Source of the DNA: Rhodanobacter sp. DHG33
GTDB lineage: Bacteria; Pseudomonadota; Gammaproteobacteria; Xanthomonadales; Rhodanobacteraceae
DNA: 64,000 nucleotides
Assembly: GCF_014843005.1 (NCBI RefSeq)
Contig: NZ_JACYXM010000001.1
Location: 62,001-126,000, forward strand
Reading direction: 5' to 3'
Shown: positions 1 through 64,000 of the stretch, piece by piece
Layout of the letters: each line of letters begins with the position of its first letter
Numbering within the stretch: position 1 is the first letter of the stretch
Notes under the pieces: model-generated
What the model saw: the letters and a program-made list of their open reading frames with translations, nothing else
Told to the model about the DNA's origin: nothing
Database searches by the model: none
Made by a program: the position numbers and the translations under genes

Positions 1-1
1 G

Positions 2-223
2 AAGGCGCCGATGGTCGGCACCTTCTATGCCTCCGCCACCCCCGGCGCCCCGGCGCTGGCGAAGGTGGGCCAGCAGGTGAAGGCCGGCGAGACGCTGGGC
101 ATCATCGAGGCCATGAAGATGTTCAACCAGATCGAGGCCGACGTGTCCGGCACCATCCAGGCGATCCTGGTCGAGAACAGCCAGTCGGTCGAATTCGACC
201 AGCCGATGTTCGTGATCGCCTGA
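2..223 (+). CDS. accB: Biotin carboxyl carrier protein of acetyl-CoA carboxylase, C-terminal part (AccB)
   Basis: This is the biotinyl domain of the carrier subunit of acetyl-CoA carboxylase, which shuttles carboxyl groups between biotin carboxylase and carboxyltransferase in the first step of fatty acid synthesis. The gene enters from the left edge, so only the last 73 codons or so are seen. The classical biotinylation motif EAMKM is present, with the modified lysine encoded at about 116-118, and it is preceded by the typical PMVGTFY start of the domain. accC follows after 15 bases, the usual accBC operon. The ATG at 11 is internal, not the true start. Confidence 0.97.
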
Positions 224-238
224 GCGGGCTGAGCCAAC

Positions 239-1606
239 ATGCCCATGCTCGAAAAAGTCGTCATCGCCAATCGCGGCGAAATCGCCCTGCGCGTGCTGCG
301 CGCCTGCCACAGTCTCGGCATCAAGACCGTGGCGGTGCACTCCACCGCGGACCGCAACCTCAAGCACGTCGGCCTGGCCGACGAAGCCATCTGCATCGGC
401 CCGGCGCCGTCCGCGGAGAGCTACCTCAACATCCCGCGCATCATCGCCGCGGCTGAAATCTCGGACGCCCAGGCCATCCATCCGGGCTACGGCTTCCTGT
501 CCGAACGCGCCGACTTCGCCGAGCAGGTGGAGAAATCGGGCTTCATCTTCATCGGCCCCACCGCGGACGTGATCCGCCTGATGGGCGACAAGGTGGAGGC
601 GATCAAGGCGATGAAGGCCGCGGGCGTGCCCTGCGTGCCCGGCTCCGGCGGCCCGCTGGGCGACGATATCGACAAAAACCTGCGCATCGCCCGCGAGATC
701 GGCTACCCGGTCATCATCAAGGCCGCGGGCGGCGGCGGCGGCCGCGGCATGCGCGTGGTGCGCACCGAGGCGCATCTGGGCAACTCCATCGTGATGACCA
801 AGCAGGAGGCCAAGGCGGCCTTCGGCAACGACATGGTCTACATGGAGAAATTCCTGGAGAACCCGCGCCACGTGGAAATCCAGGTGCTGGCCGACGGCCA
901 GGGCAACGCCATCCACCTCGGCGAGCGCGACTGCTCCATGCAGCGCCGCCACCAGAAGGTGGTGGAAGAAGCGCCCGCACCCGGCATCACGCCGGAACTG
1001 CGCGCCGAGATCGGCAAGGTCTGCGTGGAAGCCTGCCTGCGCATCGGCTACCGCGGCGCCGGCACCTTCGAGTTCCTGTTCGAGAACGGCCGCTTCTACT
1101 TCATCGAGATGAACACGCGCATCCAGGTGGAACACCCGGTGACCGAATTCATCACCGGCGTGGACCTGGTGCGCGAGCAGTTGCTGATCGCCGGCGGCGA
1201 AAAGCTGTCGATCAAGCAGGAAGACATCCAGATCCACGGCCATGCCATCGAGTGCCGCATCAACGCCGAGGACCCGGACACCTTCCTGCCCAGCCCCGGC
1301 ACGGTGAAGCGCTTCGAGGCCCCCGGCGGCCCCGGCGTGCGTGTCGACACGCACCTGTACGACGGCTACAAGATCCCGCCGAACTACGATTCGATGATCG
1401 GCAAGCTGATCGTGTACGGCCCCGATCGTGCCACCGCCATCGCCCGCATGCGCCTGGCACTGGCCGAAACAGTGATCGAAGGCGTGAAGTGCAACATCCC
1501 GCTGCAGCAGCGCATCATGGCGGACGTAGGCTTCCAGCACGGCGGCCAGAACATCCACTACCTCGAGAAGCGGATGGCGGAGCAGAAGGAAAAAGCAGCG
1601 CATTGA
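239..1606 (+). CDS. accC: Biotin carboxylase subunit of acetyl-CoA carboxylase
   Basis: ATP-grasp enzyme that carboxylates the biotin on AccB using bicarbonate and ATP. The 455-residue length matches the family. The N-terminal [11 protein letters not shown] motif, the glycine-rich ATP loop ([11 protein letters not shown]), the [14 protein letters not shown] active-site segment and the C-terminal biotin carboxylase domain are all present. It follows accB with a 15-base gap and is surely co-transcribed. A second ATG at 245 gives the [11 protein letters not shown] start that is more usual in the family and may be the real one; neither has a strong ribosome binding site. Confidence 0.97.
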
Positions 1607-1634
1607 TCAGACGATGCGCGGCTCGCGTTTGCCT

Positions 1635-1670
1635 CCTCTCCCCTCGGGGGAGAGGATTGAGGTGAGGGGC
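1635..1670. repeat. REP-like palindrome after accC
   Basis: A perfect 9-base stem, CCTCTCCCC at 1635-1643 and GGGGAGAGG at 1647-1655 with a TCG loop, is followed by a TGAGG-GAGGGG tail. The same element recurs in inverted orientation at 1728-1782, so the accC-prmA gap holds a head-to-head pair. This resembles the short palindromic repeats scattered between genes in Xanthomonadales. It may stabilise or end the accBC transcript, but there is no T-tract. Confidence 0.7.
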
Positions 1671-1727
1671 GGGCGCTTGCGACAGTCTCGATCGAAGCAC
1701 GCTCCTATCCACCTCTCCGCAAGAGTG

Positions 1728-1782
1728 CCCCCTCACCCCAACCCTCTCCCCCGTTCGCCAATCTGTTGACGGGGGAGAGGGA
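1728..1782. repeat. Second, inverted copy of the REP-like palindrome, overlapping the prmA ribosome binding site
   Basis: The arms CCCTCTCCCCCGT (1742-1754) and ACGGGGGAGAGGG (1769-1781) pair perfectly over 13 bases around a 14-base loop. A CCCCTCACCCC flank at 1731-1740 matches, in reverse complement, the tail of the copy at 1635. The right arm contains the purine-rich sequence that should act as Shine-Dalgarno for prmA (ATG at 1795), so the hairpin could mask it in the mRNA. Confidence 0.75.
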
Positions 1783-1794
1783 GTGAATTTCGCC

Positions 1795-2697
1795 ATGCCC
1801 TTCCTCGAACTCTCCCTCACCGCCCGCCTCGAACAGCAGCCCCGCGTGGAAGAAGCGCTGGAGGACCTGGGCGCGCTGTCGATCACGCTGCGCGATGCCG
1901 ACGCGGAAACGCCGGACGAGCAGGCGATCTTCGAGCCGGGCGTGGGCGAATTGCCGCTGTGGCCCACGATCACCCTGAATGCCCTGTTCGACGAGCACTC
2001 GGACAGGCGCGGCCTCGCCGCCGCACTGGGCGAACTGCTGCCGTGGCTGGAGCCCGACCAGCTGGACTTCCGCACGGTGGAGGACCAGGACTGGGAGCGC
2101 GCATGGATGGACCAGTACCAGCCGCTGTCCTTCGGCCGGCGCCTGTGGATCTACCCGTGGAACATCGAACCGCCGGCGGACGAGGAAAGCGTGGTCGTAC
2201 GCCTCGACCCCGGCCTCGCCTTCGGCAGCGGCACCCACCCCACCACTGCGCTGTGCCTGGAATGGCTGGATGGACTCGCACTCGCGGGCAAGTCGGTGAT
2301 CGACTACGGCTGCGGCTCGGGCATTCTCGCCATCGCCGCGCTCAAGCTGGGCGCCGCGCATGCGATCGGCGTGGACAACGATCCGCAGGCGCTGCTCGCT
2401 TCGCACGACAATGCCGAACGCAACGGCGTGGCGGCCCGTCTCGACGCCTACCTGCCGGGCGACGAACCGAAGGCCGCAGCCGATGTGTTCGTGGCGAACA
2501 TCCTCGCCGGTCCGCTGAGCGAACTCGCCCCCATCTTCGCGCATGCCGCGAAACCCGGCGCGCCGTTCGCGATCTCCGGCATCCTCGACGGCCAGCAGGA
2601 CGAACTGCTGGCGCGCTACGCCGAGTGGTTCGAAGCGCTGCGCGTCGACATCCGCGACGGCTGGGTGCGCATCAGCGGAACGCGCCGCGGCCGATAA
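1795..2697 (+). CDS. prmA: Ribosomal protein L11 methyltransferase
   Basis: SAM-dependent methyltransferase that trimethylates several positions of ribosomal protein L11. The 300-residue product has the N-terminal L11-recognition domain and a C-terminal Rossmann-fold domain with GSGTHPTT, the SAM motif VIDYGCGSGILAIAAL and the FVANILAGPL motif. The ATG at 1795 (MPFLELSL) is chosen because family members begin just here. A GTG at 1783 is in frame but lies inside the Shine-Dalgarno-like purine tract. It precedes the DUF3426 gene and fis, the order usual in this lineage. Confidence 0.95.
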   Translation: MPFLELSLTARLEQQPRVEEALEDLGALSITLRDADAETPDEQAIFEPGVGELPLWPTITLNALFDEHSDRRGLAAALGELLPWLEPDQLDFRTVEDQDWERAWMDQYQPLSFGRRLWIYPWNIEPPADEESVVVRLDPGLAFGSGTHPTTALCLEWLDGLALAGKSVIDYGCGSGILAIAALKLGAAHAIGVDNDPQALLASHDNAERNGVAARLDAYLPGDEPKAAADVFVANILAGPLSELAPIFAHAAKPGAPFAISGILDGQQDELLARYAEWFEALRVDIRDGWVRISGTRRGR

Positions 2698-2742
2698 CGT
2701 CCGGCCTGCTAAGCTCGCGGTTCGTTCCGCACAACGATCCGC

Positions 2743-3597
2743 ATGTACGCGCAATGTCCCGAATGTCTGTCCGTGTTCTCGCTCGGCGCGCAGGCGCTGG
2801 TGCAGGCCCACGGCTATGTGCTCTGCGGGCATTGCGGTGCCGGCTTCGACAGCCTTGCCACCCTTAGCGAACAGCTGCCGCCGGAACCGTTCCAGGAGAT
2901 GCCCACGAACGAGCAGGCGCTGGCGCCGCCGCGCATCGAGCTGGTGGTGTACCGCCCGCAGCGGCCGGCGCCCGAGCCCGTCGCGACGACGGAACCGGAC
3001 GCGCCGATCGCCGCGGAGGCCGAGGATTTCTCGCAGCTGGTGTTCGCGCCACGCTTCGTGAAGGATTCCCGCAAGCGCAAGCCCTCGCGCGCCGAGCGCA
3101 AGCGCCGCACGCCGCGCGACACCGATCGCCCGCGACGCTGGCCCTGGATACTGGTCTGCAGCGCATTGGCCATCGCACTGGCCGCCGAACTGGCATGGGT
3201 CGATCGCGACGACCTGATCCGCGACCCGACGACCGGTGGCTGGCTGCGCGGCACCTGCAACACGCTGGGCTGCCGCTTGCCGCTGGTCGCCGCGCCCAAG
3301 CAATTGCACCTGCTCGCGAGCAACGTCGAAACGCATCCCAACGCCGCTAATGCGCTGATGATCAGCCTCAGCCTGCGCAACGATGCCGCCTTCGCGCAGC
3401 CTTGGCCGGTGGTGATGGTTACCCTGTCGGATGCGCAAGGCCATCGACTGTCGATGCGCCGGCTGCTCCCCACCGATTACCTGGACGACCCCGACGTGCT
3501 GCACCGCGGGCTCGCACCGGGCGCCACCACGGCGCTGCTGCTGGAAGTGCAGGACCCGGGCAACGCCGCCGTGGCCTACCAGTTCGATTTCGAATAG
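2743..3597 (+). CDS. Zinc-ribbon, DUF3426 membrane protein
   Basis: A 284-residue protein of unknown function. The N-terminus carries an MJ0042-type zinc ribbon with two cysteine pairs (CPEC near residue 5, CGHC near 28). A basic, disordered linker follows, then one transmembrane helix at about residues 129-150 (WPWILVCSALAIALA), then a C-terminal DUF3426 domain that would lie in the periplasm. This architecture and the position between prmA and fis are typical of Xanthomonadales. A role cannot be given; a zinc-ribbon cytoplasmic head with a periplasmic tail suggests an envelope scaffold or regulator. Confidence 0.85.
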   Translation: MYAQCPECLSVFSLGAQALVQAHGYVLCGHCGAGFDSLATLSEQLPPEPFQEMPTNEQALAPPRIELVVYRPQRPAPEPVATTEPDAPIAAEAEDFSQLVFAPRFVKDSRKRKPSRAERKRRTPRDTDRPRRWPWILVCSALAIALAAELAWVDRDDLIRDPTTGGWLRGTCNTLGCRLPLVAAPKQLHLLASNVETHPNAANALMISLSLRNDAAFAQPWPVVMVTLSDAQGHRLSMRRLLPTDYLDDPDVLHRGLAPGATTALLLEVQDPGNAAVAYQFDFE

Positions 3598-3775
3598 CGC
3601 GCCGGGACGTTTATGACACCAGCCGCACCAGACGCGGCACTTAAAATCTGTGGCCCACACGGGTAGACTCCACCGTCCCGCGCATCGCCAACAGCTTGCA
3701 ACGGGCGATCGCCGACGCGGTCGCGCAATCATCAGAACAGCGGTCCAAGCAGCCGCGCGAGACACACAGAGGGAA

Positions 3776-4060
3776 ATGTCAGTGAACGCCGTGAGATTGC
3801 CCGTCGAGGCCACCCGCCCGGTCGCTTCGCAGAGTGCGCTTGGCGAATGCGTCAGCCGCACCGTGCGCCGCTACCTCGCCGACCTCGGCGACGCGGACTG
3901 TGGCGAAGGCCTGCATGCGCTGGTGATCCACGAGGTGGAAGGCCCGCTGCTGCGCGAGGTGCTCGCGTTCCACGACGGCAACCAGAGCCGCGCCGCCGTG
4001 GCGCTGGGCATCAACCGCGCCACCCTGCGCAAGAAGCTGGCCGCGCACGGCCTGTTGTAA
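3776..4060 (+). CDS. fis: DNA-binding protein Fis
   Basis: Nucleoid-associated protein that bends DNA, stimulates rRNA promoters and assists site-specific recombination. The 94-residue product matches the family length. The C-terminal helix-turn-helix (NQSRAAVALGINRATLRKKL) is almost textbook Fis. The ATG at 3776 follows an AGAGGG ribosome binding site and gives the expected length; upstream in-frame ATGs would add an unrelated extension. Unlike in Escherichia coli it is not preceded by dusB. Confidence 0.95.
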   Translation: MSVNAVRLPVEATRPVASQSALGECVSRTVRRYLADLGDADCGEGLHALVIHEVEGPLLREVLAFHDGNQSRAAVALGINRATLRKKLAAHGLL

Positions 4061-4113
4061 CCCTCCGCTCCCGCATTTGGCCGTCCAAACGGCGGCCGCA
4101 CCCCGGACTCGGC

Positions 4114-4119
4114 TATAAT
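4114..4119 (+). promoter_or_regulatory. Likely -10 element for purH
   Basis: A consensus TATAAT lies 28 bases before the purH ATG (4148), leaving room for a short leader with the AGGAAG-type ribosome binding site at about 4137. No convincing -35 hexamer is seen 17 bases upstream. No purine riboswitch-like structure fits between this element and the start. Confidence 0.55.
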
Positions 4120-4147
4120 TCTCGGCTTTCCCCGTCAGGAAGCCGCC

Positions 4148-5758
4148 ATGCCCGCCCCCGCCGTCGTCCCCGTCCGCCGCGCCCTGCTCAGCGTTTCCGA
4201 CAAGACCGGCCTGATCGAACTGGGTCGCCGGCTCGCCGCGAAGGGCGTGGAACTGCTTTCCACCGGCGGCAGCGCGAAGGCGTTGCGCGAAGCCGGCATC
4301 CCGGTGAAGGACGTCAGCGACGTCACCGGCTTCCCCGAGATCATGGACGGCCGCGTGAAGACCCTGCATCCGAAAGTGCACGGAGGCCTGCTCGGCCGCC
4401 GCGGCACCGACGACGCAGTGATGGCCGAGCTCGGCATCCAGCCCATCGACCTGCTGGTGCTCAACCTCTACCCGTTCGAGGCTACCGTCGCCAAGCCCGG
4501 CTGCACGCTGGAAGACGCCATCGAGAACATCGACATCGGCGGTCCGGCAATGCTGCGTTCGGCGGCGAAGAACTGGAACGACGTGGGCGTGCTCACCTCG
4601 CCGGACCAGTACGAGACGGCGCTCGCCGAGATCGAACAGCACGGCGGCCTCTCGCGCGGCACGCGCTTCCAGCTCTCGGTCGCCGCGTTCAACAACGTGG
4701 CCAACTACGACGGTGCGATCAGCGATCACCTCTCCGGCCTCAAGCTGGACGATGCCCACGAAGCGATCGGTGGCCATGAGCTTTTCCCAGCGCAGAGCAA
4801 CGGCCGCTTCGTCAAGCTGATGGACCTGCGCTACGGCGAAAATCCCCACCAGAGCGCCGCGTTCTACCGCGACCTGTATCCCGCAGCAGGCACGCTGGCC
4901 ACCTTCAGGCAGCTGCAGGGCAAGGAGCTCTCGTTCAACAACATCGCCGATGCCGACGCTGCCTGGGAATGCGTGCGCAGCTTCACCAAGCCCGCCTGCG
5001 TCATCGTCAAGCACGCCAATCCCTGCGGCGTGGCGGTGAGCCTCGACGGTATCGGCAAGGCCTACGACCTCGCCTACCAGACCGACCCCACCTCGGCCTT
5101 CGGCGGCATCATCGCGTTCAACCGCATCGTCGATGGCGCCGCCGCGCAGGCCATCGTGTCGCGGCAGTTCGTCGAAGTGGTGCTGGCGCCGGCCTATGCC
5201 GACGACGCGCTCAAGGCATTCGCCAAGAAGGGCAATGTGCGCGTGCTGGAAATCCCGGTGCCCGCCGGCACCGACCTGGTGGCCGCGCATCCCGGCAACA
5301 ACGTCAAGCGCGTGGGTTCCGGCCTGCTGATCCAGACCGCCGACACCGGCATGGTCAAGGCGGCGGAACTCAAGGTCGTGACCAAGCTGGCGCCCACGCC
5401 GCAGCAGATCGACGACCTGATCTTTGCCTGGAAGGTGGCGAAATTCGTGAAGTCCAACGCCATCGTCTACGCCAAGGATCGCCAGACCATCGGCATCGGC
5501 GCCGGCCAGATGAGCCGCGTGTACAGCGCGAAGATCGCCGGCATCAAGGCGGCCGACGAGAAGCTGGAAGTGCGCGGCTCGGTGATGGCTTCCGACGCCT
5601 TCTTCCCGTTCCGCGACGGCATCGACGCCGCGGCAGCGGCGGGCATCAGCGCCGTGATCCAGCCCGGCGGCTCGATGCGCGACTCCGAAGTGATCGCCGC
5701 GGCGGACGAACACGGCATGGCGATGGTGTTCACAGGAATGCGGCACTTCCGTCACTGA
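4148..5758 (+). CDS. purH: Bifunctional AICAR transformylase / IMP cyclohydrolase
   Basis: Catalyses the last two steps of purine synthesis: formylation of AICAR from 10-formyl-THF, then cyclisation to IMP. The 536 residues comprise an N-terminal MGS-like IMP cyclohydrolase domain ([34 protein letters not shown]) and a C-terminal AICAR transformylase domain with the [11 protein letters not shown] motif that carries the catalytic Lys-His pair. The gene ends in a run of hairpins shared with the convergent DUF2782 gene. purD, a common partner, is not next to it here. Confidence 0.97.
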
Positions 5759-5841
5759 AGGTGATGGAAGTAAGGCAAATGCTTTGCCACTGAAATCCGT
5801 GGGGTAAATCAAACACTCCGCCACTGAAAGTGGCGGAAGTG
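5745..5841. repeat. Three tandem ~35-base hairpin units between convergent purH and the DUF2782 gene
   Basis: The heptamer CACTGAA recurs at 5753, 5788 and 5822, spaced 35 and 34 bases apart. The first unit forms an 11-base stem with one G-T wobble (ACTTCCGTCAC with GTGATGGAAGT) whose loop contains the purH stop codon. The third forms CCGCCACT with AGTGGCGG plus further pairing. The middle unit is decayed. The array lies between two convergent genes and may act as a bidirectional transcription barrier, although no long T-tract follows. Confidence 0.6.
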
Positions 5842-5854
5842 CACCCAGCGCTCG

Positions 5855-6388
5855 TCAGTGACCGTCGCCCTGCGAACTGTCGTCCGACTCGGCAGGCTTG
5901 CTCTTGCCCCACTCGAGGATCTTGTACATCACCGGCTTCACCGGGGGCGCGCCTTCGGTGGGGCTCATGGTGCCGTTGTTGTCCACCGTATAGGTGTAGG
6001 ACAGGCCGTTCTTCTGCGTGACCACCACCATGTAGACACGGCCACCGCGGCGGTATTCCTGGTACACCGCATCGCCCTCGGTATGCACGCTCACATCGTC
6101 CGCGGGCGAATCGCCCTTGATCGTCTTGGGCGGCCCCTTGTCGCCCGGCATCACGGGCAGCGGGATCGGCTTGCCCGGCACCGGCGTGGCGGTGACCTCG
6201 GCAGGCGTGCTGCCGCTGCTGGACGACGCAGGCGGGGCCGGCGGCGCCGTTTCCTTCACGCCCGGATCGTTCATGCCCGGCGGCGGGGGCGCCGGCGCGA
6301 ACTGCGGCGACGGGTTGCTGGCGGACTGCGCCCATGCCGGCAGCGCAACGAAAGCGGAGATGGCGAACAGGCAAGCGGCGATTTTCAT
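5855..6388 (-). CDS. Secreted DUF2782 protein
   Basis: A 177-residue protein with a clear signal peptide (MKIAACLFAISAFVALPAWA), a Pro/Ser/Thr-rich low-complexity linker to about residue 85, and a C-terminal beta-rich domain (VSVHTEGDAVYQEYRRGG onward) matching DUF2782. The family is restricted to Xanthomonadales and relatives and is usually found divergent from polA, as here. The ATG at 6388 has a good GGAGGT ribosome binding site seven bases upstream; longer in-frame extensions are discarded. Function is unknown; the product is probably periplasmic. Confidence 0.85.
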   Translation of the reverse strand: MKIAACLFAISAFVALPAWAQSASNPSPQFAPAPPPPGMNDPGVKETAPPAPPASSSSGSTPAEVTATPVPGKPIPLPVMPGDKGPPKTIKGDSPADDVSVHTEGDAVYQEYRRGGRVYMVVVTQKNGLSYTYTVDNNGTMSPTEGAPPVKPVMYKILEWGKSKPAESDDSSQGDGH

Positions 6389-6481
6389 GGCGGCGACCTC
6401 CAAAGAGGCGCGAAGCATAGCAGCGAGGGGGCTGCCCTCCCGTGAATCACGTTTTCGTGTCCCGCGTGCCAGAATCCCCAT

Positions 6482-9229
6482 ATGCCCAAACTCATCCTGA
6501 TCGACGGTTCCTCCTATCTCTACCGCGCCTTCCACGCGCTGCCGCCGCTGACCAATGCGCAGGGCGAACCGACGGGCGCACTGTTCGGCGTGGTCAACAT
6601 GCTGCGCGCCACGTTGAAAGCGAAACCCGACTACGTCGCCTTCGTCAGCGATGCCTCCGGCCCCACGTTCCGCGACGCGATGTACGAGCACTACAAGGCG
6701 AACCGCCCGCCTATGCCTGCCGACCTGCGCGCGCAGATCGAGCCGATGCTGGCGATCGTGGGTGCGCTGGGCTTTCCCATCCTGCGCGTCTCCGGCGTCG
6801 AAGCCGACGACGTGATCGGCACGCTCACCGTGCAGGCGCAAGCGCAGGGTATCGAGGTGGAAATCTCCACCGGCGACAAGGATATGGCGCAGCTGGTCGG
6901 CCCCGGCGTCACCCTGGTCAACACCATGACCAACACCACGATGGATCGCAGCGGCGTCGAGGAAAAATTCGGCGTGCCGCCCGAACGCATCGTCGACTAC
7001 CTCACCCTGGTGGGCGACAGCGTGGACAACGTACCCGGCGTACCCAAGTGCGGCCCCAAGACCGCCGCGAAATGGCTGGCCGAATACGGCTCGCTGGACG
7101 GCGTGGTCGCGAACGCGGACAAGGTCGGCGGCAAGATCGGCGAGAGCCTGCGCGAAGCGCTGCCGCAACTGCCATTGTCGCGTGCGCTGGTGACGATCAA
7201 GACCGATGTGGCGCTGGAGCAACAGCCCGCCGACCTCGCGATGCGCGAAGCCGACGCGGCGGCGCTGCGCGAGCTGTACACACGCTACGAGTTCAAGGCG
7301 GCATTGAAGGATTTGGACGCTGCCGCGGAAGTCGCTGCAGAAGCTCAACCCGTACGCGAAACCCCCAGCGCAACGGAGAAGGAGCACCGTATACAGGACG
7401 TGCGCTTGCCGGGCGATGCCGCACCCGGCAGCTACGAGCTTGTCACCACGCAGGCGCAGCTCGACGCATGGCTCGCGCAGCTGCGCGACGCCCCCCTGAT
7501 CGCCTTCGACACCGAAACCACCGCCCTCGATCCCATGCTGGCGGACATCGTGGGCCTCAGCCTCGCCGTGGAACCGGGCAAGGCCTGCTACATCCCGCTG
7601 GCGCACGATTACCCCGGCGCGCCGGCGCAGCTGCCGCGCGATGCGACGCTGGCCGCACTCAAGCCCATCTTCGAGGACGCGAGCCGTCCCAAGCTCGGCC
7701 AGCATGCCAAGTACGACATCAACATCCTGTCGCACTACGGCATCGCCGTACAGGGCGTGCGCCACGACACCATGCTGGAATCCTACGTGTGGAACGCCAC
7801 CGCCACGCGCCACGACATGGATTCGCTGGCGAAGCGCTACCTCGGCTACGACACCGTGAAATACGAAGAGGTTGCCGGCAAGGGCGCGAAGCAGATCCTC
7901 TTCTCGCAGGTGGACCTGGATACAGCCTGCCGCTATGCCGCCGAGGACGCCGACGTCACCCTGCGCTTGCACCACGCACTGTGGCCGCTGCTGGAAAGCG
8001 TGCCCAGCCTGCGCAAGGTGTACGAGGACATCGAGATGCCGCTGGTGCCCGTGCTCGCCGGCATGGAGCAACGCGGCGTACTGATCGACGTCAACGAATT
8101 GCGCAAGCAGAGCCAGCAGCTCGGCAAGCGCATGCTGGAACTGCAGCAGCAGGCGTACCGCGAGGCCGGCCGCGAATTCAACCTCGACTCGCCCAAGCAG
8201 CTGCAGGCGATCCTGTTCGACGAACTCGGCCTGCCCGCGAAGCTCAAGACGCCCACCGGCCAGCCCTCCACCAACGAGGAGGCACTGGAGGCCATCGCCG
8301 ATGCGCACGCGCTGCCGAAGCTGATCCTCGACTACCGCGGCCTGGCCAAGCTGCGCTCCACCTATACCGACAAGCTGGCCGGCACGGTGAACCCGCGCAC
8401 CGGCCGCGTGCACACCAGCTATCACCAGGGCGCCGTCGCCACCGGGCGCATCTCCTCCACCGATCCGAACCTGCAGAACATCCCGGTGCGCACCGAGGAA
8501 GGCCGCCGCATCCGCCAGGCCTTCATCGCGCCACCCGGATGGAAGGTGCTGGCGGCGGACTACTCGCAGATCGAGCTGCGCATCATGGCGCACCTCTCCG
8601 GCGACGAAGGCCTGCTCAAGGCCTTCCACGAAGGCGGCGACGTGCACCGCGCCACTGCCGCCGAGGTGTTCGGCCTCAAGCCCGAGGACGTGACGTCGAA
8701 CCAGCGCCGCGCCGCCAAGGCCATCAACTTCGGGCTGATGTACGGCATGAGCGCATTCGGCCTCGCCCGCCAGCTCGGCATCGACCGCGGCGAAGCCAGC
8801 GACTACATGGCACGCTACTTCGCGCGCTACCCCGGCGTGCATGCCTTCATGGAGGCCACGCGCGCGCAGGCGCACCGCGATGGCTACGTGGAAACGATCT
8901 TCGGCCGCCGCCTGTACCTGGAGAACCTGCAGTCCCGCAACCAGGCCTACCGCGCCGGTGCGGAGCGCGCCGCGGTCAACGCACCGATGCAGGGCAGCGC
9001 CGCCGACATCATCAAGCGCGCGATGATCGGCGTGGCCGCCTGGCTCAAGGGGCGCGACGACGCCCACATGCTGATGCAGGTGCACGACGAACTGGTGTTC
9101 GAAGTGCGCGAAGACGCGGTGGACACCGTACGCGAGGCGGTGCGCAACCACATGCAGGGTGCCGCGCAGCTTGCCGTGCCGCTGATCGTCGAAGTGGGGG
9201 TGGGCGCGAACTGGGACGAGGCACACTGA
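6482..9229 (+). CDS. polA: DNA polymerase I
   Basis: Repair and Okazaki-fragment-processing polymerase of 915 residues. The N-terminal 5'-3' exonuclease domain (LILIDGSSYLYRAFHALPP) is followed by a 3'-5' exonuclease domain whose metal-binding DTET motif (IAFDTETTALDP, around residue 341) is intact, so proofreading is expected. The polymerase domain shows motif A (LAADYSQIELRIMAHLSGD), motif B (RRAAKAINFGLMYGMSAF) and motif C (MQVHDELVFEV). A small-RNA locus follows on the same strand. Confidence 0.98.
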   Translation: MPKLILIDGSSYLYRAFHALPPLTNAQGEPTGALFGVVNMLRATLKAKPDYVAFVSDASGPTFRDAMYEHYKANRPPMPADLRAQIEPMLAIVGALGFPILRVSGVEADDVIGTLTVQAQAQGIEVEISTGDKDMAQLVGPGVTLVNTMTNTTMDRSGVEEKFGVPPERIVDYLTLVGDSVDNVPGVPKCGPKTAAKWLAEYGSLDGVVANADKVGGKIGESLREALPQLPLSRALVTIKTDVALEQQPADLAMREADAAALRELYTRYEFKAALKDLDAAAEVAAEAQPVRETPSATEKEHRIQDVRLPGDAAPGSYELVTTQAQLDAWLAQLRDAPLIAFDTETTALDPMLADIVGLSLAVEPGKACYIPLAHDYPGAPAQLPRDATLAALKPIFEDASRPKLGQHAKYDINILSHYGIAVQGVRHDTMLESYVWNATATRHDMDSLAKRYLGYDTVKYEEVAGKGAKQILFSQVDLDTACRYAAEDADVTLRLHHALWPLLESVPSLRKVYEDIEMPLVPVLAGMEQRGVLIDVNELRKQSQQLGKRMLELQQQAYREAGREFNLDSPKQLQAILFDELGLPAKLKTPTGQPSTNEEALEAIADAHALPKLILDYRGLAKLRSTYTDKLAGTVNPRTGRVHTSYHQGAVATGRISSTDPNLQNIPVRTEEGRRIRQAFIAPPGWKVLAADYSQIELRIMAHLSGDEGLLKAFHEGGDVHRATAAEVFGLKPEDVTSNQRRAAKAINFGLMYGMSAFGLARQLGIDRGEASDYMARYFARYPGVHAFMEATRAQAHRDGYVETIFGRRLYLENLQSRNQAYRAGAERAAVNAPMQGSAADIIKRAMIGVAAWLKGRDDAHMLMQVHDELVFEVREDAVDTVREAVRNHMQGAAQLAVPLIVEVGVGANWDEAH

Positions 9230-9360
9230 GCTCTTCGTCGCTCCCTGCCATGGCAGCGCCAGGCAGGGGACAAAACGTTGCTTTTTCGTGAAATGAATCT
9301 GCCCTGACTTTTTTTCGCATCCGTGTAGAACTTTTTCGTTCTGGCGCGTTCTTATCTATC

Positions 9361-9484
9361 GGATGCACGCAACGGCATCCATGGCTGGACACCTCCCTGG
9401 ACAGCCACCCGGACGCGGAGCCTCTCCCCTGGGCATCCGCCTCCCCGGCCCCGAAGGCTCCCCCTAGCCTTCGGGGCCTTTTTT
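9361..9484 (+). ncRNA. Candidate sX13-like small RNA downstream of polA
   Basis: This non-coding stretch folds into consecutive stem-loops. GGATGC/GCATCC (9361-9380) comes first. TGGCTG/CAGCCA (9382-9407) follows, with CCTCCC in its loop. GCGGA/TCCGC (9415-9440) has CTCCCC in its loop. The last is a perfect 13-base terminator stem (9447-9459 with 9466-9478) with a CCCCCT loop and six Ts. Three C-rich loops and a length near 120 nt match the Xanthomonas sRNA sX13, and the place after polA is that of Spot 42 and ErsA. A weak -10-like TATCTAT at 9354-9360 puts the 5' end near 9361-9366. Confidence 0.7.
9447..9484 (+). terminator. Rho-independent terminator of the polA-downstream sRNA
   Basis: GGCCCCGAAGGCT (9447-9459) pairs perfectly with AGCCTTCGGGGCC (9466-9478) around a CCCCCT loop and is followed by TTTTTT. 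It is the strongest intrinsic terminator in the window and probably forms the 3' end of the small RNA. Confidence 0.95.
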
Positions 9485-9489
9485 ATGGG

Positions 9490-9610
9490 CTCGTCCACGA
9501 ACACGAAGATCAAACGGGCGGCCATCCATGGCCGCACTGCTCAATTTTGTGCACTCGTCCCTGAGCACAGAGCAAGATCAAAAGGCGGCCATCCATAGCC
9601 GCACTACTCA
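9490..9610 (+). repeat. Two tandem copies of a dispersed palindromic repeat
   Basis: Copy one (9490-9542) and copy two (9554-9610) share CTCGTCC, then AAGATCAAA, then GGCGGCCATCCAT and GCCGCACT. The core GCGGCCAT-CC-ATGGCCGC is an 8-base inverted repeat; copy two has one change in it. A third copy lies on the other strand at 32219-32270. The first copy follows directly on a terminator via the string TTTTTTATGGGC, a link also present at the third copy. Confidence 0.75.
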
Positions 9611-9710
9611 AAAAGAGCCGCTCCGCGGAGCTTTGTCCCGACAGCCCTGCACTTCATCTGCATGGACCGACCCGGCATACTCGAAGCCCATACCTTCCAG
9701 GGAAGATCCC

Positions 9711-9929
9711 ATGCGCTTCGCACTGATCGTCATCGGTCTCGTCCTGCTCGTCGGCGGTCTGTGGGTGGTGTTCGGCCACGGCGGCTACCAGCAGACCGAC
9801 ACGCTGGTCCAGCTCGGCTCAGCCAAGCTCACCGCCACGCACGAGAAGGCTTTCCCGCAGTGGGCGGGCATCGCCGGCATCGTGGTGGGCGCCGTGCTGG
9901 CGCTGGGCGGCATCTTCAAGAAGAGCTGA
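9711..9929 (+). CDS. Small two-helix membrane protein
   Basis: A 72-residue protein with two hydrophobic helices, at about residues 3-22 (FALIVIGLVLLVGGLWVVF) and 49-68 (WAGIAGIVVGAVLALGGIF), joined by a polar loop. The ATG at 9711 follows a GGGAAG ribosome binding site. The layout resembles DUF3185-type inner-membrane proteins, but I cannot confirm the family. It sits alone between the sRNA/repeat region and uvrD. Function unknown. Confidence 0.7.
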   Translation: MRFALIVIGLVLLVGGLWVVFGHGGYQQTDTLVQLGSAKLTATHEKAFPQWAGIAGIVVGAVLALGGIFKKS

Positions 9930-9942
9930 GCGCCGCAACCGC

Positions 9943-9948
9943 TACAAT
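9943..9948 (+). promoter_or_regulatory. Candidate -10 element placed for a leaderless uvrD mRNA
   Basis: TACAAT ends only seven bases before the uvrD ATG (9956). A transcript starting the usual six to eight bases after a -10 would begin at or next to the start codon. The same TACAAT-to-ATG spacing is found before the genes at 25608 and 36417. Confidence 0.5.
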
Positions 9949-9955
9949 GGGTGCG

Positions 9956-12175
9956 ATGGATGTCTCGCACCTGATCGACTCGCTCAACGACGCGCAGCGC
10001 GAAGCCGTCTGCGCCCCGCCCGGCCACTACCTCGTCCTCGCCGGCGCCGGTTCCGGCAAGACCCGTGTGCTCACCCACCGCATCGGCTGGCTGATGCAGG
10101 TGGAACGCGTGCCGCCCTGGGCGATCCTCGCCGTCACCTTCACCAACAAGGCCGCGGGCGAGATGCGCGCGCGCCTGGAAAGCCTGATCCCGGGCGGCAC
10201 GCAAGGCCTCACCGTGGGCACCTTCCACGGCATCGCCCATCGCCTGCTGCGCCGGCACTGGCGCGAGGCCAGCCTGCCGGAAGGCTTCCAGATCCTCGAC
10301 GCCGACGACCAGCAGCGGCTGGTGAAACGCGTGGTCGCCGGCCTCGGGCTGGACGAGGCGCGCTTCCCGCCGCGCCAGGCCACGTGGACGATCAACGGCT
10401 GGAAGGACGAGGGCAAGCGCCCCGACGCCATCGAGCATCGCGATCATCCCGTCACCGCCACCCTGGTGCGCATCTACCAGGCCTACGAGGACGCCTGCCG
10501 CCGCGCCGGCCTGGTGGATTTCGCCGAGCTGCTGCTGCGCGCGCACGAGCTGTGGCTGAAGAATCCCGCCGTGCTGGAGCACTACCAGAGCCGCTGGCGG
10601 CATCTGCTGATCGACGAGTTCCAGGACACCAACGCGCTGCAGTACGCCTGGATCCGCGTGCTCGCCGGCCACACCGGCAAAGTGTTCGCCGTGGGCGACG
10701 ACGACCAGAGCATCTACGGCTGGCGCGGCGCGAAGGTGGAGAACATGCAGCAGTTCCTGCGCGATTTCCCTGGCTCGCGCACGATCAAGCTGGAACAGAA
10801 CTACCGCTCCACCGCCACCATCCTGAAAGCGGCCAACCAGGTGATCGCGCGCAACGGCGGCCGCCTCGGCAAGGAATTGTGGACGGCCGGCGGCGAGGGC
10901 GAACGCATCGCGCTGTACGCCGCCTACAACGAGCAGGACGAGGCGCGCTTCGTCATCGAGCGCATCCGCGAATACATCGCCGAACACGGCAGCGCGCGCG
11001 ATTGCGCCATCCTCTACCGCTCCAACGCGCAGTCGCGCAACTTCGAAGAACAGCTCACCCAGCGCAGCATTCCCTACCGCGTCTATGGCGGCCAGCGCTT
11101 CTTCGACCGCGCGGAAATCAAGGACGCGCTGGCCTACCTGCGCCTCACCGCCAATCGCCACGACGACGCCTCGTTCGAGCGCGCCGTGAACACGCCGCCG
11201 CGCGGCATCGGCGACCGCACGCTCGACACGCTGCGCCGCCGCGCCCGCCACGACAGCCAGTCGTTGTGGGAGGCCGCCCTCGCCGAACTGGCGGGAAGCG
11301 AACTGGCCGGCCGCGCGAAGAATGCGGTGAAAGGCTTTCTCGTGCTGATCGACGAGATGGCCCGCACCTTCAATCCCCTGCTCTCCGCATCCGCCGGGGA
11401 CGAGGCGAGCGATCCTGCGCTGCCCCTCGCCGAACGGATCGACCACGTCCTCACCCACACCGGTCTGCGCGACCACTACGAGAAGGACAGCCGTGGCAAC
11501 GGCGAGGCGCGCATCGAGAACCTCGACGAACTGGTCAACGTTGCCAGCCGCTTCGAACGCACGCAGGAAGACATCGACGCCGGCCTCGACGAACTCGCCG
11601 CCTTCCTTTCGCACGCCGCACTGGAAGCCGGCGAAGGCCAGGGCGAAGCGTGGGACGACTGCGTGCAGCTGATGACGCTGCATTCGGCCAAGGGCCTGGA
11701 GTTCCCGCTGGTGTTCCTGGTCGGGCTGGAGGAAGGCCTGTTTCCCAGCCAGCGCTCCACCGAGGACGAAGGCAGGCTGGAAGAAGAACGCCGCCTCGCC
11801 TACGTGGGCATCACCCGCGCCCGCGAACGCCTCGTCATCAGCTATGCCGAATCGCGCCGCATGCACGGCACCGAAATGCTGGCTCGCCCTTCGCGCTTTC
11901 TCGCCGAGATGCCAGCCGAGCTGATCGACGAAGTGCGCCCGCGCGTGCAGGTGAGCCGGCCGCTCTATGCCGGTGCCGGCCGCCACGTCGATCATGCACC
12001 GCTGCAGGAAGATCTTCCGGTCAAGCTTGGCCAGCGCGTCAACCATCCCAGCTTCGGCGAAGGCGTGGTGGTCAGCGCCGAAGGCAGCGGTGCGCATACG
12101 CGGCTGCAGGTGAATTTCGAGAATGCAGGCAACAAGTGGCTGGTGGCGGCCTACGCCAACCTCACGCCGCTCTAG
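9956..12175 (+). CDS. uvrD: DNA helicase II, UvrD
   Basis: Superfamily 1A 3'-5' helicase for nucleotide-excision and mismatch repair, 739 residues. The start MDVSHLIDSLNDAQREAV matches UvrD of Escherichia coli almost exactly, which decides the ATG at 9956 over the one at 9947. Seen in order: Walker A GAGSGKT, Walker B DEFQDTN, GDDDQSIYGWRGA, QNYRST, the late LHSAKGLEF motif, GITRARERL, and a C-terminal Tudor-like domain (GQRVNHPSFGEGVV) characteristic of UvrD/PcrA rather than Rep. A bidirectional terminator follows. Confidence 0.97.
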   Translation: MDVSHLIDSLNDAQREAVCAPPGHYLVLAGAGSGKTRVLTHRIGWLMQVERVPPWAILAVTFTNKAAGEMRARLESLIPGGTQGLTVGTFHGIAHRLLRRHWREASLPEGFQILDADDQQRLVKRVVAGLGLDEARFPPRQATWTINGWKDEGKRPDAIEHRDHPVTATLVRIYQAYEDACRRAGLVDFAELLLRAHELWLKNPAVLEHYQSRWRHLLIDEFQDTNALQYAWIRVLAGHTGKVFAVGDDDQSIYGWRGAKVENMQQFLRDFPGSRTIKLEQNYRSTATILKAANQVIARNGGRLGKELWTAGGEGERIALYAAYNEQDEARFVIERIREYIAEHGSARDCAILYRSNAQSRNFEEQLTQRSIPYRVYGGQRFFDRAEIKDALAYLRLTANRHDDASFERAVNTPPRGIGDRTLDTLRRRARHDSQSLWEAALAELAGSELAGRAKNAVKGFLVLIDEMARTFNPLLSASAGDEASDPALPLAERIDHVLTHTGLRDHYEKDSRGNGEARIENLDELVNVASRFERTQEDIDAGLDELAAFLSHAALEAGEGQGEAWDDCVQLMTLHSAKGLEFPLVFLVGLEEGLFPSQRSTEDEGRLEEERRLAYVGITRARERLVISYAESRRMHGTEMLARPSRFLAEMPAELIDEVRPRVQVSRPLYAGAGRHVDHAPLQEDLPVKLGQRVNHPSFGEGVVVSAEGSGAHTRLQVNFENAGNKWLVAAYANLTPL

Positions 12176-12198
12176 TTCTCGCAAAGCCGCCAAAGAAA

Positions 12199-12223
12199 AC
12201 GCCCCGACAAAGGGGCGTTTTTT
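12199..12223. terminator. Bidirectional terminator between uvrD and the GlsB-like gene
   Basis: ACGCCCC (12199-12205) pairs with GGGGCGT (12212-12218), with a T run after it and an A run before it. It can therefore end both the uvrD transcript and the opposing small-gene transcript. Confidence 0.9.
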
Positions 12224-12272
12224 CTCCGTCCGGGCTGGAGTGCGTACTCGGCCTTCGCGAGGCCGCTACGTG

Positions 12273-12518
12273 TCACGCTCGCTTGATGAGGCGGATCAGG
12301 AACAGCAGGATCACGGCGCCGATGACGGCGGTGATGATCGATCCGATCCAGCCGCTGCCGAGGTGAATGCCCAACACGCCGAACAGCCAGCCGCCGATGA
12401 AGGCACCGACGATGCCGACGATGATATCGACGATCAGGCCGAAGCCGCCGCCCTTGACCAGCAGGCCGGCCAGCCAACCCGCGATGGCGCCAACCACGAT
12501 CCACGCAATGAAGCCCAT
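12273..12518 (-). CDS. GlsB/YeaQ/YmgE family membrane protein
   Basis: An 81-residue, very hydrophobic Gly/Ile-rich protein with three predicted helices, starting MGFIAWIVVGAIAGWLAG. It belongs to the family once called transglycosylase-associated proteins, small inner-membrane proteins often induced by stress. A GAGAGGGA ribosome binding site precedes the ATG at 12518. It is monocistronic, convergent with uvrD and sharing its terminator. The molecular role is not known. Confidence 0.9.
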   Translation of the reverse strand: MGFIAWIVVGAIAGWLAGLLVKGGGFGLIVDIIVGIVGAFIGGWLFGVLGIHLGSGWIGSIITAVIGAVILLFLIRLIKRA

Positions 12519-12729
12519 GATGTGTCCCTCTCTTGGAAGTGAACAAGCGTCGCCGCAGCCGCCATGCCTTCCTGTCGACCACTCCGCTGCCTGACGGCTC
12601 CTGGTGGCAATCCACTGGTCGGGACATGCACTACGCAGGGCGAGTATGCGTCCGAGGGAGGGCGCCCACTATAGGAATAGTCTCAAGACCGCCCTGCTTC
12701 GTTCATTGCCGTATGGGCCTCGGGCCCCG

Positions 12730-13983
12730 TCATCCGCGCAGCCGCGGCACGCCGTGCTCATCGCGCTCTTCGATGGCGATGGCATTCGTGTCGATCACGC
12801 CGACCTTGTCCGATGGCATGGGCTGGACGGCTTCGCCGCGGGCCATGGCCAAGGCATTGCGGTAACAGCGCTCCGCCTGTGCGGCATCGCCCCGGCCAGC
12901 GTGCGCGTCGCCCAGCGCCTCCCAGGCGCCGCTGCTCGGCTCCAGCGCCAGCGAGCGTTCGAGGTATTGGCGTGCCTTGCCCCACAGTCCGGAGCGCACG
13001 CAAATGCGGCCGGCCGCGAGCAACAGGACGGCATCGTTCGGATGGTCGGCCAGCCAACCTTCGGCACGGCCGAGACGCGCGGCCAGGTCGCCGCCGGCTA
13101 GTACGCCATAGGCTTCCACCAGTTCGGGCGACCATTCGCGGCGCAAGGCGGATTCCAGCTCGTCCATCGCCGGCAGCACGAGGCCGAAGCCGGCGGCGCG
13201 GCGCGCGTAGGCATTGATGGCGGCAGGGGCGCGGCGCTGCGTCTTGGGCAGCTGCGACCACAACGTGTTGAGCGCTGCACCATCGGGCGCGGCATGGATG
13301 GCGGCAACCAGCACCCTGGCCTCGAGCGCGGTGTAGCCGCGCGTGCCGAGCGCGCCGCTTTTCTGCAGCGGTTCCAGCGTGGCGAGCGCGCGGCGGGTAT
13401 CTCCCGCGGCAAGTGCTGAGAGCGCCAGCTCGCGCCAGCCGCCGGGCGGCAACGCGGCCTTGTCGGCATCCGGCGCGAGCAAGGCCAGTGCCTCGGCGGG
13501 TTTGCCGTCGCGGCGCAGCACGCGGGCGCGCAGCACGCGGGCGGCCTGCGGCGCGGCCTGCGAGGCTTCGGCGAGAATCTCCAGTGCACGGCCATGTTCG
13601 CCGCGGCGCGAAGCGGCTTCGGCGGACGCGAGCAAGGCGACGCCACGCAGCGCATCCAGTCGCGAGGCGCGATTCAGATCGCGCTCCGCATCGCCGTGGC
13701 GGCCTTCCATCAGCGCGATCAGGCCATCGCCCAGGCGCTTGCGGCTGAGCCGGCGATGCCGGCGCGACAGCGCGCCGAACGGCCAGCGCAGCAAGCGCCA
13801 CAACGCGGTGAGCACCGCCCATGCCAGCAGCAGGATGACGACCGCGGCAACCACCGTGGTCTGTACGCGCCAGCCGTGCAGGCGCACCAGCACGTAGCCG
13901 GGATCGATCGCCACCCAGTGCCAGCCGAACGCGGCCAGCGCGGCGACGATCGCCAGCAGCAGGATCCAGCGCCACAGGTTCAT
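12730..13983 (-). CDS. hemY: HemY-type TPR membrane protein of the heme operon
   Basis: A 417-residue inner-membrane protein with two N-terminal helices (residues about 4-24 and 40-62) and a long TPR-rich cytoplasmic or periplasmic part. This is the proteobacterial HemY that follows hemX, not the Gram-positive protoporphyrinogen oxidase of the same name. Its C-terminal TPR motif reads EPSSGAWEALGDAHAGRGD. It overlaps hemX by four bases (ATGA), showing translational coupling. A role in late heme synthesis is inferred from context only. Confidence 0.9.
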   Translation of the reverse strand: MNLWRWILLLAIVAALAAFGWHWVAIDPGYVLVRLHGWRVQTTVVAAVVILLLAWAVLTALWRLLRWPFGALSRRHRRLSRKRLGDGLIALMEGRHGDAERDLNRASRLDALRGVALLASAEAASRRGEHGRALEILAEASQAAPQAARVLRARVLRRDGKPAEALALLAPDADKAALPPGGWRELALSALAAGDTRRALATLEPLQKSGALGTRGYTALEARVLVAAIHAAPDGAALNTLWSQLPKTQRRAPAAINAYARRAAGFGLVLPAMDELESALRREWSPELVEAYGVLAGGDLAARLGRAEGWLADHPNDAVLLLAAGRICVRSGLWGKARQYLERSLALEPSSGAWEALGDAHAGRGDAAQAERCYRNALAMARGEAVQPMPSDKVGVIDTNAIAIEERDEHGVPRLRG

Positions 13984-15095
13984 CGGGCCGCTCCCTTGGC
14001 CGCTGCAGGCGCGGGTGCACTGGCCGCGGACGAGGGGTTGCTGGACAGCGCATGCACCGCGCGCAAATTGCGCAGCTCGGTCAGCGCCGCTCCCAGCGGC
14101 ACGGAGGTGTCGCTCGGCACCGCGCCCGCGAGCTGTTTCAACGCGGCGTGTGCCTGCTGCACGTCGTCGCTATGGCCGTCGAACTGGTTGGCGAGGCCAG
14201 TATCGGCGCGTTGCAGCGCCGCAGCGTAGGCCTTCGGGTCGTGCGCCAGCAGCGCAGCCTGCGCCTGTGCGAGATCCAGCGCCACCAGTTCGCGCGCGAA
14301 GCGCGCATCCGCCACCGCCAGCGGCGTGCCGTTGTCGCGCTGCACGCTGACCACGCCGGTCAATGCGCGCGCTATGCGCGACCATGCGCCGGACGACGAG
14401 GCGCCGGCCGGCGCATCCAGCGGTTTCAGCGGCAGCATGGGCACGGTCTCGCGCAACGCCGTCAGCCTGGTCAGTGCCTCGGCCTGGCTGGCCGGCTGAC
14501 TGGCGAGCAGGGCGACCCGCTCGGCCTCGACGTTCTGGCGCAGTCCCGCAAACGCGCCGTCGTTCACCGCGGACAATGTCTGCGCGGCCAGCGCATAGGC
14601 TGCCGCCGCGCCCTGCGCATCGTGGAACAACTCATAGCGTTCCTTGGCCATGCGCAGCAGCGATTCGGTTTCGTCGAGCAAGGTGGCGTCGTGTGCGCTC
14701 AGCGTGCTTTCGGAGAGCTTGCCTACCGCACCTTCCAGCGCGCGCAGGCGATCGCCCTGCGCCTGCTGCGCAGATTCCAGCGTGCGGTCCAGCTGATCGA
14801 AGCCATCCAGCCGTTGCGCGAGATTGGCGCGGCCACCGCTGCCGCTCGCCAGGGCAGATTCCAGTGCGGCCACGCGTTGCTGCATGGCCGCCATCGCCTT
14901 CGCATCGGCGACGCGATGCTGGCGCTGCTGCCATTGGCGCCACCCCACATAACCGGAGGCCAGCAGAGCGAACAGCGCCAGCAGCAGCGCCAACGCGACG
15001 CTGCCGCCGCGCGGCGCAGCAGCGCGTGTGGAGGGTTTGCTGGCGCGCGGCGCAGCAGCGGGCGCGGTGGACGGCGTGGTGTCGTTTTCGTTCAT
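13980..15095 (-). CDS. hemX: HemX, uroporphyrinogen-III C-methyltransferase-like membrane protein
   Basis: A 371-residue protein with an N-terminal Ser/Thr/Ala-rich cytoplasmic tail, one transmembrane helix at about residues 31-51 (SVALALLLALFALLASGYVG) and a long coiled-coil region. The database name is misleading: there is no methyltransferase fold, and the protein is thought to be an assembly or regulatory partner in heme synthesis. It lies between hemD (53-base gap) and hemY (ATGA overlap) in the classical order. Confidence 0.9.
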   Translation of the reverse strand: MNENDTTPSTAPAAAPRASKPSTRAAAPRGGSVALALLLALFALLASGYVGWRQWQQRQHRVADAKAMAAMQQRVAALESALASGSGGRANLAQRLDGFDQLDRTLESAQQAQGDRLRALEGAVGKLSESTLSAHDATLLDETESLLRMAKERYELFHDAQGAAAAYALAAQTLSAVNDGAFAGLRQNVEAERVALLASQPASQAEALTRLTALRETVPMLPLKPLDAPAGASSSGAWSRIARALTGVVSVQRDNGTPLAVADARFARELVALDLAQAQAALLAHDPKAYAAALQRADTGLANQFDGHSDDVQQAHAALKQLAGAVPSDTSVPLGAALTELRNLRAVHALSSNPSSAASAPAPAAAKGAAR

Positions 15096-15148
15096 GTCCG
15101 CATGCTAGCAGGCGGCCCACGGGCGTTCGTTGCAAGCTCGTGAAACGG

Positions 15149-15904
15149 TCAGCGCGGGGCCGCAGCCTCGATCAAGTCGGAGGCGAGCGCGGATTCGGCG
15201 CGCACAATGCGCACGAATCCCGCTTCGCGGGCCGCTTGCTCCAGCCGCTCGCTGCTGACCACGGCCACCGCCGCGCGCAAACGCGACCACGCTGCCGCCG
15301 GCAACCGCTGCGCGAGGTTGTGCAACGCCTCGGCGCTGGAGACGAGCACGCGCGCCGAAAGCGGCAACGCCTGCACCGCTTCGACATGCCGCCTATCCCA
15401 TCGCGGCGCCACGCGCTGATACACATGCACTTCACGCAGTTGCGCGCCGCGCGCGACCAACTGTTCACGCAACAAGCCACGGCCACCCGGCGCGCCGATC
15501 AGCGCCACGCGCATGCCTTGCAGGTCCTGCATCACCGGCAGATCCAACAGGCCTTCGCTGTCCTGCCGCGACGGCGCTTGCGCGAGTACGCCATGACGGC
15601 GCAGCGCCTGCGCCGTGCCCTGCCCCACGGCGAGCACGATGGCCCTGCTGCGCAAAGGCGACAGCAGGGCAGCAAAGCGCACGGCGGCGGGGCTGGTGAA
15701 CACCAGCAATCCATCTTTCATCGCGGCGCGCATCTGCGCGGGCAACGCCGGATCATCGATCGCCCGCAACGACAGGCCTGGCAGCAACAACGGCACGCCG
15801 GCTCGCGCCCGCACACGTCGCATTAAGGCCGCAGCCGTGCCGGCAGGTCGGGTGATCACCACCACGCGGCCACGCAACGACGGAATGTGCGGCTTGCGAC
15901 CCAT
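15149..15904 (-). CDS. hemD: Uroporphyrinogen-III synthase
   Basis: Converts hydroxymethylbilane to uroporphyrinogen III. The 251-residue product has the usual weak conservation of the family, beginning LRGRVVVITRPAG and ending with the second Rossmann-like half (ALPLSARVLVSSAEALHNL). The ATG at 15904 gives the normal length; an in-frame ATG at 15961 is a less likely alternative. hemC, the usual upstream partner, is absent, and the upstream neighbour is a divergent glycosidase gene. Confidence 0.88.
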   Translation of the reverse strand: MGRKPHIPSLRGRVVVITRPAGTAAALMRRVRARAGVPLLLPGLSLRAIDDPALPAQMRAAMKDGLLVFTSPAAVRFAALLSPLRSRAIVLAVGQGTAQALRRHGVLAQAPSRQDSEGLLDLPVMQDLQGMRVALIGAPGGRGLLREQLVARGAQLREVHVYQRVAPRWDRRHVEAVQALPLSARVLVSSAEALHNLAQRLPAAAWSRLRAAVAVVSSERLEQAAREAGFVRIVRAESALASDLIEAAAPR

Positions 15905-16034
15905 GCGGCGTCCGGCTGGCCAACCCGCATCGTGCGGGCAACAGAGCACGAGTATAGCCATGCCCTCCGCGGCCCTTGCCGCTACCGGCGGCATGTCCAG
16001 CGCGGTTCGACCCATGTTGTATGGACGGCTCATT

Positions 16035-16062
16035 TGTCGCACAATTGCTCAATTGTCGGACA
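16035..16062. promoter_or_regulatory. Operator-like dyad upstream of the GH27 genes
   Basis: Two 13-base arms, TGTCGCACAATTG and CAATTGTCGGACA, face each other across CT and match at all but the two central GC/CG positions. The dyad lies 81 bases before the GH27 start at 16143 and within the divergent hemD spacer. Size and symmetry fit a LacI- or GntR-type repressor site controlling the galactosidase pair. No such regulator gene is in the window. Confidence 0.55.
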
Positions 16063-16142
16063 TTATTCCGATTTCGACCTCGCGCGCAGCGATGTCGGCC
16101 GAATGCGTTGCCATGCAGTTCCACATCCCTGGGGAGAAGCTG

Positions 16143-17345
16143 ATGCGCTGGCTGGTCTTGTCGATTTTCACCTTGATGTCGTGGCTCGCCGTAGCCGTAT
16201 CGCCTGCCATCGCCGGCGGCCCGCAGCCCGACCCGCCGCGCGAACCCAACGGACTGGCGCTCACACCGCCGATGGGTTGGAACTCCTGGAACCATTTCGG
16301 CTGCAACATCAGCGAGCAGACCATCCGCGCGGCCGCCGACGCCATCGTGAGCTCGGGCATGAAGGACGCCGGCTACCGGTACGTGGTGATCGACGATTGC
16401 TGGCACGGCCCCCGCGACGCCGAAGGCAACATCACCGCCGATCCGACGCGCTTCCCCTCCGGCATCAAGGCGCTGGCCGACTACATCCATTCGAAGGGCC
16501 TGAAGTTCGGCATCTACTCCGATGCCGGAACCAAAACCTGCGCCGGCCGCCCCGGCAGCCGCGGCCACGAATATCAGGATGCGCAGACCTATGCCTCCTG
16601 GGGCGTGGATTACCTCAAGTACGACTGGTGCCATACGGGCACGCAGAACGGCCAGTCCTCCTACGAGCTGATGGGCGACGCGTTGCGCGCCAGCGGCCGC
16701 CCCATCGTGTTCAGCCTGTGCGATTGGGGCAGCAACAAGGATTGGCTGTGGGCGAAGAACGTCGGCAACCTCTGGCGCACCACGGGCGACATCTACGACG
16801 GCTGGGAAAGCCGTGACGGCCGTCAGAACGGCATGACCAACATCGTGGACATGCAGGCCGACCTGGCGCACTACGCCGGCCCCGGCCACTGGAACGACCC
16901 GGACATGCTGGAAATCGGCAACGGCGGCATGAGCGCCGAGGAATACAAGTCGCAGTTCAGCCTGTGGGCGGAGATGGCGGCGCCGCTGATGGCGGGCAAC
17001 GACCTGTCGACGATGAGCGCGGAGACCCGCTCCATCCTCACCAACCGCGAGGTCATCGCGGTGGACCAGGATGCGCTGGGCGCGCAGGGCCAGCGCGTGT
17101 TCAAGGACGGCGACCGCGAAGTGTGGTCCAAGCCGCTCAAGGGCGGCGGCCGCGCCGTGGTGCTGTTCAACCGCGGCGCACAGGCCAGCCGCATCGCCGC
17201 GGACTGGAACATGCTCGGCTACCCGCAAGGCATCCCCATGCGCGTGCGCGACCTGTGGCGGCACGCGGATCTGCCGCGCGCGAACGGCAGCTTCGCGGCC
17301 GAGGTTCCGCCGCACGGCGTGGTGATGGTGCGCATCGACAACTGA
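16143..17345 (+). CDS. Secreted GH27 alpha-galactosidase-type glycosidase (first copy)
   Basis: A 400-residue family-27 glycoside hydrolase with an N-terminal signal peptide (about residues 1-25). GH27 enzymes cleave terminal alpha-galactose, or alpha-N-acetylgalactosamine or beta-L-arabinopyranose, from plant or surface glycans. The nucleophile is Asp161 in YLKYDWC and the acid/base Asp216 in WRTTGDIYD; the TPPMGWNSWN start and WNDPDML motif are also typical. A C-terminal beta-sandwich follows the barrel. GGGGAG precedes the ATG at 16143. It is followed after 13 bases by a close paralogue. Substrate cannot be fixed from sequence. Confidence 0.93.
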   Translation: MRWLVLSIFTLMSWLAVAVSPAIAGGPQPDPPREPNGLALTPPMGWNSWNHFGCNISEQTIRAAADAIVSSGMKDAGYRYVVIDDCWHGPRDAEGNITADPTRFPSGIKALADYIHSKGLKFGIYSDAGTKTCAGRPGSRGHEYQDAQTYASWGVDYLKYDWCHTGTQNGQSSYELMGDALRASGRPIVFSLCDWGSNKDWLWAKNVGNLWRTTGDIYDGWESRDGRQNGMTNIVDMQADLAHYAGPGHWNDPDMLEIGNGGMSAEEYKSQFSLWAEMAAPLMAGNDLSTMSAETRSILTNREVIAVDQDALGAQGQRVFKDGDREVWSKPLKGGGRAVVLFNRGAQASRIAADWNMLGYPQGIPMRVRDLWRHADLPRANGSFAAEVPPHGVVMVRIDN

Positions 17346-17358
17346 GGGAGGACGACCG

Positions 17359-18543
17359 GTGAAGCGACTGCGGATACTGCTGACCATACTCGCCTGCGTG
17401 CTGACGGCTGGAACCTTGCTAGCCGAATCCCCGCCACCGCGCGCACCCAACGGGCTGGCGCTGACGCCGCCGATGGGCTGGAACACCTGGAACAAGTTCG
17501 GCTGCACCATCAACGAAAACCTGATCCGCCAGGCGGCCGATGCGATGGTCGCATCCGGCATGCGCGACGCCGGCTACACCTATATCGTCATCGACGACTG
17601 CTGGCAGGGCCAGCGCGACGCAAGCGGCAATATCCAGCCCGATCCGCAGCGCTTCCCCTCGGGCATGAAGACACTGGGCGACTACATCCACTCGAAAGGC
17701 CTGAAGTTCGGCATCTACTCCGACGCCGGCAAGCTCACCTGCGGCAAGCGCCCCGGCAGTTGGGGCCACGAGTACCAGGATGCGCGCACCTATGCCTCGT
17801 GGGGCGTCGACTACCTGAAGTACGACTGGTGCTCCACCTATACGCAGGACGCGCCGTCCACCTACGAGACGATGAGCGACGCCCTGCGCGCCACCGGCCG
17901 CCCCATCGTCTTCAGCATCTGCGAGTGGGGCGTCAACAAGCCCTGGCTGTGGGCGAAGAACATCGGCAACCTCTGGCGCACCACCGACGACATCTACGAC
18001 CACTGGTCGGGCCAGGACGGCTACCAGCACAGCGTGCTCGCCATCCTCGACCTGCAGGTCGGGCTGGACGGGTTTGCCGGCCCGGGCCACTGGAACGACC
18101 CGGACATGCTGGAGGTGGGCAACGGCGGCATGACCAGCGAGGAATACCGGTCCCACTTCAGCCTGTGGGCCATGCTGGCCGCACCGCTGATGGCCGGCAA
18201 CGACCTCGCCGGCATGAGCGCGGACACCAAGGCCATCCTCACCAACCGCGAAGTGATCGCCGTGGACCAAGACCCGCTGGGCGTCGAGGCCCGCCGGGTC
18301 GCCAAGGACGGCGACTACGAAGTCTGGGCGCGCCCGCTCAAGGGCGGCGGCCGTGCGGTGCTGCTGCTCAACCGCAGCGCTGCCGCCCATGCGATCACCG
18401 TGAACTGGGCCGATCTGGACCTGCCCGCTTCGCTGCGGCTGAAGGTGCGCGACCTCTGGGCGCACAAGAACCTGCCGGACGCGCACGGCAGCTTCACCGC
18501 CGACGTGCCGTCGCATGGCGTGGCGATGCTGCGAATGGAGTGA
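17359..18543 (+). CDS. Secreted GH27 alpha-galactosidase-type glycosidase (second copy)
   Basis: Paralogue of the gene just upstream, clearly a tandem duplication: long stretches such as HSKGLKFGIYSDAG and YASWGVDYLKYDWC are identical. The 394-residue product has its own signal peptide (cleavage near residue 22), nucleophile Asp156 and acid/base Asp211 (WRTTDDIYD). It starts with GTG at 17359. The spacing of 13 bases implies an operon. Divergence is greatest just after the nucleophile motif, near the active site, so the two copies may differ in substrate. It ends nine bases from the convergent AraC gene. Confidence 0.93.
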   Translation: MKRLRILLTILACVLTAGTLLAESPPPRAPNGLALTPPMGWNTWNKFGCTINENLIRQAADAMVASGMRDAGYTYIVIDDCWQGQRDASGNIQPDPQRFPSGMKTLGDYIHSKGLKFGIYSDAGKLTCGKRPGSWGHEYQDARTYASWGVDYLKYDWCSTYTQDAPSTYETMSDALRATGRPIVFSICEWGVNKPWLWAKNIGNLWRTTDDIYDHWSGQDGYQHSVLAILDLQVGLDGFAGPGHWNDPDMLEVGNGGMTSEEYRSHFSLWAMLAAPLMAGNDLAGMSADTKAILTNREVIAVDQDPLGVEARRVAKDGDYEVWARPLKGGGRAVLLLNRSAAAHAITVNWADLDLPASLRLKVRDLWAHKNLPDAHGSFTADVPSHGVAMLRME

Positions 18544-18552
18544 ACGGCCCGC

Positions 18553-19254
18553 TCAGCCGTGCAGGCTGCGAAACTCGCGCGGCGTCATGCCCACGGTGGC
18601 CTTGAACTGGCGGGCGAACGCGCTCTGGTCGGTGAAGCCGCAGGCCAGTCCGATGTCGGCCACGCTGCCTGCGCCGCGCAGCAGGCGCATCGCCGCGTCG
18701 ATGCGCAGCTTGGTCAGCGCCTGCTGCGGGGTGAGCTGGAACACATTGCGGAAGTGGCGCTCCAGCTGCGCCACCGAGACTTCGGCGAGCGCCGCGAGCT
18801 CGCCCACGCGCACGCCTTCGGCGTAGTGCTCCTGCAGGTATTCCATGGCGCGCGCAAGGCGCGGGTAGGTCGGGTGACGTCCGTCGGGGTGGCGAAGGTC
18901 GCGTGAGAGGCCCAGCACTCCGCACACCTCGCCGCGCTGGCGCTGCGGGTATTTGCAGGTGATGCACCAGCCCGGCGCGCGGTTGGGCAGCAGGTGCACC
19001 TCGAGCTGGTTGGCGATGGTCTCGCCCGCCAGCACGCGCCGGTCCTGCGCGGCATAGGAACTGCCCAGCGTGCTGGGAAACAGCTCCGCGACGCTGCGGC
19101 CGATCACCTCCTCGCGCCGCTTCAGGCGCAGCCGGCGCACCAGGGTGAGGTTGGCGTGCGTGTAGCGCCCGCTGCGGTCCTTCACGAAGAACACCACGTC
19201 CGGCAACGCATCGAACAGCGTCTGCATGTCTTCGGCCGAAAGCTTCACGTCCAT
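18553..19254 (-). CDS. AraC-family regulator with N-terminal PAS-like sensor, probably of hydroxyproline catabolism
   Basis: The 233-residue product has a PAS-like domain at residues about 8-115 (FDALPDVVFFVKDRSGRY) and a C-terminal AraC DNA-binding domain with two helix-turn-helices, the second around ADIGLACGFTDQSAFARQFK. The usual AraC sugar-binding cupin is absent. Three cysteines lie in a short stretch of the sensor (WCITCKYPQRQRGEVC), a possible redox or metal site. The ATG at 19254 follows AGGAGG. It is divergent from the hydroxyproline operon, so it most likely activates that operon. Confidence 0.9.
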   Translation of the reverse strand: MDVKLSAEDMQTLFDALPDVVFFVKDRSGRYTHANLTLVRRLRLKRREEVIGRSVAELFPSTLGSSYAAQDRRVLAGETIANQLEVHLLPNRAPGWCITCKYPQRQRGEVCGVLGLSRDLRHPDGRHPTYPRLARAMEYLQEHYAEGVRVGELAALAEVSVAQLERHFRNVFQLTPQQALTKLRIDAAMRLLRGAGSVADIGLACGFTDQSAFARQFKATVGMTPREFRSLHG

Positions 19255-19320
19255 GCCACCCTCCTGATTGCCGCAAGCGAGAGCGCACCTTGGCAGGGTT
19301 TCACGGCGGCAACCACGATT

Positions 19321-19336
19321 ATGCAGAATTCCGCAT
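19321..19336. promoter_or_regulatory. Palindrome in the AraC / hydroxyproline operon divergent spacer
   Basis: ATGCAGAA and TTCCGCAT form a 16-base inverted repeat with one mismatch, located between the divergent araC-type gene and the epimerase gene. A TTGACT hexamer that could serve as a -35 element starts one base after it. This is the position expected for an activator site. Binding by the neighbouring regulator is inference. Confidence 0.45.
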
Positions 19337-19384
19337 TTGACTGGGGCAAGCGCACCTAGACGCAGCCCCGGCCTAGCGCGGAAC

Positions 19385-20338
19385 ATGGCTGCCATGCACG
19401 CCATCCAATTTGTCGATTCCCATACCGGCGGCGAGCCGACCCGCGTCGTCCTCGCCGGCTTTCCCGACCTCGGCCACGGCCCGCTGGCCGAACGCCGCCG
19501 CCGCTTCGCCGACGAATACGACGCCTGGCGCAGTGCCATCGCCTGCGAGCCGCGCGGTTCCGCCACCATGGTCGGCGCCCTGCTGCTGCCGCCGGTGAGC
19601 GCGCACGCCTGTGCCGGCGTGATCTTCTTCAACAACGTCGGCTACCTCGGCATGTGCGGCCACGGCACCATCGGCGTGGTGCGCACGCTGGCGCACCTGG
19701 GCCGCATCGCACCGGGCCGCCACCATCTGGACACGCCGGTGGGCACCGTGGGCGTGGACCTGCACGACGACGGCCGTGTCTCCATCGACAACGTGGCCAG
19801 CTACCGCCATGCGGCCGGATTGCGCATCGATGTGCCGGGCTACGGCAGCGTGCACGGCGATGTCGCCTGGGGCGGCAACTGGTTCTTCATCACCGAAGAC
19901 ACGCCGCTGCCGCTGGACGTGCAGCGGCAGCGCGAGCTGACCGCCTACACCGAAGCGATCCGCCACGCGCTGGAAGCCGCCGGCATCTGCGGCGCGGACG
20001 GCGCGGAAATCGACCACATCGAACTCAACGCGGCGTCGCCCACGCCCGGCATGGATGCGCGCAATTTCGTGCTCTGCCCCGGCCTCGCCTACGACCGCTC
20101 GCCCTGCGGCACCGGCACCAGCGCCAAACTGGCCTGCCTTGCCGCCGACGGCAAACTCGCGCCGGGCCAGGCGTGGCGGCAGGAAAGCATCCTCGGCAGC
20201 ATGTTCGAGGCGCGCTACGAACCGGCGGCGGACGGCAGGGTGTTGCCGCGCATCACCGGCAGCGCGCACATCGTCGCGCAGGGCGAACTGCTGATCGACG
20301 AGAGCGACCCGTTCGCCTGGGGCAGCGGCGCGGAATGA
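19385..20338 (+). CDS. lhpA: 4-hydroxyproline 2-epimerase (proline racemase family)
   Basis: Interconverts trans-4-hydroxy-L-proline and cis-4-hydroxy-D-proline, the entry step of bacterial hydroxyproline breakdown. The 317-residue protein has both catalytic cysteines, Cys91 in MCGHGTIG and Cys241 in [10 protein letters not shown]. This separates it from 3-hydroxyproline dehydratases, where the first is Thr. The family start [11 protein letters not shown] is near the N-terminus. An ATG at 19394 is an alternative start. It overlaps the next gene by four bases, and the pathway context supports epimerase over proline racemase. Confidence 0.93.
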
Positions 20339-21435
20339 ACGCCTGCGACCTGATCGTCGTCGGCGCCGGCATCGTGGGTGCGAGCTGCGCCGACGAAGCC
20401 GCGGCGGCGGGCCTGCGCGTGGCCATCGTCGAGCCCGGCACCATCGGCGGCGGCGCCACCGCCTGCGCCATGGGCCACCTGGTGGCGATGGACGACGATC
20501 CGGCCGAACTCGCGCTGGCGCGCCTGTCCCTGGACCGCTGGGAGGCTTTCGCCGATCTGCCGGAAGCGGAATTCGACCGCTGCGGCACGCTGTGGGTGGC
20601 CGAAAACCCCGCACAGGCCGCGGGCATCGCGGCGCGCGTGGCCCGCATCCAGGCGGCAGGCGGCCATGCGCATGCGCTCGACGCCGCGCAACTGCGCGAG
20701 ATCGAACCTTCGCTGGCGCCGGACCTCTGCGCCGGCATGCTGGTGCCGCAGGAGGCCGTGGTGTATCCGCCGCGAGTCGCGCAACACCTGGTGCTTCGTG
20801 CCTGCGCGCGCGGCGCGGTGCTTCACCACGGCCGCCGCGTGCGCCAACTGGACACGCACGGCGTCACGCTGGACGACGGCACCGTGCTGCACGGCCCGGT
20901 GCTCGTCGCCACCGGCTGCGCACTGCCGCAACTCGTCCCCGAACTGCCGCTGCGCCCGCGCAAGGGGCACCTCGTCATCACCGACCGCTACCCCGGCAAG
21001 CTGCGGCACCAGGTACTGGAACTGGGCTATGCCGACAGCGCGCACGGCAGCGACGGCAGCAGCGTGGCCTTCAACGTGCAGCCGCGTCCCACCGGCCAGT
21101 TGCTGGTGGGTTCCTCGCGCGAATTCGACATCGACGACCCGGCCGTTTCGCCATCGATGCTGGCGCGCATGCTGCAACGCGCATTCCGCTTCATGCCCTC
21201 GCTGGGCGAATTGCAGGCAATACGCGCGTGGACCGGCTTCCGTCCCGCCACGCCGGATGGGCGCCCCTATCTCGGCGCCGTGCCGGGCCGTGACGGCCTC
21301 TGGGTGGCCGCCGGCCACGAAGGCCTGGGCGTCACCACCGCGCCGGGCAGCGCGCAATTGCTGCTGGACCTGATCCTGGGACGCACGCCGGCGATCGACC
21401 CTGCGCCTTATGCGCCGTCGCGGGTGCTGGCATGA
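20335..21435 (+). CDS. FAD-dependent D-hydroxyproline dehydrogenase, DAO-type subunit
   Basis: A 366-residue member of the D-amino-acid oxidase fold. The N-terminal dinucleotide site is [18 protein letters not shown] and the C-terminal FAD motif is [16 protein letters not shown]. It oxidises cis-4-hydroxy-D-proline to pyrroline-4-hydroxy-2-carboxylate, probably as the catalytic (beta) subunit of a heteromeric enzyme with the next two products, as in Pseudomonas LhpB-type complexes. Start and stop overlap neighbours (ATGA) at both ends, indicating translational coupling and fixed stoichiometry. Confidence 0.9.
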
Positions 21436-21686
21436 ACGCACAGGGCGTCGTGCGGCTGGCGGTGAATGGCCGGCCGATCGAAGTACCTGCGGGCACCAGT
21501 GTCGCGGCTGCGGTGGCGCGCATCAGCCCCATGCGTTTCCGCGACTCGGTGCATGGCATGCCGCGCGCGCCGCTGTGCGGCATGGGCGCCTGTTTCGAAT
21601 GCCGCGTGCACATCGACGGCCGCGCGCAATTGCGCGCCTGCATGACGCCGGTGCGCGAAGGCATGCAGGTGACCACCCATGATTGA
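21432..21686 (+). CDS. Small [2Fe-2S] subunit of D-hydroxyproline dehydrogenase
   Basis: An 84-residue ferredoxin-like protein with the cysteine pattern LCGMGACFECRVH plus a later Cys in RACMTPV, as in the gamma (HcnA-type) subunits of heteromeric amino-acid dehydrogenases. It should pass electrons between the two flavin subunits encoded on either side. It overlaps the upstream gene by four bases and the downstream gene by eight. Confidence 0.88.
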   Translation: MNAQGVVRLAVNGRPIEVPAGTSVAAAVARISPMRFRDSVHGMPRAPLCGMGACFECRVHIDGRAQLRACMTPVREGMQVTTHD

Positions 21687-22965
21687 GCGTTGCGACGTGG
21701 CGGTGATCGGCGCCGGTCCTGCCGGACTGGCCGCGGCACACGCCGCCGCCAGTCACGGCGCACGCGTGATCCTGCTGGACGCTCAACCACGCCACGGCGG
21801 CCAGATATGGCGGCATGACGTGGCGCACGGCACGCCGCCTGCGGCGCAGGCAGCGATCCAGGCACTGTCCGGCAAAGTGGAGTGGCGCGCGCAACACCAG
21901 GTCGTCGCCGCCGATGGCCGTCGCCTGCTGGCCGAAACACCGGATGGCGCAGTCGAAATCGATGCCGGTCACGTAGTAATCGCCACCGGCGCGCGCGAAT
22001 TGCAGCTGCCCTTCCTCAACTGGACGCTGCCCGGCGTCGCCGGTGCCGGCGGCCTGCAGGCGCTGGCCAAGCAGGGTTGGCCGCTGGCCGGCAAGCGCGT
22101 GCTGGTGGCCGGCAGCGGTCCGCTGCTGCTGGCCGCCGCGGCCACGCTGCGCAAGCACGGTGCCATGGTGGTCGGCATCCACGAGCAGGCTTCCGCCGCC
22201 CGCGTCGCCGCATTCGCCGCGCAACTGTGGCGCTGGCCGGCACGCGCATGGCAGGCCGCGCGGCTGCGGGTCGCGCTCGCGGGCGTACCGTACCGGTGCG
22301 GCAGCTTCGTGCAAGCCGCATCCGGCGATACGCAACTGCGCGGCGTCGAGTTGCGCGACGCCGACGGAACACGGCAAGTCGAATGCGATTACCTCGCCAT
22401 CGGCTATGGCCTGGTGCCCAATGTCGAGCTGGCCGCCTTGCTCGGCTGCGCGCTCGACCGGTCGGGCACGCATGCCCGCGTGCATGCCGACGATCTGCTG
22501 TGCACCAGCGTGCCCGGCGTGTACGCCGCGGGCGAAGCCTTGGGCATCGCCGGACTGGCCGCCGCGCGCATCGAGGGCAGCATGGCCGGTCACGCCGCCG
22601 CAGACGCAGTCGATGCGGCGCGTGCGCTGGCGCCGGCACGCATCCGTGAGCGCGCGTTCGCCGGCTTGCTGGCGCGGCACTTCGCGCTCGACCCGCGCCT
22701 GCGCACGCTGGCCACTGCCGACACTGTGGTCTGCCGCTGCGAGGACGTGCCGCTTTCCGCACTCGACGATTGCCCCGACACGCGCAGCGCGCGCCTCGCC
22801 GCGCGTTGCGGCATGGGCGCCTGCCAGGGCCGCATCTGCGGCGCGGCGCTGGCCGAGCTGGGCCGCTTCCCGAACGACGGCCCGCGTCGCCCGCCACTGT
22901 TTCCTGCGCGGCTGGCCACGCTGGCCGCTCTCCCTTTCCGCCCAACCACCGAGATCGAACCATGA
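21679..22965 (+). CDS. FAD/NAD(P)-type alpha subunit of D-hydroxyproline dehydrogenase
   Basis: A 428-residue flavoprotein of the HcnB / sarcosine oxidase alpha type. The first nucleotide site is VAVIGAGPAGLAAAHAAA, the second KRVLVAGSGPLLLAAAATL, and the C-terminus has a BFD-like [2Fe-2S] motif (VVCRCEDVP and CGMGACQGRICG). With the preceding two proteins it forms the electron-transfer part of D-hydroxyproline dehydrogenase. It overlaps both neighbours. Confidence 0.88.
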   Translation: MIERCDVAVIGAGPAGLAAAHAAASHGARVILLDAQPRHGGQIWRHDVAHGTPPAAQAAIQALSGKVEWRAQHQVVAADGRRLLAETPDGAVEIDAGHVVIATGARELQLPFLNWTLPGVAGAGGLQALAKQGWPLAGKRVLVAGSGPLLLAAAATLRKHGAMVVGIHEQASAARVAAFAAQLWRWPARAWQAARLRVALAGVPYRCGSFVQAASGDTQLRGVELRDADGTRQVECDYLAIGYGLVPNVELAALLGCALDRSGTHARVHADDLLCTSVPGVYAAGEALGIAGLAAARIEGSMAGHAAADAVDAARALAPARIRERAFAGLLARHFALDPRLRTLATADTVVCRCEDVPLSALDDCPDTRSARLAARCGMGACQGRICGAALAELGRFPNDGPRRPPLFPARLATLAALPFRPTTEIEP

Positions 22966-23867
22966 GCAAGCCTTCCCTCTGGCGCGGCGTCATCCCCGCC
23001 ATCACCACGCCGTTCGCCGCCGACGGCAGCGTGGATCACGCCTTCCTCGCGCGGCATGCGCGCCAGCTGATCGACGACGGCTGCACCGGCATCGTGGCGC
23101 TGGGTTCGCTGGGCGAAGCGGCGACGCTGTCGTTCGACGAGAAGGTCGCGATCATGCACACCCTGGTCGAGGCCGTCGGCGCACGTGCGCCGGTGATCCC
23201 CGGCATCGCCGCGCTCTCCACCGACGAGGGCGTGCGCCTGGCGCGTGCGGCCAAGGCCGCCGGCTGCGCAGGCCTGATGGTGTTGCCGCCCTATGTGTAC
23301 TCCACCGACTGGCGCGAAATGGGCGCGCACATGAGCGTCGTGATCGGCGCCACCGACCTCCCCTGCATGCTCTACAACAACCCGGTCGCCTACAAGACCG
23401 ACTTCACGCCCGAACAGATCGGCGCGCTGGCCGGCAAGCATCCGAACGTGCAGGCCGTGAAGGAATCATCCGGCGACGTGCGCCGCTTCGCCGCGCTGAA
23501 GTCGCTGCTGGGCGAACGCCTGGAGCTGCTGGTGGGCATGGACGACGCCATCGTCGAAGGCATCGCGATGGGTGCCACCGGCTGGATCGCCGGCCTGGTC
23601 AACGCCTATCCGCGCGAGTCGGTGCGGTTGTTCGAGCAGGCGCGCGACGGCGGCTATGCCGCGGCGGCCGAGCTGTACGCGTGGTTCCTGCCATTGCTGC
23701 GGCTGGACACCGTGCCGAAATTCGTGCAGCTCATCAAGCTCACCCAGCAGGAGGTCGACATGGGCAACGAACGCGTGCGCGCGCCGCGCCTGGCGCTGGA
23801 AGGTGCCGAGCGCGAGGACGCCTTGCGCATCATCCGCCACGCCAACGCCAACCGCCCGGCGCACTGA
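22962..23867 (+). CDS. lhpC: Pyrroline-4-hydroxy-2-carboxylate deaminase (DapA family)
   Basis: A 301-residue member of the dihydrodipicolinate synthase/N-acetylneuraminate lyase family. The Schiff-base lysine is Lys167 (VKESSGD) and the conserved tyrosine Tyr138 (YNNP). In hydroxyproline operons this paralogue deaminates pyrroline-4-hydroxy-2-carboxylate to alpha-ketoglutarate semialdehyde. The context, between the dehydrogenase and an aldehyde dehydrogenase, decides against lysine biosynthesis. It overlaps the upstream gene by four bases. Confidence 0.9.
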   Translation: MSKPSLWRGVIPAITTPFAADGSVDHAFLARHARQLIDDGCTGIVALGSLGEAATLSFDEKVAIMHTLVEAVGARAPVIPGIAALSTDEGVRLARAAKAAGCAGLMVLPPYVYSTDWREMGAHMSVVIGATDLPCMLYNNPVAYKTDFTPEQIGALAGKHPNVQAVKESSGDVRRFAALKSLLGERLELLVGMDDAIVEGIAMGATGWIAGLVNAYPRESVRLFEQARDGGYAAAAELYAWFLPLLRLDTVPKFVQLIKLTQQEVDMGNERVRAPRLALEGAEREDALRIIRHANANRPAH

Positions 23868-23868
23868 C

Positions 23869-25458
23869 ATGAACATGCAACCGCAGCTGCTGGCCGGCGC
23901 ATGGCAGGCGCCGCGCGAACCCGCCGGCCATTACCGCGCCGAGAACCCGGCCACCGGCGAAGCCATCGGCCCGGCCTTTCCGCTGTGCGGCGCGGCCGAC
24001 GTGGAGGCTGCGCTGGCCGCCGCCACGGAGGCCGCCACTGCCCTGGCCGACACGCCGCCCGCACGCATCGCCGATTTTCTCGACGCCTACGCACAAGCCA
24101 TCGACAACGATGCCGAAACGCTGGTGGCGCTGGCCCACGCCGAAACCGCGCTGCCCGCGGAAACGCGGCTGGCGAAGGTGGAACTGCCGCGCACGACGCG
24201 CCAGTTGCGGCTGGCCGCGCAGGCGGTGCGCGAGTTCGCGTGGACGTCCCCCACCATCGACACCGCGGCCGGATTGCGCTCGCATTTCGCGCCGCTAGGC
24301 AAGCCGGTGGCGGTGTTCGGGCCCAACAATTTCCCGCTGGCGTTCAACGCGGTGGCCGGCAGCGATTTCGCCTCGGCCATCGCGGCGCGCAATCCGGTGA
24401 TCGCCAAGGCGCATCCTTCGCATCCGGCCACCTGCGAACGCCTCGCGCAGCTCGCGCACCGCGCCATACTGGATACGGGACTGCCCGCGGCCACCCTGCA
24501 GCTGCTGTACGGCTACGACCGGACGCTGGGTTTGCGGATGGCCGGCGATGCGCGCCTTGGCGCGCTGGGCTTCACCGGCAGTCGCGCCGGCGGCATGGCG
24601 TTGAAGACCGCCGCCGATGCGGCAGGCGTGCCGGCCTACCTGGAAATGTCCAGCATCAACCCGGTGTTCCTGCTGCCCGGCGCGCTGGCCGAGCGCGGCG
24701 CGGCACTGGCCGAAGAATTCTTCGCCTCGTGCACCGCCGGCAGCGGCCAGTTCTGCACCAATCCAGGACTGGTGATCGTGCCGGATGACGCGTCCGGCGA
24801 TACCTTCGTCGCCGACGCGCTGGCGCGCTTCGAGGCAGCGGCACCAGGGGTGCTGTTTTCGCGCGGCGTGATGGACGGACTGCAGGAGGCCGTGGATGCG
24901 TTGCAGGGCGCCGGCGCCACTTGCCTGGTCGGCGGACACTCCGCGGGGCCGGGCTATCGGTTCCAGCCCACCTTGCTGCAAGTCAACGCGCGCGACTTCA
25001 TCGAACGCTCCGACGAACTGCAGCGCGAAGCCTTCGGCCCGGTCAGCCTGCTGGTGCGCGTGTCCGGCGAGACAGAAACCCTGGCGCTGATCGCGCAGCT
25101 GGAAGGCAACCTCACCGGCACCGTCTACTCCGCCGCCGATGGCCGCGACGATGCGACGCTGGCGCGGGTCTGCCATGCCTTGCGTCCGCGCGTGGGGCGA
25201 CTGATCGCCAACCGCATGCCCACTGGCGTGGCCGTGAGCGCTGCGATGAATCACGGCGGCCCCTGGCCCAGCACCGGCCACCCCGGCTTCACCGCGGTGG
25301 GCATGCCCTCCGCGATCCGCCGCTTCGCCGCGCTGCACTGCTACGACCACCTGGCCGACGCGCTGCTGCCGCCGGAGTTGCGCGACCGCAATCCCGGCGG
25401 CGTCGCGCGGCTCGTGGATGGCCAGTGGCGCAGCGACGACGTGTCCGCGTCGGCATGA
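23869..25458 (+). CDS. Alpha-ketoglutarate semialdehyde dehydrogenase
   Basis: A 529-residue aldehyde dehydrogenase that completes the pathway by oxidising 2,5-dioxopentanoate to alpha-ketoglutarate. The catalytic Cys296 is in GQFCTNPG and the general base Glu259 in YLEMSSINPVF. The long N-terminus and divergent motifs are those of the KGSADH branch rather than betaine-aldehyde dehydrogenases. One base separates it from the deaminase gene. The start at 23869 is followed by another ATG at 23875. No transporter gene follows; the operon ends in a hairpin. Confidence 0.9.
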   Translation: MNMQPQLLAGAWQAPREPAGHYRAENPATGEAIGPAFPLCGAADVEAALAAATEAATALADTPPARIADFLDAYAQAIDNDAETLVALAHAETALPAETRLAKVELPRTTRQLRLAAQAVREFAWTSPTIDTAAGLRSHFAPLGKPVAVFGPNNFPLAFNAVAGSDFASAIAARNPVIAKAHPSHPATCERLAQLAHRAILDTGLPAATLQLLYGYDRTLGLRMAGDARLGALGFTGSRAGGMALKTAADAAGVPAYLEMSSINPVFLLPGALAERGAALAEEFFASCTAGSGQFCTNPGLVIVPDDASGDTFVADALARFEAAAPGVLFSRGVMDGLQEAVDALQGAGATCLVGGHSAGPGYRFQPTLLQVNARDFIERSDELQREAFGPVSLLVRVSGETETLALIAQLEGNLTGTVYSAADGRDDATLARVCHALRPRVGRLIANRMPTGVAVSAAMNHGGPWPSTGHPGFTAVGMPSAIRRFAALHCYDHLADALLPPELRDRNPGGVARLVDGQWRSDDVSASA

Positions 25459-25464
25459 ACATAG

Positions 25465-25493
25465 GCGGCAGCGGTGCCATGCGCCGCTGCCGC
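25465..25493 (+). terminator. Hairpin at the end of the hydroxyproline operon
   Basis: GCGGCAGCGG (25465-25474) pairs perfectly with CCGCTGCCGC (25484-25493) around a nine-base loop, seven bases after the last stop codon. There is no T-tract, so it may act as a 3' stabiliser or a weak terminator. Confidence 0.55.
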
Positions 25494-25595
25494 ATGTTCC
25501 GGATGCGCAAACCGGCATGACGCCGATGCGCAGTCGCCAGCTCCGAGGGAGCGCCGGCTGCACGCTGAAACACGTGGGTGCCGCGCGCTACCCAC

Positions 25596-25601
25596 TACAA
25601 T
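25596..25601 (+). promoter_or_regulatory. Candidate -10 element placed for a leaderless mRNA of the thioesterase gene
   Basis: TACAAT ends six bases before the ATG at 25608, with no Shine-Dalgarno between them. The predicted transcription start would fall on or beside the A of the start codon. Confidence 0.5.
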
Positions 25602-25607
25602 CGCGGC

Positions 25608-26066
25608 ATGACCGACTCCGCCGCCCACGACCTTGTCCGTTTCATCCGCGCCAAGATTCCGCTGGCGCAGGCGATGGATCTCGAACTGCTGGCCCATGAC
25701 GCCCACCGGCTCGCACTGCGCGCACCACTGGCCCCCAACGTCAACGACAAGGGCTGCGCGTTCGGCGGCAGCCTGGTGAGCCTGATGACCCTGGTGGGCT
25801 GGGGCCTGGTGGAACTCGAGCTGCGTGCACGCGGACAACACTGCGACGTGTTCGTGGGCGAATCCACCGTACGCTATCTGCAGCCGATATGGGCGGACTT
25901 CCACGCCGAGGCGCGGCTCGCCGCGGAGGCGGACTGGGCGGCCTTCTTCGACACGCTGCAGGCGCGCGGCAAGGCGCGCATCGAGGTGGAATGCAGCGTG
26001 CCCGGCACGGACGGCAAACCCGCTGCCACGCTGTCCGCACGCTTCGTGGCCAAACGCCACGATTGA
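25608..26066 (+). CDS. YiiD C-terminal-type hotdog thioesterase
   Basis: A 152-residue single-domain protein that matches the thioesterase domain found at the C-terminus of YiiD. It has the central segment GCAFGGSLVSLMTLVGWGL and the strand CDVFVGESTVRYLQPI. Members are thought to hydrolyse acyl-CoA or acyl-ACP; the substrate is unknown. The start at 25608 is preceded directly by a TACAAT box rather than a ribosome binding site. Confidence 0.8.
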   Translation: MTDSAAHDLVRFIRAKIPLAQAMDLELLAHDAHRLALRAPLAPNVNDKGCAFGGSLVSLMTLVGWGLVELELRARGQHCDVFVGESTVRYLQPIWADFHAEARLAAEADWAAFFDTLQARGKARIEVECSVPGTDGKPAATLSARFVAKRHD

Positions 26067-26117
26067 AGCCGCGCGGCCACCGCCGCAGAATGCGTGGACC
26101 ATTGGGGGAGAACATTC

Positions 26118-26525
26118 ATGTACCGCATCCTGCTTCCGCTCGCCGCCGTCGCACTGCTCGCCGGCTGCGCCAAGAGCGCCCGCAACGACAGCCTGACCGC
26201 CACGCTCAGCGCCTACAACAGCGCGGTGCGTTGGGACGGCATGCAAAGCAGCCAGCAATTCGTCGACCCCGAAGTGCTAAAGGCACATCCGCTTACCGAT
26301 TTCGACATGCAACGCTACCAGCAACTGCGGGTGACCGACTACGACGACGGCTCCGGCCCTGCGCCGCTGGGCGACGACGAAGTGCAGCAGACGGTGAAGA
26401 TCAGTTTCGTCAATATCCATACGCAGTCCGAACGCAGCATCGTCGTACGCCAGACCTGGCGTTACGACGACAAGACCAAGCACTGGTGGCTGGAAAGCGG
26501 CATGCCCGACCTCGGACATAACTGA
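26118..26525 (+). CDS. Small lipoprotein of unknown function
   Basis: A 135-residue protein with a lipoprotein signal peptide ending LLAGC, so Cys17 or thereabouts is lipidated. The ATG at 26118 follows GGGGGAG. The mature part is a mixed alpha/beta domain with an aromatic-rich end (TWRYDDKTKHWWLESG). I do not recognise a named family beyond hypothetical lipoproteins common in Xanthomonadales. Confidence 0.8.
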   Translation: MYRILLPLAAVALLAGCAKSARNDSLTATLSAYNSAVRWDGMQSSQQFVDPEVLKAHPLTDFDMQRYQQLRVTDYDDGSGPAPLGDDEVQQTVKISFVNIHTQSERSIVVRQTWRYDDKTKHWWLESGMPDLGHN

Positions 26526-26543
26526 GCCGCCACCCGGATCGCC

Positions 26544-26564
26544 TATAATCGACGGTTTAACCGT
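26544..26564 (+). promoter_or_regulatory. Promoter -10 and overlapping palindrome for the rhodanese-like gene
   Basis: A consensus TATAAT (26544-26549) is followed two bases later by the perfect 13-base palindrome ACGGTTTAACCGT (26552-26564). This would span the transcription start, a place where a repressor could block initiation. The regulated gene begins at 26597. Confidence 0.5.
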
Positions 26565-26596
26565 ACCGGCGCGCCCTTCGCGCCCGTGGAACCGAC

Positions 26597-27043
26597 ATGC
26601 AAGATTTCCTGCACAAGCTGCCCCAGTTCATCGGCAACCATGTGGCGCTGGCCGCGCTGTTCGCGATCCTGCTGGTCGCGGTGATCGTGGTGCAGATCGG
26701 CCTGCTGTTCAGCAAGACCAAGGAGCTGACGCCAGCCGGCCTGACCCAGCTCATCAACCGCGACAGCCCGCTGCTGATCGACCTCTCGGCCATCGCCGAC
26801 TACGAGAAGATGCATGTGCCCGGCGCGCGCCACGTGCTGATGAGCCAGTTCGACCCCGAGAACAAGGAGCTGACCAAGGCCAAGGAACTGCCGGTGGTGG
26901 TGATGGACAAGGACGGCAACGGCAACTCGACCAAGGCCGCGCAGCGGCTGGTCAAAGCGGGCTTCCAGAAGGTCTATTTCCTGGGCGGCGGCGTGCTCGC
27001 CTGGCACCAGGCGCAGCTGCCGGTGGCGAAGGGCAACAAATAA
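26597..27043 (+). CDS. Membrane-anchored rhodanese-like protein lacking cysteine
   Basis: A 148-residue protein with one N-terminal transmembrane helix (about residues 17-38) and a rhodanese domain (LLIDLSAIADYEKMHVPGA, then VYFLGGGVLAW). The active-site loop reads VVMDKDGNGN where active enzymes have a cysteine, and there is no cysteine anywhere in the protein. It therefore cannot act as a sulfurtransferase by the normal route and may bind or scaffold instead. In relatives this gene often precedes grxC-secB; here the downstream neighbour is convergent. Confidence 0.9.
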   Translation: MQDFLHKLPQFIGNHVALAALFAILLVAVIVVQIGLLFSKTKELTPAGLTQLINRDSPLLIDLSAIADYEKMHVPGARHVLMSQFDPENKELTKAKELPVVVMDKDGNGNSTKAAQRLVKAGFQKVYFLGGGVLAWHQAQLPVAKGNK

Positions 27044-27046
27044 CCG

Positions 27047-28102
27047 CTACGGGTGGATGCCCGCGCGGGCGGCGATGATCTGCGCCAGCACGTCCGGCGC
27101 GTAGTCGAACGAGTCGTAGTAGAGCCTCGCCTCCGGCAGGCCCGCCGCCACGAAACGGTGGCGCGCCACCTCGATCATCGCGGGCGGCCCGCTCATGTAG
27201 ACGTCGTGCGCCGAGAGGTCGGCATGGTCGGCCAGCACCGCGTCGTGCGCCAGCCCCACGCGCAGGCCCGAGGCGCAGCCCTCCTCCGACAGCACGGCAT
27301 GGAAGCGCAGCTGCCGCGCCTGACGCTGCCACTGCCCGATCTGCGGCAGCAGGTACAGGTCCGCCGCGCGGCGCACGCCCCAGTACACGTCCATGGCGCG
27401 GCGCGTGCCGAGTTCGATGAAATGCTCGACGATGGCTTTCACCGGCGCGATGCCGGTACCGCCGGCCACGAAGATCATCGGCCGTTCCGAATCCTCGCGC
27501 GCCACGAAGGTGCCCAGTGGCGCCTCGATGCGCAACGTCTCGCCTACGGCCAAGCCCCCGGCCACGTGCGACGTGAAGCCGCCACCGGCGACATGCCGCA
27601 CGTGCAGTTCGATGCTGCCGTCGGCCTGCGGTCCGTTGGCGATGGAGAACGGCCGGCGCCGCCCGTCGTCCAGCAGCACATCGAGGTACTGGCCCGGCAG
27701 CCATTGCAGGCGCGGCTCGCCATCGACGGGCTGCAGGTGAAGGCCGGTCACGTCGGGCGCCAGTGCGTGCTTTTCGGCCACGCGCACGCTCAGCTGGCGA
27801 CGCGCGATGTCCTCCACCGAGGCCACCTCGCGCGCCTCCAGCAACAGATCGCTGGCCGGCTCCGCCTGGCACAGCAGCACGGCGTGGTGGGCGCGTTCGT
27901 CCGCGTCCAGCGCCAATGGCGGATTGCGCGGATACTCGCAGCGGCCTGCCAGCAGGGTGGCCTTGCAACTGCCGCAGACGCCCGCCCGGCACGAGTACGG
28001 CAACGCGATGCCGGCGCGCTGCGCGGCTTCCAGCACGGTTTCGCCCGCGGCCACGTCGAAGCGGCGGCCGGTGCTTTTCAGGGTGACGGTATACACGCGC
28101 AC
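27047..28102 (-). CDS. Ferredoxin-NAD(P)H reductase-type oxidoreductase (CDP-6-deoxyglucoseen reductase-like)
   Basis: A 351-residue three-part electron-transfer protein. It has an N-terminal plant-type [2Fe-2S] ferredoxin domain (Cys38, Cys43 and Cys46 in SCRAGVCGSCK, fourth Cys in VLLCQ), an FAD domain (RRPFSIANGP) and an NAD(P) domain (IFVAGGTGIAPVKAI). Such proteins serve as reductases for oxygenases or for AscD/RfbI-like 3-deoxygenation. Annotation as the latter is by resemblance only; no dehydratase partner lies nearby. No ATG fits, and GTG at 28102 is chosen, divergent from the next gene. Confidence 0.8.
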   Translation of the reverse strand: MRVYTVTLKSTGRRFDVAAGETVLEAAQRAGIALPYSCRAGVCGSCKATLLAGRCEYPRNPPLALDADERAHHAVLLCQAEPASDLLLEAREVASVEDIARRQLSVRVAEKHALAPDVTGLHLQPVDGEPRLQWLPGQYLDVLLDDGRRRPFSIANGPQADGSIELHVRHVAGGGFTSHVAGGLAVGETLRIEAPLGTFVAREDSERPMIFVAGGTGIAPVKAIVEHFIELGTRRAMDVYWGVRRAADLYLLPQIGQWQRQARQLRFHAVLSEEGCASGLRVGLAHDAVLADHADLSAHDVYMSGPPAMIEVARHRFVAAGLPEARLYYDSFDYAPDVLAQIIAARAGIHP

Positions 28103-28159
28103 ATTGTCGCCGCGATGCTCCCCGGCCGACAATGCGTACCTGTTTCGCGAGGATTGACC

Positions 28160-28600
28160 ATGGCCATCTGGCAGCAGGAAACCGATCTGGCACGCATCAA
28201 CGCATGGAGCGCCAACACGCTGATGCAGGTGCTGGGCATACGCATCACCGGGATCGGCGAGGACTGGCTGAGCGGCACCATGCCGGTGGATGCCCGTACC
28301 CACCAGCCCTATGGCCTGCTGCACGGCGGCGCCTCGGTGGCACTGGCCGAGACGCTGGGCAGCACCGCCGCGATGCTCACGCTGGACCCCGCGCGGTTTC
28401 GCGCGGTGGGCCTGGAGATCAACGCCAACCACGTGCGCGGCGTGCGCGAAGGCACCGTCACCGGCACCGCGAAGGCATTGCATCTCGGCCGCAGCACGCA
28501 AGTGTGGGAAATCCGCATCGAGGACGAGCGCCAGAAACTGGTGTGCATGTCGCGCATCACCATGGCGGTGGTGCCGGCCGAGGCGGTGGCGTCGCGTTGA
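28160..28600 (+). CDS. PaaI/MenI-type hotdog thioesterase
   Basis: A 146-residue acyl-CoA thioesterase of the hotdog fold. The signature GLLHGGASVALAETLGS contains the catalytic Glu, and the N-terminus (LARINAWSANTLMQVLGI) is like that of YdiI/EntH-type enzymes. Possible substrates include 1,4-dihydroxy-2-naphthoyl-CoA or aromatic acyl-CoAs. It overlaps the following kinase gene by four bases. Confidence 0.88.
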   Translation: MAIWQQETDLARINAWSANTLMQVLGIRITGIGEDWLSGTMPVDARTHQPYGLLHGGASVALAETLGSTAAMLTLDPARFRAVGLEINANHVRGVREGTVTGTAKALHLGRSTQVWEIRIEDERQKLVCMSRITMAVVPAEAVASR

Positions 28601-29541
28601 ACGCCGCCCCTTACGCCAGCCTCACCCCCGACCTCGTGCTGGATGCCGTGGGCAGCTGCGGGCTGTGGCCGGACGGCCGCCTGCTCGCGCTCAACAGCTA
28701 CGAGAACCGCGTGTGGCAGGTGGGCGTCGAAGATGCGCCGCCGGTGATCGCGAAGTTCTACCGGCCCGGCCGCTGGAGCGATGCGGCCATCCTCGAGGAA
28801 CACGCCTTCGCGCAGGAGCTGGCCGCCGACGAGGTGCCGATGGTGGCGCCGCTGACGTTCGACGACCGCAGTCTGCTGCACCACGGCGGCTTCCGCTACG
28901 CGCTGGCGCCGCGGCACGGCGGCCGCGCGCCGGCGCTGGAATCGCGCGAACAGCTGGAGTGGCTGGGGCGCCTGCTCGCGCGACTGCATGCGGTAGGCGC
29001 ACGGCAACCGTTCGCCCACCGCGGCACGCTGGATCGCAGCACGATGATCGCGCAGCCGATGCAGGCCGTGCTGGCTTCGTCGCTGCTGCCCGCGCATCTG
29101 CAAGGCGGCTATCGCAGCGCGGCGCAACGGCTGGATGATGCCGTCGCCGGGCGCCTCGATGTCGTCGGTCCCGTGCGCAGCTTGCGACTGCATGGCGACT
29201 GCCACCCCGGCAACATCCTGTGGACCGACACCGGTCCGCACTTCGTCGATCTCGACGACGCGCGCATGGGCCCGGCGGTGCAGGACCTGTGGATGCTCGC
29301 CAGCGACGATGCCGCGATGCATGCGCTGCTGGATGGCTATACCCAGCTACGCGACTTCGACCATGCGGAGCTTGCGCTGGTCCCCGCGCTGCGCGCGATG
29401 CGCCAGCTGCACTACGCCGGGTGGATCGCCCAGCGCTGGCACGACCCCGCTTTCCCCGCGGCGTTCCCGTTCGCGGCCGAGGCGCGCTGGTGGGACGAGC
29501 ACATCGCCGACCTGCACGAGCTGGCCGACGCGCTGGAATGA
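28597..29541 (+). CDS. srkA: Stress response kinase A-like protein (SrkA/RdoA/YihE)
   Basis: A Ser/Thr kinase of the aminoglycoside-phosphotransferase fold, implicated in surviving envelope and oxidative stress. The 314-residue protein has LRLHGDCHPGNILW (catalytic loop Asp) and HFVDLDDARMGP (metal-binding Asp), plus the family start LTPDLVLDAV. No ATG fits; a TTG at 28597 overlaps the upstream stop codon and gives the family's normal N-terminus. In enterobacteria srkA precedes dsbA; here it follows a thioesterase gene. Confidence 0.87.
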   Translation: MNAAPYASLTPDLVLDAVGSCGLWPDGRLLALNSYENRVWQVGVEDAPPVIAKFYRPGRWSDAAILEEHAFAQELAADEVPMVAPLTFDDRSLLHHGGFRYALAPRHGGRAPALESREQLEWLGRLLARLHAVGARQPFAHRGTLDRSTMIAQPMQAVLASSLLPAHLQGGYRSAAQRLDDAVAGRLDVVGPVRSLRLHGDCHPGNILWTDTGPHFVDLDDARMGPAVQDLWMLASDDAAMHALLDGYTQLRDFDHAELALVPALRAMRQLHYAGWIAQRWHDPAFPAAFPFAAEARWWDEHIADLHELADALE

Positions 29542-29614
29542 CCGGTGTCGCGAAAGACAGCGCGCGTTGCGCGTCGATCGCCTAAGCTTCCGTTTTTTGC
29601 AGCGAGGCAAATGC

Positions 29615-30049
29615 GTGCGCAACATCCTGTTCCGCCTGATCGGCATTCTTGAAGTAGCCGGCGGCTGCTACGGCATGATCCTGATGCTGTACCGCCTGCT
29701 CCCGTTCCGCGCCAGCGACAGCGTGCTCGCCCTGATCGGGTTGGCGCTGTATGCCTTTGTGCTGGTGGCGGGCGTGCTGTTGCTCGAGAACGACGAGCGC
29801 GGCGTGCGCTGGTCGGGCTGGGCGCAGTTGCTGCAATTGCCTTTGATCGCCACGCCGGTGTTCACGTACGCGCTGTACAGCGGGGGCTATGTCAACGTGT
29901 TCGCCACGCTGCATCTGCCGCCGCACCTGGAGCTGGCATCGCACTTCGCCAGTCAGGGTTTCATGCTGCGCGTCGGCGGCCCAGCCGCCTCGCATCTGGG
30001 CATCAACCTGCTCGCGCTGCTGTCCTGGCTGGCCCTGAAGTTGCGTTGA
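29615..30049 (+). CDS. Hypothetical membrane protein, four helices
   Basis: A 144-residue integral membrane protein with hydrophobic segments at about residues 5-24, 36-57, 70-88 and 120-142. The start is a GTG at 29615 with GCGAGG eight bases upstream; no in-frame ATG is near. I recognise no family. It ends six bases from the convergent sensor-kinase gene. Confidence 0.65.
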   Translation: MRNILFRLIGILEVAGGCYGMILMLYRLLPFRASDSVLALIGLALYAFVLVAGVLLLENDERGVRWSGWAQLLQLPLIATPVFTYALYSGGYVNVFATLHLPPHLELASHFASQGFMLRVGGPAASHLGINLLALLSWLALKLR

Positions 30050-30055
30050 TCCGGC

Positions 30056-31332
30056 TCAGCCGAACACGATCGTGGCGATGGCGCCGTTGGTGTCGGTGCG
30101 TGGGCGCATCGACACCTGCCAACCGTAGAGGTCGCACAACCGGCGCACGATGGCCAGGCCCAGGCCCGCGCCGCTGCCGCCCGCACCTTCGCCGCGCACG
30201 CCGCGCTGGAACAGGCGCTCGGCGTCCTCGGGCTTGATGCCGGGGCCGGTGTCGATCACCTCGATGCGGCCCGCGCCCACTTCCACGCGCACGGTGCCTT
30301 CCAGCGTGTACTTGATCGCGTTGCCGATCAGGTTGGTGAGCGCCACCGACAGCACCGAGGCCGGCGCGTTGACGCTGAGCGGCTCGCGCGCTGCCAGCTC
30401 GACCTCGATCGGCTTACCGCGTACCTGCGGGCGCTGGCTCTCGATCACGTCGGCTGCGACCTTGGCCACTTCGGTGGTCTCGCCGCGGGTGGGACCGCGC
30501 CGCTCGGCGCGCGACAGCAGCAGCAGCGCCTCGATCAGCTCGGTGGCCTGGCGTGAGGCGCGCTCGATGCGCTTCAAGCGCTCGGCGAGCTTGGGGGTGA
30601 GGTCGGGCGAACCCTGCAATAACTCCGTGGTGCTGGAGATCACTGCCAGCGGCGTGCGCAATTCATGGCTGACGTCGGAGTTGAACTCGCGATCGCGTTC
30701 CACCATCGCGGTGAGCCGGGCCGAGTAATCGTCCAGCGCCTGCGCCAGCTCGCCCACCTCGTCGTCGGCGAAATGCAGCGCCAGCGGCTCGGCCTTGCCG
30801 GCCTTGCGGAAATCGCGGATGCGCTGCGCGAGTTGGGTTACCGGTTTCAGCACCTTGCGCGATAGCCACAGGCCGATGGCGAGCGAGAGCAGGCTGAAAA
30901 GCACCACTACCGCGATCAGCGAGGTGATCAGCTGGCGCTTGCCCAGATCCTCGCGACTGATGTCGTAACGCGTGAAACCGATGATGTCGTCCTTGCGCTG
31001 CACAGCCAGCTTGTAGTGACGCATCTTGCCGCTGGCATCCATCTCGTAGATGTCGTGGACGCCGGCAGGAAGGTTCTGCCAGGCCAGCGGCATCTTGTAG
31101 AGCGTGCGGTTGCTCTTGACCCATCCCTCAATAAGTTCGGACTGGAAGGGCTCACCGGCGATGGCGTGATCCACCGCTTGATCCACATCGTTCTGCATGC
31201 TGGCGTTGATCAGCTGATCTTCCACCTTGGCACGCACATACAACGAAGCCACGGCAAACAACGCGCTGAGGCCGAAGCCGAACAGCGCGAAGGAAAGAAT
31301 GAGCCGGAAGCGAAGTTTGCGCCTGGACTGCA

Positions 31333-31333
<1 letters not shown>
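30056..31333 (-). CDS. Sensor histidine kinase
   Basis: A 425-residue two-transmembrane sensor (helices about residues 10-30 and 138-160) with a periplasmic domain of about 105 residues, a HAMP linker, the phosphoacceptor motif VSHELRTPLAV and a HATPase domain (NLIGNAIKYT, DTGPGI, GAGLGLAIV). The ATG at 31333 shares a base with the response-regulator stop codon (TGATG), so the pair is coupled. The layout is PhoQ/EnvZ-like. The periplasmic part has no recognisable ligand motif, so the signal is unknown. Confidence 0.93.
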
Positions 31334-32019
<686 letters not shown>

Positions 32020-32218
32020 GCGTCACTCCGCGATGCCGCCGGCGGGGCCGGCCTGAGCCGCAAGCTTAACATTCGCACCGCACGAAACCCGCAGGAAACC
32101 CGCTGCGGCCTGAACGCTGGCGCCGCCGGACGGCAAACCGCCGGAAACGGGCCCCGCAAGGCAAGCACCCAAGGGAGATAGCCACAAAACGGCGGCGATC
32201 GTTTTGGCGGCTTTTCTT

Positions 32219-32270
32219 CGGAGTGCCGCCATGGATGGCCGCCTCTTGATCTTCGCGTTCACGGACGAAC
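32219..32270 (-). repeat. Third copy of the dispersed palindromic repeat, minus strand
   Basis: On the minus strand this reads TTCGTCC, AACGCGAAGATCAA, GGCGGCCATCCATGG, GCACT, matching the copies at 9490 and 9554. It lies 17 bases beyond the T run of a rho-independent terminator, linked to it by ATGGGCC, as at the first copy. The rest of the 427-base gap between the response regulator and rimK (32020-32446) shows no gene. Confidence 0.75.
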
Positions 32271-32287
32271 GCACGAATACGGCCCAT

Positions 32288-32321
32288 AAAAAAACGGATG
32301 TGGCGTCTGACGCCACATCCG
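32288..32321 (-). terminator. Rho-independent terminator after rimK
   Basis: CGGATGTGGCGT (32295-32306) and ACGCCACATCCG (32310-32321) form a perfect 12-base stem with a three-base loop. On the minus strand it is followed by seven Ts (32294-32288). It would end the tRNA-rimB-rimK transcript. Confidence 0.93.
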
Positions 32322-32446
32322 GATACAGGGCTCGTCCCGTTTACCGCATCCGTCGCTGCAGGCCTTGCGACACGCATCGGCAGCGACAGTGCAATCGTTT
32401 ATAGAGGCGGGGGAGTTAGGCCTTGGTTAACTCGCATGCACGGCGT

Positions 32447-33364
32447 TCATTTCGCGTTTGCCTTGGCGCGACGCTTGATGCGCTTCGCTTCGCCGGCCTG
32501 CGCCTCGAGCAGCTCGATGATCGCGCCGGCCACATCCACGCCGGTGACCGCTTCGATGCCTTCCAGCCCCGGCGAGGCATTCACCTCCAGCACCAGCGGG
32601 CCGCGGTCCGAACGCAGCAGATCGACACCGGCAATGCCCAGCTCCAATGCCGCCGCCGCCTGCACGGCGACGCGCTTTTCCTCAGCGCTCAGCTTCACCG
32701 GCTCCGCGCTGCCGCCGCGATGCAGGTTGGCGCGGAAGTCGCCCGCGCTGGCTTCGCGCTGCATCGCCGCCACCACCTTGCCGCCGACCACGAAGCAGCG
32801 CAGGTCGCAACCCTTCGCCTCGGCGATGAACTCCTGCACCAGGAAATTCGCATACATGCCGCGGAAAGCCTCGATCACGCTCTGCGATGCACTGCGCTTC
32901 TCGGCCAGCACCACGCCGGTGCCCTGGCTGCCTTCGTTGAGTTTGATGACGTGGGGCGGATCGCCCAGCATCGCGAGCAGGTCCTCGGTATCGTCGGGGT
33001 TGTCGCCGAACACGGTGACCGGCATGGCGATGCCCTGCGCGGCGAGCATCTGCAGGCTGCGCAGCTTGTCGCGCGCGCGCAGCACGGCGTCGGAGGAATT
33101 GGGCGTGTACACGCCCATCGTCTCCAGCTGGCGCAGTACGGCGGTACCGTAGAACGTGGTCTGCGTGCCGATGCGCGGGATCGCCGCATCGAGGTCGCGC
33201 ACGGGCTTGCCCTTGTAGCGCATCGCCACATCGCCGGGCGCGATGCGCATGTAGCAGCGCAGCGGGTCGAGCACGCGCACCACATGGCCGCGCGCGCGCG
33301 CCGCGTCCACCAGCCGTTGGGTCGAATACAGCCGCGTGTTGCGCGACAGGATGGCAATCTTCAT
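32447..33364 (-). CDS. rimK: RimK-family ATP-grasp ligase
   Basis: A 305-residue ATP-grasp enzyme very close in length and motifs to RimK, which adds glutamates to the C-terminus of ribosomal protein S6. The N-terminal [19 protein letters not shown], the ATP-binding [11 protein letters not shown] and the metal-binding [14 protein letters not shown] are all seen. It overlaps the upstream retropepsin-like gene by four bases. The pairing supports a modification/processing system for S6 or a related acidic tail. Confidence 0.93.
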
Positions 33365-33876
33365 GGATGGTCCGTGGCCGCCTGCGGCGGTCGTGGCTGG
33401 GTGTAGGCGCGGGCCGGGTCGACCGCGAAACGCCCGTGCAGTGCGCTGCGGCCGAGCAGCATGGGAAACAGCATGTGCCGCCGATCGGTCAGGTTGATGT
33501 CAGCCTCGAAACGCCGCCCCGCCAGCAGGATTTCGCTGCGGATGAACCATCGCTCGGTGCGGCGGCCGCCGGTGTCGGTGACCGTACGCCGATCCAGCGC
33601 GCGCGCCTCGCAGCACACGATGCCCGGCGCATGCCGCCCCGGGCGTACCGTGAAGCGCAGCCATATCGCGCCGTCGCGCAGGAAACTCTCCAGCGTTTCC
33701 ACATGCAGCGCACTGCTGCGCGCGCCGGTATCGAGCTTGGCCTTGAGCTGGGCGATGCCGAGTTGGGGCAACGCCAACCGCTCGCGCCAGCCCAACACGC
33801 ACGGACTCGAGGTGGCCGGATCCGTCATGGGTGTGGTCGCACTCGCTGGGGTGGCGATGGGAACTGGCCGACTCAT
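33361..33876 (-). CDS. rimB: RimB-type retropepsin-like protease
   Basis: A 171-residue protein of the family once annotated as ATP-dependent zinc protease. The aspartic-protease-like motif [11 protein letters not shown] is present. In Pseudomonas, rimB lies with rimK and the protease acts on glutamylated RpsF. The start is uncertain: ATG at 33876 or at 33828 ([16 protein letters not shown]), and the family would fit the shorter one. It begins only 18 bases after the encoded CCA of tRNA-Gly. Confidence 0.85.
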
Positions 33877-33894
33877 ACGTGTGATACGGGGAAG

Positions 33895-33968
33895 TGGAGC
33901 GGGTGAAGGGAATCGAACCCTCGTCAGTAGCTTGGGAAGCTACAGCTCTACCATTGAGCTACACCCGC
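33895..33968 (-). tRNA. tRNA-Gly (anticodon CCC)
   Basis: The minus strand folds into a complete cloverleaf: acceptor GCGGGTG/CACCCGC, D-arm with AATGG in the loop, anticodon arm GTAGC/GCTAC with loop TTCCCAA (anticodon CCC, reading GGG), and T-arm with GTTCGATTC. Discriminator T and an encoded CCA (33897-33895) are present. rimB follows closely on the same strand and may share the transcript. Confidence 0.97.
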
Positions 33969-34218
33969 GTGTCGGCCCGCGGATGGTAACCCGGGAGACA
34001 GCATGGTGGGAATCGCCGAACCGGAGCCCGGCGTGAACCGCTCCTCGCCCATCGATATCCACTCGCTGAACCGTCGACGCGCCGAGCGCGAAAACTAAGC
34101 CGACCCTAATCCCTGCCGTAGGCATAATCGGGTCGTCAAAGCGCGGCGAACAGCAGGCTTGCGACCAGGCACGGCGCACTCCGCCGCTTCGTACCACGCG
34201 GGAACCGGGAGACCCGAA

Positions 34219-36336
34219 ATGCATACGCTTGTCCATCTGCCTGCCCCTTGGCGCCGCCGCTGGCAGCCGCTGTTGGCCGCGCTGCTCGTGTGTGCCGCGG
34301 CCACGCTGGCCCAGGCGCAATCCGTCGACGATGGCGGCGACAGCGGCGCCCCGCCGGATCGCGTGGCGCGCCTGTCCTACATCGCCGGCGATCTCGGCCT
34401 GCTGCCGGCCGGCAGCCAGGATTGGGGCAGCGCCGACCTCAACCGCCCGTTGACCACGGGCGACCGGCTCTCCACCGGCGACGGCGCGGTCGCCGAACTG
34501 GATCTGGGCAACAGCAGCCTGCGCATGGCCGGCGATACCGACTTCGGCATGCTCAACCTCAACGACAGCCTCGCGCAGATGGAGCTGACCCAGGGCACGC
34601 TGAACCTCAGCGTGCGCGACCTCGACCCCGGCCAGAGCTACGAGATCGACACGCCCACGCTGGCGCTGGTGGTGAACCAGCCCGGCACCTACCGCATCGA
34701 CGTGGACAACGGCGGCACCGGCACGCGCGTCACCGTGTTCGACGGCCAGGCCGAGGTGTACGGCGAGAACAACGCACAGCACGACGTGTCCGCCGGGCGC
34801 AGCTACCAGGTCGATGATTCCTCGCTGACCGTGATAGCGGTCTCCGATATCGGCAGCGGCGACGCCTTCGACAACTGGTGCAGCGAACGCGACCAGCGCT
34901 ACGCCCAGGCCGCGGACACGCGCTACGTATCCGCCGACGTGGTCGGCTACCAGGATCTCGACGAATACGGCAGTTGGCAGGACTCGCCCGACTACGGCAC
35001 GGTCTGGTACCCCAGCCAGGTACCGGTGGGTTGGGCACCGTACCGCAACGGCCACTGGACCTGGATCGCCCCCTGGGGCTGGACCTGGGTGGACGACCTG
35101 CCGTGGGGCTTCGCGCCCTACCACTACGGACGCTGGGCCTGGATCCACGGTGCCTGGGGCTGGGTCCCGGGCCCCCGGCGCGAACGTCCGGTGTACGCGC
35201 CGGCGCTGGTGGGGTTCGTGGGCGGCGGCGGCTGGGGCGTATCCGCCGGACTCCGGGGCGGCGCCCCCGTGGGTTGGTTCCCGCTGGGGCCGGGCGAGGT
35301 CTACAACCCCTGGTACCGCTGCAATTTCGCCTGCTACCAGCGCGTCAACATCACCAACATCAACGTGCACAACACGATGTACCGCAACTCGGTCATCAAC
35401 CGCATCAACAGCCAGTACAACCTCTATCGCGAAGGCCGCGCACCGCAGGGCGTCAACTATGCGAACCGCGCCGCGCCGCGCGGCTTCACCGCCGTGCCCG
35501 GCTCGGCCTTTGCCAGCGGGCAGCACGTGCAACGCGACCTGCTCCAGGTCGACTCGCACCAGCTTGCCGCCGCGCCCGTGACGTCCGCCGGCGTGACTTC
35601 GCTGCGCCCAGCGCCGCGGTCCATGACGCAACCGTTCAACCCGCGGATGCGTTCGCTGCCTACTGCGGATTTCCGCCGCAGCGTGGTGGCGCGCACGCCT
35701 CCGGCTGCGCAGACAAATTCCGCCCCATCGAACGAACGCGCACCGCAACGCCCGGGCACGACATTCGACAACGTGCACCTGTTGAACGCGCAAGCCGGTG
35801 CGGCACGTCCTGCTCCCGCCAATCTGCCGAACATGCACCGCGTGGAGGCCATGCCGCCGCGTGCCGATACCCTGCCCTCGGCTCGCTACGTCCGTCCGGA
35901 AACGACCATGCGCACGCTGCCCACGGTCGAACCGATCCGCCGCGCCTCGCCGGCCGACATGCAGCCGCGACCGGGCGTGAGCTTCATCTCCGGTCCGGAG
36001 CCGTCCCGTCCGCAGCCGTCCGATTACAGCGCGCGTCCCGCTGACACGCTTCCGCAAGCGCCGCAGTTCCAACGTGTCCCGCAATACGCACAGCCACGCA
36101 ACCAGCCGGTGCAGGGGCAATCGCTGCGGCCGTCGTACTACCAACCGCAGCAGCGCCAAAGCTTCAATCCTTCCTACGAACCGATGCAGCGCGGAAACAG
36201 CCAGCCGTCCTGGCAGCCGCAGCAACGCTTCCAGCAGGCGCCCCATTCCGCGACGCCATCCCAGGCGCAACCACAACGGCACGCCGAGTCGTCAAACAGG
36301 GCGCCACCGCCCAGCAAGTACGAACAGCAGCACTGA
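34219..36336 (+). CDS. Secreted FecR-like / DUF6600 protein with a long disordered tail
   Basis: A 705-residue exported protein. A signal peptide (to about residue 34, ending LAQAQS) is followed by a FecR-like beta domain (about 50-200), then a Trp-rich block ([34 protein letters not shown]) typical of DUF6600, around residues 270-320. The last 300 residues are Pro/Gln/Arg-rich low complexity. GGGAGA precedes the ATG at 34219. Function is unknown; repeated aromatic motifs suggest cell-wall or glycan binding. It is monocistronic. Confidence 0.85.
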
Positions 36337-36404
36337 ACCTCGAAGGGCTGGGCCTGCATACCCCCCCCTGCACGCAGGGGAGGGAGCAAGGCGCCGCCAG
36401 CGGC

Positions 36405-36410
36405 TACAAT
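36405..36410 (+). promoter_or_regulatory. Candidate -10 element placed for a leaderless thiS mRNA
   Basis: TACAAT ends six bases before the thiS ATG (36417). There is no room for a TPP riboswitch or a ribosome binding site between them, and I see no TPP-riboswitch motif in the 80 bases upstream. Confidence 0.5.
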
Positions 36411-36416
36411 GGCCGC

Positions 36417-36617
36417 ATGCAGATCATGCTCAACGGCCAGCCGCGCGATTGCGCGCCCTCCACCACGATTGCCCAGCTCCTGGAGACCGCCGGTTACGGC
36501 GGCCGGCGCGTGGCGGTGGAGTTGAACCGCGAAATCGTGCCGCGCAGCCAGCACGCCAGCCACCTGCTCGCCGACGGCGACCAGGTCGAGATCGTCCACG
36601 CCATCGGCGGCGGCTGA
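36417..36617 (+). CDS. thiS: Sulfur carrier protein ThiS
   Basis: A 66-residue ubiquitin-like protein that carries sulfur as a C-terminal thiocarboxylate for thiazole synthesis. It starts [12 protein letters not shown] and ends in the required Gly-Gly (HAIGGG). thiG follows after 53 bases. Conservation and position leave no doubt about function. The adenylating enzyme ThiF is not in the window. Confidence 0.93.
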
Positions 36618-36670
36618 TCCCACCTCGCCATCCGATCCATCGCGGCGAGTGCCGCGGAAGAAGGCCCACC

Positions 36671-37471
36671 ATGAACCTCAAGACCCTCGACGTTACCGAC
36701 CCGCTGGTCATCGCCGGCACCAGCTACGCCTCGCGCCTGCTCACCGGCACCGGCAAATACCGGGATTTCGACGAGACGCGCGCCGCCTCGCAGGCCGCCG
36801 GCGCGGAGATCGTCACCGTGGCGATCCGCCGCGTGAACATCGGCCAGGACGCGAACGCGCCCAGCCTGCTCGACGCGCTGCCGCCTGACCAGTTCACCCT
36901 GCTGCCGAACACCGCCGGCTGCTACAACGCGGCGGATGCGGTGCGCACCTGCAAGTTGGCGCGCGAACTGCTGGACGGCCACAAGCTGGTGAAGCTGGAA
37001 GTGCTGGGCGATCAGAAAACCCTGTTTCCCGATGTGGTGGAAACGCTGAAAGCCGCCGAAATCCTCGTCGCCGACGGTTTCGACGTGATGGTCTACACCA
37101 GCGACGACCCGATCCTCGCGAAGAAGCTCGAGGAAATCGGCTGCGTGGCGGTGATGCCGCTGGCCGCGCCGATCGGCTCGGGCCTGGGCATCCAGAACCG
37201 CTACAACCTGCTGGAGATCGTGGAAAGCGCCAAGGTGCCGATCATCGTCGATGCCGGCGTGGGCACGGCGTCCGATGCCGCGGTGGCGATGGAGCTGGGC
37301 TGCGACGGCGTGCTGATGAACACGGCCATCGCCGGCGCCAGGGACCCGGTGCTGATGGCGCACGCGATGAAGCTGGCGATCCAGGCCGGCCGCGCTGCGT
37401 TCAAGGCCGGCCGCATCCCGCGCAAGCGCTATGCATCGGCTTCCAGCCCGATCGACGGCACCATCGGCTGA
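36671..37471 (+). CDS. thiG: Thiazole synthase
   Basis: Forms the thiazole ring of thiamine from deoxyxylulose phosphate, dehydroglycine and ThiS-thiocarboxylate. The 266-residue TIM barrel includes the Schiff-base lysine in [19 protein letters not shown], and the phosphate-binding [20 protein letters not shown] and [11 protein letters not shown]. The ATG at 36671 gives the usual N-terminus. trmB starts four bases after its stop. Confidence 0.96.
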
Positions 37472-37475
37472 TGCC

Positions 37476-38204
37476 ATGAGCGACACGCACGACCACGGCG
37501 GCGAACACGAAGGCGCCGAACACCTGCAGGTCATGCGCCGCATCCGCAGCTTCGTGCTGCGCGAGGGCCGCATGACGCCGGCGCAGCAGCGCGCGTTCGA
37601 CGAGCACTGGGCGCGCTTCGGCATCGATTACAGCGGCAGCGCGCAGGACTATGCCGCCCGCTTTGGGCGCACTGCGCCGCTGGTGATGGAAATCGGCTTC
37701 GGCAACGGCGAGGCCCTGGCATGGGCCAGCGAGCACGACCCTGCGCGCGACTATCTCGGCATCGAGGTGCACGGGCCCGGCGTGGGCCGGCTGATGAACA
37801 CGCTGGCCGCGCGCGATGCGCGCAACGTACGCCTCTACAAGCACGACGCGGTGGAAGTACTGGAAAACGAGATCCCGCCGGGCACGCTGACCGAGGCCCG
37901 CATCTGGTTTCCCGACCCCTGGCACAAGAAGCGCCACAACAAGCGCCGTATCGTCCAGCCTGGTTTCGTCGCCCTGCTCGCCTCGCGCATGGCGCCCGAC
38001 GGCCTCCTGCACCTGGCCACCGATTGGCAGCCCTACGCCGAGCACATGCTGGAAACGATGGAGGCCGCGCCCGGCTGGCGCAACGCCATCGCGCCCGGCC
38101 AGTACGCCGAGAAGCCGGCGTGGCGCATCGAGACCCACTTCGAGCGACGGGGCCTGAAACTGGGCCATGGCGTGTGGGACCTGCTCTACCGGCGCGCGCC
38201 ATGA
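37476..38204 (+). CDS. trmB: tRNA (guanine-N7-)-methyltransferase
   Basis: Methylates G46 in the tRNA variable loop. The 242-residue protein has the SAM-binding [19 protein letters not shown], the conserved [16 protein letters not shown], and [14 protein letters not shown]. The His/Glu-rich N-terminal tail ([14 protein letters not shown]) is not part of the fold. It is coupled to thiG by a four-base gap, an arrangement common in this order. Confidence 0.95.
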
Positions 38205-38214
38205 CGTGAAAGCG

Positions 38215-38234
38215 GCGCCGCCTTCGGGCGGTGC
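38215..38234 (+). terminator. Hairpin after trmB
   Basis: GCGCCGCC and GGCGGTGC pair (one G-T) around a TTCG tetraloop, ten bases after the trmB stop codon, followed by a short T-rich stretch. It is probably the end of the thiSG-trmB transcript. The remaining 240 bases before the next gene hold no recognised feature. Confidence 0.65.
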
Positions 38235-38476
38235 TTCGTTTGCCCTTCATCTTTGCCGGGATAGCCTCGGAGCGAAGGGGGACGCTACGGAAACCCTTTT
38301 CCAAAGCAACCGTTACCCCACTTTCCGCCTGCCCCAGCCAGCGGCGACAGAGGCAACGGTTCACCAGCACTTGCACCTCGCCGCTTATACTTGCGCAACC
38401 CAATCAGGGACGAGCGCCGCAGCGTGAATTCGCCACTGCCACTCCACGATTCGACGCCCCGTCGGGGGGCGTACTG

Positions 38477-40318
38477 ATGCCGCTCGCGCTCACCCCCGAA
38501 ATGATCCTGGTGCTCGGGCTGGTGGGCTTCACCATGCTGATGCTGGTGCTGGAGTGGATCCGCGCCGACATGGTGGCTTTGCTGGTGGTGGTGGTAATCG
38601 GCCTCACCGGCGTGATTCCTTCGGAGAAGGTATTCAACGGCTTCGCCGGCAACGCCGTGATCGCGATCATCGCGATCATGATCATGGGCGAGGGTCTGGA
38701 CCGCGCCGGCGTGCTCAACCTCACCGCGCACATGGTGATGAGGCTGGCCAAGGGCATGGAGTCCCGCCTCGGCCTGGTCATCAACCTGATGGCCAGCCTG
38801 TTCAGCGCGGTGATTCCCAGCCAGGCGCTGGCCGCACTGATGATCCCGGTATCCAGCCGCCTGTCTGCGCGCACCGGCGTGCCGCTGTCGAAGCTGCTGC
38901 TGCCGATGGCGTTCTGCATCCTCACCGCCACCAACACCACGCTGATCGCCAACTCGCCGCTGATCGTGCTGAACGACCTGATCGCCAGCGCGAACGCGAA
39001 CCTGCTGCCCGGTGCGCACACGATTCCGAAGTTCGGCCTCTTCAGTGTGACTCCCGCTGGCCTTGCGCTGGCCGCGGTGGGCATCGGCTATTTCTACTTC
39101 TTCGGCCGCAAGCTACTGCCGGGTCACGAAGACGAACGCCTCAAGGTGACGCCCGGCCGTACCGAGAGCTACTTCGCCGACACCTACGGCATCGCCGGCG
39201 AGACGTCCGAACTCACCGTCACCGCCGAAAGCCCGCTGGTGGGCATGAGCATCGGCGAGGCCGAACAACTGCACGACGCGCCGCTGATCCTTGCCATCAA
39301 GACCGGCAACGAATCACGCATGGCCCCGCCGGCCGACCTCGTGATCTGGGTGGGCTCGGTGCTGGGCGTGCTGGGGCCGCGCGAGCAGCTCAACCAGTTC
39401 GCCAACAACCAGCTGTGCAAGCTGTCCACGCGGATGCGCCAGCTGGGCGAGCTGTTCAACCCCACGCGCGCGGGCATTTCCGAAGTGGTGATCCCGCCGG
39501 TGTCCCGCTTCATCAAGCACACCGTGGGCGACCTGCGCCTGCGCAAGCGCTTCGGCATCTCGGTGCTGGCGGTGAACCGCGGCGACCAGGTGCTGCGCGA
39601 CGACGTGCGCGCGGTGACACTGCGCGCGGGCGATACCGTGGTGGTGCACAGCACCTGGCGCGACCTTTCGCTGGCAGCGGAAGACCGCGACCTCGTGGTG
39701 GTCACCGACATCCCGAAGGAAGAGCAGCGTCCCGGCAAGATCTGGCAGGCGGTGGGCTTCTTCGTGCTGGCCAAATGCCTGGCCCTGTTCACCAATCTCG
39801 ACCTGTCGGTGGCGATGATGACCGGCGCCATCGGCATGCTGCTCTCCGGCGTGCTGAACATGGACGAGGCGTACAAGGCGATCAACTGGAAAACCATCTT
39901 CGTCACCGCCTGCCTGATCCCCCTGGGCTGGTCGATGGATGCCACCGGTACCGCCGCGTGGGTGGCACAGTACGTGCTGCACTACCTGGGGCACGCCTCG
40001 CCATGGGTGCTGCAGGCCACGCTGGCCATACTCACCCTGCTGTTCTCGCAGGTGATGTCCAACGTGGGCGCCACGGTGATGATGGTGCCCATCGCCATCT
40101 CGGTGGCGGTGGCCACCGGCGGCAACCCCTCGGCCTACGCGCTGATCGTGGCCGTGTCCTCGTCCAACACCTTCCTGCTCAGCTCCGGTCACCCCGCGCT
40201 GATGATGGTCACCGGCCCTGGCGGCTACAAAGGCAGGGATTTCCTGCGCGTGGGCGCGCCGCTGACGCTGGCCATGCTGGTGGTCACCCTGGTATCGATC
40301 AATCTGCTGTTCCGCTGA
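38477..40318 (+). CDS. SLC13-family anion carrier with TrkA_C-like domains
   Basis: A 613-residue permease of the divalent anion:sodium symporter type. An N-terminal block of about six helices (residues 5-200) is followed by a soluble insert at about 215-430 with two RCK_C/TrkA_C-like domains (ELTVTAESPLVGMSIGE and GISVLAVNRGDQVLRDD). A second membrane block comes next, with VMSNVGATVMMVPIAISVA and SSSNTFLLSSGHPA. The layout resembles the sulfate/thiosulfate or dicarboxylate carriers of this class; the substrate is not determinable here. The ATG at 38477 follows GGGGGG. Confidence 0.88.
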   Translation: MPLALTPEMILVLGLVGFTMLMLVLEWIRADMVALLVVVVIGLTGVIPSEKVFNGFAGNAVIAIIAIMIMGEGLDRAGVLNLTAHMVMRLAKGMESRLGLVINLMASLFSAVIPSQALAALMIPVSSRLSARTGVPLSKLLLPMAFCILTATNTTLIANSPLIVLNDLIASANANLLPGAHTIPKFGLFSVTPAGLALAAVGIGYFYFFGRKLLPGHEDERLKVTPGRTESYFADTYGIAGETSELTVTAESPLVGMSIGEAEQLHDAPLILAIKTGNESRMAPPADLVIWVGSVLGVLGPREQLNQFANNQLCKLSTRMRQLGELFNPTRAGISEVVIPPVSRFIKHTVGDLRLRKRFGISVLAVNRGDQVLRDDVRAVTLRAGDTVVVHSTWRDLSLAAEDRDLVVVTDIPKEEQRPGKIWQAVGFFVLAKCLALFTNLDLSVAMMTGAIGMLLSGVLNMDEAYKAINWKTIFVTACLIPLGWSMDATGTAAWVAQYVLHYLGHASPWVLQATLAILTLLFSQVMSNVGATVMMVPIAISVAVATGGNPSAYALIVAVSSSNTFLLSSGHPALMMVTGPGGYKGRDFLRVGAPLTLAMLVVTLVSINLLFR

Positions 40319-40610
40319 GGCCCCTCGGACGGGCATCGACGGGGCGCCTCGCCCGGTACGGCCTAAGCAGGAAGGCGCGCCTGCGGTGCCACCAGGACCT
40401 AGGCATTGGGGACTTGTTCAGTGAATGACCTGAATCCGTCACGAATTGGCGGTTGAATCGGAGAGCAAGGGGATTCACCCGCCCCCACCCTGAACAGCCA
40501 GCTACCAAAGTGGTGGCGAATGCACTGCCAATGTGACAATGTGAGAGTTCAGGGGGGCCAATCCGCGCCGGTAGGGGCCAGCGCGGACGGCTCATTAAGG
40601 AGTACGCACC
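40319..40610. other. Non-coding spacer before the polysaccharide locus
   Basis: This 292-base spacer separates the core genes from the polysaccharide locus. It has an imperfect GC-rich inverted repeat just after the carrier stop codon (about 40316-40350) and a direct TGTGA repeat near 40530-40545. No ops/JUMPstart element or tRNA is seen. It probably contains the promoter of the wecA-like gene, but no convincing -35/-10 pair can be pointed to. Confidence 0.4.
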
Positions 40611-41762
40611 ATGTTGGACACCGGAATGCTTGCCGCCACACTGGCGGCAACTGCGACTTCGTTCGCAGCCATCCTTGTGTTGCGCAGGTTTGCGGAACCA
40701 CTCGGCCTGCTGGACCACCCTGGCCATCGCAAGCTGCACGCAGGCAGCGTGCCACTGGTCGGGGGACTCGCCATTTTTACCGGTGTGCTGGTTGGCGCAT
40801 TCATCGACCGCCATCAGCTCCCGCACTTCGCGCAAATCCTGCTCGCTACCTCGACGATCTTGGTCTTGGTGGGGGCACTCGACGACCGCGAGGATCTGAG
40901 TGTGCGCATGCGCCTCGTGGTGCAAACCGCAGCCATCCTCGTCATGATCGGCACCACCGGCGTCTACATCCACACCCTGGGGCGGGTGTTCGGCCATGAT
41001 CTGGTCCTGGGGTGGCTAGGCATTCCACTCACCGTGGTCGCTGTAATCGGGCTGGTGAATGCCTTCAACATGATGGATGGCATCGATGGTCTCGCTGGCG
41101 GCCTCGCGCTGGTCTGTGCAGCGGCGATCCTGCATTTCACTAATGCTCCACCCGCCGGAGCTCAATTCCTTTTAGCCCTGCTGGTCGCAGCGATTCTGCC
41201 CTACTTGGCCGTCAATCTCGGCCTGCTGGGCCGCAAGATATTCATGGGTGACGCCGGCAGCATGCTGATCGGCTATCTGCTGTCATGGATACTGATACGC
41301 CTGAGCCAGCAATCTGGCTCTCACTTGTCCCCAGTAGACGTGCTGTGGTGTGTGGCGCTCCCCGTACTCGATACGCTAGCCGTGATGTTCCGCCGTTTGC
41401 GCGAACACAAATCGCCATTCATGCCCGATCGCGGACATATACATCACATCCTGATGGGTATGGGCTTGGGCCCGCGCGCTACGCTCATTGTCTTGCTTGC
41501 GTTGGCTACCACCATTGCTTTTGCTGGCAGCTTGGTCCGGCAGCTAAATTTGGGCGCCGGCTCCAACCTCATCGCGTTCATCACCCTTATGATCGGATAC
41601 ATCGCGCTGGCCAATCGCACTTGGGCGAGACAGCAAGCTCGCACAATGGGCAGGGTGCAGCCACAGAGCCGCGCAGCCGCGGCTGCTAACGATGCCGATA
41701 TCACGCCAATGGGCGTGCTGGCGAACCGCAATACGCCCCAGGACGGGGCACAAGGTAGCTAA
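40611..41762 (+). CDS. Undecaprenyl-phosphate sugar-1-phosphate transferase (WecA/WbpL-like)
   Basis: A 383-residue polyprenyl-phosphate N-acetylhexosamine-1-phosphate transferase with about eleven helices. It has the conserved ALDDRED loop, NAFNMMDGIDGLAGG, the GDAGSMLIG motif and the RGHIHHIL loop. It starts a glycan repeat unit on undecaprenyl phosphate in the inner membrane. Within the locus it stands alone on the plus strand and points toward the other genes. Its neighbour at 41970 is a probable FucNAc transferase, so WbpL-like use of UDP-HexNAc is plausible. Confidence 0.9.
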   Translation: MLDTGMLAATLAATATSFAAILVLRRFAEPLGLLDHPGHRKLHAGSVPLVGGLAIFTGVLVGAFIDRHQLPHFAQILLATSTILVLVGALDDREDLSVRMRLVVQTAAILVMIGTTGVYIHTLGRVFGHDLVLGWLGIPLTVVAVIGLVNAFNMMDGIDGLAGGLALVCAAAILHFTNAPPAGAQFLLALLVAAILPYLAVNLGLLGRKIFMGDAGSMLIGYLLSWILIRLSQQSGSHLSPVDVLWCVALPVLDTLAVMFRRLREHKSPFMPDRGHIHHILMGMGLGPRATLIVLLALATTIAFAGSLVRQLNLGAGSNLIAFITLMIGYIALANRTWARQQARTMGRVQPQSRAAAAANDADITPMGVLANRNTPQDGAQGS

Positions 41763-41969
41763 TAGGCTGCTGAAATTAGCATAATGACGTCAATGTCGTG
41801 CACCGTCCGCAATACAGTCAGGTATTCTGGTCGCCGATGTAAGTACTCAACGGCCACCTGCTACAACAGGCAGAGGGGGGGTAAATGCCGTTGTGGATCG
41901 TCCAGCAGTGGCATGCCAAGCGCCCCGAGCTCTTCCACTGAAATCAAAGAGTCATCCGAGTCTTGACTC

Positions 41970-43154
41970 CTATGTGATCCCCGCAATGATGCGCTTCACG
42001 GCGGACGCAGACGAGTACCTGCTTTCCACCAGAGGTTTGCCCTTTTTGGCCATTTCGTTCCTCAACGCTGGCTGATCCAGGAGCTTTGTAGCCAGTGATT
42101 CCAATTGGTGCTCCGCTTCGCCGACGCAAACGCAACCAACGCCCTCGGTTTCAATGATTTGCTCCAGGTCATTCCCGGCATTGATTCGCGCGAGCACGGG
42201 TAAGCCCGCACGCAGGTAAGTCAGAAACTTGCCCGGTATGTTGTGCGTGGTATGCCGCGGGTCGAGCGCAATCAGGCCTACATGGCATTGCGCCAGCAAA
42301 CCGGGTATCGACTTGGAGTCGACCTCATCCATGAACAATACGTGGCGCAGGTCATGCAGTTTTGCGTGCTCACGCAAACGTTCCACCTCACTGCCGCGCC
42401 CCACGAAAAGAAACCCTGCGTCATTACGACCGGCCAAATCCTCTGCCAGCTCCAGCAAGCAGTCCATTCCCTGCGCTGCCCCCATGTTTCCGGCATAGAC
42501 AAAGATCATCCTTCCGGCAAGCAGTGTGGATTGCAACGAAATGTTGCATTCGCCATGCGTCGGCGCGGACAGCCAGTTCTCCAGCACTTCAATTCGCGCG
42601 CCACTGCCAGCAGTTGCTGCGACCATGGGCGCATTGCCGGGTGTTTGCACGCCGATCACGTCAGCCTGCCGGTATTGATAGCGCTCCACGTGTTTCAGTA
42701 GACGATAAGCCAGGCCGCGTCGCATGATGCCGGCATCCGCGGCCCAATCGGGGAACAGGTCGCGCAGGATCAAATACCCGCGGCAACCGCTGGCCCGCTT
42801 GACCCGCTTGGCAACCAGGCCAAGAAATATCGTGGGCGAGTACCACACCACGCCTTCCCAACGAGTTGCCGCAAGACCCGACTTGCGCAATCCCCTGAGC
42901 AGTGCGAACGGCAGCCACATCTCCGCAAATGCGCGACGCACCAGGCCCACGTCTTTGGTCTGCGGCGCGCGCACCCGCAACACGGTTGCGCCATCCATCT
43001 GTTCGATGGCAGCAGGTGTCGGTAATCCTGCAGCAGGTATCAGCACCGTAACCCGGTGTCCCTGCGCCACCATTTCCGTGACAAGGTCATGCAGTTGCAC
43101 CGCGCCGGAAATGCGTGCGGGCGGATAGGTGTCGGCCACCAACAAAAGGCGCAT
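41970..43154 (-). CDS. GT4 glycosyltransferase, WbuB-like (probable L-FucNAc transferase)
   Basis: A 394-residue GT-B transferase with the N-terminal LLLVADTYPPARISGAVQLH and the C-terminal donor-site segment IPGKFLTYLRAGLPVLARIN, which is typical of WbuB from O-antigen loci. In Escherichia coli O26 wbuB follows fnlABC and adjoins wbuC, as here, so transfer of N-acetyl-L-fucosamine is the best guess. It starts at 43154, overlapping the WbuC stop by one base (TGATG). It is the last gene of the minus-strand operon. Confidence 0.85.
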   Translation of the reverse strand: MRLLLVADTYPPARISGAVQLHDLVTEMVAQGHRVTVLIPAAGLPTPAAIEQMDGATVLRVRAPQTKDVGLVRRAFAEMWLPFALLRGLRKSGLAATRWEGVVWYSPTIFLGLVAKRVKRASGCRGYLILRDLFPDWAADAGIMRRGLAYRLLKHVERYQYRQADVIGVQTPGNAPMVAATAGSGARIEVLENWLSAPTHGECNISLQSTLLAGRMIFVYAGNMGAAQGMDCLLELAEDLAGRNDAGFLFVGRGSEVERLREHAKLHDLRHVLFMDEVDSKSIPGLLAQCHVGLIALDPRHTTHNIPGKFLTYLRAGLPVLARINAGNDLEQIIETEGVGCVCVGEAEHQLESLATKLLDQPALRNEMAKKGKPLVESRYSSASAVKRIIAGIT

Positions 43155-43681
43155 CAATGTGGCGTCCGGCCGTTGCCCGCCTGTCCGGTCGAGAAATGCT
43201 TGCGCGCTGCGTCTCCAAGCATACGAGCGTACTCTTGTGCTTCCGGCGTACCATCCGCGGGTGCCCACAATGGAAATTCATGCGGTTCGTCCGGGTTGAA
43301 TGGCCCCGCCTTCACCTCGAGCAATACCGAGCCGTGTGCCAGCGACAACACCGAATTCCAGCAGTCACCGCTGACTTCGACCGTGGCCCCCATCGACACG
43401 CCACCTCCGGCGCCAAACGGAACGACACGCTCAACATTCCCTTCATCGTCGAACAGCGCCACGGCAAACTGACCGCGCAACGCCACCAGCAGTTTGCTGC
43501 GCGGGTTGACTGAATGCTTGTATGGCCGCAGGTAGCTGCCTGGCTCGATGGCGTTCAACAAGCGCTGGCAAGGATCGGCATACGACGTGTGGATGTTGTG
43601 GTGCTGGCGCAGGCGCGGGGAGGCGACTGCGCGCCTTGTCAGCTCATCCAGCATTGCCGCATCGAATTCCGTGACACCCAT
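43154..43681 (-). CDS. wbuC: WbuC-family cupin protein
   Basis: A cupin-fold metalloprotein of about 175 residues found beside FucNAc genes in O-antigen loci. It shows the family segments SPRLRQHHNIHTSYADPCQR, LLNAIEPGSYLRPYKH and VALRGQFAVALFDDEGNV. The start is uncertain: ATG at 43681 has GGGACGGG upstream, ATG at 43696 and TTG at 43711 are also in frame. Its biochemical role is unknown. Confidence 0.85.
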   Translation of the reverse strand: MGVTEFDAAMLDELTRRAVASPRLRQHHNIHTSYADPCQRLLNAIEPGSYLRPYKHSVNPRSKLLVALRGQFAVALFDDEGNVERVVPFGAGGGVSMGATVEVSGDCWNSVLSLAHGSVLLEVKAGPFNPDEPHEFPLWAPADGTPEAQEYARMLGDAARKHFSTGQAGNGRTPH

Positions 43682-43718
43682 GGTTTCCCGTCCCATCCAG
43701 TTCCAGAACAAATGCCGC

Positions 43719-44855
43719 TCAGTCGCGCTTCCAGACCACGCGGTTCACATAATCGACGTAACTGAGCACGATGCGCACGACCTTGTCCGAAACGTTCGGC
43801 ATGCTGTAGTCGGCCACCTGCCGCAACAAGCGCTGCTCGCCAGCAGGTTGCGATTCGAGGATGGCCAGGCCTTGCATCACGCGCTCCGGGCGCGTCCCCA
43901 CCATCATTACCGCGGCTTCCTCCATGCCTTCCGGACGCTCGTGCGCGTCGCGCAGGTTGAGCGCACGGAAGTTGAGGATGGATGCTTCCTCGTTGATTGT
44001 ACCGCTGTCGGACAGCACCGCCCTGGCATCCTTCTGCAAACGCACGTAGTCGCTGAATCCAAGCGGTTTCAACAGGTGGATCCGGTCGTCCAACTTCACG
44101 CCCAGCGCATCAATGCGCTTGCGTGTGCGCGGGTGCGTCGACACCACAACCGGCAGTCCGTACGTCGATGCCACGGCGTTCAGGGTTTCCATCAATCCGG
44201 CAAAGTTGTGGTCCGAATCGATGTTTTCTTCCCTATGCGCGCTGACGACGAAATACTTGCCAGGCTGCAAACCAAGGCGCTGCAACGCATCCGAACGCTC
44301 GATGTTCGGTGCGTAGTACGTCAGCACCTCGTACATCGGGCTGCCGGTCTTGATGACCCGATCCGGTGGCAAGCCTTCGCGCAGCAGGTATTCGCGCGCG
44401 ATGTCGCTGTAGGTCAGGTTGATGTCCGCAGTGTGATCGACGATACGCCGGTTGATTTCTTCCGGCACGCGCATGTCGAAGCAGCGATTGCCGGCTTCCA
44501 TGTGAAAGACCGGAATCTTGCGTCGCTTGGCCGGGATCGCCGCAAGGCAGCTATTGGTGTCGCCCAGGATCAGCACCGCATCCGGCTGCACTTCAGCCAA
44601 CACCTGGTCCGCTGCAATGATGACCTTGCCGATCGTTTCCGCCCCGCTGCTGCCGGCCGCCTCGAGGAAGTGGTCCGGTTTGCGGATGCCTAGATCCTCG
44701 AAGAAGATGCCGTTCAATTCGTAGTCGTAGTTTTGCCCCGTATGCACCAGCACGTGTTCGCAAAACGCATCCAGCTTGGCCATCACACGCGACAGCCGGA
44801 TGATTTCCGGCCGTGTGCCGACGATGGTGGCAACCTTGAGTTTGCGTACACTCAT
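43719..44855 (-). CDS. UDP-N-acetylhexosamine 2-epimerase (WbjD/FnlC/CapG-like)
   Basis: A 378-residue non-hydrolysing epimerase of the WecB fold: VGTRPEIIRLSRVM, LGDTNSCLAAIPAKRR, HMEAGNRCFDMRVPEE and SDSGTINEEAS. As third enzyme of the UDP-L-FucNAc pathway it inverts C2 of UDP-N-acetyl-L-pneumosamine. The two preceding genes encode the first two steps, which settles its role over plain ManNAc synthesis. It overlaps the CapF-like gene by four bases (ATGA). Confidence 0.9.
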   Translation of the reverse strand: MSVRKLKVATIVGTRPEIIRLSRVMAKLDAFCEHVLVHTGQNYDYELNGIFFEDLGIRKPDHFLEAAGSSGAETIGKVIIAADQVLAEVQPDAVLILGDTNSCLAAIPAKRRKIPVFHMEAGNRCFDMRVPEEINRRIVDHTADINLTYSDIAREYLLREGLPPDRVIKTGSPMYEVLTYYAPNIERSDALQRLGLQPGKYFVVSAHREENIDSDHNFAGLMETLNAVASTYGLPVVVSTHPRTRKRIDALGVKLDDRIHLLKPLGFSDYVRLQKDARAVLSDSGTINEEASILNFRALNLRDAHERPEGMEEAAVMMVGTRPERVMQGLAILESQPAGEQRLLRQVADYSMPNVSDKVVRIVLSYVDYVNRVVWKRD

Positions 44856-45964
44856 ACCTTGCTCGCCACCGTGTCGGGGTGTTCCCGGTCGAAGATCTCG
44901 TTGGCCCACAGCATCACTACCAGCTCATCGTCGCCAATGTTGGTGATGTCGTGCGCCCAACCCGGAATGGTTTCCACCACCAGCGGTTCGTCGCCCGTGC
45001 TCTCGACTTCGAACGTTTCGTTGGTGACCAGATGCCGAAAGCGATAACGTGCGCTGCCCTTGATGACAAGGAATTTCTCGGTCTTGGTGTGGTGGTAATG
45101 GCCACCCCGCGTGATCCCCGGATGCGCGGTGAAGAACGAGAACTGCCCGCAGTCCGGCGTTTTCAACATCTCCACGAACATGCCCCGCGGGTCGGCATGT
45201 TTCTCGACCTTGTAGCTGAAGGCCTCCGGGGGCAAGAAACTCACGTAAGTCGCGTACAGCGCACGCACCAATCCGGTGCCGACACGCTCGCTGACCAGTG
45301 ATTGGCGCACGTTCCCGAACGCACGGATCTGCTGCGCGAGTTCGCCTACTGTTGTTGCGTAGACCGGCCCAGCTTCGGCAAACCGCAGGCCCTCCCCGGG
45401 CTCGGCCAGAAACCGCAACAACTCAGCCACCACGTCATCGATATAGATAAGCCGCACCGGCGATTCAGGGTTGTCAATGCGGATCGGCAGCCCGCGCGCG
45501 ATGTTGTGGCAAAACGTGGCCACCGCCGAGTTGTAGTCAGGCCGGCTCCACTTGCCGAACACGTTGGCCAAGCGATAGATCGCCACCGACGCGCCACTGC
45601 GCTGCCCGTAGTCCGCCAAGGCCTCTTCGGCGTGGCGCTTGCTGACGCCGTAAGGATTGTCCTGCTCCACCTGAATCGACGAGGCGAACGCCAGGGGCAG
45701 CGATCGCCCGGTTGCCAGCAGCGCCTCGCACAGGCTCGCCGTGAACCCGGCGTTGCCTTGCTCAAACTCTGCGACGTCCTTGGGCCGGTTCACACCAGCC
45801 AAATGCACCACACGATCCGCGCGGCCGGCCAACTCGGCCAATTCCGCAGCCGACGTGGCGCGCGTCACCGGCAGCACTTCGAAATCCTTGTGCTCGCCCA
45901 GCGCAACCACCAGATTCTTGCCGATGAAGCCATCGGCGCCAGTCACCAGCACCCGCGTCACCAT
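44852..45964 (-). CDS. UDP-sugar C3-epimerase/C4-reductase (WbjC/FnlB/CapF-like)
   Basis: A 370-residue bifunctional protein. The N-terminal SDR domain has VLVTGADGFIGKNL and the YGVSK active site. The C-terminal cupin (about residues 250-370) has the metal-site GGHYHHTKTEKFLVIKG. In Staphylococcus CapF the cupin epimerises C3 and the SDR domain reduces C4, giving the second step toward UDP-L-FucNAc. The ATG at 45964 follows the WbjB-like stop by two bases. Confidence 0.92.
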   Translation of the reverse strand: MVTRVLVTGADGFIGKNLVVALGEHKDFEVLPVTRATSAAELAELAGRADRVVHLAGVNRPKDVAEFEQGNAGFTASLCEALLATGRSLPLAFASSIQVEQDNPYGVSKRHAEEALADYGQRSGASVAIYRLANVFGKWSRPDYNSAVATFCHNIARGLPIRIDNPESPVRLIYIDDVVAELLRFLAEPGEGLRFAEAGPVYATTVGELAQQIRAFGNVRQSLVSERVGTGLVRALYATYVSFLPPEAFSYKVEKHADPRGMFVEMLKTPDCGQFSFFTAHPGITRGGHYHHTKTEKFLVIKGSARYRFRHLVTNETFEVESTGDEPLVVETIPGWAHDITNIGDDELVVMLWANEIFDREHPDTVASKV

Positions 45965-45966
45965 CG

Positions 45967-47004
45967 TCAATCCTCCGGCTCGGCAGGTCGGCCCGCCGCC
46001 AGCTCGCGAATGAAATGCAGCTTCAGCAGCAGCTTTTTCATGCCCTCCACGTCGAGCTGTTGCGTGTTGGCTGACGTGTAGTCGCCGGCTTCGCTCACGC
46101 GTTGCTCGCCGTGTTCGAAGAATGCCCCGTAGTTGAGGTCGCGCCGGTCCGGCGGGATCCGGTAGTAGTCGCCAAGATCTTCAGCACGCGCCATGCCCTC
46201 GCGGCTAACCAGGGTTTCGTGCTTTTTCTCGCCGTGACGGGTGCCGATGATCTTGATCGGGTGCTCGGGCTTCTTCAGCAGCTCGCGCAACGCGCAGGCC
46301 AGCGTATGCACCGTTGCGGCTGGCGCCTTCTGCACGAAGATGTCACCGCTGTTGCCGTGCTCGAACGCATACACCACAAGCTCGACCGCATCATCCAGCG
46401 TCATCATGAATCGCGTCATGTCGGGATCGGTGATCGAAATTGGCGTGTCCGACAGGATCTGCTGCACGAACAGCGGGATCACCGAACCGCGTGAAGCCAT
46501 GACATTGCCGTAGCGAGTCCCGCAGATCATCGTCTTGCCAGGATCCACATTGCGTCCCTTGGCGATGAACACCTTCTCCATCATCGCCTTGGATATCCCC
46601 ATGGCATTGATGGGATAGACAGCCTTGTCCGTACTGAGGCAGATGACCTTGCGCACACCGCACCGGATCGCCGCTTCGGTGATGTTCTCGGCCCCCAGGA
46701 CGTTGGTCTTCACCGCCTCCATCGGATAGAACTCGCACGACGGCACCTGCTTCAAGGCCGCAGCGTGGAACACGAAATCCACCCCGCGCATGGCGCCGGT
46801 CACGCTCGCCAAATCACGCACGTCGCCGATGTAGAACTTCAACTTGTCAGACAAGTAATGCTTGCGCATATCGTCCTGCTTCTTTTCATCGCGGCTGAAG
46901 ATGCGTATTTCACGAATACCCGTCTCAAGGAACCTGTTGACGACCGCATGTCCGAACGATCCGGTACCGCCCGTCACCAGCAATGTCTTGTCATCAAATA
47001 TCAT
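45967..47004 (-). CDS. UDP-GlcNAc 4,6-dehydratase/5-epimerase (WbjB/FnlA/CapE-like)
   Basis: A 345-residue extended-fold dehydratase starting the UDP-N-acetyl-L-fucosamine pathway from UDP-GlcNAc. It has the NAD site LLVTGGTGSFGHAV, STDKAVYPINAMGISKAMME (Met-x3-Lys instead of Tyr-x3-Lys, as in inverting members) and TRYGNVMASRGSVIP. The ATG at 47004 has AGGA upstream. With the next two genes it makes the complete three-enzyme cassette. Confidence 0.93.
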   Translation of the reverse strand: MIFDDKTLLVTGGTGSFGHAVVNRFLETGIREIRIFSRDEKKQDDMRKHYLSDKLKFYIGDVRDLASVTGAMRGVDFVFHAAALKQVPSCEFYPMEAVKTNVLGAENITEAAIRCGVRKVICLSTDKAVYPINAMGISKAMMEKVFIAKGRNVDPGKTMICGTRYGNVMASRGSVIPLFVQQILSDTPISITDPDMTRFMMTLDDAVELVVYAFEHGNSGDIFVQKAPAATVHTLACALRELLKKPEHPIKIIGTRHGEKKHETLVSREGMARAEDLGDYYRIPPDRRDLNYGAFFEHGEQRVSEAGDYTSANTQQLDVEGMKKLLLKLHFIRELAAGRPAEPED

Positions 47005-47074
47005 TTGCGTCCTACTTTGGAGGGACAAGCCTCAACCATAACAACTCTACAGCGCCAAGCCGTCGCTTCAACCT

Positions 47075-48241
47075 TCAAGGGCGTAGACCGCGGCACCGCG
47101 ACGACGCTAGCACACGGTCATAAATCTCGAGTGTCTTATCCGCAATGTTTTCAGGCGAAAACTCGGCGGCCAAATTACGTGCAGCGTGTCCGATCCGTTG
47201 TCGCAGCTCGGGTGAATCAATGAGCCGCCCAATCCGCTCGGCCATCGCCTCACTATCTTCAACGGGGACCACAAAGCCGGACTCACCATCCACGACATAC
47301 CGCGCCACATCGCCTACATCGGTGGACACAACCGGTTTTGCCATCGCCATGGCTTCCCACAACGACATGCCCCAACTTTCCGAAAGCGAGGCACATACAT
47401 AGACATCAACACGTTTCAGAATGGGACGTACATCTGCCCGCCCACCCAAAAAGCATATGTCATTTAGCCCAACCTGATCCGCAAGCACTTTCAGATGATC
47501 TGCATAATGCCTCTGGCGCTGAAACACGGGACCTATTACAACGACACGCACAAAGCGCCCACTATTATTTAGCAACGCAGCTGCACGAATAATTGTTTCA
47601 ATGCCCTTTACAGGATTTACATTTCCTATCGTACCAATGACGAAGCCGTCGCCAAACAAGTCAGCCGGCTCTTCATCAACACACGGTGGCGATTCCGGAT
47701 CGTACTCGTGAATGTCAACTGGTGGCTGCACTATGGCAGAAGGTCGATTGTTGGTCACGTACCTGCCATAGTATTCCTTCACTCTTTGTCCAGTATAAAT
47801 AAATCCAGCCGCTAAAGGCTGGACAGCTCGAAATAGCCAGCGTATCCACCCTGGCATGAGCGTATCGTTCAAATGCCATACACACGGTATGCCGGCTAGT
47901 TGTGACGCAATGACGGCCTTTATCTGCCAACTACCACCAGACGCATGAACCAGGTCAATTCGTTCACACCGAAAAAGTCGCGCAAGTTTGATTACCTCAC
48001 TCGGAAATAACGCCACATATGCAATTGCGACTCGCCATTCCCGAGTAATGCGGGTGAGAGCAATTACACGACAGGGGATGCCGAGTGCCACACATTTTTC
48101 ATAGAAAGCACCCGAATTATCTCTCGACATTACGACAAGTGTATCGACGCGCCCAATCAAGGCAGCAGCCACACGCATAATCCTTATCTGCGGGCCGCCC
48201 AGCTTGCCTTCTTCAATGACGTTAGCGACCCTTAACACCAC
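47075..48241 (-). CDS. GT4 glycosyltransferase
   Basis: A 388-residue retaining GT-B transferase. It has the N-terminal acceptor domain (ANVIEEGKLGGPQIRIMRVA), IGTIGNVNPVKGIETIIRAA and the nucleotide-binding E-x7-E segment ESWGMSLWEAMAMAKPVV. GTG at 48241 (or the next GTG) is the start, with GGAAGG upstream. Base composition is noticeably more AT-rich than in the flanking core genes. Sugar donor unknown. Confidence 0.88.
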   Translation of the reverse strand: MVLRVANVIEEGKLGGPQIRIMRVAAALIGRVDTLVVMSRDNSGAFYEKCVALGIPCRVIALTRITREWRVAIAYVALFPSEVIKLARLFRCERIDLVHASGGSWQIKAVIASQLAGIPCVWHLNDTLMPGWIRWLFRAVQPLAAGFIYTGQRVKEYYGRYVTNNRPSAIVQPPVDIHEYDPESPPCVDEEPADLFGDGFVIGTIGNVNPVKGIETIIRAAALLNNSGRFVRVVVIGPVFQRQRHYADHLKVLADQVGLNDICFLGGRADVRPILKRVDVYVCASLSESWGMSLWEAMAMAKPVVSTDVGDVARYVVDGESGFVVPVEDSEAMAERIGRLIDSPELRQRIGHAARNLAAEFSPENIADKTLEIYDRVLASSRCRGLRP

Positions 48242-48335
48242 CAGCTCATTTCCTTCCGTAGGTCAATTACTAATGCCGCTACAACAATCACGCGGCACGC
48301 ACTGTTAGCGCATCACTTAGAGGGCTCTTAAAAAG

Positions 48336-49202
48336 TTAGTGAATATTGTGGGCCTTCATGAAAGCCTCCGTTTGAACAAACCAAGGCATCTTGGCATCGA
48401 ACTTAGGATATTTAGTTTCCTCGTCTGAACCTGAACACGCCCAGCGTGGAGACCACAAAATCACCCCATCGACTATTGGATAGAGTGTCTCCAACTCGCT
48501 TCGCCAGACCGATGCCGGCAGAAATTGTGCGCCCAGCGATCCCTGCTTGCATCCCGCATGCGGCGCATTGTACTGCGGCCACACATACGCATAAATCGGC
48601 TTGCCTGGAGCCTCCTGCCGCAAGAGCTGAACGATCAGTTTCGCCTCCTTTGCCCATGCCGCAGCATCCGCCCCATGTGTGTAGAGCATCGGCGTCAGGA
48701 AATCGATGTGATCCACCAGCGGCTTCGCGTCCGACTGATAAATTCTCCAAACGGCGGATGGCGCAGGCTTGTTAAACATACTGACTTTGCTTTGCGGATT
48801 GAGCCGCTTGAACTCTTGTAGCGCTTTTGCATACTTCTGCATTGCGGCAGGATTCCAGCCCCACGTCTCCATATCCAAAACAACCAGCTCACCAGGATTC
48901 TTTCCCGCCGATTGCGCTGCATTATCTACCTTTTCCATACTGAACTGACGATCGTTTGAATGCGACGCAGGCGGATCATCCAGATCCGCCTCATAAATAG
49001 TTTTTATGGATCTAATTCCATAGGCGCTTAAATCGGGAGTGCCGTCATAGGCTACAGAATTGAAGACACTGAATGGCTTTGCGGTGGCTGGAAACGCGGC
49101 CGCCGTCGTCGCAACGAGATTCAGAGCCAGAGTGATTGCGGCCAAAGGAAAAGCCACCCGAGGCCAAGAGGCAAGCTTCACCAAACTACGTAGTGCACTC
49201 AT
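48336..49202 (-). CDS. Exported TIM-barrel-like protein, possible glycan hydrolase
   Basis: A 288-residue protein with an N-terminal signal peptide (start MSALRSLVK, cleavage near AAAFPATA). The barrel-like pattern includes VVLDMETWGWNP, VSMFNKPAP, IDFLTPMLYTHGAD, PIYAYVWPQYN and VILWSPRWA, with acidic residues at strand ends as in glycoside hydrolases. I cannot assign a family. The ATG at 49202 follows GAGGAG. Its place between transferase genes suggests it trims, releases or edits the polysaccharide in the periplasm. Confidence 0.7.
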   Translation of the reverse strand: MSALRSLVKLASWPRVAFPLAAITLALNLVATTAAAFPATAKPFSVFNSVAYDGTPDLSAYGIRSIKTIYEADLDDPPASHSNDRQFSMEKVDNAAQSAGKNPGELVVLDMETWGWNPAAMQKYAKALQEFKRLNPQSKVSMFNKPAPSAVWRIYQSDAKPLVDHIDFLTPMLYTHGADAAAWAKEAKLIVQLLRQEAPGKPIYAYVWPQYNAPHAGCKQGSLGAQFLPASVWRSELETLYPIVDGVILWSPRWACSGSDEETKYPKFDAKMPWFVQTEAFMKAHNIH

Positions 49203-49385
49203 TTTGTTTACACTCCTCAGTGTTAGCACGCAAGACAGTACACCAGTCATGTTTGACGCTAGCCACACCATATCATGAGAAAGTCATCGCCTGGTTAAGA
49301 CTCCGCCCGAAGTGCAAGCTGACGTAGCACAGACAGAACTATCGATCGCCACTCTCCCATGATTCACTTTATGTTAGTTGTTGTT

Positions 49386-50510
49386 TCACTCTTTCCAAGG
49401 CGGTTCGGGCTTACCCGATTTACCTTCTGCATGCGACAGAATCGCAAGTAGATATCGAGCACCCTCATCACTACCCAAAGACCGAGCCCAGTTTGCAAGC
49501 GTCAATCGCTCTGCATATTTGGGTGGCCCTAACGAAATTTGCCGAGACAGTAAACCTACAAGGCCGTGGATATCGCCATTACGGAACACCCCACCAACCC
49601 CACTCGCCAGCACAGCTTCACTCGCACCACAAGTGTCACTACAAATAACCGGTGTGCCAGCCATCAAGGCTTCCGATACTACTGCTCCCCAGCCATCGTG
49701 GCGGCTAGGGAGCACTAGGCAGTCGGCGGCAGCCATACTTTGCCGCGCCAACTCACCGTACAACCGTCCAGCCCACTGAAGCCTGTTGCCAAGGCATCGT
49801 TCAGCATGCGCCCGAAGATCGATGTCAAGGGGCCCATTACCTATGACCTGCAGCCGGGACTGACGAGCAAGCTGAGCCGGCAAAGCCGCCATTGCATCAA
49901 TTAACAGATCCAGACGTTTTCGATCAATGAATTGCCCTGCAAACAACACAGTGAAAGACTGTGTACTCTCTGTTTTTGGAGCAACCGTTTGCGAGCATGA
50001 ACTCGCGGGCTCCAAGAAATAAGCGAATGGGAAAATTTTGGCAACAAGTACGCCGCGTGCGCGCACCCAATCGGAAGTTCCTCGGCCAATTGCCAAAACT
50101 CCCGCCAATCGCCGCCTATTGCGATAAAACACACTGCGATACAATAGTTGTCGAGCGCCGCCTAGCAATCCGGCGTTATTCAGCGACTCCATCATTACCC
50201 AATATTGTAAACTCCGCCGCGCAAGCGCGGCTTGTGCAACACCAACAAGACCATTTCCCCGTATGCCCTGAACGAGATGGATTGCTTCGCCTGGCGCTTC
50301 GTTTGCCAGGCGCGCCATTGCGATGGCCGAATCAGCCAACCGAAGGTCGACGCCCGGTAGCTGCGGCACTTGCCAGCCCAATCGCGCCCGATCTTCACTC
50401 ATTTCTTGCGCCGCAACATAGGTCACCCGACAGCCCATACGTGCCAGCGCGATAGCAAGAGCTGCCATGTGCGGGCTAATCATGTTCTGCCAGAACCAGA
50501 TGTTCGTCAT
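49386..50510 (-). CDS. GT4 glycosyltransferase
   Basis: A 374-residue GT-B transferase with FTVLFAGQFIDRKRLDLLID and the donor-binding HDGWGAVVSEALMAGTPVIC. The ATG at 50510 overlaps the stop of the polymerase gene by four bases, so the two are coupled. It should act on the cytoplasmic side of the inner membrane in building the repeat unit. Donor sugar unknown. Confidence 0.87.
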   Translation of the reverse strand: MTNIWFWQNMISPHMAALAIALARMGCRVTYVAAQEMSEDRARLGWQVPQLPGVDLRLADSAIAMARLANEAPGEAIHLVQGIRGNGLVGVAQAALARRSLQYWVMMESLNNAGLLGGARQLLYRSVFYRNRRRLAGVLAIGRGTSDWVRARGVLVAKIFPFAYFLEPASSCSQTVAPKTESTQSFTVLFAGQFIDRKRLDLLIDAMAALPAQLARQSRLQVIGNGPLDIDLRAHAERCLGNRLQWAGRLYGELARQSMAAADCLVLPSRHDGWGAVVSEALMAGTPVICSDTCGASEAVLASGVGGVFRNGDIHGLVGLLSRQISLGPPKYAERLTLANWARSLGSDEGARYLLAILSHAEGKSGKPEPPWKE

Positions 50511-51874
50511 CCCGACGTCTCTTCCAAGAGCGGGAGTGGCACCGACGTCGCCCATGTAATGAGGATTAGAACCAACATGCCCATGCCACTGGGCGAAAAC
50601 AGCGTCGCTTCACCCATGTTTTCCAGGAGTGCAGTCATACACACCATCATGGCGATCATGCCTCCGCGTCGAACCGCTCTGCGTAACAGCATCCAAATCC
50701 AAACCAACACGGCTATCAATCCAAATATACCTAACTGCTCCCATGCCGCAATGTAGATATTTCCATTCTCTACTGGAGCACCGATTGGAAGACCAAATAG
50801 AGGGTCGCGCTGAATCACAAAGTCATCCGAGTCGGGATCAATGCCGAACCCAATTCCCTGGAAGGGCCTCTCAGCAATATTCGCCAACATCGGAATAATC
50901 AATTTGCCACGCGAATTGTCGTACACCTCATCCAAATTGGTGGTTGTACCTCGCTTGACAATATAGGTGTGTACTACCTTCCCTAGGAGCGGACCGGCAC
51001 CAATCGCTCCGATCAAAACCAGCACTACCGCCAATTGGATGCGCCTGTTGCGGAAGCCGGGAACAAAGTCCCCTCTGCGTCGGCGTGCAATCCACGGCCC
51101 CACGACCACCGAAACTATCAGCGCCAATATCAACGCAAGACCAGCGGTACGAGCTTGGGACAAAATGACCGAAATTACAGCAATGGAAAAAATTACCACA
51201 TTCGACGTAACAACTTTTCGTTCAGCCAGAATGCGTCCACCCGCCCACGCCGCTAACAAGCCAACCGTCAATCCGAAAGCTTGCGGTTGATTCAAAATCC
51301 CTTGGAAACCCGCTCCATTCTTCAGATATCCAAGTGTCGTGGGAAGCAAAGGCAGACTGACCAACATAAGCACTACCAAGCCACCAAATAGCTGGCGCTC
51401 GAGGCGCAACCGATCCTGGTAGCGGAGCCCCTCCCAGGCAGCCAATAATGTGCATACAGTTACAGTCCATGAAATCGCCTTTAATAAAGAAACGGCTGGC
51501 ATTTCGCTGAAGAACAATGAATGGACAATGATCCCACCACCTAAAAGCAGCGTTGCAAATACGCTACCGCGAATCATCGACGACTGTACGCCAGAAGATC
51601 GCATGCCAGCCATCACGACAGACAGCATAGCGCCGGCCTCGACCGCAAACCTGCCAACCGCCGCAACGTTCGGTTGAACAGCAATGCCGGGGCTCAGCAC
51701 GCTGAGGAGCCAGGACAACGCCAATGCCTGGATTGCTTGCGCGCGCCCGAGCATCGCATAAAGCGATAGCAAAAAGAGACTCAGCAACCCAGTCGCCGAC
51801 GAGGCAATGTAGCCGGCCAGGACCAGAAGCACCACGCACGCCTCAACGAGGTTCTTTGTCCGTCTAGTGAACAT
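50507..51874 (-). CDS. O-antigen polymerase/ligase-family membrane protein (Wzy-like)
   Basis: A 455-residue protein with ten or more helices and a large periplasmic loop (about residues 310-370, HTYIVKRGTTTNLDEVYDNS onward) containing the FQGIGFGIDPDSD segment. The SQARTAGLALILA and NSRGKLIIPML motifs fit the Wzy/WaaL fold. In this locus it is the only candidate polymerase. The ATG at 51874 follows GGGAGCGGGG. The gene before it is a decayed acetyltransferase whose end it overlaps. Confidence 0.85.
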   Translation of the reverse strand: MFTRRTKNLVEACVVLLVLAGYIASSATGLLSLFLLSLYAMLGRAQAIQALALSWLLSVLSPGIAVQPNVAAVGRFAVEAGAMLSVVMAGMRSSGVQSSMIRGSVFATLLLGGGIIVHSLFFSEMPAVSLLKAISWTVTVCTLLAAWEGLRYQDRLRLERQLFGGLVVLMLVSLPLLPTTLGYLKNGAGFQGILNQPQAFGLTVGLLAAWAGGRILAERKVVTSNVVIFSIAVISVILSQARTAGLALILALIVSVVVGPWIARRRRGDFVPGFRNRRIQLAVVLVLIGAIGAGPLLGKVVHTYIVKRGTTTNLDEVYDNSRGKLIIPMLANIAERPFQGIGFGIDPDSDDFVIQRDPLFGLPIGAPVENGNIYIAAWEQLGIFGLIAVLVWIWMLLRRAVRRGGMIAMMVCMTALLENMGEATLFSPSGMGMLVLILITWATSVPLPLLEETSG

Positions 51875-52283
51875 TTGCTGCCCCGCTCCCGCCCATGTGA
51901 AGTGCCCTGATTGCACACTCTCTCACTTCTTCTACGCCTCCCTGGATGGTGGCGCAGACGTCGGCCCAAGCTCCAACACTCCTGATAGGTATGGAATAAC
52001 CCGGTCTGACAGTTACCTTGCACCCTCCTCCTCGCATCTGGGTGCCGGCAATTAGGCTCACGCAGGGAGCAGTATCGGCATCATCGCCAATACGAACGGC
52101 GGCATCACCGCCAGCCACAAGCACTTCATGATCAATCCATAGTCCGAGCCCGATCTCCAGACCTCCGGCCAACCAGAAACGCGCACTTGAAGCAGCAAGT
52201 ACACGGTCGCCCACCGGTGCTCGTGCCCAGCGCAGCAATGAACGCCTCACGGCAAACAACCGTGTGGGCGGCAACAACGGCAC
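51864..52283 (-). pseudogene. Decayed hexapeptide acetyltransferase
   Basis: The reading frame matches the intact acetyltransferase at 56294-56815 through LLPPTR-FA, LLRWA, SSARFWL-G-LEIG-G-WI and HEVLVAGG. However, the catalytic His is Gln (GTQ for GTH), the last coils of the beta-helix are scrambled and the end is missing. The start codon region is out of frame with the counterpart. It directly follows the wzx gene, just as the intact copy follows a wzx remnant. It is most likely non-functional. Confidence 0.8.
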
Positions 52284-52316
52284 GAGATGGCTGTAAACAT
52301 CGTATGCATCGGTGCG

Positions 52317-53570
52317 CTATGCCTCCCGGAAAACACGAAAAATAGTCATCATCAGCATGACTGCACCTGCACACGCGTATGCAACCAGCGCCCACTCCAC
52401 ACTCCGGTGCGAACTAGGCAACAGTATTCCAAGAAGAACGAGCAGCCACACAACGGTGATGATCAGCCATGACATGTGTCGGCCGCGCCCAACCAAAGCG
52501 TTGCCCAAGGCGTTCGCTGGGGAATTGATTACGCCCACCCCCAAGAAACAGGCAACAACCAGCGTATCTCCTGCATACCGGCTGCCATAGAGCAGAATCA
52601 GCTTGGACGCAAACAAAAATCCCAATGCCGCAATACTGAGCGACATCGCAGCATTAATTGTCCCGACCCATTTCAGGAGCCGACGTAGACCCTCGTGTGT
52701 CTCACGCACCATGCGCGAGAACGTGACTCTGGTCATTTGGTTTGGTAGCAACAAGCCCAGAGCGAGCCATTGCATGCCAATAGTGAAAACCGCGAATTGT
52801 TTGTCGCCCGCGCTTGCCATGATCAGCCGGCCCACCACCCAGGTCGCCGAGCCGCTGATCAGCGAAACTGCGAACATTGCGCCGACAAGGGAACCCAGTT
52901 CATGCAGGCTTTGCTTGTCCCAGCGAATGGATGCCTTGAGGCGCTCCCAACCAGTCTGATGAACGGTAATCGCAGTGGTACCGGCGAGATGCAAACCGAA
53001 TGCCGCAACAATCGCCCACATGCCAATGGTGGGATTGCGAGTGGCCGCGGCCCATCCAGTAAGCGCCAGCAGACACACAGCCGACCCAATGGAGACAATG
53101 GCCGACGACCGGAAAGCCTCAAGCCCCACGATGGCGCCACCAATCACCGCATCAAGCACACAGACCGCCACACCCACGCTAATGGCAAGGATTGGGATAT
53201 CACGTCCGGCAGTAAGCCAGCCCAGTGGTGCAATGCTGAGGATCATGAAGGCAGCGACAGCCACTACGACATTGACGCACAGCAGTGTGCCGAGCGGGAA
53301 GGCTCCCGTACCATCGTCGTTGCGTGAGGCAGCGAAGAAGCGTGAAGCAGCAACGGCCAAGCCCATGGTCGCATAGGTAGCCAGCATGTTGACCGTCATC
53401 TGGAAATAGGAATAAGTCGCAAAATCCCTGGTTGCAAACGATCTCGCTAGCAAGATCGTAGCGAGTGCAAGACTCCCTCGCTGTGCAAGGTGGTTGACAA
53501 GAGACCATATCGCATTGGCCGCGAGTAACCGGCGGCTCACGGAGTCACCGCCGCTTGTCCACTGCAGCAT
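52317..53570 (-). CDS. Wzx-type polysaccharide flippase
   Basis: A 417-residue integral membrane protein with about twelve helices, of the MATE/MVF-like polysaccharide transporter family (LAQRGSLALATILLARSF near the N-terminus). It would flip undecaprenyl-linked repeat units for Wzy. The start is uncertain: ATG at 53570 is preceded not by a ribosome binding site but by a run of nine Cs on the coding strand (53582-53574). Longer in-frame starts exist at 53663 and 53681, and a GTG lies inside. The slippery tract could allow phase variation. Confidence 0.85.
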   Translation of the reverse strand: MLQWTSGGDSVSRRLLAANAIWSLVNHLAQRGSLALATILLARSFATRDFATYSYFQMTVNMLATYATMGLAVAASRFFAASRNDDGTGAFPLGTLLCVNVVVAVAAFMILSIAPLGWLTAGRDIPILAISVGVAVCVLDAVIGGAIVGLEAFRSSAIVSIGSAVCLLALTGWAAATRNPTIGMWAIVAAFGLHLAGTTAITVHQTGWERLKASIRWDKQSLHELGSLVGAMFAVSLISGSATWVVGRLIMASAGDKQFAVFTIGMQWLALGLLLPNQMTRVTFSRMVRETHEGLRRLLKWVGTINAAMSLSIAALGFLFASKLILLYGSRYAGDTLVVACFLGVGVINSPANALGNALVGRGRHMSWLIITVVWLLVLLGILLPSSHRSVEWALVAYACAGAVMLMMTIFRVFREA

Positions 53571-53797
53571 CGCGGGGGGGGGCAGACCGATAGATAGGGC
53601 ATATATATCAAAGGCAATGCAGGAGGCCGAGGTGAAGTACCCACGAAGGTCGGGAGTCGCCATACGCGGCCATGACGACATTCACCGTGCGACCGCGCAT
53701 GTTGCTATTGGGATGCTGTCCGTTAATTACGCAAACACGGGCATGCCCCCCCATGAGCTAGCCTTCGTTCATCACAAACCCACTGCAGACGCAGTCA

Positions 53798-54946
53798 TTA
53801 ACTCCATTTCACGCGCGGCATGATTCTGCCAGCCACGATCCGATCCTTGTTTTCCATGACCCGTTTCAACATTGCGGTGATGACATCATCGGTCATGTAG
53901 TGTGGCTTCAGACCCAGCTCCATCAAACCTGAGTGGGCCGGATTGTAGTAGTGGTTTTCCTTTTCCTTGCGAGGGTTTGGGATGGACTTGATGGTGACAT
54001 TCAGCCCCATTTCATCGCCCACCTTCTTGATACGATCCGCCGCCTGATTGACGCTGAAGGTTTCCGTCAGTTGATTGAAAATGCGCAACTCACCCCTCTT
54101 GGCGGGGTTGCTTGCTGCCAGGCCAACACATTGCAAGGTGTCCCGCAAGTTCAAATAACCGCGGATCTGGCCACCAGCGCCATACACCGTCAGCGGAATA
54201 CCCGCCACGGCCTGCACGAGGAAGCGGTTGACAAGAGTGCCAAAGATGTCGTCGTAATGGAAATTGGGGCACAGCCGCGGATCGAGGTCGGCTTCATCGG
54301 TGGACAAGCCATAGACTGGTCCCTGCATGAGGTCGGTCACGCGCAACCCGAAGGTACGCACGTAGAACCACAACAGGTCGGTATCCATCACCTTGGTGGT
54401 GTGGTACAGCGAACCGGCCGCACGCGGAAACAGGAAGGTGTCCTTACGCCCCTTGTGTTCGACTTCCAGCCAACCTTCCTCGATGTCGATGTTGGGCGTG
54501 CCGTATTCGCCCATGGTGCCCAACTTGACGATATGACAATCGGGCACGATGTCCTTGACTGCGTGGATGCAGTTGAAGGTGACGTTGAGGTTATTGTTGA
54601 AGGTTTCACGCGCTTCCCTGAAACCACGCATGGAGTACGGCGCGGACGGCTGTTCGGCGTAGTGGATGATGGTTTCCGGCCCGAATTCGCGCACGATGTC
54701 GAACATTACACCCGGGTCAGCGAGATCGGCGATGTGGACCTTGATGGTGTGACCGGATACGGCATGGAAGACACGCGCGCGTTCCGAAAGGCTGGGCGTG
54801 GCGATGAGCGCCTCACTGTCGGTGGCTTCGGCGATTTGGCGACGAAGATAATTGTCCACTACGCACACTTCGTGGCCGGCGGCCGCAAAGTTCATGGCCG
54901 TGGGCCAGCCTAGATAGCCGTCGCCGCCCAGAATCAGTACACGCAT
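53798..54946 (-). CDS. sqdB: UDP-sulfoquinovose synthase-like protein (SqdB/SQD1)
   Basis: A 382-residue extended SDR protein closely resembling SQD1/SqdB, which makes UDP-sulfoquinovose from UDP-glucose and sulfite. The NAD site is ILGGDGYLGWPTA. Further diagnostic segments are EQPSAPYSMR, KLGTMGEYGTPNIDIEEG, and NPAHSGLMELGLKPHY near the C-terminus. Thr144, Tyr181 and Lys185 correspond to the catalytic residues of plant SQD1, one position earlier. Sulfolipid genes (sqdC, sqdD, sqdX) are absent, and the setting is a polysaccharide locus. An APS-reductase-type gene lies 3 kb upstream in the same direction. Confidence 0.88.
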   Translation of the reverse strand: MRVLILGGDGYLGWPTAMNFAAAGHEVCVVDNYLRRQIAEATDSEALIATPSLSERARVFHAVSGHTIKVHIADLADPGVMFDIVREFGPETIIHYAEQPSAPYSMRGFREARETFNNNLNVTFNCIHAVKDIVPDCHIVKLGTMGEYGTPNIDIEEGWLEVEHKGRKDTFLFPRAAGSLYHTTKVMDTDLLWFYVRTFGLRVTDLMQGPVYGLSTDEADLDPRLCPNFHYDDIFGTLVNRFLVQAVAGIPLTVYGAGGQIRGYLNLRDTLQCVGLAASNPAKRGELRIFNQLTETFSVNQAADRIKKVGDEMGLNVTIKSIPNPRKEKENHYYNPAHSGLMELGLKPHYMTDDVITAMLKRVMENKDRIVAGRIMPRVKWS

Positions 54947-54948
54947 GT

Positions 54949-55956
54949 TTATTCCTTGCTCGCTGTAGAGTGGTAGTAGGTGTCAAGAAAATACCGCACG
55001 GTGCGCCGCAGCCCGTCGTGCAGCGATACCTGTGGCGTCCAGGCCAGTCGTTGCCGCGCCTTGGTGGTGTCCGAATAATTGCGGGCCACGTCACCTTGTC
55101 GTATGGGACCATGGTACACGTCCGGTACGTGCATACCTTCAGAGCGCATAGCCTTGATGAGCTGCTCCGTCATCTCCGCCACGGTGGTTTCCGCGGCTGT
55201 GGCGATCTGAAACGTCTCGCCACCGATGCCGGGGGTCAGCGCCGCACTGCGGATGGCGAGGATGAGATCGGCGATGTAAATGAAATCCCGAGTCTGGCTG
55301 CCATCACCGTAGATTTCAAGCCGCTGGCCGGACATGGCTTCCTTGATGAATTTGGCGACGACGGAGCCTTTGTGCCCGGAGCCTTCGCCATAGACATTGC
55401 CGAAACGCAGCGTGACGGTTTCCACGCCATAGCAGTGGTAATACGCGGAACAGTAGCCCTCACCGGCGAGTTTGGATGCACCGTAGGGCGAGGCTGGGTG
55501 CGGCGCCATTTCTTCGTGCAGCGGCGGGGCCTGTACACCCAATGGCGCACCGGACGATGCCATCACGAAACGTGGCGGTTCGCCAGCAGCACGACAGGCC
55601 TCCAGCATGTTGACGACACCCAACACGTTAGTATGGCAATCCTTGACGGGATCGGCCACCGACTGCGGTACGCCGGTGTTCGCGGCAAGGTGGATGACGA
55701 CATCCGCTCCGATGATGGCCTCAGCGATCGCTGCCGGATCGAGGATGTCGCCCACCTTTAGCGCCAAGGGTTGCGACCAATCATGGAAGTTGGCCGTGTT
55801 ATCCAACTCGACGAACGGAGCGACCACGGCAAGGTCTTCGCGCGTACCGGTGGAAAGATTGTCCAGCACGCGAATGGACTGATCGCCTTCGGCCAGCAAA
55901 TCGGCGATGAGGGCGCGGCCAATGAAGCCACAACCACCAGTGACAAGCCAGTTCAT
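54949..55956 (-). CDS. NAD-dependent epimerase (GalE/WbpP-like)
   Basis: A 335-residue SDR sugar-nucleotide epimerase with LVTGGCGFIGRALIADLL, LAANTGVPQSVADPV, SPYGASKLAGEGY (Tyr-x3-Lys) and LRFGNVYGEGSGHKGSV. C4 epimerisation of a UDP-hexose is likely. It lies two bases upstream of the sqdB-like gene on the same strand, so the two enzymes may act on connected nucleotide sugars; an action on UDP-sulfoquinovose is possible but unproven. Confidence 0.87.
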   Translation of the reverse strand: MNWLVTGGCGFIGRALIADLLAEGDQSIRVLDNLSTGTREDLAVVAPFVELDNTANFHDWSQPLALKVGDILDPAAIAEAIIGADVVIHLAANTGVPQSVADPVKDCHTNVLGVVNMLEACRAAGEPPRFVMASSGAPLGVQAPPLHEEMAPHPASPYGASKLAGEGYCSAYYHCYGVETVTLRFGNVYGEGSGHKGSVVAKFIKEAMSGQRLEIYGDGSQTRDFIYIADLILAIRSAALTPGIGGETFQIATAAETTVAEMTEQLIKAMRSEGMHVPDVYHGPIRQGDVARNYSDTTKARQRLAWTPQVSLHDGLRRTVRYFLDTYYHSTASKE

Positions 55957-56129
55957 GATCGATCCCTTTTCAACAGCACCTCTTCACATGTCCACTCCAT
56001 GGCGGACATGTACCAACTCATTCCAAAGTACCCAAGCAGGCGTCGACTGCAAACGGCCGCGGATCAATTGTTGGTGTACCGCCGCTTCCACGCACGGGGC
56101 CTAGGTTACTTTTGGCTGCGGTTGCCGCA

Positions 56130-56287
56130 CGTCTTTGTTGGACATCTCCATCGTATGGATACTCGTTTAATTCAGTATGATGTTGCTGAATTCGTACCCG
56201 AGCGTCGAATGGATATTAGTCCCGTATGCAGCTGCGGGTACTGCCATGCTCTGCCTAACCGCTCTCCGCGTTTCCAGAAGGTGTGAT
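56130..56287 (+). pseudogene. Remnant of the 3' end of a wzx flippase gene
   Basis: The plus strand here aligns with the last codons of the flippase at 52317-53570. SVEWILVPYAAAGTAMLCLT matches SVEWALVAYACAGAVMLMMT, the sequence before it matches at nucleotide level with small indels, and the stop codon is at the same place. No reading frame for the rest of a flippase exists. It precedes the intact acetyltransferase and so preserves, in inverted orientation, the wzx-acetyltransferase order of 53-52 kb. The rest of the 337-base gap from 55957 holds no gene. Confidence 0.75.
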
Positions 56288-56293
56288 TCATCA

Positions 56294-56815
56294 ATGCACG
56301 CAGGCCGTCTCTATGTATATAACCAACTCACTATGCTGTTGCCGCCGACGCGATTTTTTGCACTAAAACGGTTATTGCTGCGTTGGGCAGGCGCCACCGT
56401 GGCTGACAATGTACGCATTGTATCGAGCGCTAGGTTCTGGTTAACGGGAGCACTGGAGATCGGTTCCGGAGCGTGGATCGGTCACGAGGTGCTTGTAGCT
56501 GGCGGCGGTGCTGCGGTGTACATAGGCAAAGATGTAGATATTGCACCACGTGTAAGCCTCATCACAGGCACGCACTCGCTTGGTGGGCTTGGCGAGAAAG
56601 CAGCCGGTTCCGGTTATTCGCTACCGATTGTCGTTGGTGATGGCGCGTGGATCGGAGCCGGCGCAACAGTGTTGGGAGGCGTAACTGTGGGTGAATCCTG
56701 CGTCGTCGCTGCCGGCGCTCTAGTGCGCCGGGATGTCCCGCCAAAGGTCATCGTGGGTGGCGTCCCGGCGGTGGAGCTTCGCGGACACAACCATGAGGCA
56801 CCACGTGATCTCTAA
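56294..56815 (+). CDS. Hexapeptide-repeat O-acetyltransferase
   Basis: A 173-residue left-handed beta-helix acyltransferase of the WcaF/NodL type, probably acetylating a sugar of the polysaccharide using acetyl-CoA. The catalytic His94 is in LITGTHSLGG, and the hexapeptide coils end with VIVGGVPAVEL. The start is ATG at 56294, or 56333 (MLLPPTRFF). It lies on the plus strand against the other genes of this part and overlaps the end of the next gene (56812) by four bases, convergently. A decayed homologue is at 51864-52283. Confidence 0.88.
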   Translation: MHAGRLYVYNQLTMLLPPTRFFALKRLLLRWAGATVADNVRIVSSARFWLTGALEIGSGAWIGHEVLVAGGGAAVYIGKDVDIAPRVSLITGTHSLGGLGEKAAGSGYSLPIVVGDGAWIGAGATVLGGVTVGESCVVAAGALVRRDVPPKVIVGGVPAVELRGHNHEAPRDL

Positions 56816-57912
56816 CTCGCCGCATTCTCTTCTTTGTCTCCAGGCCAGTATCGCTGCGGTGCATCGGCCATCATCTGGATGTCCAGCAAACCGTCGCCGC
56901 GCAACAGATTGACGAGATCTTGCCTCTGCATAAGAGGCTCCGCAGCCGACACATACGGGTTGGTCACCTTGTCGGACACGACATTGGGATATTCGTATGA
57001 GACTGTCCGATACACGCCACGGTAGGCCGGCAGAACCGCAAAATAGCGATCCAACTCGACAGCGCGGCGGGTTTCTTCATCGCTCATCAATTCCTCGTAC
57101 AACTTTTCACCCGGCTTGCTGCCGATTTCCGTGATCTCGATGGCTTTGGGATCCTCGCCGAAGCGCGGAGCAAGCTCCTCGATCATTACCTCCGCCAAGT
57201 CCTTGATACGGATGACCGGCATCTTGGTGATGAAGACTTCGCCACCCCGTCCGAGCAACGCCGACTCGATGACAAGCCGAACCGCATCGCGCGTGTTCAT
57301 GACGAAACGCGTCATGCGCGGATCGGTCAACGTCACCGGCCCCCCGCGGGCGATCTGGTTGGCGAACACCGGAACGACAGACCCCTGCGACCCCAACACA
57401 TTGCCAAAACGCGTAGCGACAAACACCGGGCCGCCTTCGCTCGTCTGGCTGTTGGCTGCCGTGATCAGGCGCTCGCCCATAAGCTTGGAGGTGCCCATGA
57501 CGCTGGTCGGGTTCACGGCTTTGTCGGTGCTCATCTGCACCATGCGTTCAACGCCACCGTCGCGCGCGGCCTGGATAAGGTTCTGCACACCAAGAATGTT
57601 GGTCTGCACCGCATCCATGGGCGACCGCTCGCAAACGATCACGTGCTTGAGAGCTGCCGCGGAAAAGATCACGTCCGTGTTGCGTGCCAAGCGTGTCATG
57701 AGGGCGGCATCGCGCACGTCCCCAATGGTAAAGCGCGCCCGCGAGTCCGCCAGGTATTGTTGGTCGATGGAAAAAATGCCGGTCTCGTTATTGTCGACCC
57801 CCACCAATTGGCCGATGCCGTACTCCGGCTTGAGCAGCTCCGCGATCAGCGCGGAACCGACCGTACCGCACGCCCCCGTAACCAGGATCCGCTTGTTCTT
57901 AAGCTGGTACAT
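56812..57912 (-). CDS. CapD-family UDP-sugar 4,6-dehydratase
   Basis: A 366-residue soluble SDR dehydratase: ILVTGACGTVGSALIAELL, STDKAVNPTSVMGTSKLMGE (Met-x3-Lys) and ATRFGNVLGSQGSVVPVF. It lacks the membrane helices of WbpM. It should form a 4-keto-6-deoxy derivative of a UDP-HexNAc, or act as a retaining dehydratase/epimerase; no matching aminotransferase is in the window. The ATG at 57912 follows AAGGAG. It follows the APS reductase gene on the same strand. Confidence 0.87.
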   Translation of the reverse strand: MYQLKNKRILVTGACGTVGSALIAELLKPEYGIGQLVGVDNNETGIFSIDQQYLADSRARFTIGDVRDAALMTRLARNTDVIFSAAALKHVIVCERSPMDAVQTNILGVQNLIQAARDGGVERMVQMSTDKAVNPTSVMGTSKLMGERLITAANSQTSEGGPVFVATRFGNVLGSQGSVVPVFANQIARGGPVTLTDPRMTRFVMNTRDAVRLVIESALLGRGGEVFITKMPVIRIKDLAEVMIEELAPRFGEDPKAIEITEIGSKPGEKLYEELMSDEETRRAVELDRYFAVLPAYRGVYRTVSYEYPNVVSDKVTNPYVSAAEPLMQRQDLVNLLRGDGLLDIQMMADAPQRYWPGDKEENAAS

Positions 57913-58001
57913 CAAAAGCTCCTTCAGGAAATGGCTTGGTACGGCAGGAATCGTTGTGTTGGACTGCTTGTGAAGGCCATCGAACGTCACTCTGGACCGG
58001 A

Positions 58002-58721
58002 TCAATGGTCATCGTTTCGCATCAATCGCCCGGACTTGGGGTCAAAATGCAAGCCGCATTCTTTCAGTGATCCGCGCTCCCACCACCAGCGACCAGCACG
58101 TTCGTCCTCACCAGGCTTGACCGCGCGAGAACAGGGTGTGCAACCGACGCTCTTATAACCCTCATCCAGCAGTTTGTTGTAGGGAATGGACCGGGAGTGT
58201 ATGTACGCCCACACTTCCTGCGCAGTCCAATCCGCCATCGGATTAAACTTATACAGATTATAGTTGCTGTCCCATTGGCGCACTTCGATGGCCGCACGCG
58301 TAGGCGACTGCTCCTTGCGCAAGCCAGTCAGCAACGCTTTTTTACCGACGAGGAACCGCCTCAACGGCGACACCTTTCGGATGTTGCAGCACTGCTTTCG
58401 AAGTTCCACGTTCTGATAATACCCGTTGACCCCGTTACGTTGGACCCAGTCGCCGATCTCAGCAGCATCCGGGTACAAGACCTGTAGCACCGGTCCATAA
58501 CGCGAAAACACTGCCTGCATGAGACTATAGGTCTCTTTGGGCAAGCGACCCGTGTCAATCGTCACCACCTCGATATTCAATTTGTGCTCGACGATCAAGT
58601 CGAGCATCACCAGAGTCTCCGGGCCGAGCGCGCTCGACAAGGCTGATGGAAAGTAGTCGGTGCTTATCTGTGCCAGCAACGCCAACGTCTTATCCAAGTT
58701 GGTGGGCGCCGCCTTCTCCAT
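58002..58721 (-). CDS. Adenylylsulfate (APS) reductase-type protein, CysH family
   Basis: A 239-residue CysH-family reductase. Cys111-Cys112 (KQCCNIRK) and Cys194/Cys197 (VGCTPC) form the four-cysteine [4Fe-4S] pattern of APS-using enzymes, and the catalytic Cys222 is in ECGLH near the end. The Arg loop TGLRKEQSPTRA is also present. It reduces APS to sulfite and AMP with thioredoxin. CysH normally lies with cys genes; here it stands in a polysaccharide locus that also encodes a sulfite-using UDP-sulfoquinovose synthase. The ATG at 58721 lies inside an IS remnant frame. Confidence 0.88.
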   Translation of the reverse strand: MEKAAPTNLDKTLALLAQISTDYFPSALSSALGPETLVMLDLIVEHKLNIEVVTIDTGRLPKETYSLMQAVFSRYGPVLQVLYPDAAEIGDWVQRNGVNGYYQNVELRKQCCNIRKVSPLRRFLVGKKALLTGLRKEQSPTRAAIEVRQWDSNYNLYKFNPMADWTAQEVWAYIHSRSIPYNKLLDEGYKSVGCTPCSRAVKPGEDERAGRWWWERGSLKECGLHFDPKSGRLMRNDDH

Positions 58722-58962
58722 CCGTTACATGCCCCCAGACTGTGGCGATCGAATCAGACGCCAAACCCATGATGGGCTCCATACTCGCCCCCGATTCAGG
58801 TGCCTTCGGATAGTACCGCGCGATGACCGCGCACAGCTCTGCCCATGGCACCACACACCCCATTTCCGCCAGGAACCTGCACTCCAGGTCGGCCTGCGAT
58901 GCCGTTCGAACCCGGTGTCGTGCTGCATTGACAGGCTCATTTGCTTGGGTGTCATCGGGCAC
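58690..58962 (-). mobile_element. IS5-family transposase remnant
   Basis: A 90-codon frame whose central part (CRFLAEMGCVVPWAELCAV then YYPKA) matches the N-terminal region of IS5-type transposases. Homology ends where the conserved GRPP segment should follow; the catalytic DDE domain is gone. It overlaps the start of the APS reductase gene and is probably a scar of the event that brought or reshuffled the neighbouring genes. No terminal repeats could be recognised. Confidence 0.75.
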
Positions 58963-59066
58963 GATCCATCAGTAGGTCGGAGCTTCGACCGCGGGGCAAA
59001 AATCAGAGGCTCCTAAAGCTAGGATCGCTCAGTCCTTTGCACATCTGCGACAAAGACAAGGTGAAT

Positions 59067-60347
59067 TCAAAGGCGGCCGTCAACTTCGCCCTTGGACAGG
59101 ATACCTTTGACGTCGTAAAGCACTGCGCGGTCACTGGCCAGTGCGCGTATACCGGCATTGCCTCCAGCCTTGAATTCATCATGCGCTACGGCGATCACCA
59201 CAGCATCGTAAGCATTCGGTTTCGGTGCGTGCGCCAACAAATCAAGACCATACTCAGTCTTGGCCTCGGCAGCATCGGCCCATGGATCGTAGATATCCAC
59301 CAGGGCACCAAAGCTTTCAAACTCCTTCACCAGATCCACAACGCGTGTGTTGCGTAGATCCGGGCAGTTTTCTTTGAAGGTCAGGCCCAGCACCAATACA
59401 TGACTGTTCTTGATGGCGTGACCTTTGCCGATCATCAGCTTCACCACTTCACTGGCAACGTGCCGCCCCATGCCGTCGTTGATGCGGCGACAAGCCAGCA
59501 GGATGTCGGGATAGTAGCCCACGGCCTGAGCTTTCTGTATCAGGTAGTAAGGATCCACGCCGATGCAGTGTCCCCCGACCAGGCCTGGCTGGAACGGCAG
59601 GAAGTTCCACTTGGTGCTAGCAGCCGCCAACACGTCCTGGGTATCGATGCCGAGGCGATGGAAGATCAATGCAAACTCGTTGATGAGAGCGATATTCGCA
59701 TCGCGCTGGGTGTTCTCGATGACCTTGGCCGCCTCGGCCACTTTCAGGCTGGTCGCCTTGTGGGTGCCGGCAGTGATGATGGTGCGATACAGCGCGTCCA
59801 CATAATCGGCCGTCTCGAGAGTAGAGCCGGAAGTGATTTTCGGGATGTTGACAAGGCGGCGCTGTTTGTCGCCTGGATTGATCCGTTCAGGGCTGTAGCC
59901 CACGGTAAAATCGATGTTGAACCTCAACCCGGAGACACGCTCCAGTTCCGGCACACAGATTTCCTCGGTGGCACCGGGATAGACGGTAGATTCATAAATC
60001 ACGACACCACCACGCCTGAGCACCTTTCCGATGGACTGGCTTGCCTTGATCAGCGGGGTGAAATTAGGGCGTTTATGTTCGTCTACTGGAGTGGATACAG
60101 AGACGACGAATACATTGCAGTCGCGCAATACCTGCAAATCGTCTGAATACACGAGCCGACTCGATGCTGCGAGCTCCTCGGCGGACGTTTCCTGCGTATG
60201 GTCGATGCCGGCCCGCAGCTGCTCGATGCGCGCGACGCTGATATCGAATCCCACTGTATCGAAATGCTTACCGAACTCGACGGCCAGCGGCAGGCCCACG
60301 TAGCCCAGACCAATGATGGCGATCTTTGTATTGTTCAGTGAATGCAT
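59067..60347 (-). CDS. UDP-N-acetylhexosamine 6-dehydrogenase (TviB/WbpO/WbpA-like)
   Basis: A 426-residue nucleotide-sugar dehydrogenase with three domains: the NAD site IAIIGLGYVGLPLAVEFG, YESTVYPGATEEICVPELE, the catalytic Cys in GLVGGHCIGVDPYYL and the C-terminal LGLTFKENCPDLRNT. The Vi-antigen/WbpO type oxidises UDP-GlcNAc or UDP-GalNAc to the uronic acid. It would add an acidic sugar to the polymer. The ATG at 60347 has GGAAGC upstream. A small palindromic repeat separates it from wzc. Confidence 0.9.
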   Translation of the reverse strand: MHSLNNTKIAIIGLGYVGLPLAVEFGKHFDTVGFDISVARIEQLRAGIDHTQETSAEELAASSRLVYSDDLQVLRDCNVFVVSVSTPVDEHKRPNFTPLIKASQSIGKVLRRGGVVIYESTVYPGATEEICVPELERVSGLRFNIDFTVGYSPERINPGDKQRRLVNIPKITSGSTLETADYVDALYRTIITAGTHKATSLKVAEAAKVIENTQRDANIALINEFALIFHRLGIDTQDVLAAASTKWNFLPFQPGLVGGHCIGVDPYYLIQKAQAVGYYPDILLACRRINDGMGRHVASEVVKLMIGKGHAIKNSHVLVLGLTFKENCPDLRNTRVVDLVKEFESFGALVDIYDPWADAAEAKTEYGLDLLAHAPKPNAYDAVVIAVAHDEFKAGGNAGIRALASDRAVLYDVKGILSKGEVDGRL

Positions 60348-60415
60348 GTTGCTTCCAAAGCGCCCCTTCAACAGCAACTCTTCCGTTGCGTTAGGGTGAC
60401 GTTGAAGTAGTCGTC

Positions 60416-60435
60416 ATTCCCGCGAAAGCGGGAAT
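60416..60435. repeat. Short palindrome between wzc and the dehydrogenase gene
   Basis: ATTCCCGC and GCGGGAAT form an 8-base stem closed by a GAAA tetraloop. This is a common dispersed palindrome type. It sits 77 bases after the wzc stop in the direction of transcription and may attenuate or stabilise the operon mRNA. Confidence 0.65.
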
Positions 60436-60512
60436 CCAAGCTGCTGCTTTCAATGGGTGCCAGCTTACGCGGACATGACGTCGACGGTTTTCAACGCCCC
60501 CTAGAGCAGTCA

Positions 60513-62717
60513 CTACTTGGCGGCCTTGTATTCGTAGTAACCATACGAGTAGTACCCTGCACTGCGCTTCTCAACGGCATTGAAGATGGCGCCCTTGATC
60601 TCCACGCCGTTTTGCTCGAAACGCTGCTTCGCCAAGGCGATTTCGCGAGCCTGATTGAGGCCGAAACGCACCACCAATAAGCTAGTACCAACGTGATGGC
60701 CGATCACGGCAGCATCGGTCACGGCGAGAATGGGTGGCGTGTCGATGATGACCAGGTCATAGAGCGGCGCCAGCTTCCGCAAAAGATCAGTGAAATTGGC
60801 ATGCATCAATAGTTCGGAGGGGTTGGGGGGCACCTTGCCGCGCGCAATGAAATGCATGGCTTCGACACCTTGCACCGTACGAATTGCAGTGGTCAGGTCA
60901 ATCTGGCCGGAAATCAGTTCAGACAAGCCACCTTCGGGTTTGCCGCCAAGCATCTTGTGCAAGCCCCCCTTGCGCATGTCTGCATCGATTACCAACACGC
61001 GCTGGCCAGCCTGGGCGATTACTGCACCCAAGTTTGACGAAACGAAGGTCTTGCCGGCATTTGGACTGGAGCCAGAAATCATAAGCAGATTGTTTTTCGC
61101 TTCCATCCTGGCGAAGTGCAGGCTGGTACGCAGGCTGCGCAAGGCCTCGGTGGCTAGGTCAGCCGGCGCACTGACCGCCAGTAGGTGCTGTTGGCCACGC
61201 CCCCCCTGACGCCGCGCCAGCTCGGTCCAAAATGCTTGCTCCTGTTCACTCATCGGAATCGAGGCATAGACTGGCAGACCGATTTGCTCGATGGCAGCTG
61301 GATCTTCTACACCGCGATTGAGCATTTGGCGCAGGAAGATGAAACATATCGCCAGGAAGCCACCCAGAAACGTGCCGCCAAGCACCACGATCGCCTTTTT
61401 CGGCTGCACCGGCTGAGTGATATCCACCGCTGCCGTATCGACGATACGTACGTTGCCTACGGTGCCCGCACGGGCAATATCCAGCTGCTGTGCCTGAGTG
61501 AGCAGGCCGGTATATGTCTGGTCACTCACCTGCACGTCGCGGGTCAACTTCAGCAACTGCTGTTGAGTATCCGGCAGTTCTCCGACCTGCTTGTCCAGGG
61601 CGTCTTTCTGCGCCTGCAACAGGTCAATCTGCTGCTGCATAGCCTTATACGCAGGGTGCGCAGAGGTGAACCGACGCTCAATGTCAGCCTGTTGTATCTG
61701 CAATTGCTGGATGCTGGTCTCGGCCGCCACCTCCTGATCGAGCAGCGCTTTGGTCTGCATGGTGATGTCGACCGAATGTGCTTTGATCTGGTAGGCGTTC
61801 AGCGCATCTGTGGCGTGATCCAGTTCCTGACGCACGCTGGGCAGTCGTTCCTTGACGAATTTCAGGCTATTGGCTGCCTCGGCCGAATTGCGATCGACAT
61901 TCTGCTTTACGTAAAAGTGGCTTACCTGATCAAGCAGATTGACTGCCAGAGCGGGATCGATGTTGTCGTAGGTCAGGCCGATGATGCCGGAATCTTTGCC
62001 TTGCTCGGATGCCTGGATATCCTGCTGCAACTGGTTGATGATAGTCAGGTCGCGATGACGAACCACATCGAAACGTTCGTCCGGGTTGGCCGCCAGCGCC
62101 TTCACTTCGATGGTCACGCCATGCCCACTGGCAGCTTGCCCTACCTGACCATTGAGCAGAGTGTCGCCATCATCATCTTGCAGCGTGTACGCGCCGTGCT
62201 CGCCCGCGATCAGGGTCAATCGCTTGTCTAGCAGCGCATTGGGCACATCGAGACGAAAGATATCCAGTCGAGCGCCACCCCAGTCATAGCGAGCTAGCCC
62301 GAGGATGGGTGGAGCCACGGCACCCGGCTTGTCCGGGGTGTAATGGCGCGCGATGAAGCTGCCGAACAGCGGGAGCCGCCGCGGACTGGCTTCGATCAGC
62401 ATGTGGAGGCTGTCCACCGCCTGACCGATGACCGTTCGCGAGGTGATCAGTGCGATTTCGGTGGTGGCTTCGGAGTTGGAAGCACCCAGGGTTTGGGTAA
62501 TCGCGCTGAGACCTGGCAGGTCGGGGACTTTCTGTTCAACCTGCACCACCGCGCTGGCTTGGTAGACCGGCGTGGACAAGAGGGCATAGGCCAAGCTGAA
62601 CATTAAGAAGCAGGAAGTAACAGCGACGATCAACCACTTGTGGTCGAGAACCGTGCCCAACAAGGCATTGAGGTCGATTTCATCGTCTCGAGATGAGGTG
62701 TGCGGCTCAGCTGCCAT
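60513..62717 (-). CDS. wzc: Polysaccharide co-polymerase / tyrosine autokinase (Wzc-like)
   Basis: A 734-residue inner-membrane protein controlling polymer length and export. It has an N-terminal helix (about 28-50) and Wzz domain, a periplasmic coiled-coil (about 270-400), a second helix (about 438-458) and a cytoplasmic BY-kinase. The kinase has Walker A GSSPNAGKTFVSSNLG, A' VLVIDADMRKG and B LVIIDTPPI. The C-terminal tyrosine cluster is YYSYGYYEYKAAK. Its phosphatase partner is encoded immediately upstream. Together with Wzx and Wzy this marks a Wzy-dependent pathway. Confidence 0.95.
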   Translation of the reverse strand: MAAEPHTSSRDDEIDLNALLGTVLDHKWLIVAVTSCFLMFSLAYALLSTPVYQASAVVQVEQKVPDLPGLSAITQTLGASNSEATTEIALITSRTVIGQAVDSLHMLIEASPRRLPLFGSFIARHYTPDKPGAVAPPILGLARYDWGGARLDIFRLDVPNALLDKRLTLIAGEHGAYTLQDDDGDTLLNGQVGQAASGHGVTIEVKALAANPDERFDVVRHRDLTIINQLQQDIQASEQGKDSGIIGLTYDNIDPALAVNLLDQVSHFYVKQNVDRNSAEAANSLKFVKERLPSVRQELDHATDALNAYQIKAHSVDITMQTKALLDQEVAAETSIQQLQIQQADIERRFTSAHPAYKAMQQQIDLLQAQKDALDKQVGELPDTQQQLLKLTRDVQVSDQTYTGLLTQAQQLDIARAGTVGNVRIVDTAAVDITQPVQPKKAIVVLGGTFLGGFLAICFIFLRQMLNRGVEDPAAIEQIGLPVYASIPMSEQEQAFWTELARRQGGRGQQHLLAVSAPADLATEALRSLRTSLHFARMEAKNNLLMISGSSPNAGKTFVSSNLGAVIAQAGQRVLVIDADMRKGGLHKMLGGKPEGGLSELISGQIDLTTAIRTVQGVEAMHFIARGKVPPNPSELLMHANFTDLLRKLAPLYDLVIIDTPPILAVTDAAVIGHHVGTSLLVVRFGLNQAREIALAKQRFEQNGVEIKGAIFNAVEKRSAGYYSYGYYEYKAAK

Positions 62718-62782
62718 GTAGTTCGCTTTAAATAAAATTGAGGAAACTGGAATGGGTCGGCTTCACGATGAAACGAAAACAG

Positions 62783-63220
62783 CTATCGCAGATAAGGAAG
62801 CCAACTGCGCACACCGCGATCGATCATTGCATAGACGTGTTCGAACGCTGGACGCTGTTGCCGATACGGATCCGGGATATCCCGCGCCTCGCACCACTTG
62901 TCGAACAGAAACAGCTTGCCGCTGGCTTCGGGTGCCAGGCGCGCCAAAGCAAGCAAATGGCTCTTTTCCATGCCAAGAACCAAATCGGCCTCGCGCAGCA
63001 GGGCTGGCGTGACCTGTCGTGCACGATGCACGGAACTGTCCACACCGTGCTCGTCCATCAACTGAGCGGCCGTGCCCTCTACGGGCGAGTTCACCATGGC
63101 AGCCAGCCCGGCGCTACCCACCTGGATGCCCCACGACGCAACTTGTTGCCGGAACAGGTATTCAGCAGTGGGGCTACGGCAAATATTGCCCACGCATACC
63201 GTCAAGATCCTTCCAAACAC
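62783..63220 (-). CDS. wzb: Low-molecular-weight protein tyrosine phosphatase (Wzb-like)
   Basis: A 145-residue phosphatase that should dephosphorylate the Wzc tyrosine tail. The P-loop CVGNICRSP and the DPYRQQ loop with the general-acid Asp are intact. GTG at 63220 is taken as start, with AGGAGA about ten bases upstream; no ATG fits. It is the first gene of the minus-strand locus, 65 bases before wzc. A wza outer-membrane channel gene is not in the window. Confidence 0.92.
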   Translation of the reverse strand: MFGRILTVCVGNICRSPTAEYLFRQQVASWGIQVGSAGLAAMVNSPVEGTAAQLMDEHGVDSSVHRARQVTPALLREADLVLGMEKSHLLALARLAPEASGKLFLFDKWCEARDIPDPYRQQRPAFEHVYAMIDRGVRSWLPYLR

Positions 63221-63638
63221 AGTGACTGGATTCTCCTGTTTCCTCGCCTGTGCGCTGCGATGGCGACACATGACCCACGATCGTCTCTCAGTTGCCGAGC
63301 GCCCCGTCCAATGGTGTGGCTAGGCTGCTTTGGTTCGCCCCTCGAACACGCTATGGTTCCAGACAATCCAGGAACCCAGGCGCCAGGGGTAGAGTACGCA
63401 ACAAGCCGGGGAGCTGGCAAACCGATGTTGTAGGTTCGTTAATAAAGTCCTTAGAAATGTTTGGTCTTACAAGCAATCTTTTGGCCCCTAAGTCCTTTGG
63501 CCCTCCTTAAAGTTGCCGTCCTGCGAGGCAAGAAATGCGGATAACTCTCATCGGTCAAAGACTTAACAACCACTGGGTTCACAGCTGCGGGTTTTTGTGG
63601 TTACAATCGTAAGGCCAAACGCAGGGAGTTCCTCTACC
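63221..63638. promoter_or_regulatory. Divergent, AT-rich regulatory spacer at the head of the locus
   Basis: This 418-base gap lies between wzb (leftward) and the small secreted gene (rightward). On the plus strand TTCACA (63578) and TACAAT (63602-63607), 18 bases apart, form a good sigma-70-type promoter for the small gene. The leftward promoter of the polysaccharide operon must also lie here but could not be pinpointed. Confidence 0.6.
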
Positions 63639-63944
63639 ATGAAATCGATGAAAATCCTGTCCATCGCCTTGATCGCCGCAGCCGTATCTAGCCAGGCCTT
63701 CGGCACTCAGGCTCAGCCTCAACAGCCGACTCCGCAACAAAGTCAGCCTGCCGCTGCATTGCCGGGGGCCGCGGGCGCCAGCGATGTGTCCCAAGGCACG
63801 CTTGACGCCATCTATATCGGCATGGGCGTGGTTGCCGTCGCGGTTATCGCTGGTGCCACGAGCAGCAGCAACCACGGCAATGAAACCGGCAACAACGGTA
63901 GCACCGGCACGACCGGAACGACGGGCACCACGGGTACCCACTGA
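63639..63944 (+). CDS. Small secreted Thr/Gly-repeat protein, YjbE-like
   Basis: A 101-residue protein with a signal peptide (ILSIALIAAAVSSQAFG), a Gln/Pro-rich stretch, a hydrophobic segment (IYIGMGVVAVAVIAGAT) and a tail of repeated Thr-Gly-Thr units. Composition and order resemble YjbE, encoded in the yjbEFGH exopolysaccharide operon of enterobacteria, and its place at the head of a polysaccharide locus fits. The ATG at 63639 follows AGGGAG. Function is not known. Confidence 0.75.
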   Translation: MKSMKILSIALIAAAVSSQAFGTQAQPQQPTPQQSQPAAALPGAAGASDVSQGTLDAIYIGMGVVAVAVIAGATSSSNHGNETGNNGSTGTTGTTGTTGTH

Positions 63945-63963
63945 GTTCCACGCATGATCGTGC

Positions 63964-63996
63964 AAAACCGTGCTGGATGCGTCCGGCACGGTTTTT
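63964..63996 (+). terminator. Terminator after the YjbE-like gene
   Basis: AAAACCGTGC (63964-63973) pairs with GCACGGTTTT (63986-63995), with further Ts following, 19 bases after the stop codon. The gene is therefore monocistronic. Confidence 0.92.
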
Positions 63997-64000
63997 GTTG

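Follow-up and report, generated by a model that had tools for sequence, protein, structure and literature searches.

The closest described enzymes are SQD1 of Arabidopsis and Agl3 of Sulfolobus. According to excerpts of PMC4388408, Agl3 alone converts UDP-glucose and sulfite. When sulfite is missing it releases UDP-Glc-5,6-ene (section 7), and its Arg101 to Ala mutant is inactive, which makes the arginine essential (section 6). A 2026 review, in the part available, places sulfoquinovose in sulfolipids and in archaeal N-glycans (PMC12890257). For sulfofucose, the available part of a 2025 paper states that no biosynthetic pathway has been identified (PMC12421959). Further sources, available as excerpts, cover how sulfoquinovose is broken down, genes for sulfolipids, a list of pathways, glycans of archaeal S-layers and titles of references (PMC10991766, PMC10315480, PMC12555021, PMC9549778, PMC7922415). 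Pen is described as a UDP-GlcNAc 5,6-dehydratase in the excerpt of PMC8987622, the reference list of which includes a title that presents Pen and Pal as dehydratases acting in succession. In a search that covered mainly titles and abstract openings, and little of the subscription literature, we found no publication linking SqdB and CysH with a bacterial surface polysaccharide.

The window (the whole 64-kb stretch of DNA analysed here) carries an sqdB and a cysH gene in a low-GC Wzx/Wzy/Wzc/Wzb locus. Its relevant features are as follows.

43719-47028, minus strand: FnlA/FnlB/FnlC-like genes (UDP-L-FucNAc route); FnlA model below cut-off, FnlB-type above cut-off
47075-48241, minus strand: glycosyltransferase (PF00534), cluster c4, found in 14/81 related loci
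49386-50555, minus strand: glycosyltransferase (PF00534)
50507-51916, minus strand: Wzy-type polymerase/ligase (PF04932)
52317-53681, minus strand: Wzx-type flippase (PF01943)
53798-54946, minus strand: SqdB-clade enzyme, an SQD1-like NDP-sugar SDR of 382 aa; catalytic T/Y/K kept, Arg101 replaced by Pro
54949-55956, minus strand: GalE-like SDR with SSGAPLG and YGASK, ending 2 bp before the sqdB start
56177-56815, plus strand: hexapeptide O-acetyltransferase, on the opposite strand within the cassette and outside the conserved set
56812-58005, minus strand: PF02719 dehydratase, Pen/CapD/PglF-like, with motif STDK..M..K; the usual partner of the SqdB clade
58002-58721, minus strand: CysH-type APS/PAPS reductase of 239 aa with CC and CxxC (4Fe-4S type); proposed sulfite source
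59067-60377, minus strand: TviB-like UDP-HexNAc 6-dehydrogenase, slightly under the cut-off of the TviB model
60513-62717, minus strand: Wzc tyrosine kinase/chain-length protein
62783-63271, minus strand: Wzb-type low-molecular-weight phosphatase

Pfam matches to Wzx, Wzy_C, Wzc, Wzb and glycosyltransferases together define a Wzx/Wzy polysaccharide locus and confirm the neighbours named in an initial annotation. This surface-polysaccharide locus was probably acquired. The O-acetyltransferase gene breaks up the cassette of the window. The GalE-like SDR is probably a C4 epimerase. The dehydratase likely starts at the ATG at 57912, which is 89 bp past the cysH stop. This gene was missing from the initial annotation and emerged as the key partner.

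We consider it rather probable that these genes represent a widespread sulfosugar-nucleotide cassette in a Wzx/Wzy locus, which delivers a UDP-6-deoxy-6-sulfo-hexose into an exported polymer. Candidate products are sulfoquinovose, sulfofucose and a sulfonated 6-deoxy-hexosamine. Sulfite would come from APS or PAPS, reduced by CysH. The SqdB-clade enzyme would oxidize a UDP-hexose at C4, eliminate water across C5-C6, add sulfite at C6 and then re-reduce C4. The Pen/CapD-like dehydratase would contribute to this pathway as well, and in loci with a GalE-like enzyme the latter would set the configuration at C4. Glycosyltransferases would place the UDP-6-deoxy-6-sulfo-hexose into the repeat unit, with export by Wzx/Wzy/Wzc. 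The genes, their motifs, their adjacency and co-occurrence and a second CysH are observed, and from these we infer the chemistry, the identity of the sugar and its presence in the polymer.

An ORF check agreed with the initial annotation on the coordinates and strands of sqdB and cysH. The product of 53798-54946 is covered over its full length by the NCBIfam model for UDP-sulfoquinovose synthase, NF041015 (E 7.9e-134, 446 bits). The equivalog cut-off of 575 bits is not reached; it is a strict one, because a classical-clade paralog encoded in the same genome scores just 342 bits. This second SqdB-like gene is part of another polysaccharide-type locus and groups with the clade that holds S. meliloti SqdB. 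The top solved-structure match of the window SqdB is Arabidopsis SQD1 (residues 2-381), and a structure comparison of its AF2 model with 1qrr gave a TM score of 0.92 at 47% identity. With the motifs GGDGYLG and TMGEYGTPN and the T/Y/K residues all present, the assignment of an SQD1/SqdB-type gene holds. The matches of SqdB, CysH and the locus genes are so strong that chance is excluded.

For comparison, 81 related loci were assembled; their gene calls are heuristic, and 77 SqdB sequences were aligned, as no SqdB was called in L064, L089, L096 and L104. In SQD1 chain numbering, T145, M146, E148, Y149, Y182, H183 and K186 are invariant in 77/77 clade members. Because this includes the E148/Y149 pair, the clade enzymes look able to perform their own dehydration. 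Arg101 is replaced by Pro in all 77, as it is in the class sample (12 clade loci). N208M and V211P are fixed or nearly so, and all three replacements map in or near the sugar pocket in the alignment. Judged from sequence, the window SqdB is a member of a clade that is separate from classical SqdB and has retained its catalytic residues.

The window dehydratase has both the PF02719 domain and the D-K..K catalytic residues. It stays below the cut-offs of models for named enzymes (PseB, 253 of 407.75 bits; FnlA, 211 of 730 bits). By sequence and by structure, its nearest neighbor is Pen, but the Tyr of Pen is replaced by Met, a feature shared with PglF and WbpM. In the class sample (369 genomes), the identical 12 genomes carry the SqdB clade and the dehydratase. 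In a second sample of 398 genomes, both genes are found in 9 and the SqdB clade alone in 2. The dehydratase occurs without the SqdB clade in no genome of either sample (369 and 398 genomes), with the proviso that the whole-genome searches scored, for each genome, the top 4-5 candidates of a first look, so that a weak second copy could escape. The class and phylum samples share some genomes. At locus level, the dehydratase is encoded within 3.5 kb of the clade SqdB in 70/80 cases and is not found within this distance in the other 10, three of which span 10 kb on both sides. In the phylum sample, the clade SqdB of L174 (dehydratase present) reads TMGVYG, and that of L169 (dehydratase absent) lacks the TMGxYG pattern. 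Overall, a UDP-sugar dehydratase of the Pen/CapD-like type is a close companion of the SqdB clade.

Cassette loci were found in Alpha-, Gamma- and Deltaproteobacteria, Chloroflexi, Bacteroidota, Nitrospinota and others; cultured carriers include Arhodomonas aquaeolei, Salibaculum griseiflavum and Parahaliea maris. At least three organisms are represented both in the locus set and in the genome samples (L136/L094, L137/L055 and L138/L106). A plasmid collection yielded 22 records with SqdB relatives, all below 60% identity (best 48%). Besides SqdB, the dehydratase, the GalE-like enzyme and CysH, no gene cluster occurs in more than 14/81 loci, which fits a portable sugar-nucleotide module. At the clustering threshold used, there is no glycosyltransferase common to all 81 loci; as no glycosyltransferase cluster exceeds 14/81, a conserved disaccharide is unlikely. 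In 34/80 loci, SqdB has a close relative of the window GalE-like gene nearby. The initial annotation had named an epimer made by this enzyme as an alternative to sulfoquinovose; with this distribution, an epimer is possible yet optional.

It is conceivable, if doubtful, that the product is plain sulfoquinovose, which would be a special case of the cassette. The clade SqdB alone would then convert UDP-glucose and sulfite to UDP-sulfoquinovose, while the dehydratase would supply the same polymers with a second, unrelated sugar, a 6-deoxy-HexNAc. This is in line with the compared SQD1 catalytic residues, E148/Y149 included, being invariant, and with Agl3 needing no partner for this reaction (PMC4388408, in excerpt). 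It is difficult to reconcile with the identical genome sets of dehydratase and SqdB clade in the class sample, with the lack of a widespread glycosyltransferase cluster and with the three replacements in or near the sugar pocket. Of the sulfoquinovose module initially proposed, the sulfosugar-type enzyme stands, but sulfoquinovose itself is in doubt: the clade has Pro for Arg101 and mostly comes with a dehydratase, for which the plain step from UDP-glucose has no need.

A relay of two enzymes, also a special case of the cassette, can be put forward only tentatively and seems unlikely as it stands. The Pen-like dehydratase would convert UDP-GlcNAc to a 5,6-ene or 4-keto species, which SqdB would re-oxidize and sulfonate to UDP-6-sulfo-6-deoxy-HexNAc. 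In its cross-phylum form, the Arg101-less SqdB would take a UDP-HexNAc via the 5,6-ene to UDP-6-sulfo-6-deoxy-hexosamine for surface polysaccharides, including C4 epimers where a GalE-like gene is present and a dedicated CysH feed in some hosts. The tight pairing speaks for such a relay, as do the relationship of the dehydratase to Pen (UDP-GlcNAc 5,6-dehydratase; PMC8987622, excerpt) and the release of UDP-Glc-5,6-ene by Agl3 (PMC4388408, excerpt of section 7). However, SqdB has kept its own dehydration residues in 77/77, and the dehydratase resembles PglF and WbpM rather than Pen in its Met. In addition, a rough motif screen detected another SDR or a DegT gene, able to take a 4-keto product, in 26/31 long loci. 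An argument that nothing else could take the dehydratase product is weak, as just 5/31 long loci are devoid of such genes.

The cassette, as we read it, requires sulfite. The window CysH matches PF01507 (E 1.9e-41) and passes the cut-offs of PRK02090 (245 bits versus 154) and TIGR00434. It is just under that of TIGR02055 for APS reductase (233.7 versus 235.3) and far under that of TIGR02057 for PAPS reductase (147 versus 254). Its top solved-structure match is 2goy, the APS reductase of P. aeruginosa. CCNIRK and CTPC provide the 4Fe-4S ligands (CC/CxxC), and the catalytic ECGLH is present, which substantiates the CysH-family assignment. It is a second, non-housekeeping copy: the other reductase of the genome passes the PAPS-reductase cut-off, lacks the Cys pairs and is encoded beside CysI, CysJ and CysK, outside the polysaccharide locus. 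The objection that the window CysH might be the only one in the genome is thereby removed.

In 47 genomes there are 91 PF01507 matches, with 18 reductase-type and 6 CysD-type matches inside SqdB loci. For the reductase type, 0.40 would be expected, an enrichment of about 45-fold (an ORF in L097 is not among the PF01507 matches, so that 18 rather than 19 are counted). Reductase-type ORFs occur in 20/81 loci, all 20 on the sqdB strand and 19 of them within 3.1 kb. Across genomes, sqdB and cysH are paired much more often than chance predicts, and enrichment and strand bias rule out a chance neighborhood. The count is 18/81 when L086 and L106 are set aside, the PF01507 proteins of which are divergent and lack the Cys pairs (that of L106 has no NCBIfam match at 1e-30); two of these 18 (L066 and L097) are partial. 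CysD is model-confirmed in L077, L083 and L085, and CysN in L066; in L056, L057 and L082, CysD is assigned by the PF01507 match alone. A rough 25-sequence tree places CysH from SqdB loci in several CysH lineages; a single clade of sqdB-linked CysH was not found. CysH and SqdB share one open frame in two other genomes.

A dedicated supply of sulfite by the locus CysH is supported as a prediction, and the enrichment and the shared frames favor the dedicated module that had been proposed. Still, CysH beside the clade SqdB is not universal (20/81 loci). It is near 4/12 clade loci of the class sample (two of the four being divergent forms) and 0/10 loci of the phylum sample. A CysH link peculiar to this clade is unsupported, as 4/12 compares with 2/19 for classical-SqdB controls (P 0.17, not significant). 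The local reductase gene is the only PF01507 match in four genomes, so that it may serve cysteine synthesis too. We regard it as improbable that the clade SqdB works without sulfite, as an epimerase or dehydratase in the synthesis of an ordinary deoxy sugar, with CysH serving cysteine synthesis only: all 77 have Pro at the position where Ala in place of Arg abolishes the activity of Agl3 (PMC4388408, excerpt of section 6) and three quarters of the loci have no nearby CysH, but the enrichment, the several CysH lineages, CysD/CysN in some loci and the housekeeping CysH already present in the window genome argue against it.

The sulfonated polymer had been thought to need no sulfotransferase. The eight PF00685 matches of the genome are all outside the 64-kb window, which agrees with this, but a sulfotransferase-type cluster occurs in 9/81 related loci.

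If the cassette functions as proposed, it would be a portable, new source of organosulfonates and would provide strongly acidic coats without sulfotransferases. It is tempting to speculate that rare sulfosugars eaten by other bacteria originate here. As the clade is so closely paired with one dehydratase, the question can be addressed directly in vitro using two or three proteins.

The clade shares fold, length, T/Y/K and the TMGEYGTP block with SQD1 and Agl3 (47% identity to SQD1). It differs in Arg101 to Pro, N208M and V211P, in its usual dehydratase partner and in its setting, which is a polysaccharide locus and neither sulfolipid nor archaeal N-glycan biosynthesis. Classical proteobacterial SqdB (S. 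meliloti sqdB type) belongs to the same superfamily (36-42% identity in control loci) and is beside or in frame with CysH in 2/19 control loci. It represents another clade, which retains Arg101 and mostly has TMGVYG; within 3.5 kb, these 19 loci, several of which are short, have no PF02719 dehydratase at 40% identity. The window dehydratase has the PF02719 fold in common with Pen (B. thuringiensis), CapE/WbjB and PglF. Unlike Pen, it has the PglF-like Met, and it accompanies only the SqdB clade in both genome samples. The window CysH shares PF01507, CC, CxxC and ECGLH with assimilatory APS reductase (2goy type) and, unlike the housekeeping PAPS-reductase-type CysH of the genome, is encoded in a polysaccharide locus.

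We consider it rather probable that the polysaccharide locus produces, for a polymer, a sugar nucleotide of some kind that is sulfonated at C6. As the initial annotation had stated, its sqdB and cysH genes are surrounded by those for Wzx, Wzy, Wzc, Wzb and glycosyltransferases. The features discussed are as follows.

43719-47028, minus strand: FnlA/FnlB/FnlC-like genes
48336-49271, minus strand: open reading frame of 311 residues
51864-52283, minus strand: degenerate second acetyltransferase copy
53798-54946, minus strand: SQD1/SqdB-type gene
54949-55956, minus strand: GalE-like gene
56177-56815, plus strand: intact acetyltransferase gene
56812-58005, minus strand: PF02719 dehydratase gene
58002-58721, minus strand: CysH-family gene

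The assignment of the gene at 53798-54946 to the SQD1/SqdB type holds: the NCBIfam UDP-sulfoquinovose synthase model spans all 382 residues of its product (E 7.9e-134; 446 bits, under the cut-off of 575). Arabidopsis SQD1 is the top solved relative by sequence and fold (TM 0.92, 47% identity for the AF2 model, which has a mean pLDDT of 83.4 and low confidence in segment 147-158, adjoining the active site). All 77 clade members retain SQD1 residues T145, M146, G147, E148, Y149, Y182, H183 and K186. Arg101 and V211 are both replaced by Pro in 77/77, and N208 by Met in at least 95%. The R101A mutant of Agl3 is described as inactive in an excerpt of PMC4388408. Pro101 is also present in homologues at about 51-52% identity, which may or may not share the changes at 208 and 211 and which lack the dehydratase. 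In the phylum sample, a 53% homologue with the dehydratase (L174) has TMGVYG and Asn208, and a 62% homologue without it (L169) lacks the TMGxYG pattern. In a tree with weak deep support, which places two 51% sequences inside the clade, the clade is closer to SQD1 than to the Sinorhizobium-type (S. meliloti) SqdB group. Because of these residue changes and this placement, the enzyme is not classed as an SQD1 orthologue, yet it should work like one. The second SqdB of the window genome groups with S. meliloti SqdB; its gene (L012:9954-11135, plus strand) lies in another polysaccharide-type locus, together with glycosyltransferases (recognized by reading of sequence) and a gene that scores above the model cut-off for UDP-galactopyranose mutase.

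The CysH-family gene is likewise confirmed (PF01507; PRK02090 above cut-off; CCNIRK, CTPC and ECGLH present), and the closest structure to its product is 2goy, an adenosine phosphosulfate reductase. PF01507 has three matches in the genome: CysD, the window gene and a further CysH. The latter is the kind of copy elsewhere in the genome that the initial annotation had suggested looking for; it adjoins CysJ and CysI, has CysK in the vicinity, scores above the PAPS-reductase cut-off and contains neither cysteine pair. The window CysH is thus an additional reductase, unlike the first in type, and the putative sulfite source of the locus is distinct from the housekeeping enzyme.

A single scan of genome contigs gave 542 relatives of the SqdB-clade gene, the best 80 of which were kept (65-81% identity). 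Judging by their records, the hosts of these 80 include Alpha-, Gamma- and Deltaproteobacteria, Chloroflexi, Bacteroidota, Nitrospinota and Acidobacteria, besides other groups. The window and L023 were combined with 79 of these (L033, from the same organism as L023, was omitted) to give the set of 81 loci. When their 1077 predicted genes were clustered, the companions were chiefly polysaccharide-type (named by reading of sequence, save those checked by profile scan). A further SDR (cluster c6) occurs in 11/81 loci, mainly between CysH and dehydratase (e.g., L091:2866-3843, plus strand). A cluster with a PF00685 sulfotransferase-domain representative (c8) occurs in 9/81 (e.g., L083:19232-20050, plus strand), so some of these polymers may carry sulfate besides sulfonate.

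Unexpectedly, the usual companion of the clade is the dehydratase. In 70/80 loci, SqdB has a relative of it (at least 40% identity) no more than 3.5 kb away; when only the 60 loci with at least 1.5 kb on both sides are counted, the figure is 54. By the same measure, such relatives were found in 0/19 classical-type and 0/4 51%-identity loci, several of which are short. Of the 369 genomes in the class sample, 29 have SqdB homologues at E 1e-60; identity is 59-81% in 12 of them (100% for the window's own), 51% in 4 and 37-44% in 13. A search for the dehydratase at E 1e-75 finds 12 genomes, which are exactly the 59-81% group (Fisher P 9e-23). In the partly overlapping phylum sample (398 genomes), 11 have SqdB at E 1e-90; 9 of these, and no other genome, have the dehydratase at E 1e-68 (P 9e-17); the two without it have a 62% homologue (genome 78% complete) and a 52% homologue. 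The dehydratase without SqdB was found in neither sample. The two enzymes pair while no glycosyltransferase cluster is widely shared, which argues that they serve one sugar nucleotide and not a fixed disaccharide.

The co-occurrence of sqdB and cysH in polysaccharide-type loci extends to other genomes. Among 91 PF01507 matches in 47 whole genomes (201 Mb), SqdB loci hold 18 reductase-type and 6 CysD-type, the chance expectation being 0.40 (Poisson P 9e-24 for the 18; these figures ignore relatedness of the genomes). Reductase-type frames with an ECG[IL]H tail occur in 20/81 loci and always share the strand of sqdB (20/20); their distance from sqdB is at most 3.1 kb in 19 and 8.4 kb in the other, and both Cys pairs are present in 16. 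CysD is model-confirmed in L077, L083 and L085, and CysN in L066. In a rough tree, the linked CysH proteins are spread over several lineages, a sign of repeated recruitment. Where the local gene is the sole PF01507 match of the genome at E 1e-12 (L049, L068, L086 and L106), it might serve cysteine as well. A single open frame of 683 residues in a class-sample genome (L156:610-2658, minus strand) holds a complete CysH and then a complete classical-type SqdB; a relative from another genus of the same family has this arrangement with a seemingly unrelated linker, its frame being truncated at the contig end (L180:1432-3216, plus strand). Since the internal SqdB ATG of the 683-residue frame has a Shine-Dalgarno-like AGGAGA upstream, separate translation is possible besides fusion. 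In both cases the arrangement links CysH with SqdB, albeit for the classical clade.

What speaks against a universal role of CysH is that, in the class sample, it is near only 4/12 clade loci (in two of the four as a divergent form) and, in the phylum sample, near 0/10; the 4/12 is not significantly above the 2/19 of the classical-SqdB control (P 0.17). Some PF01507-type proteins close to the dehydratase are divergent (L086:8125-8943, L106:1361-2074, L138:11789-12502 and L140:11377-12204; L138 is the same organism as L106); they have ECG[IL]H and lack the full Cys-pair set, L140 having CC without CxxC. The L106 protein has no NCBIfam match at 1e-30. They are possibly another kind of sulfur-nucleotide enzyme.

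The locus looks acquired, because G+C is 0.52-0.59 at 46-64 kb (0.65-0.72 across the first 40 kb) and none of the other genomes searched from the same genus (14) or the same family (44) has the clade enzyme, one of the 14 having a 40% relative. Given the FnlA/FnlB/FnlC-like genes, the polymer may additionally contain L-FucNAc. The 311-residue frame has no Pfam match at E 0.001. The degenerate acetyltransferase copy is inverted (70% DNA identity to the intact one over 238 bases), and the start of the intact copy resembles, by eye, the end of the Wzx protein; a segment was thus probably duplicated and inverted into the cassette.

Relatives of the GalE-like gene (at least 40% identity) are found up to 3.5 kb from SqdB in 34/80 loci, and 28/38 copies carry an unusual SSGAP[L/I/V/A]G, SSxxVYG being the usual form. 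This enzyme could give sulfofucose, the galacto form; an excerpt of PMC12421959 says that no pathway by which sulfofucose is made has been identified.

Two readings remain for the sulfonation itself. SqdB may make the sulfonated hexose alone, as its intact dehydration residues favor, the dehydratase having some linked task; plain sulfoquinovose from SqdB alone is possible, if doubtful. Alternatively, the dehydratase passes a 5,6-ene or keto species to SqdB for sulfonation, a reading favored by the pairing of the two enzymes and by the fact that Agl3 gives off UDP-Glc-5,6-ene when sulfite is lacking (PMC4388408, in part). Such a relay on a HexNAc we regard as rather unlikely, and these two special cases leave room for others of a C6-sulfonated product. 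The resemblance of the dehydratase to Pen of Bacillus thuringiensis (6bwc), its nearest solved relative by sequence and fold, also favors a supplying role, Pen being listed as a UDP-GlcNAc 5,6-dehydratase in a review table (PMC8987622, in part). Unlike Pen, the window dehydratase has Met at the position of Pen's Tyr, as do 63/64 cassette copies, and Met there is the signature tabulated for PglF/WbpM in the same part of that review.
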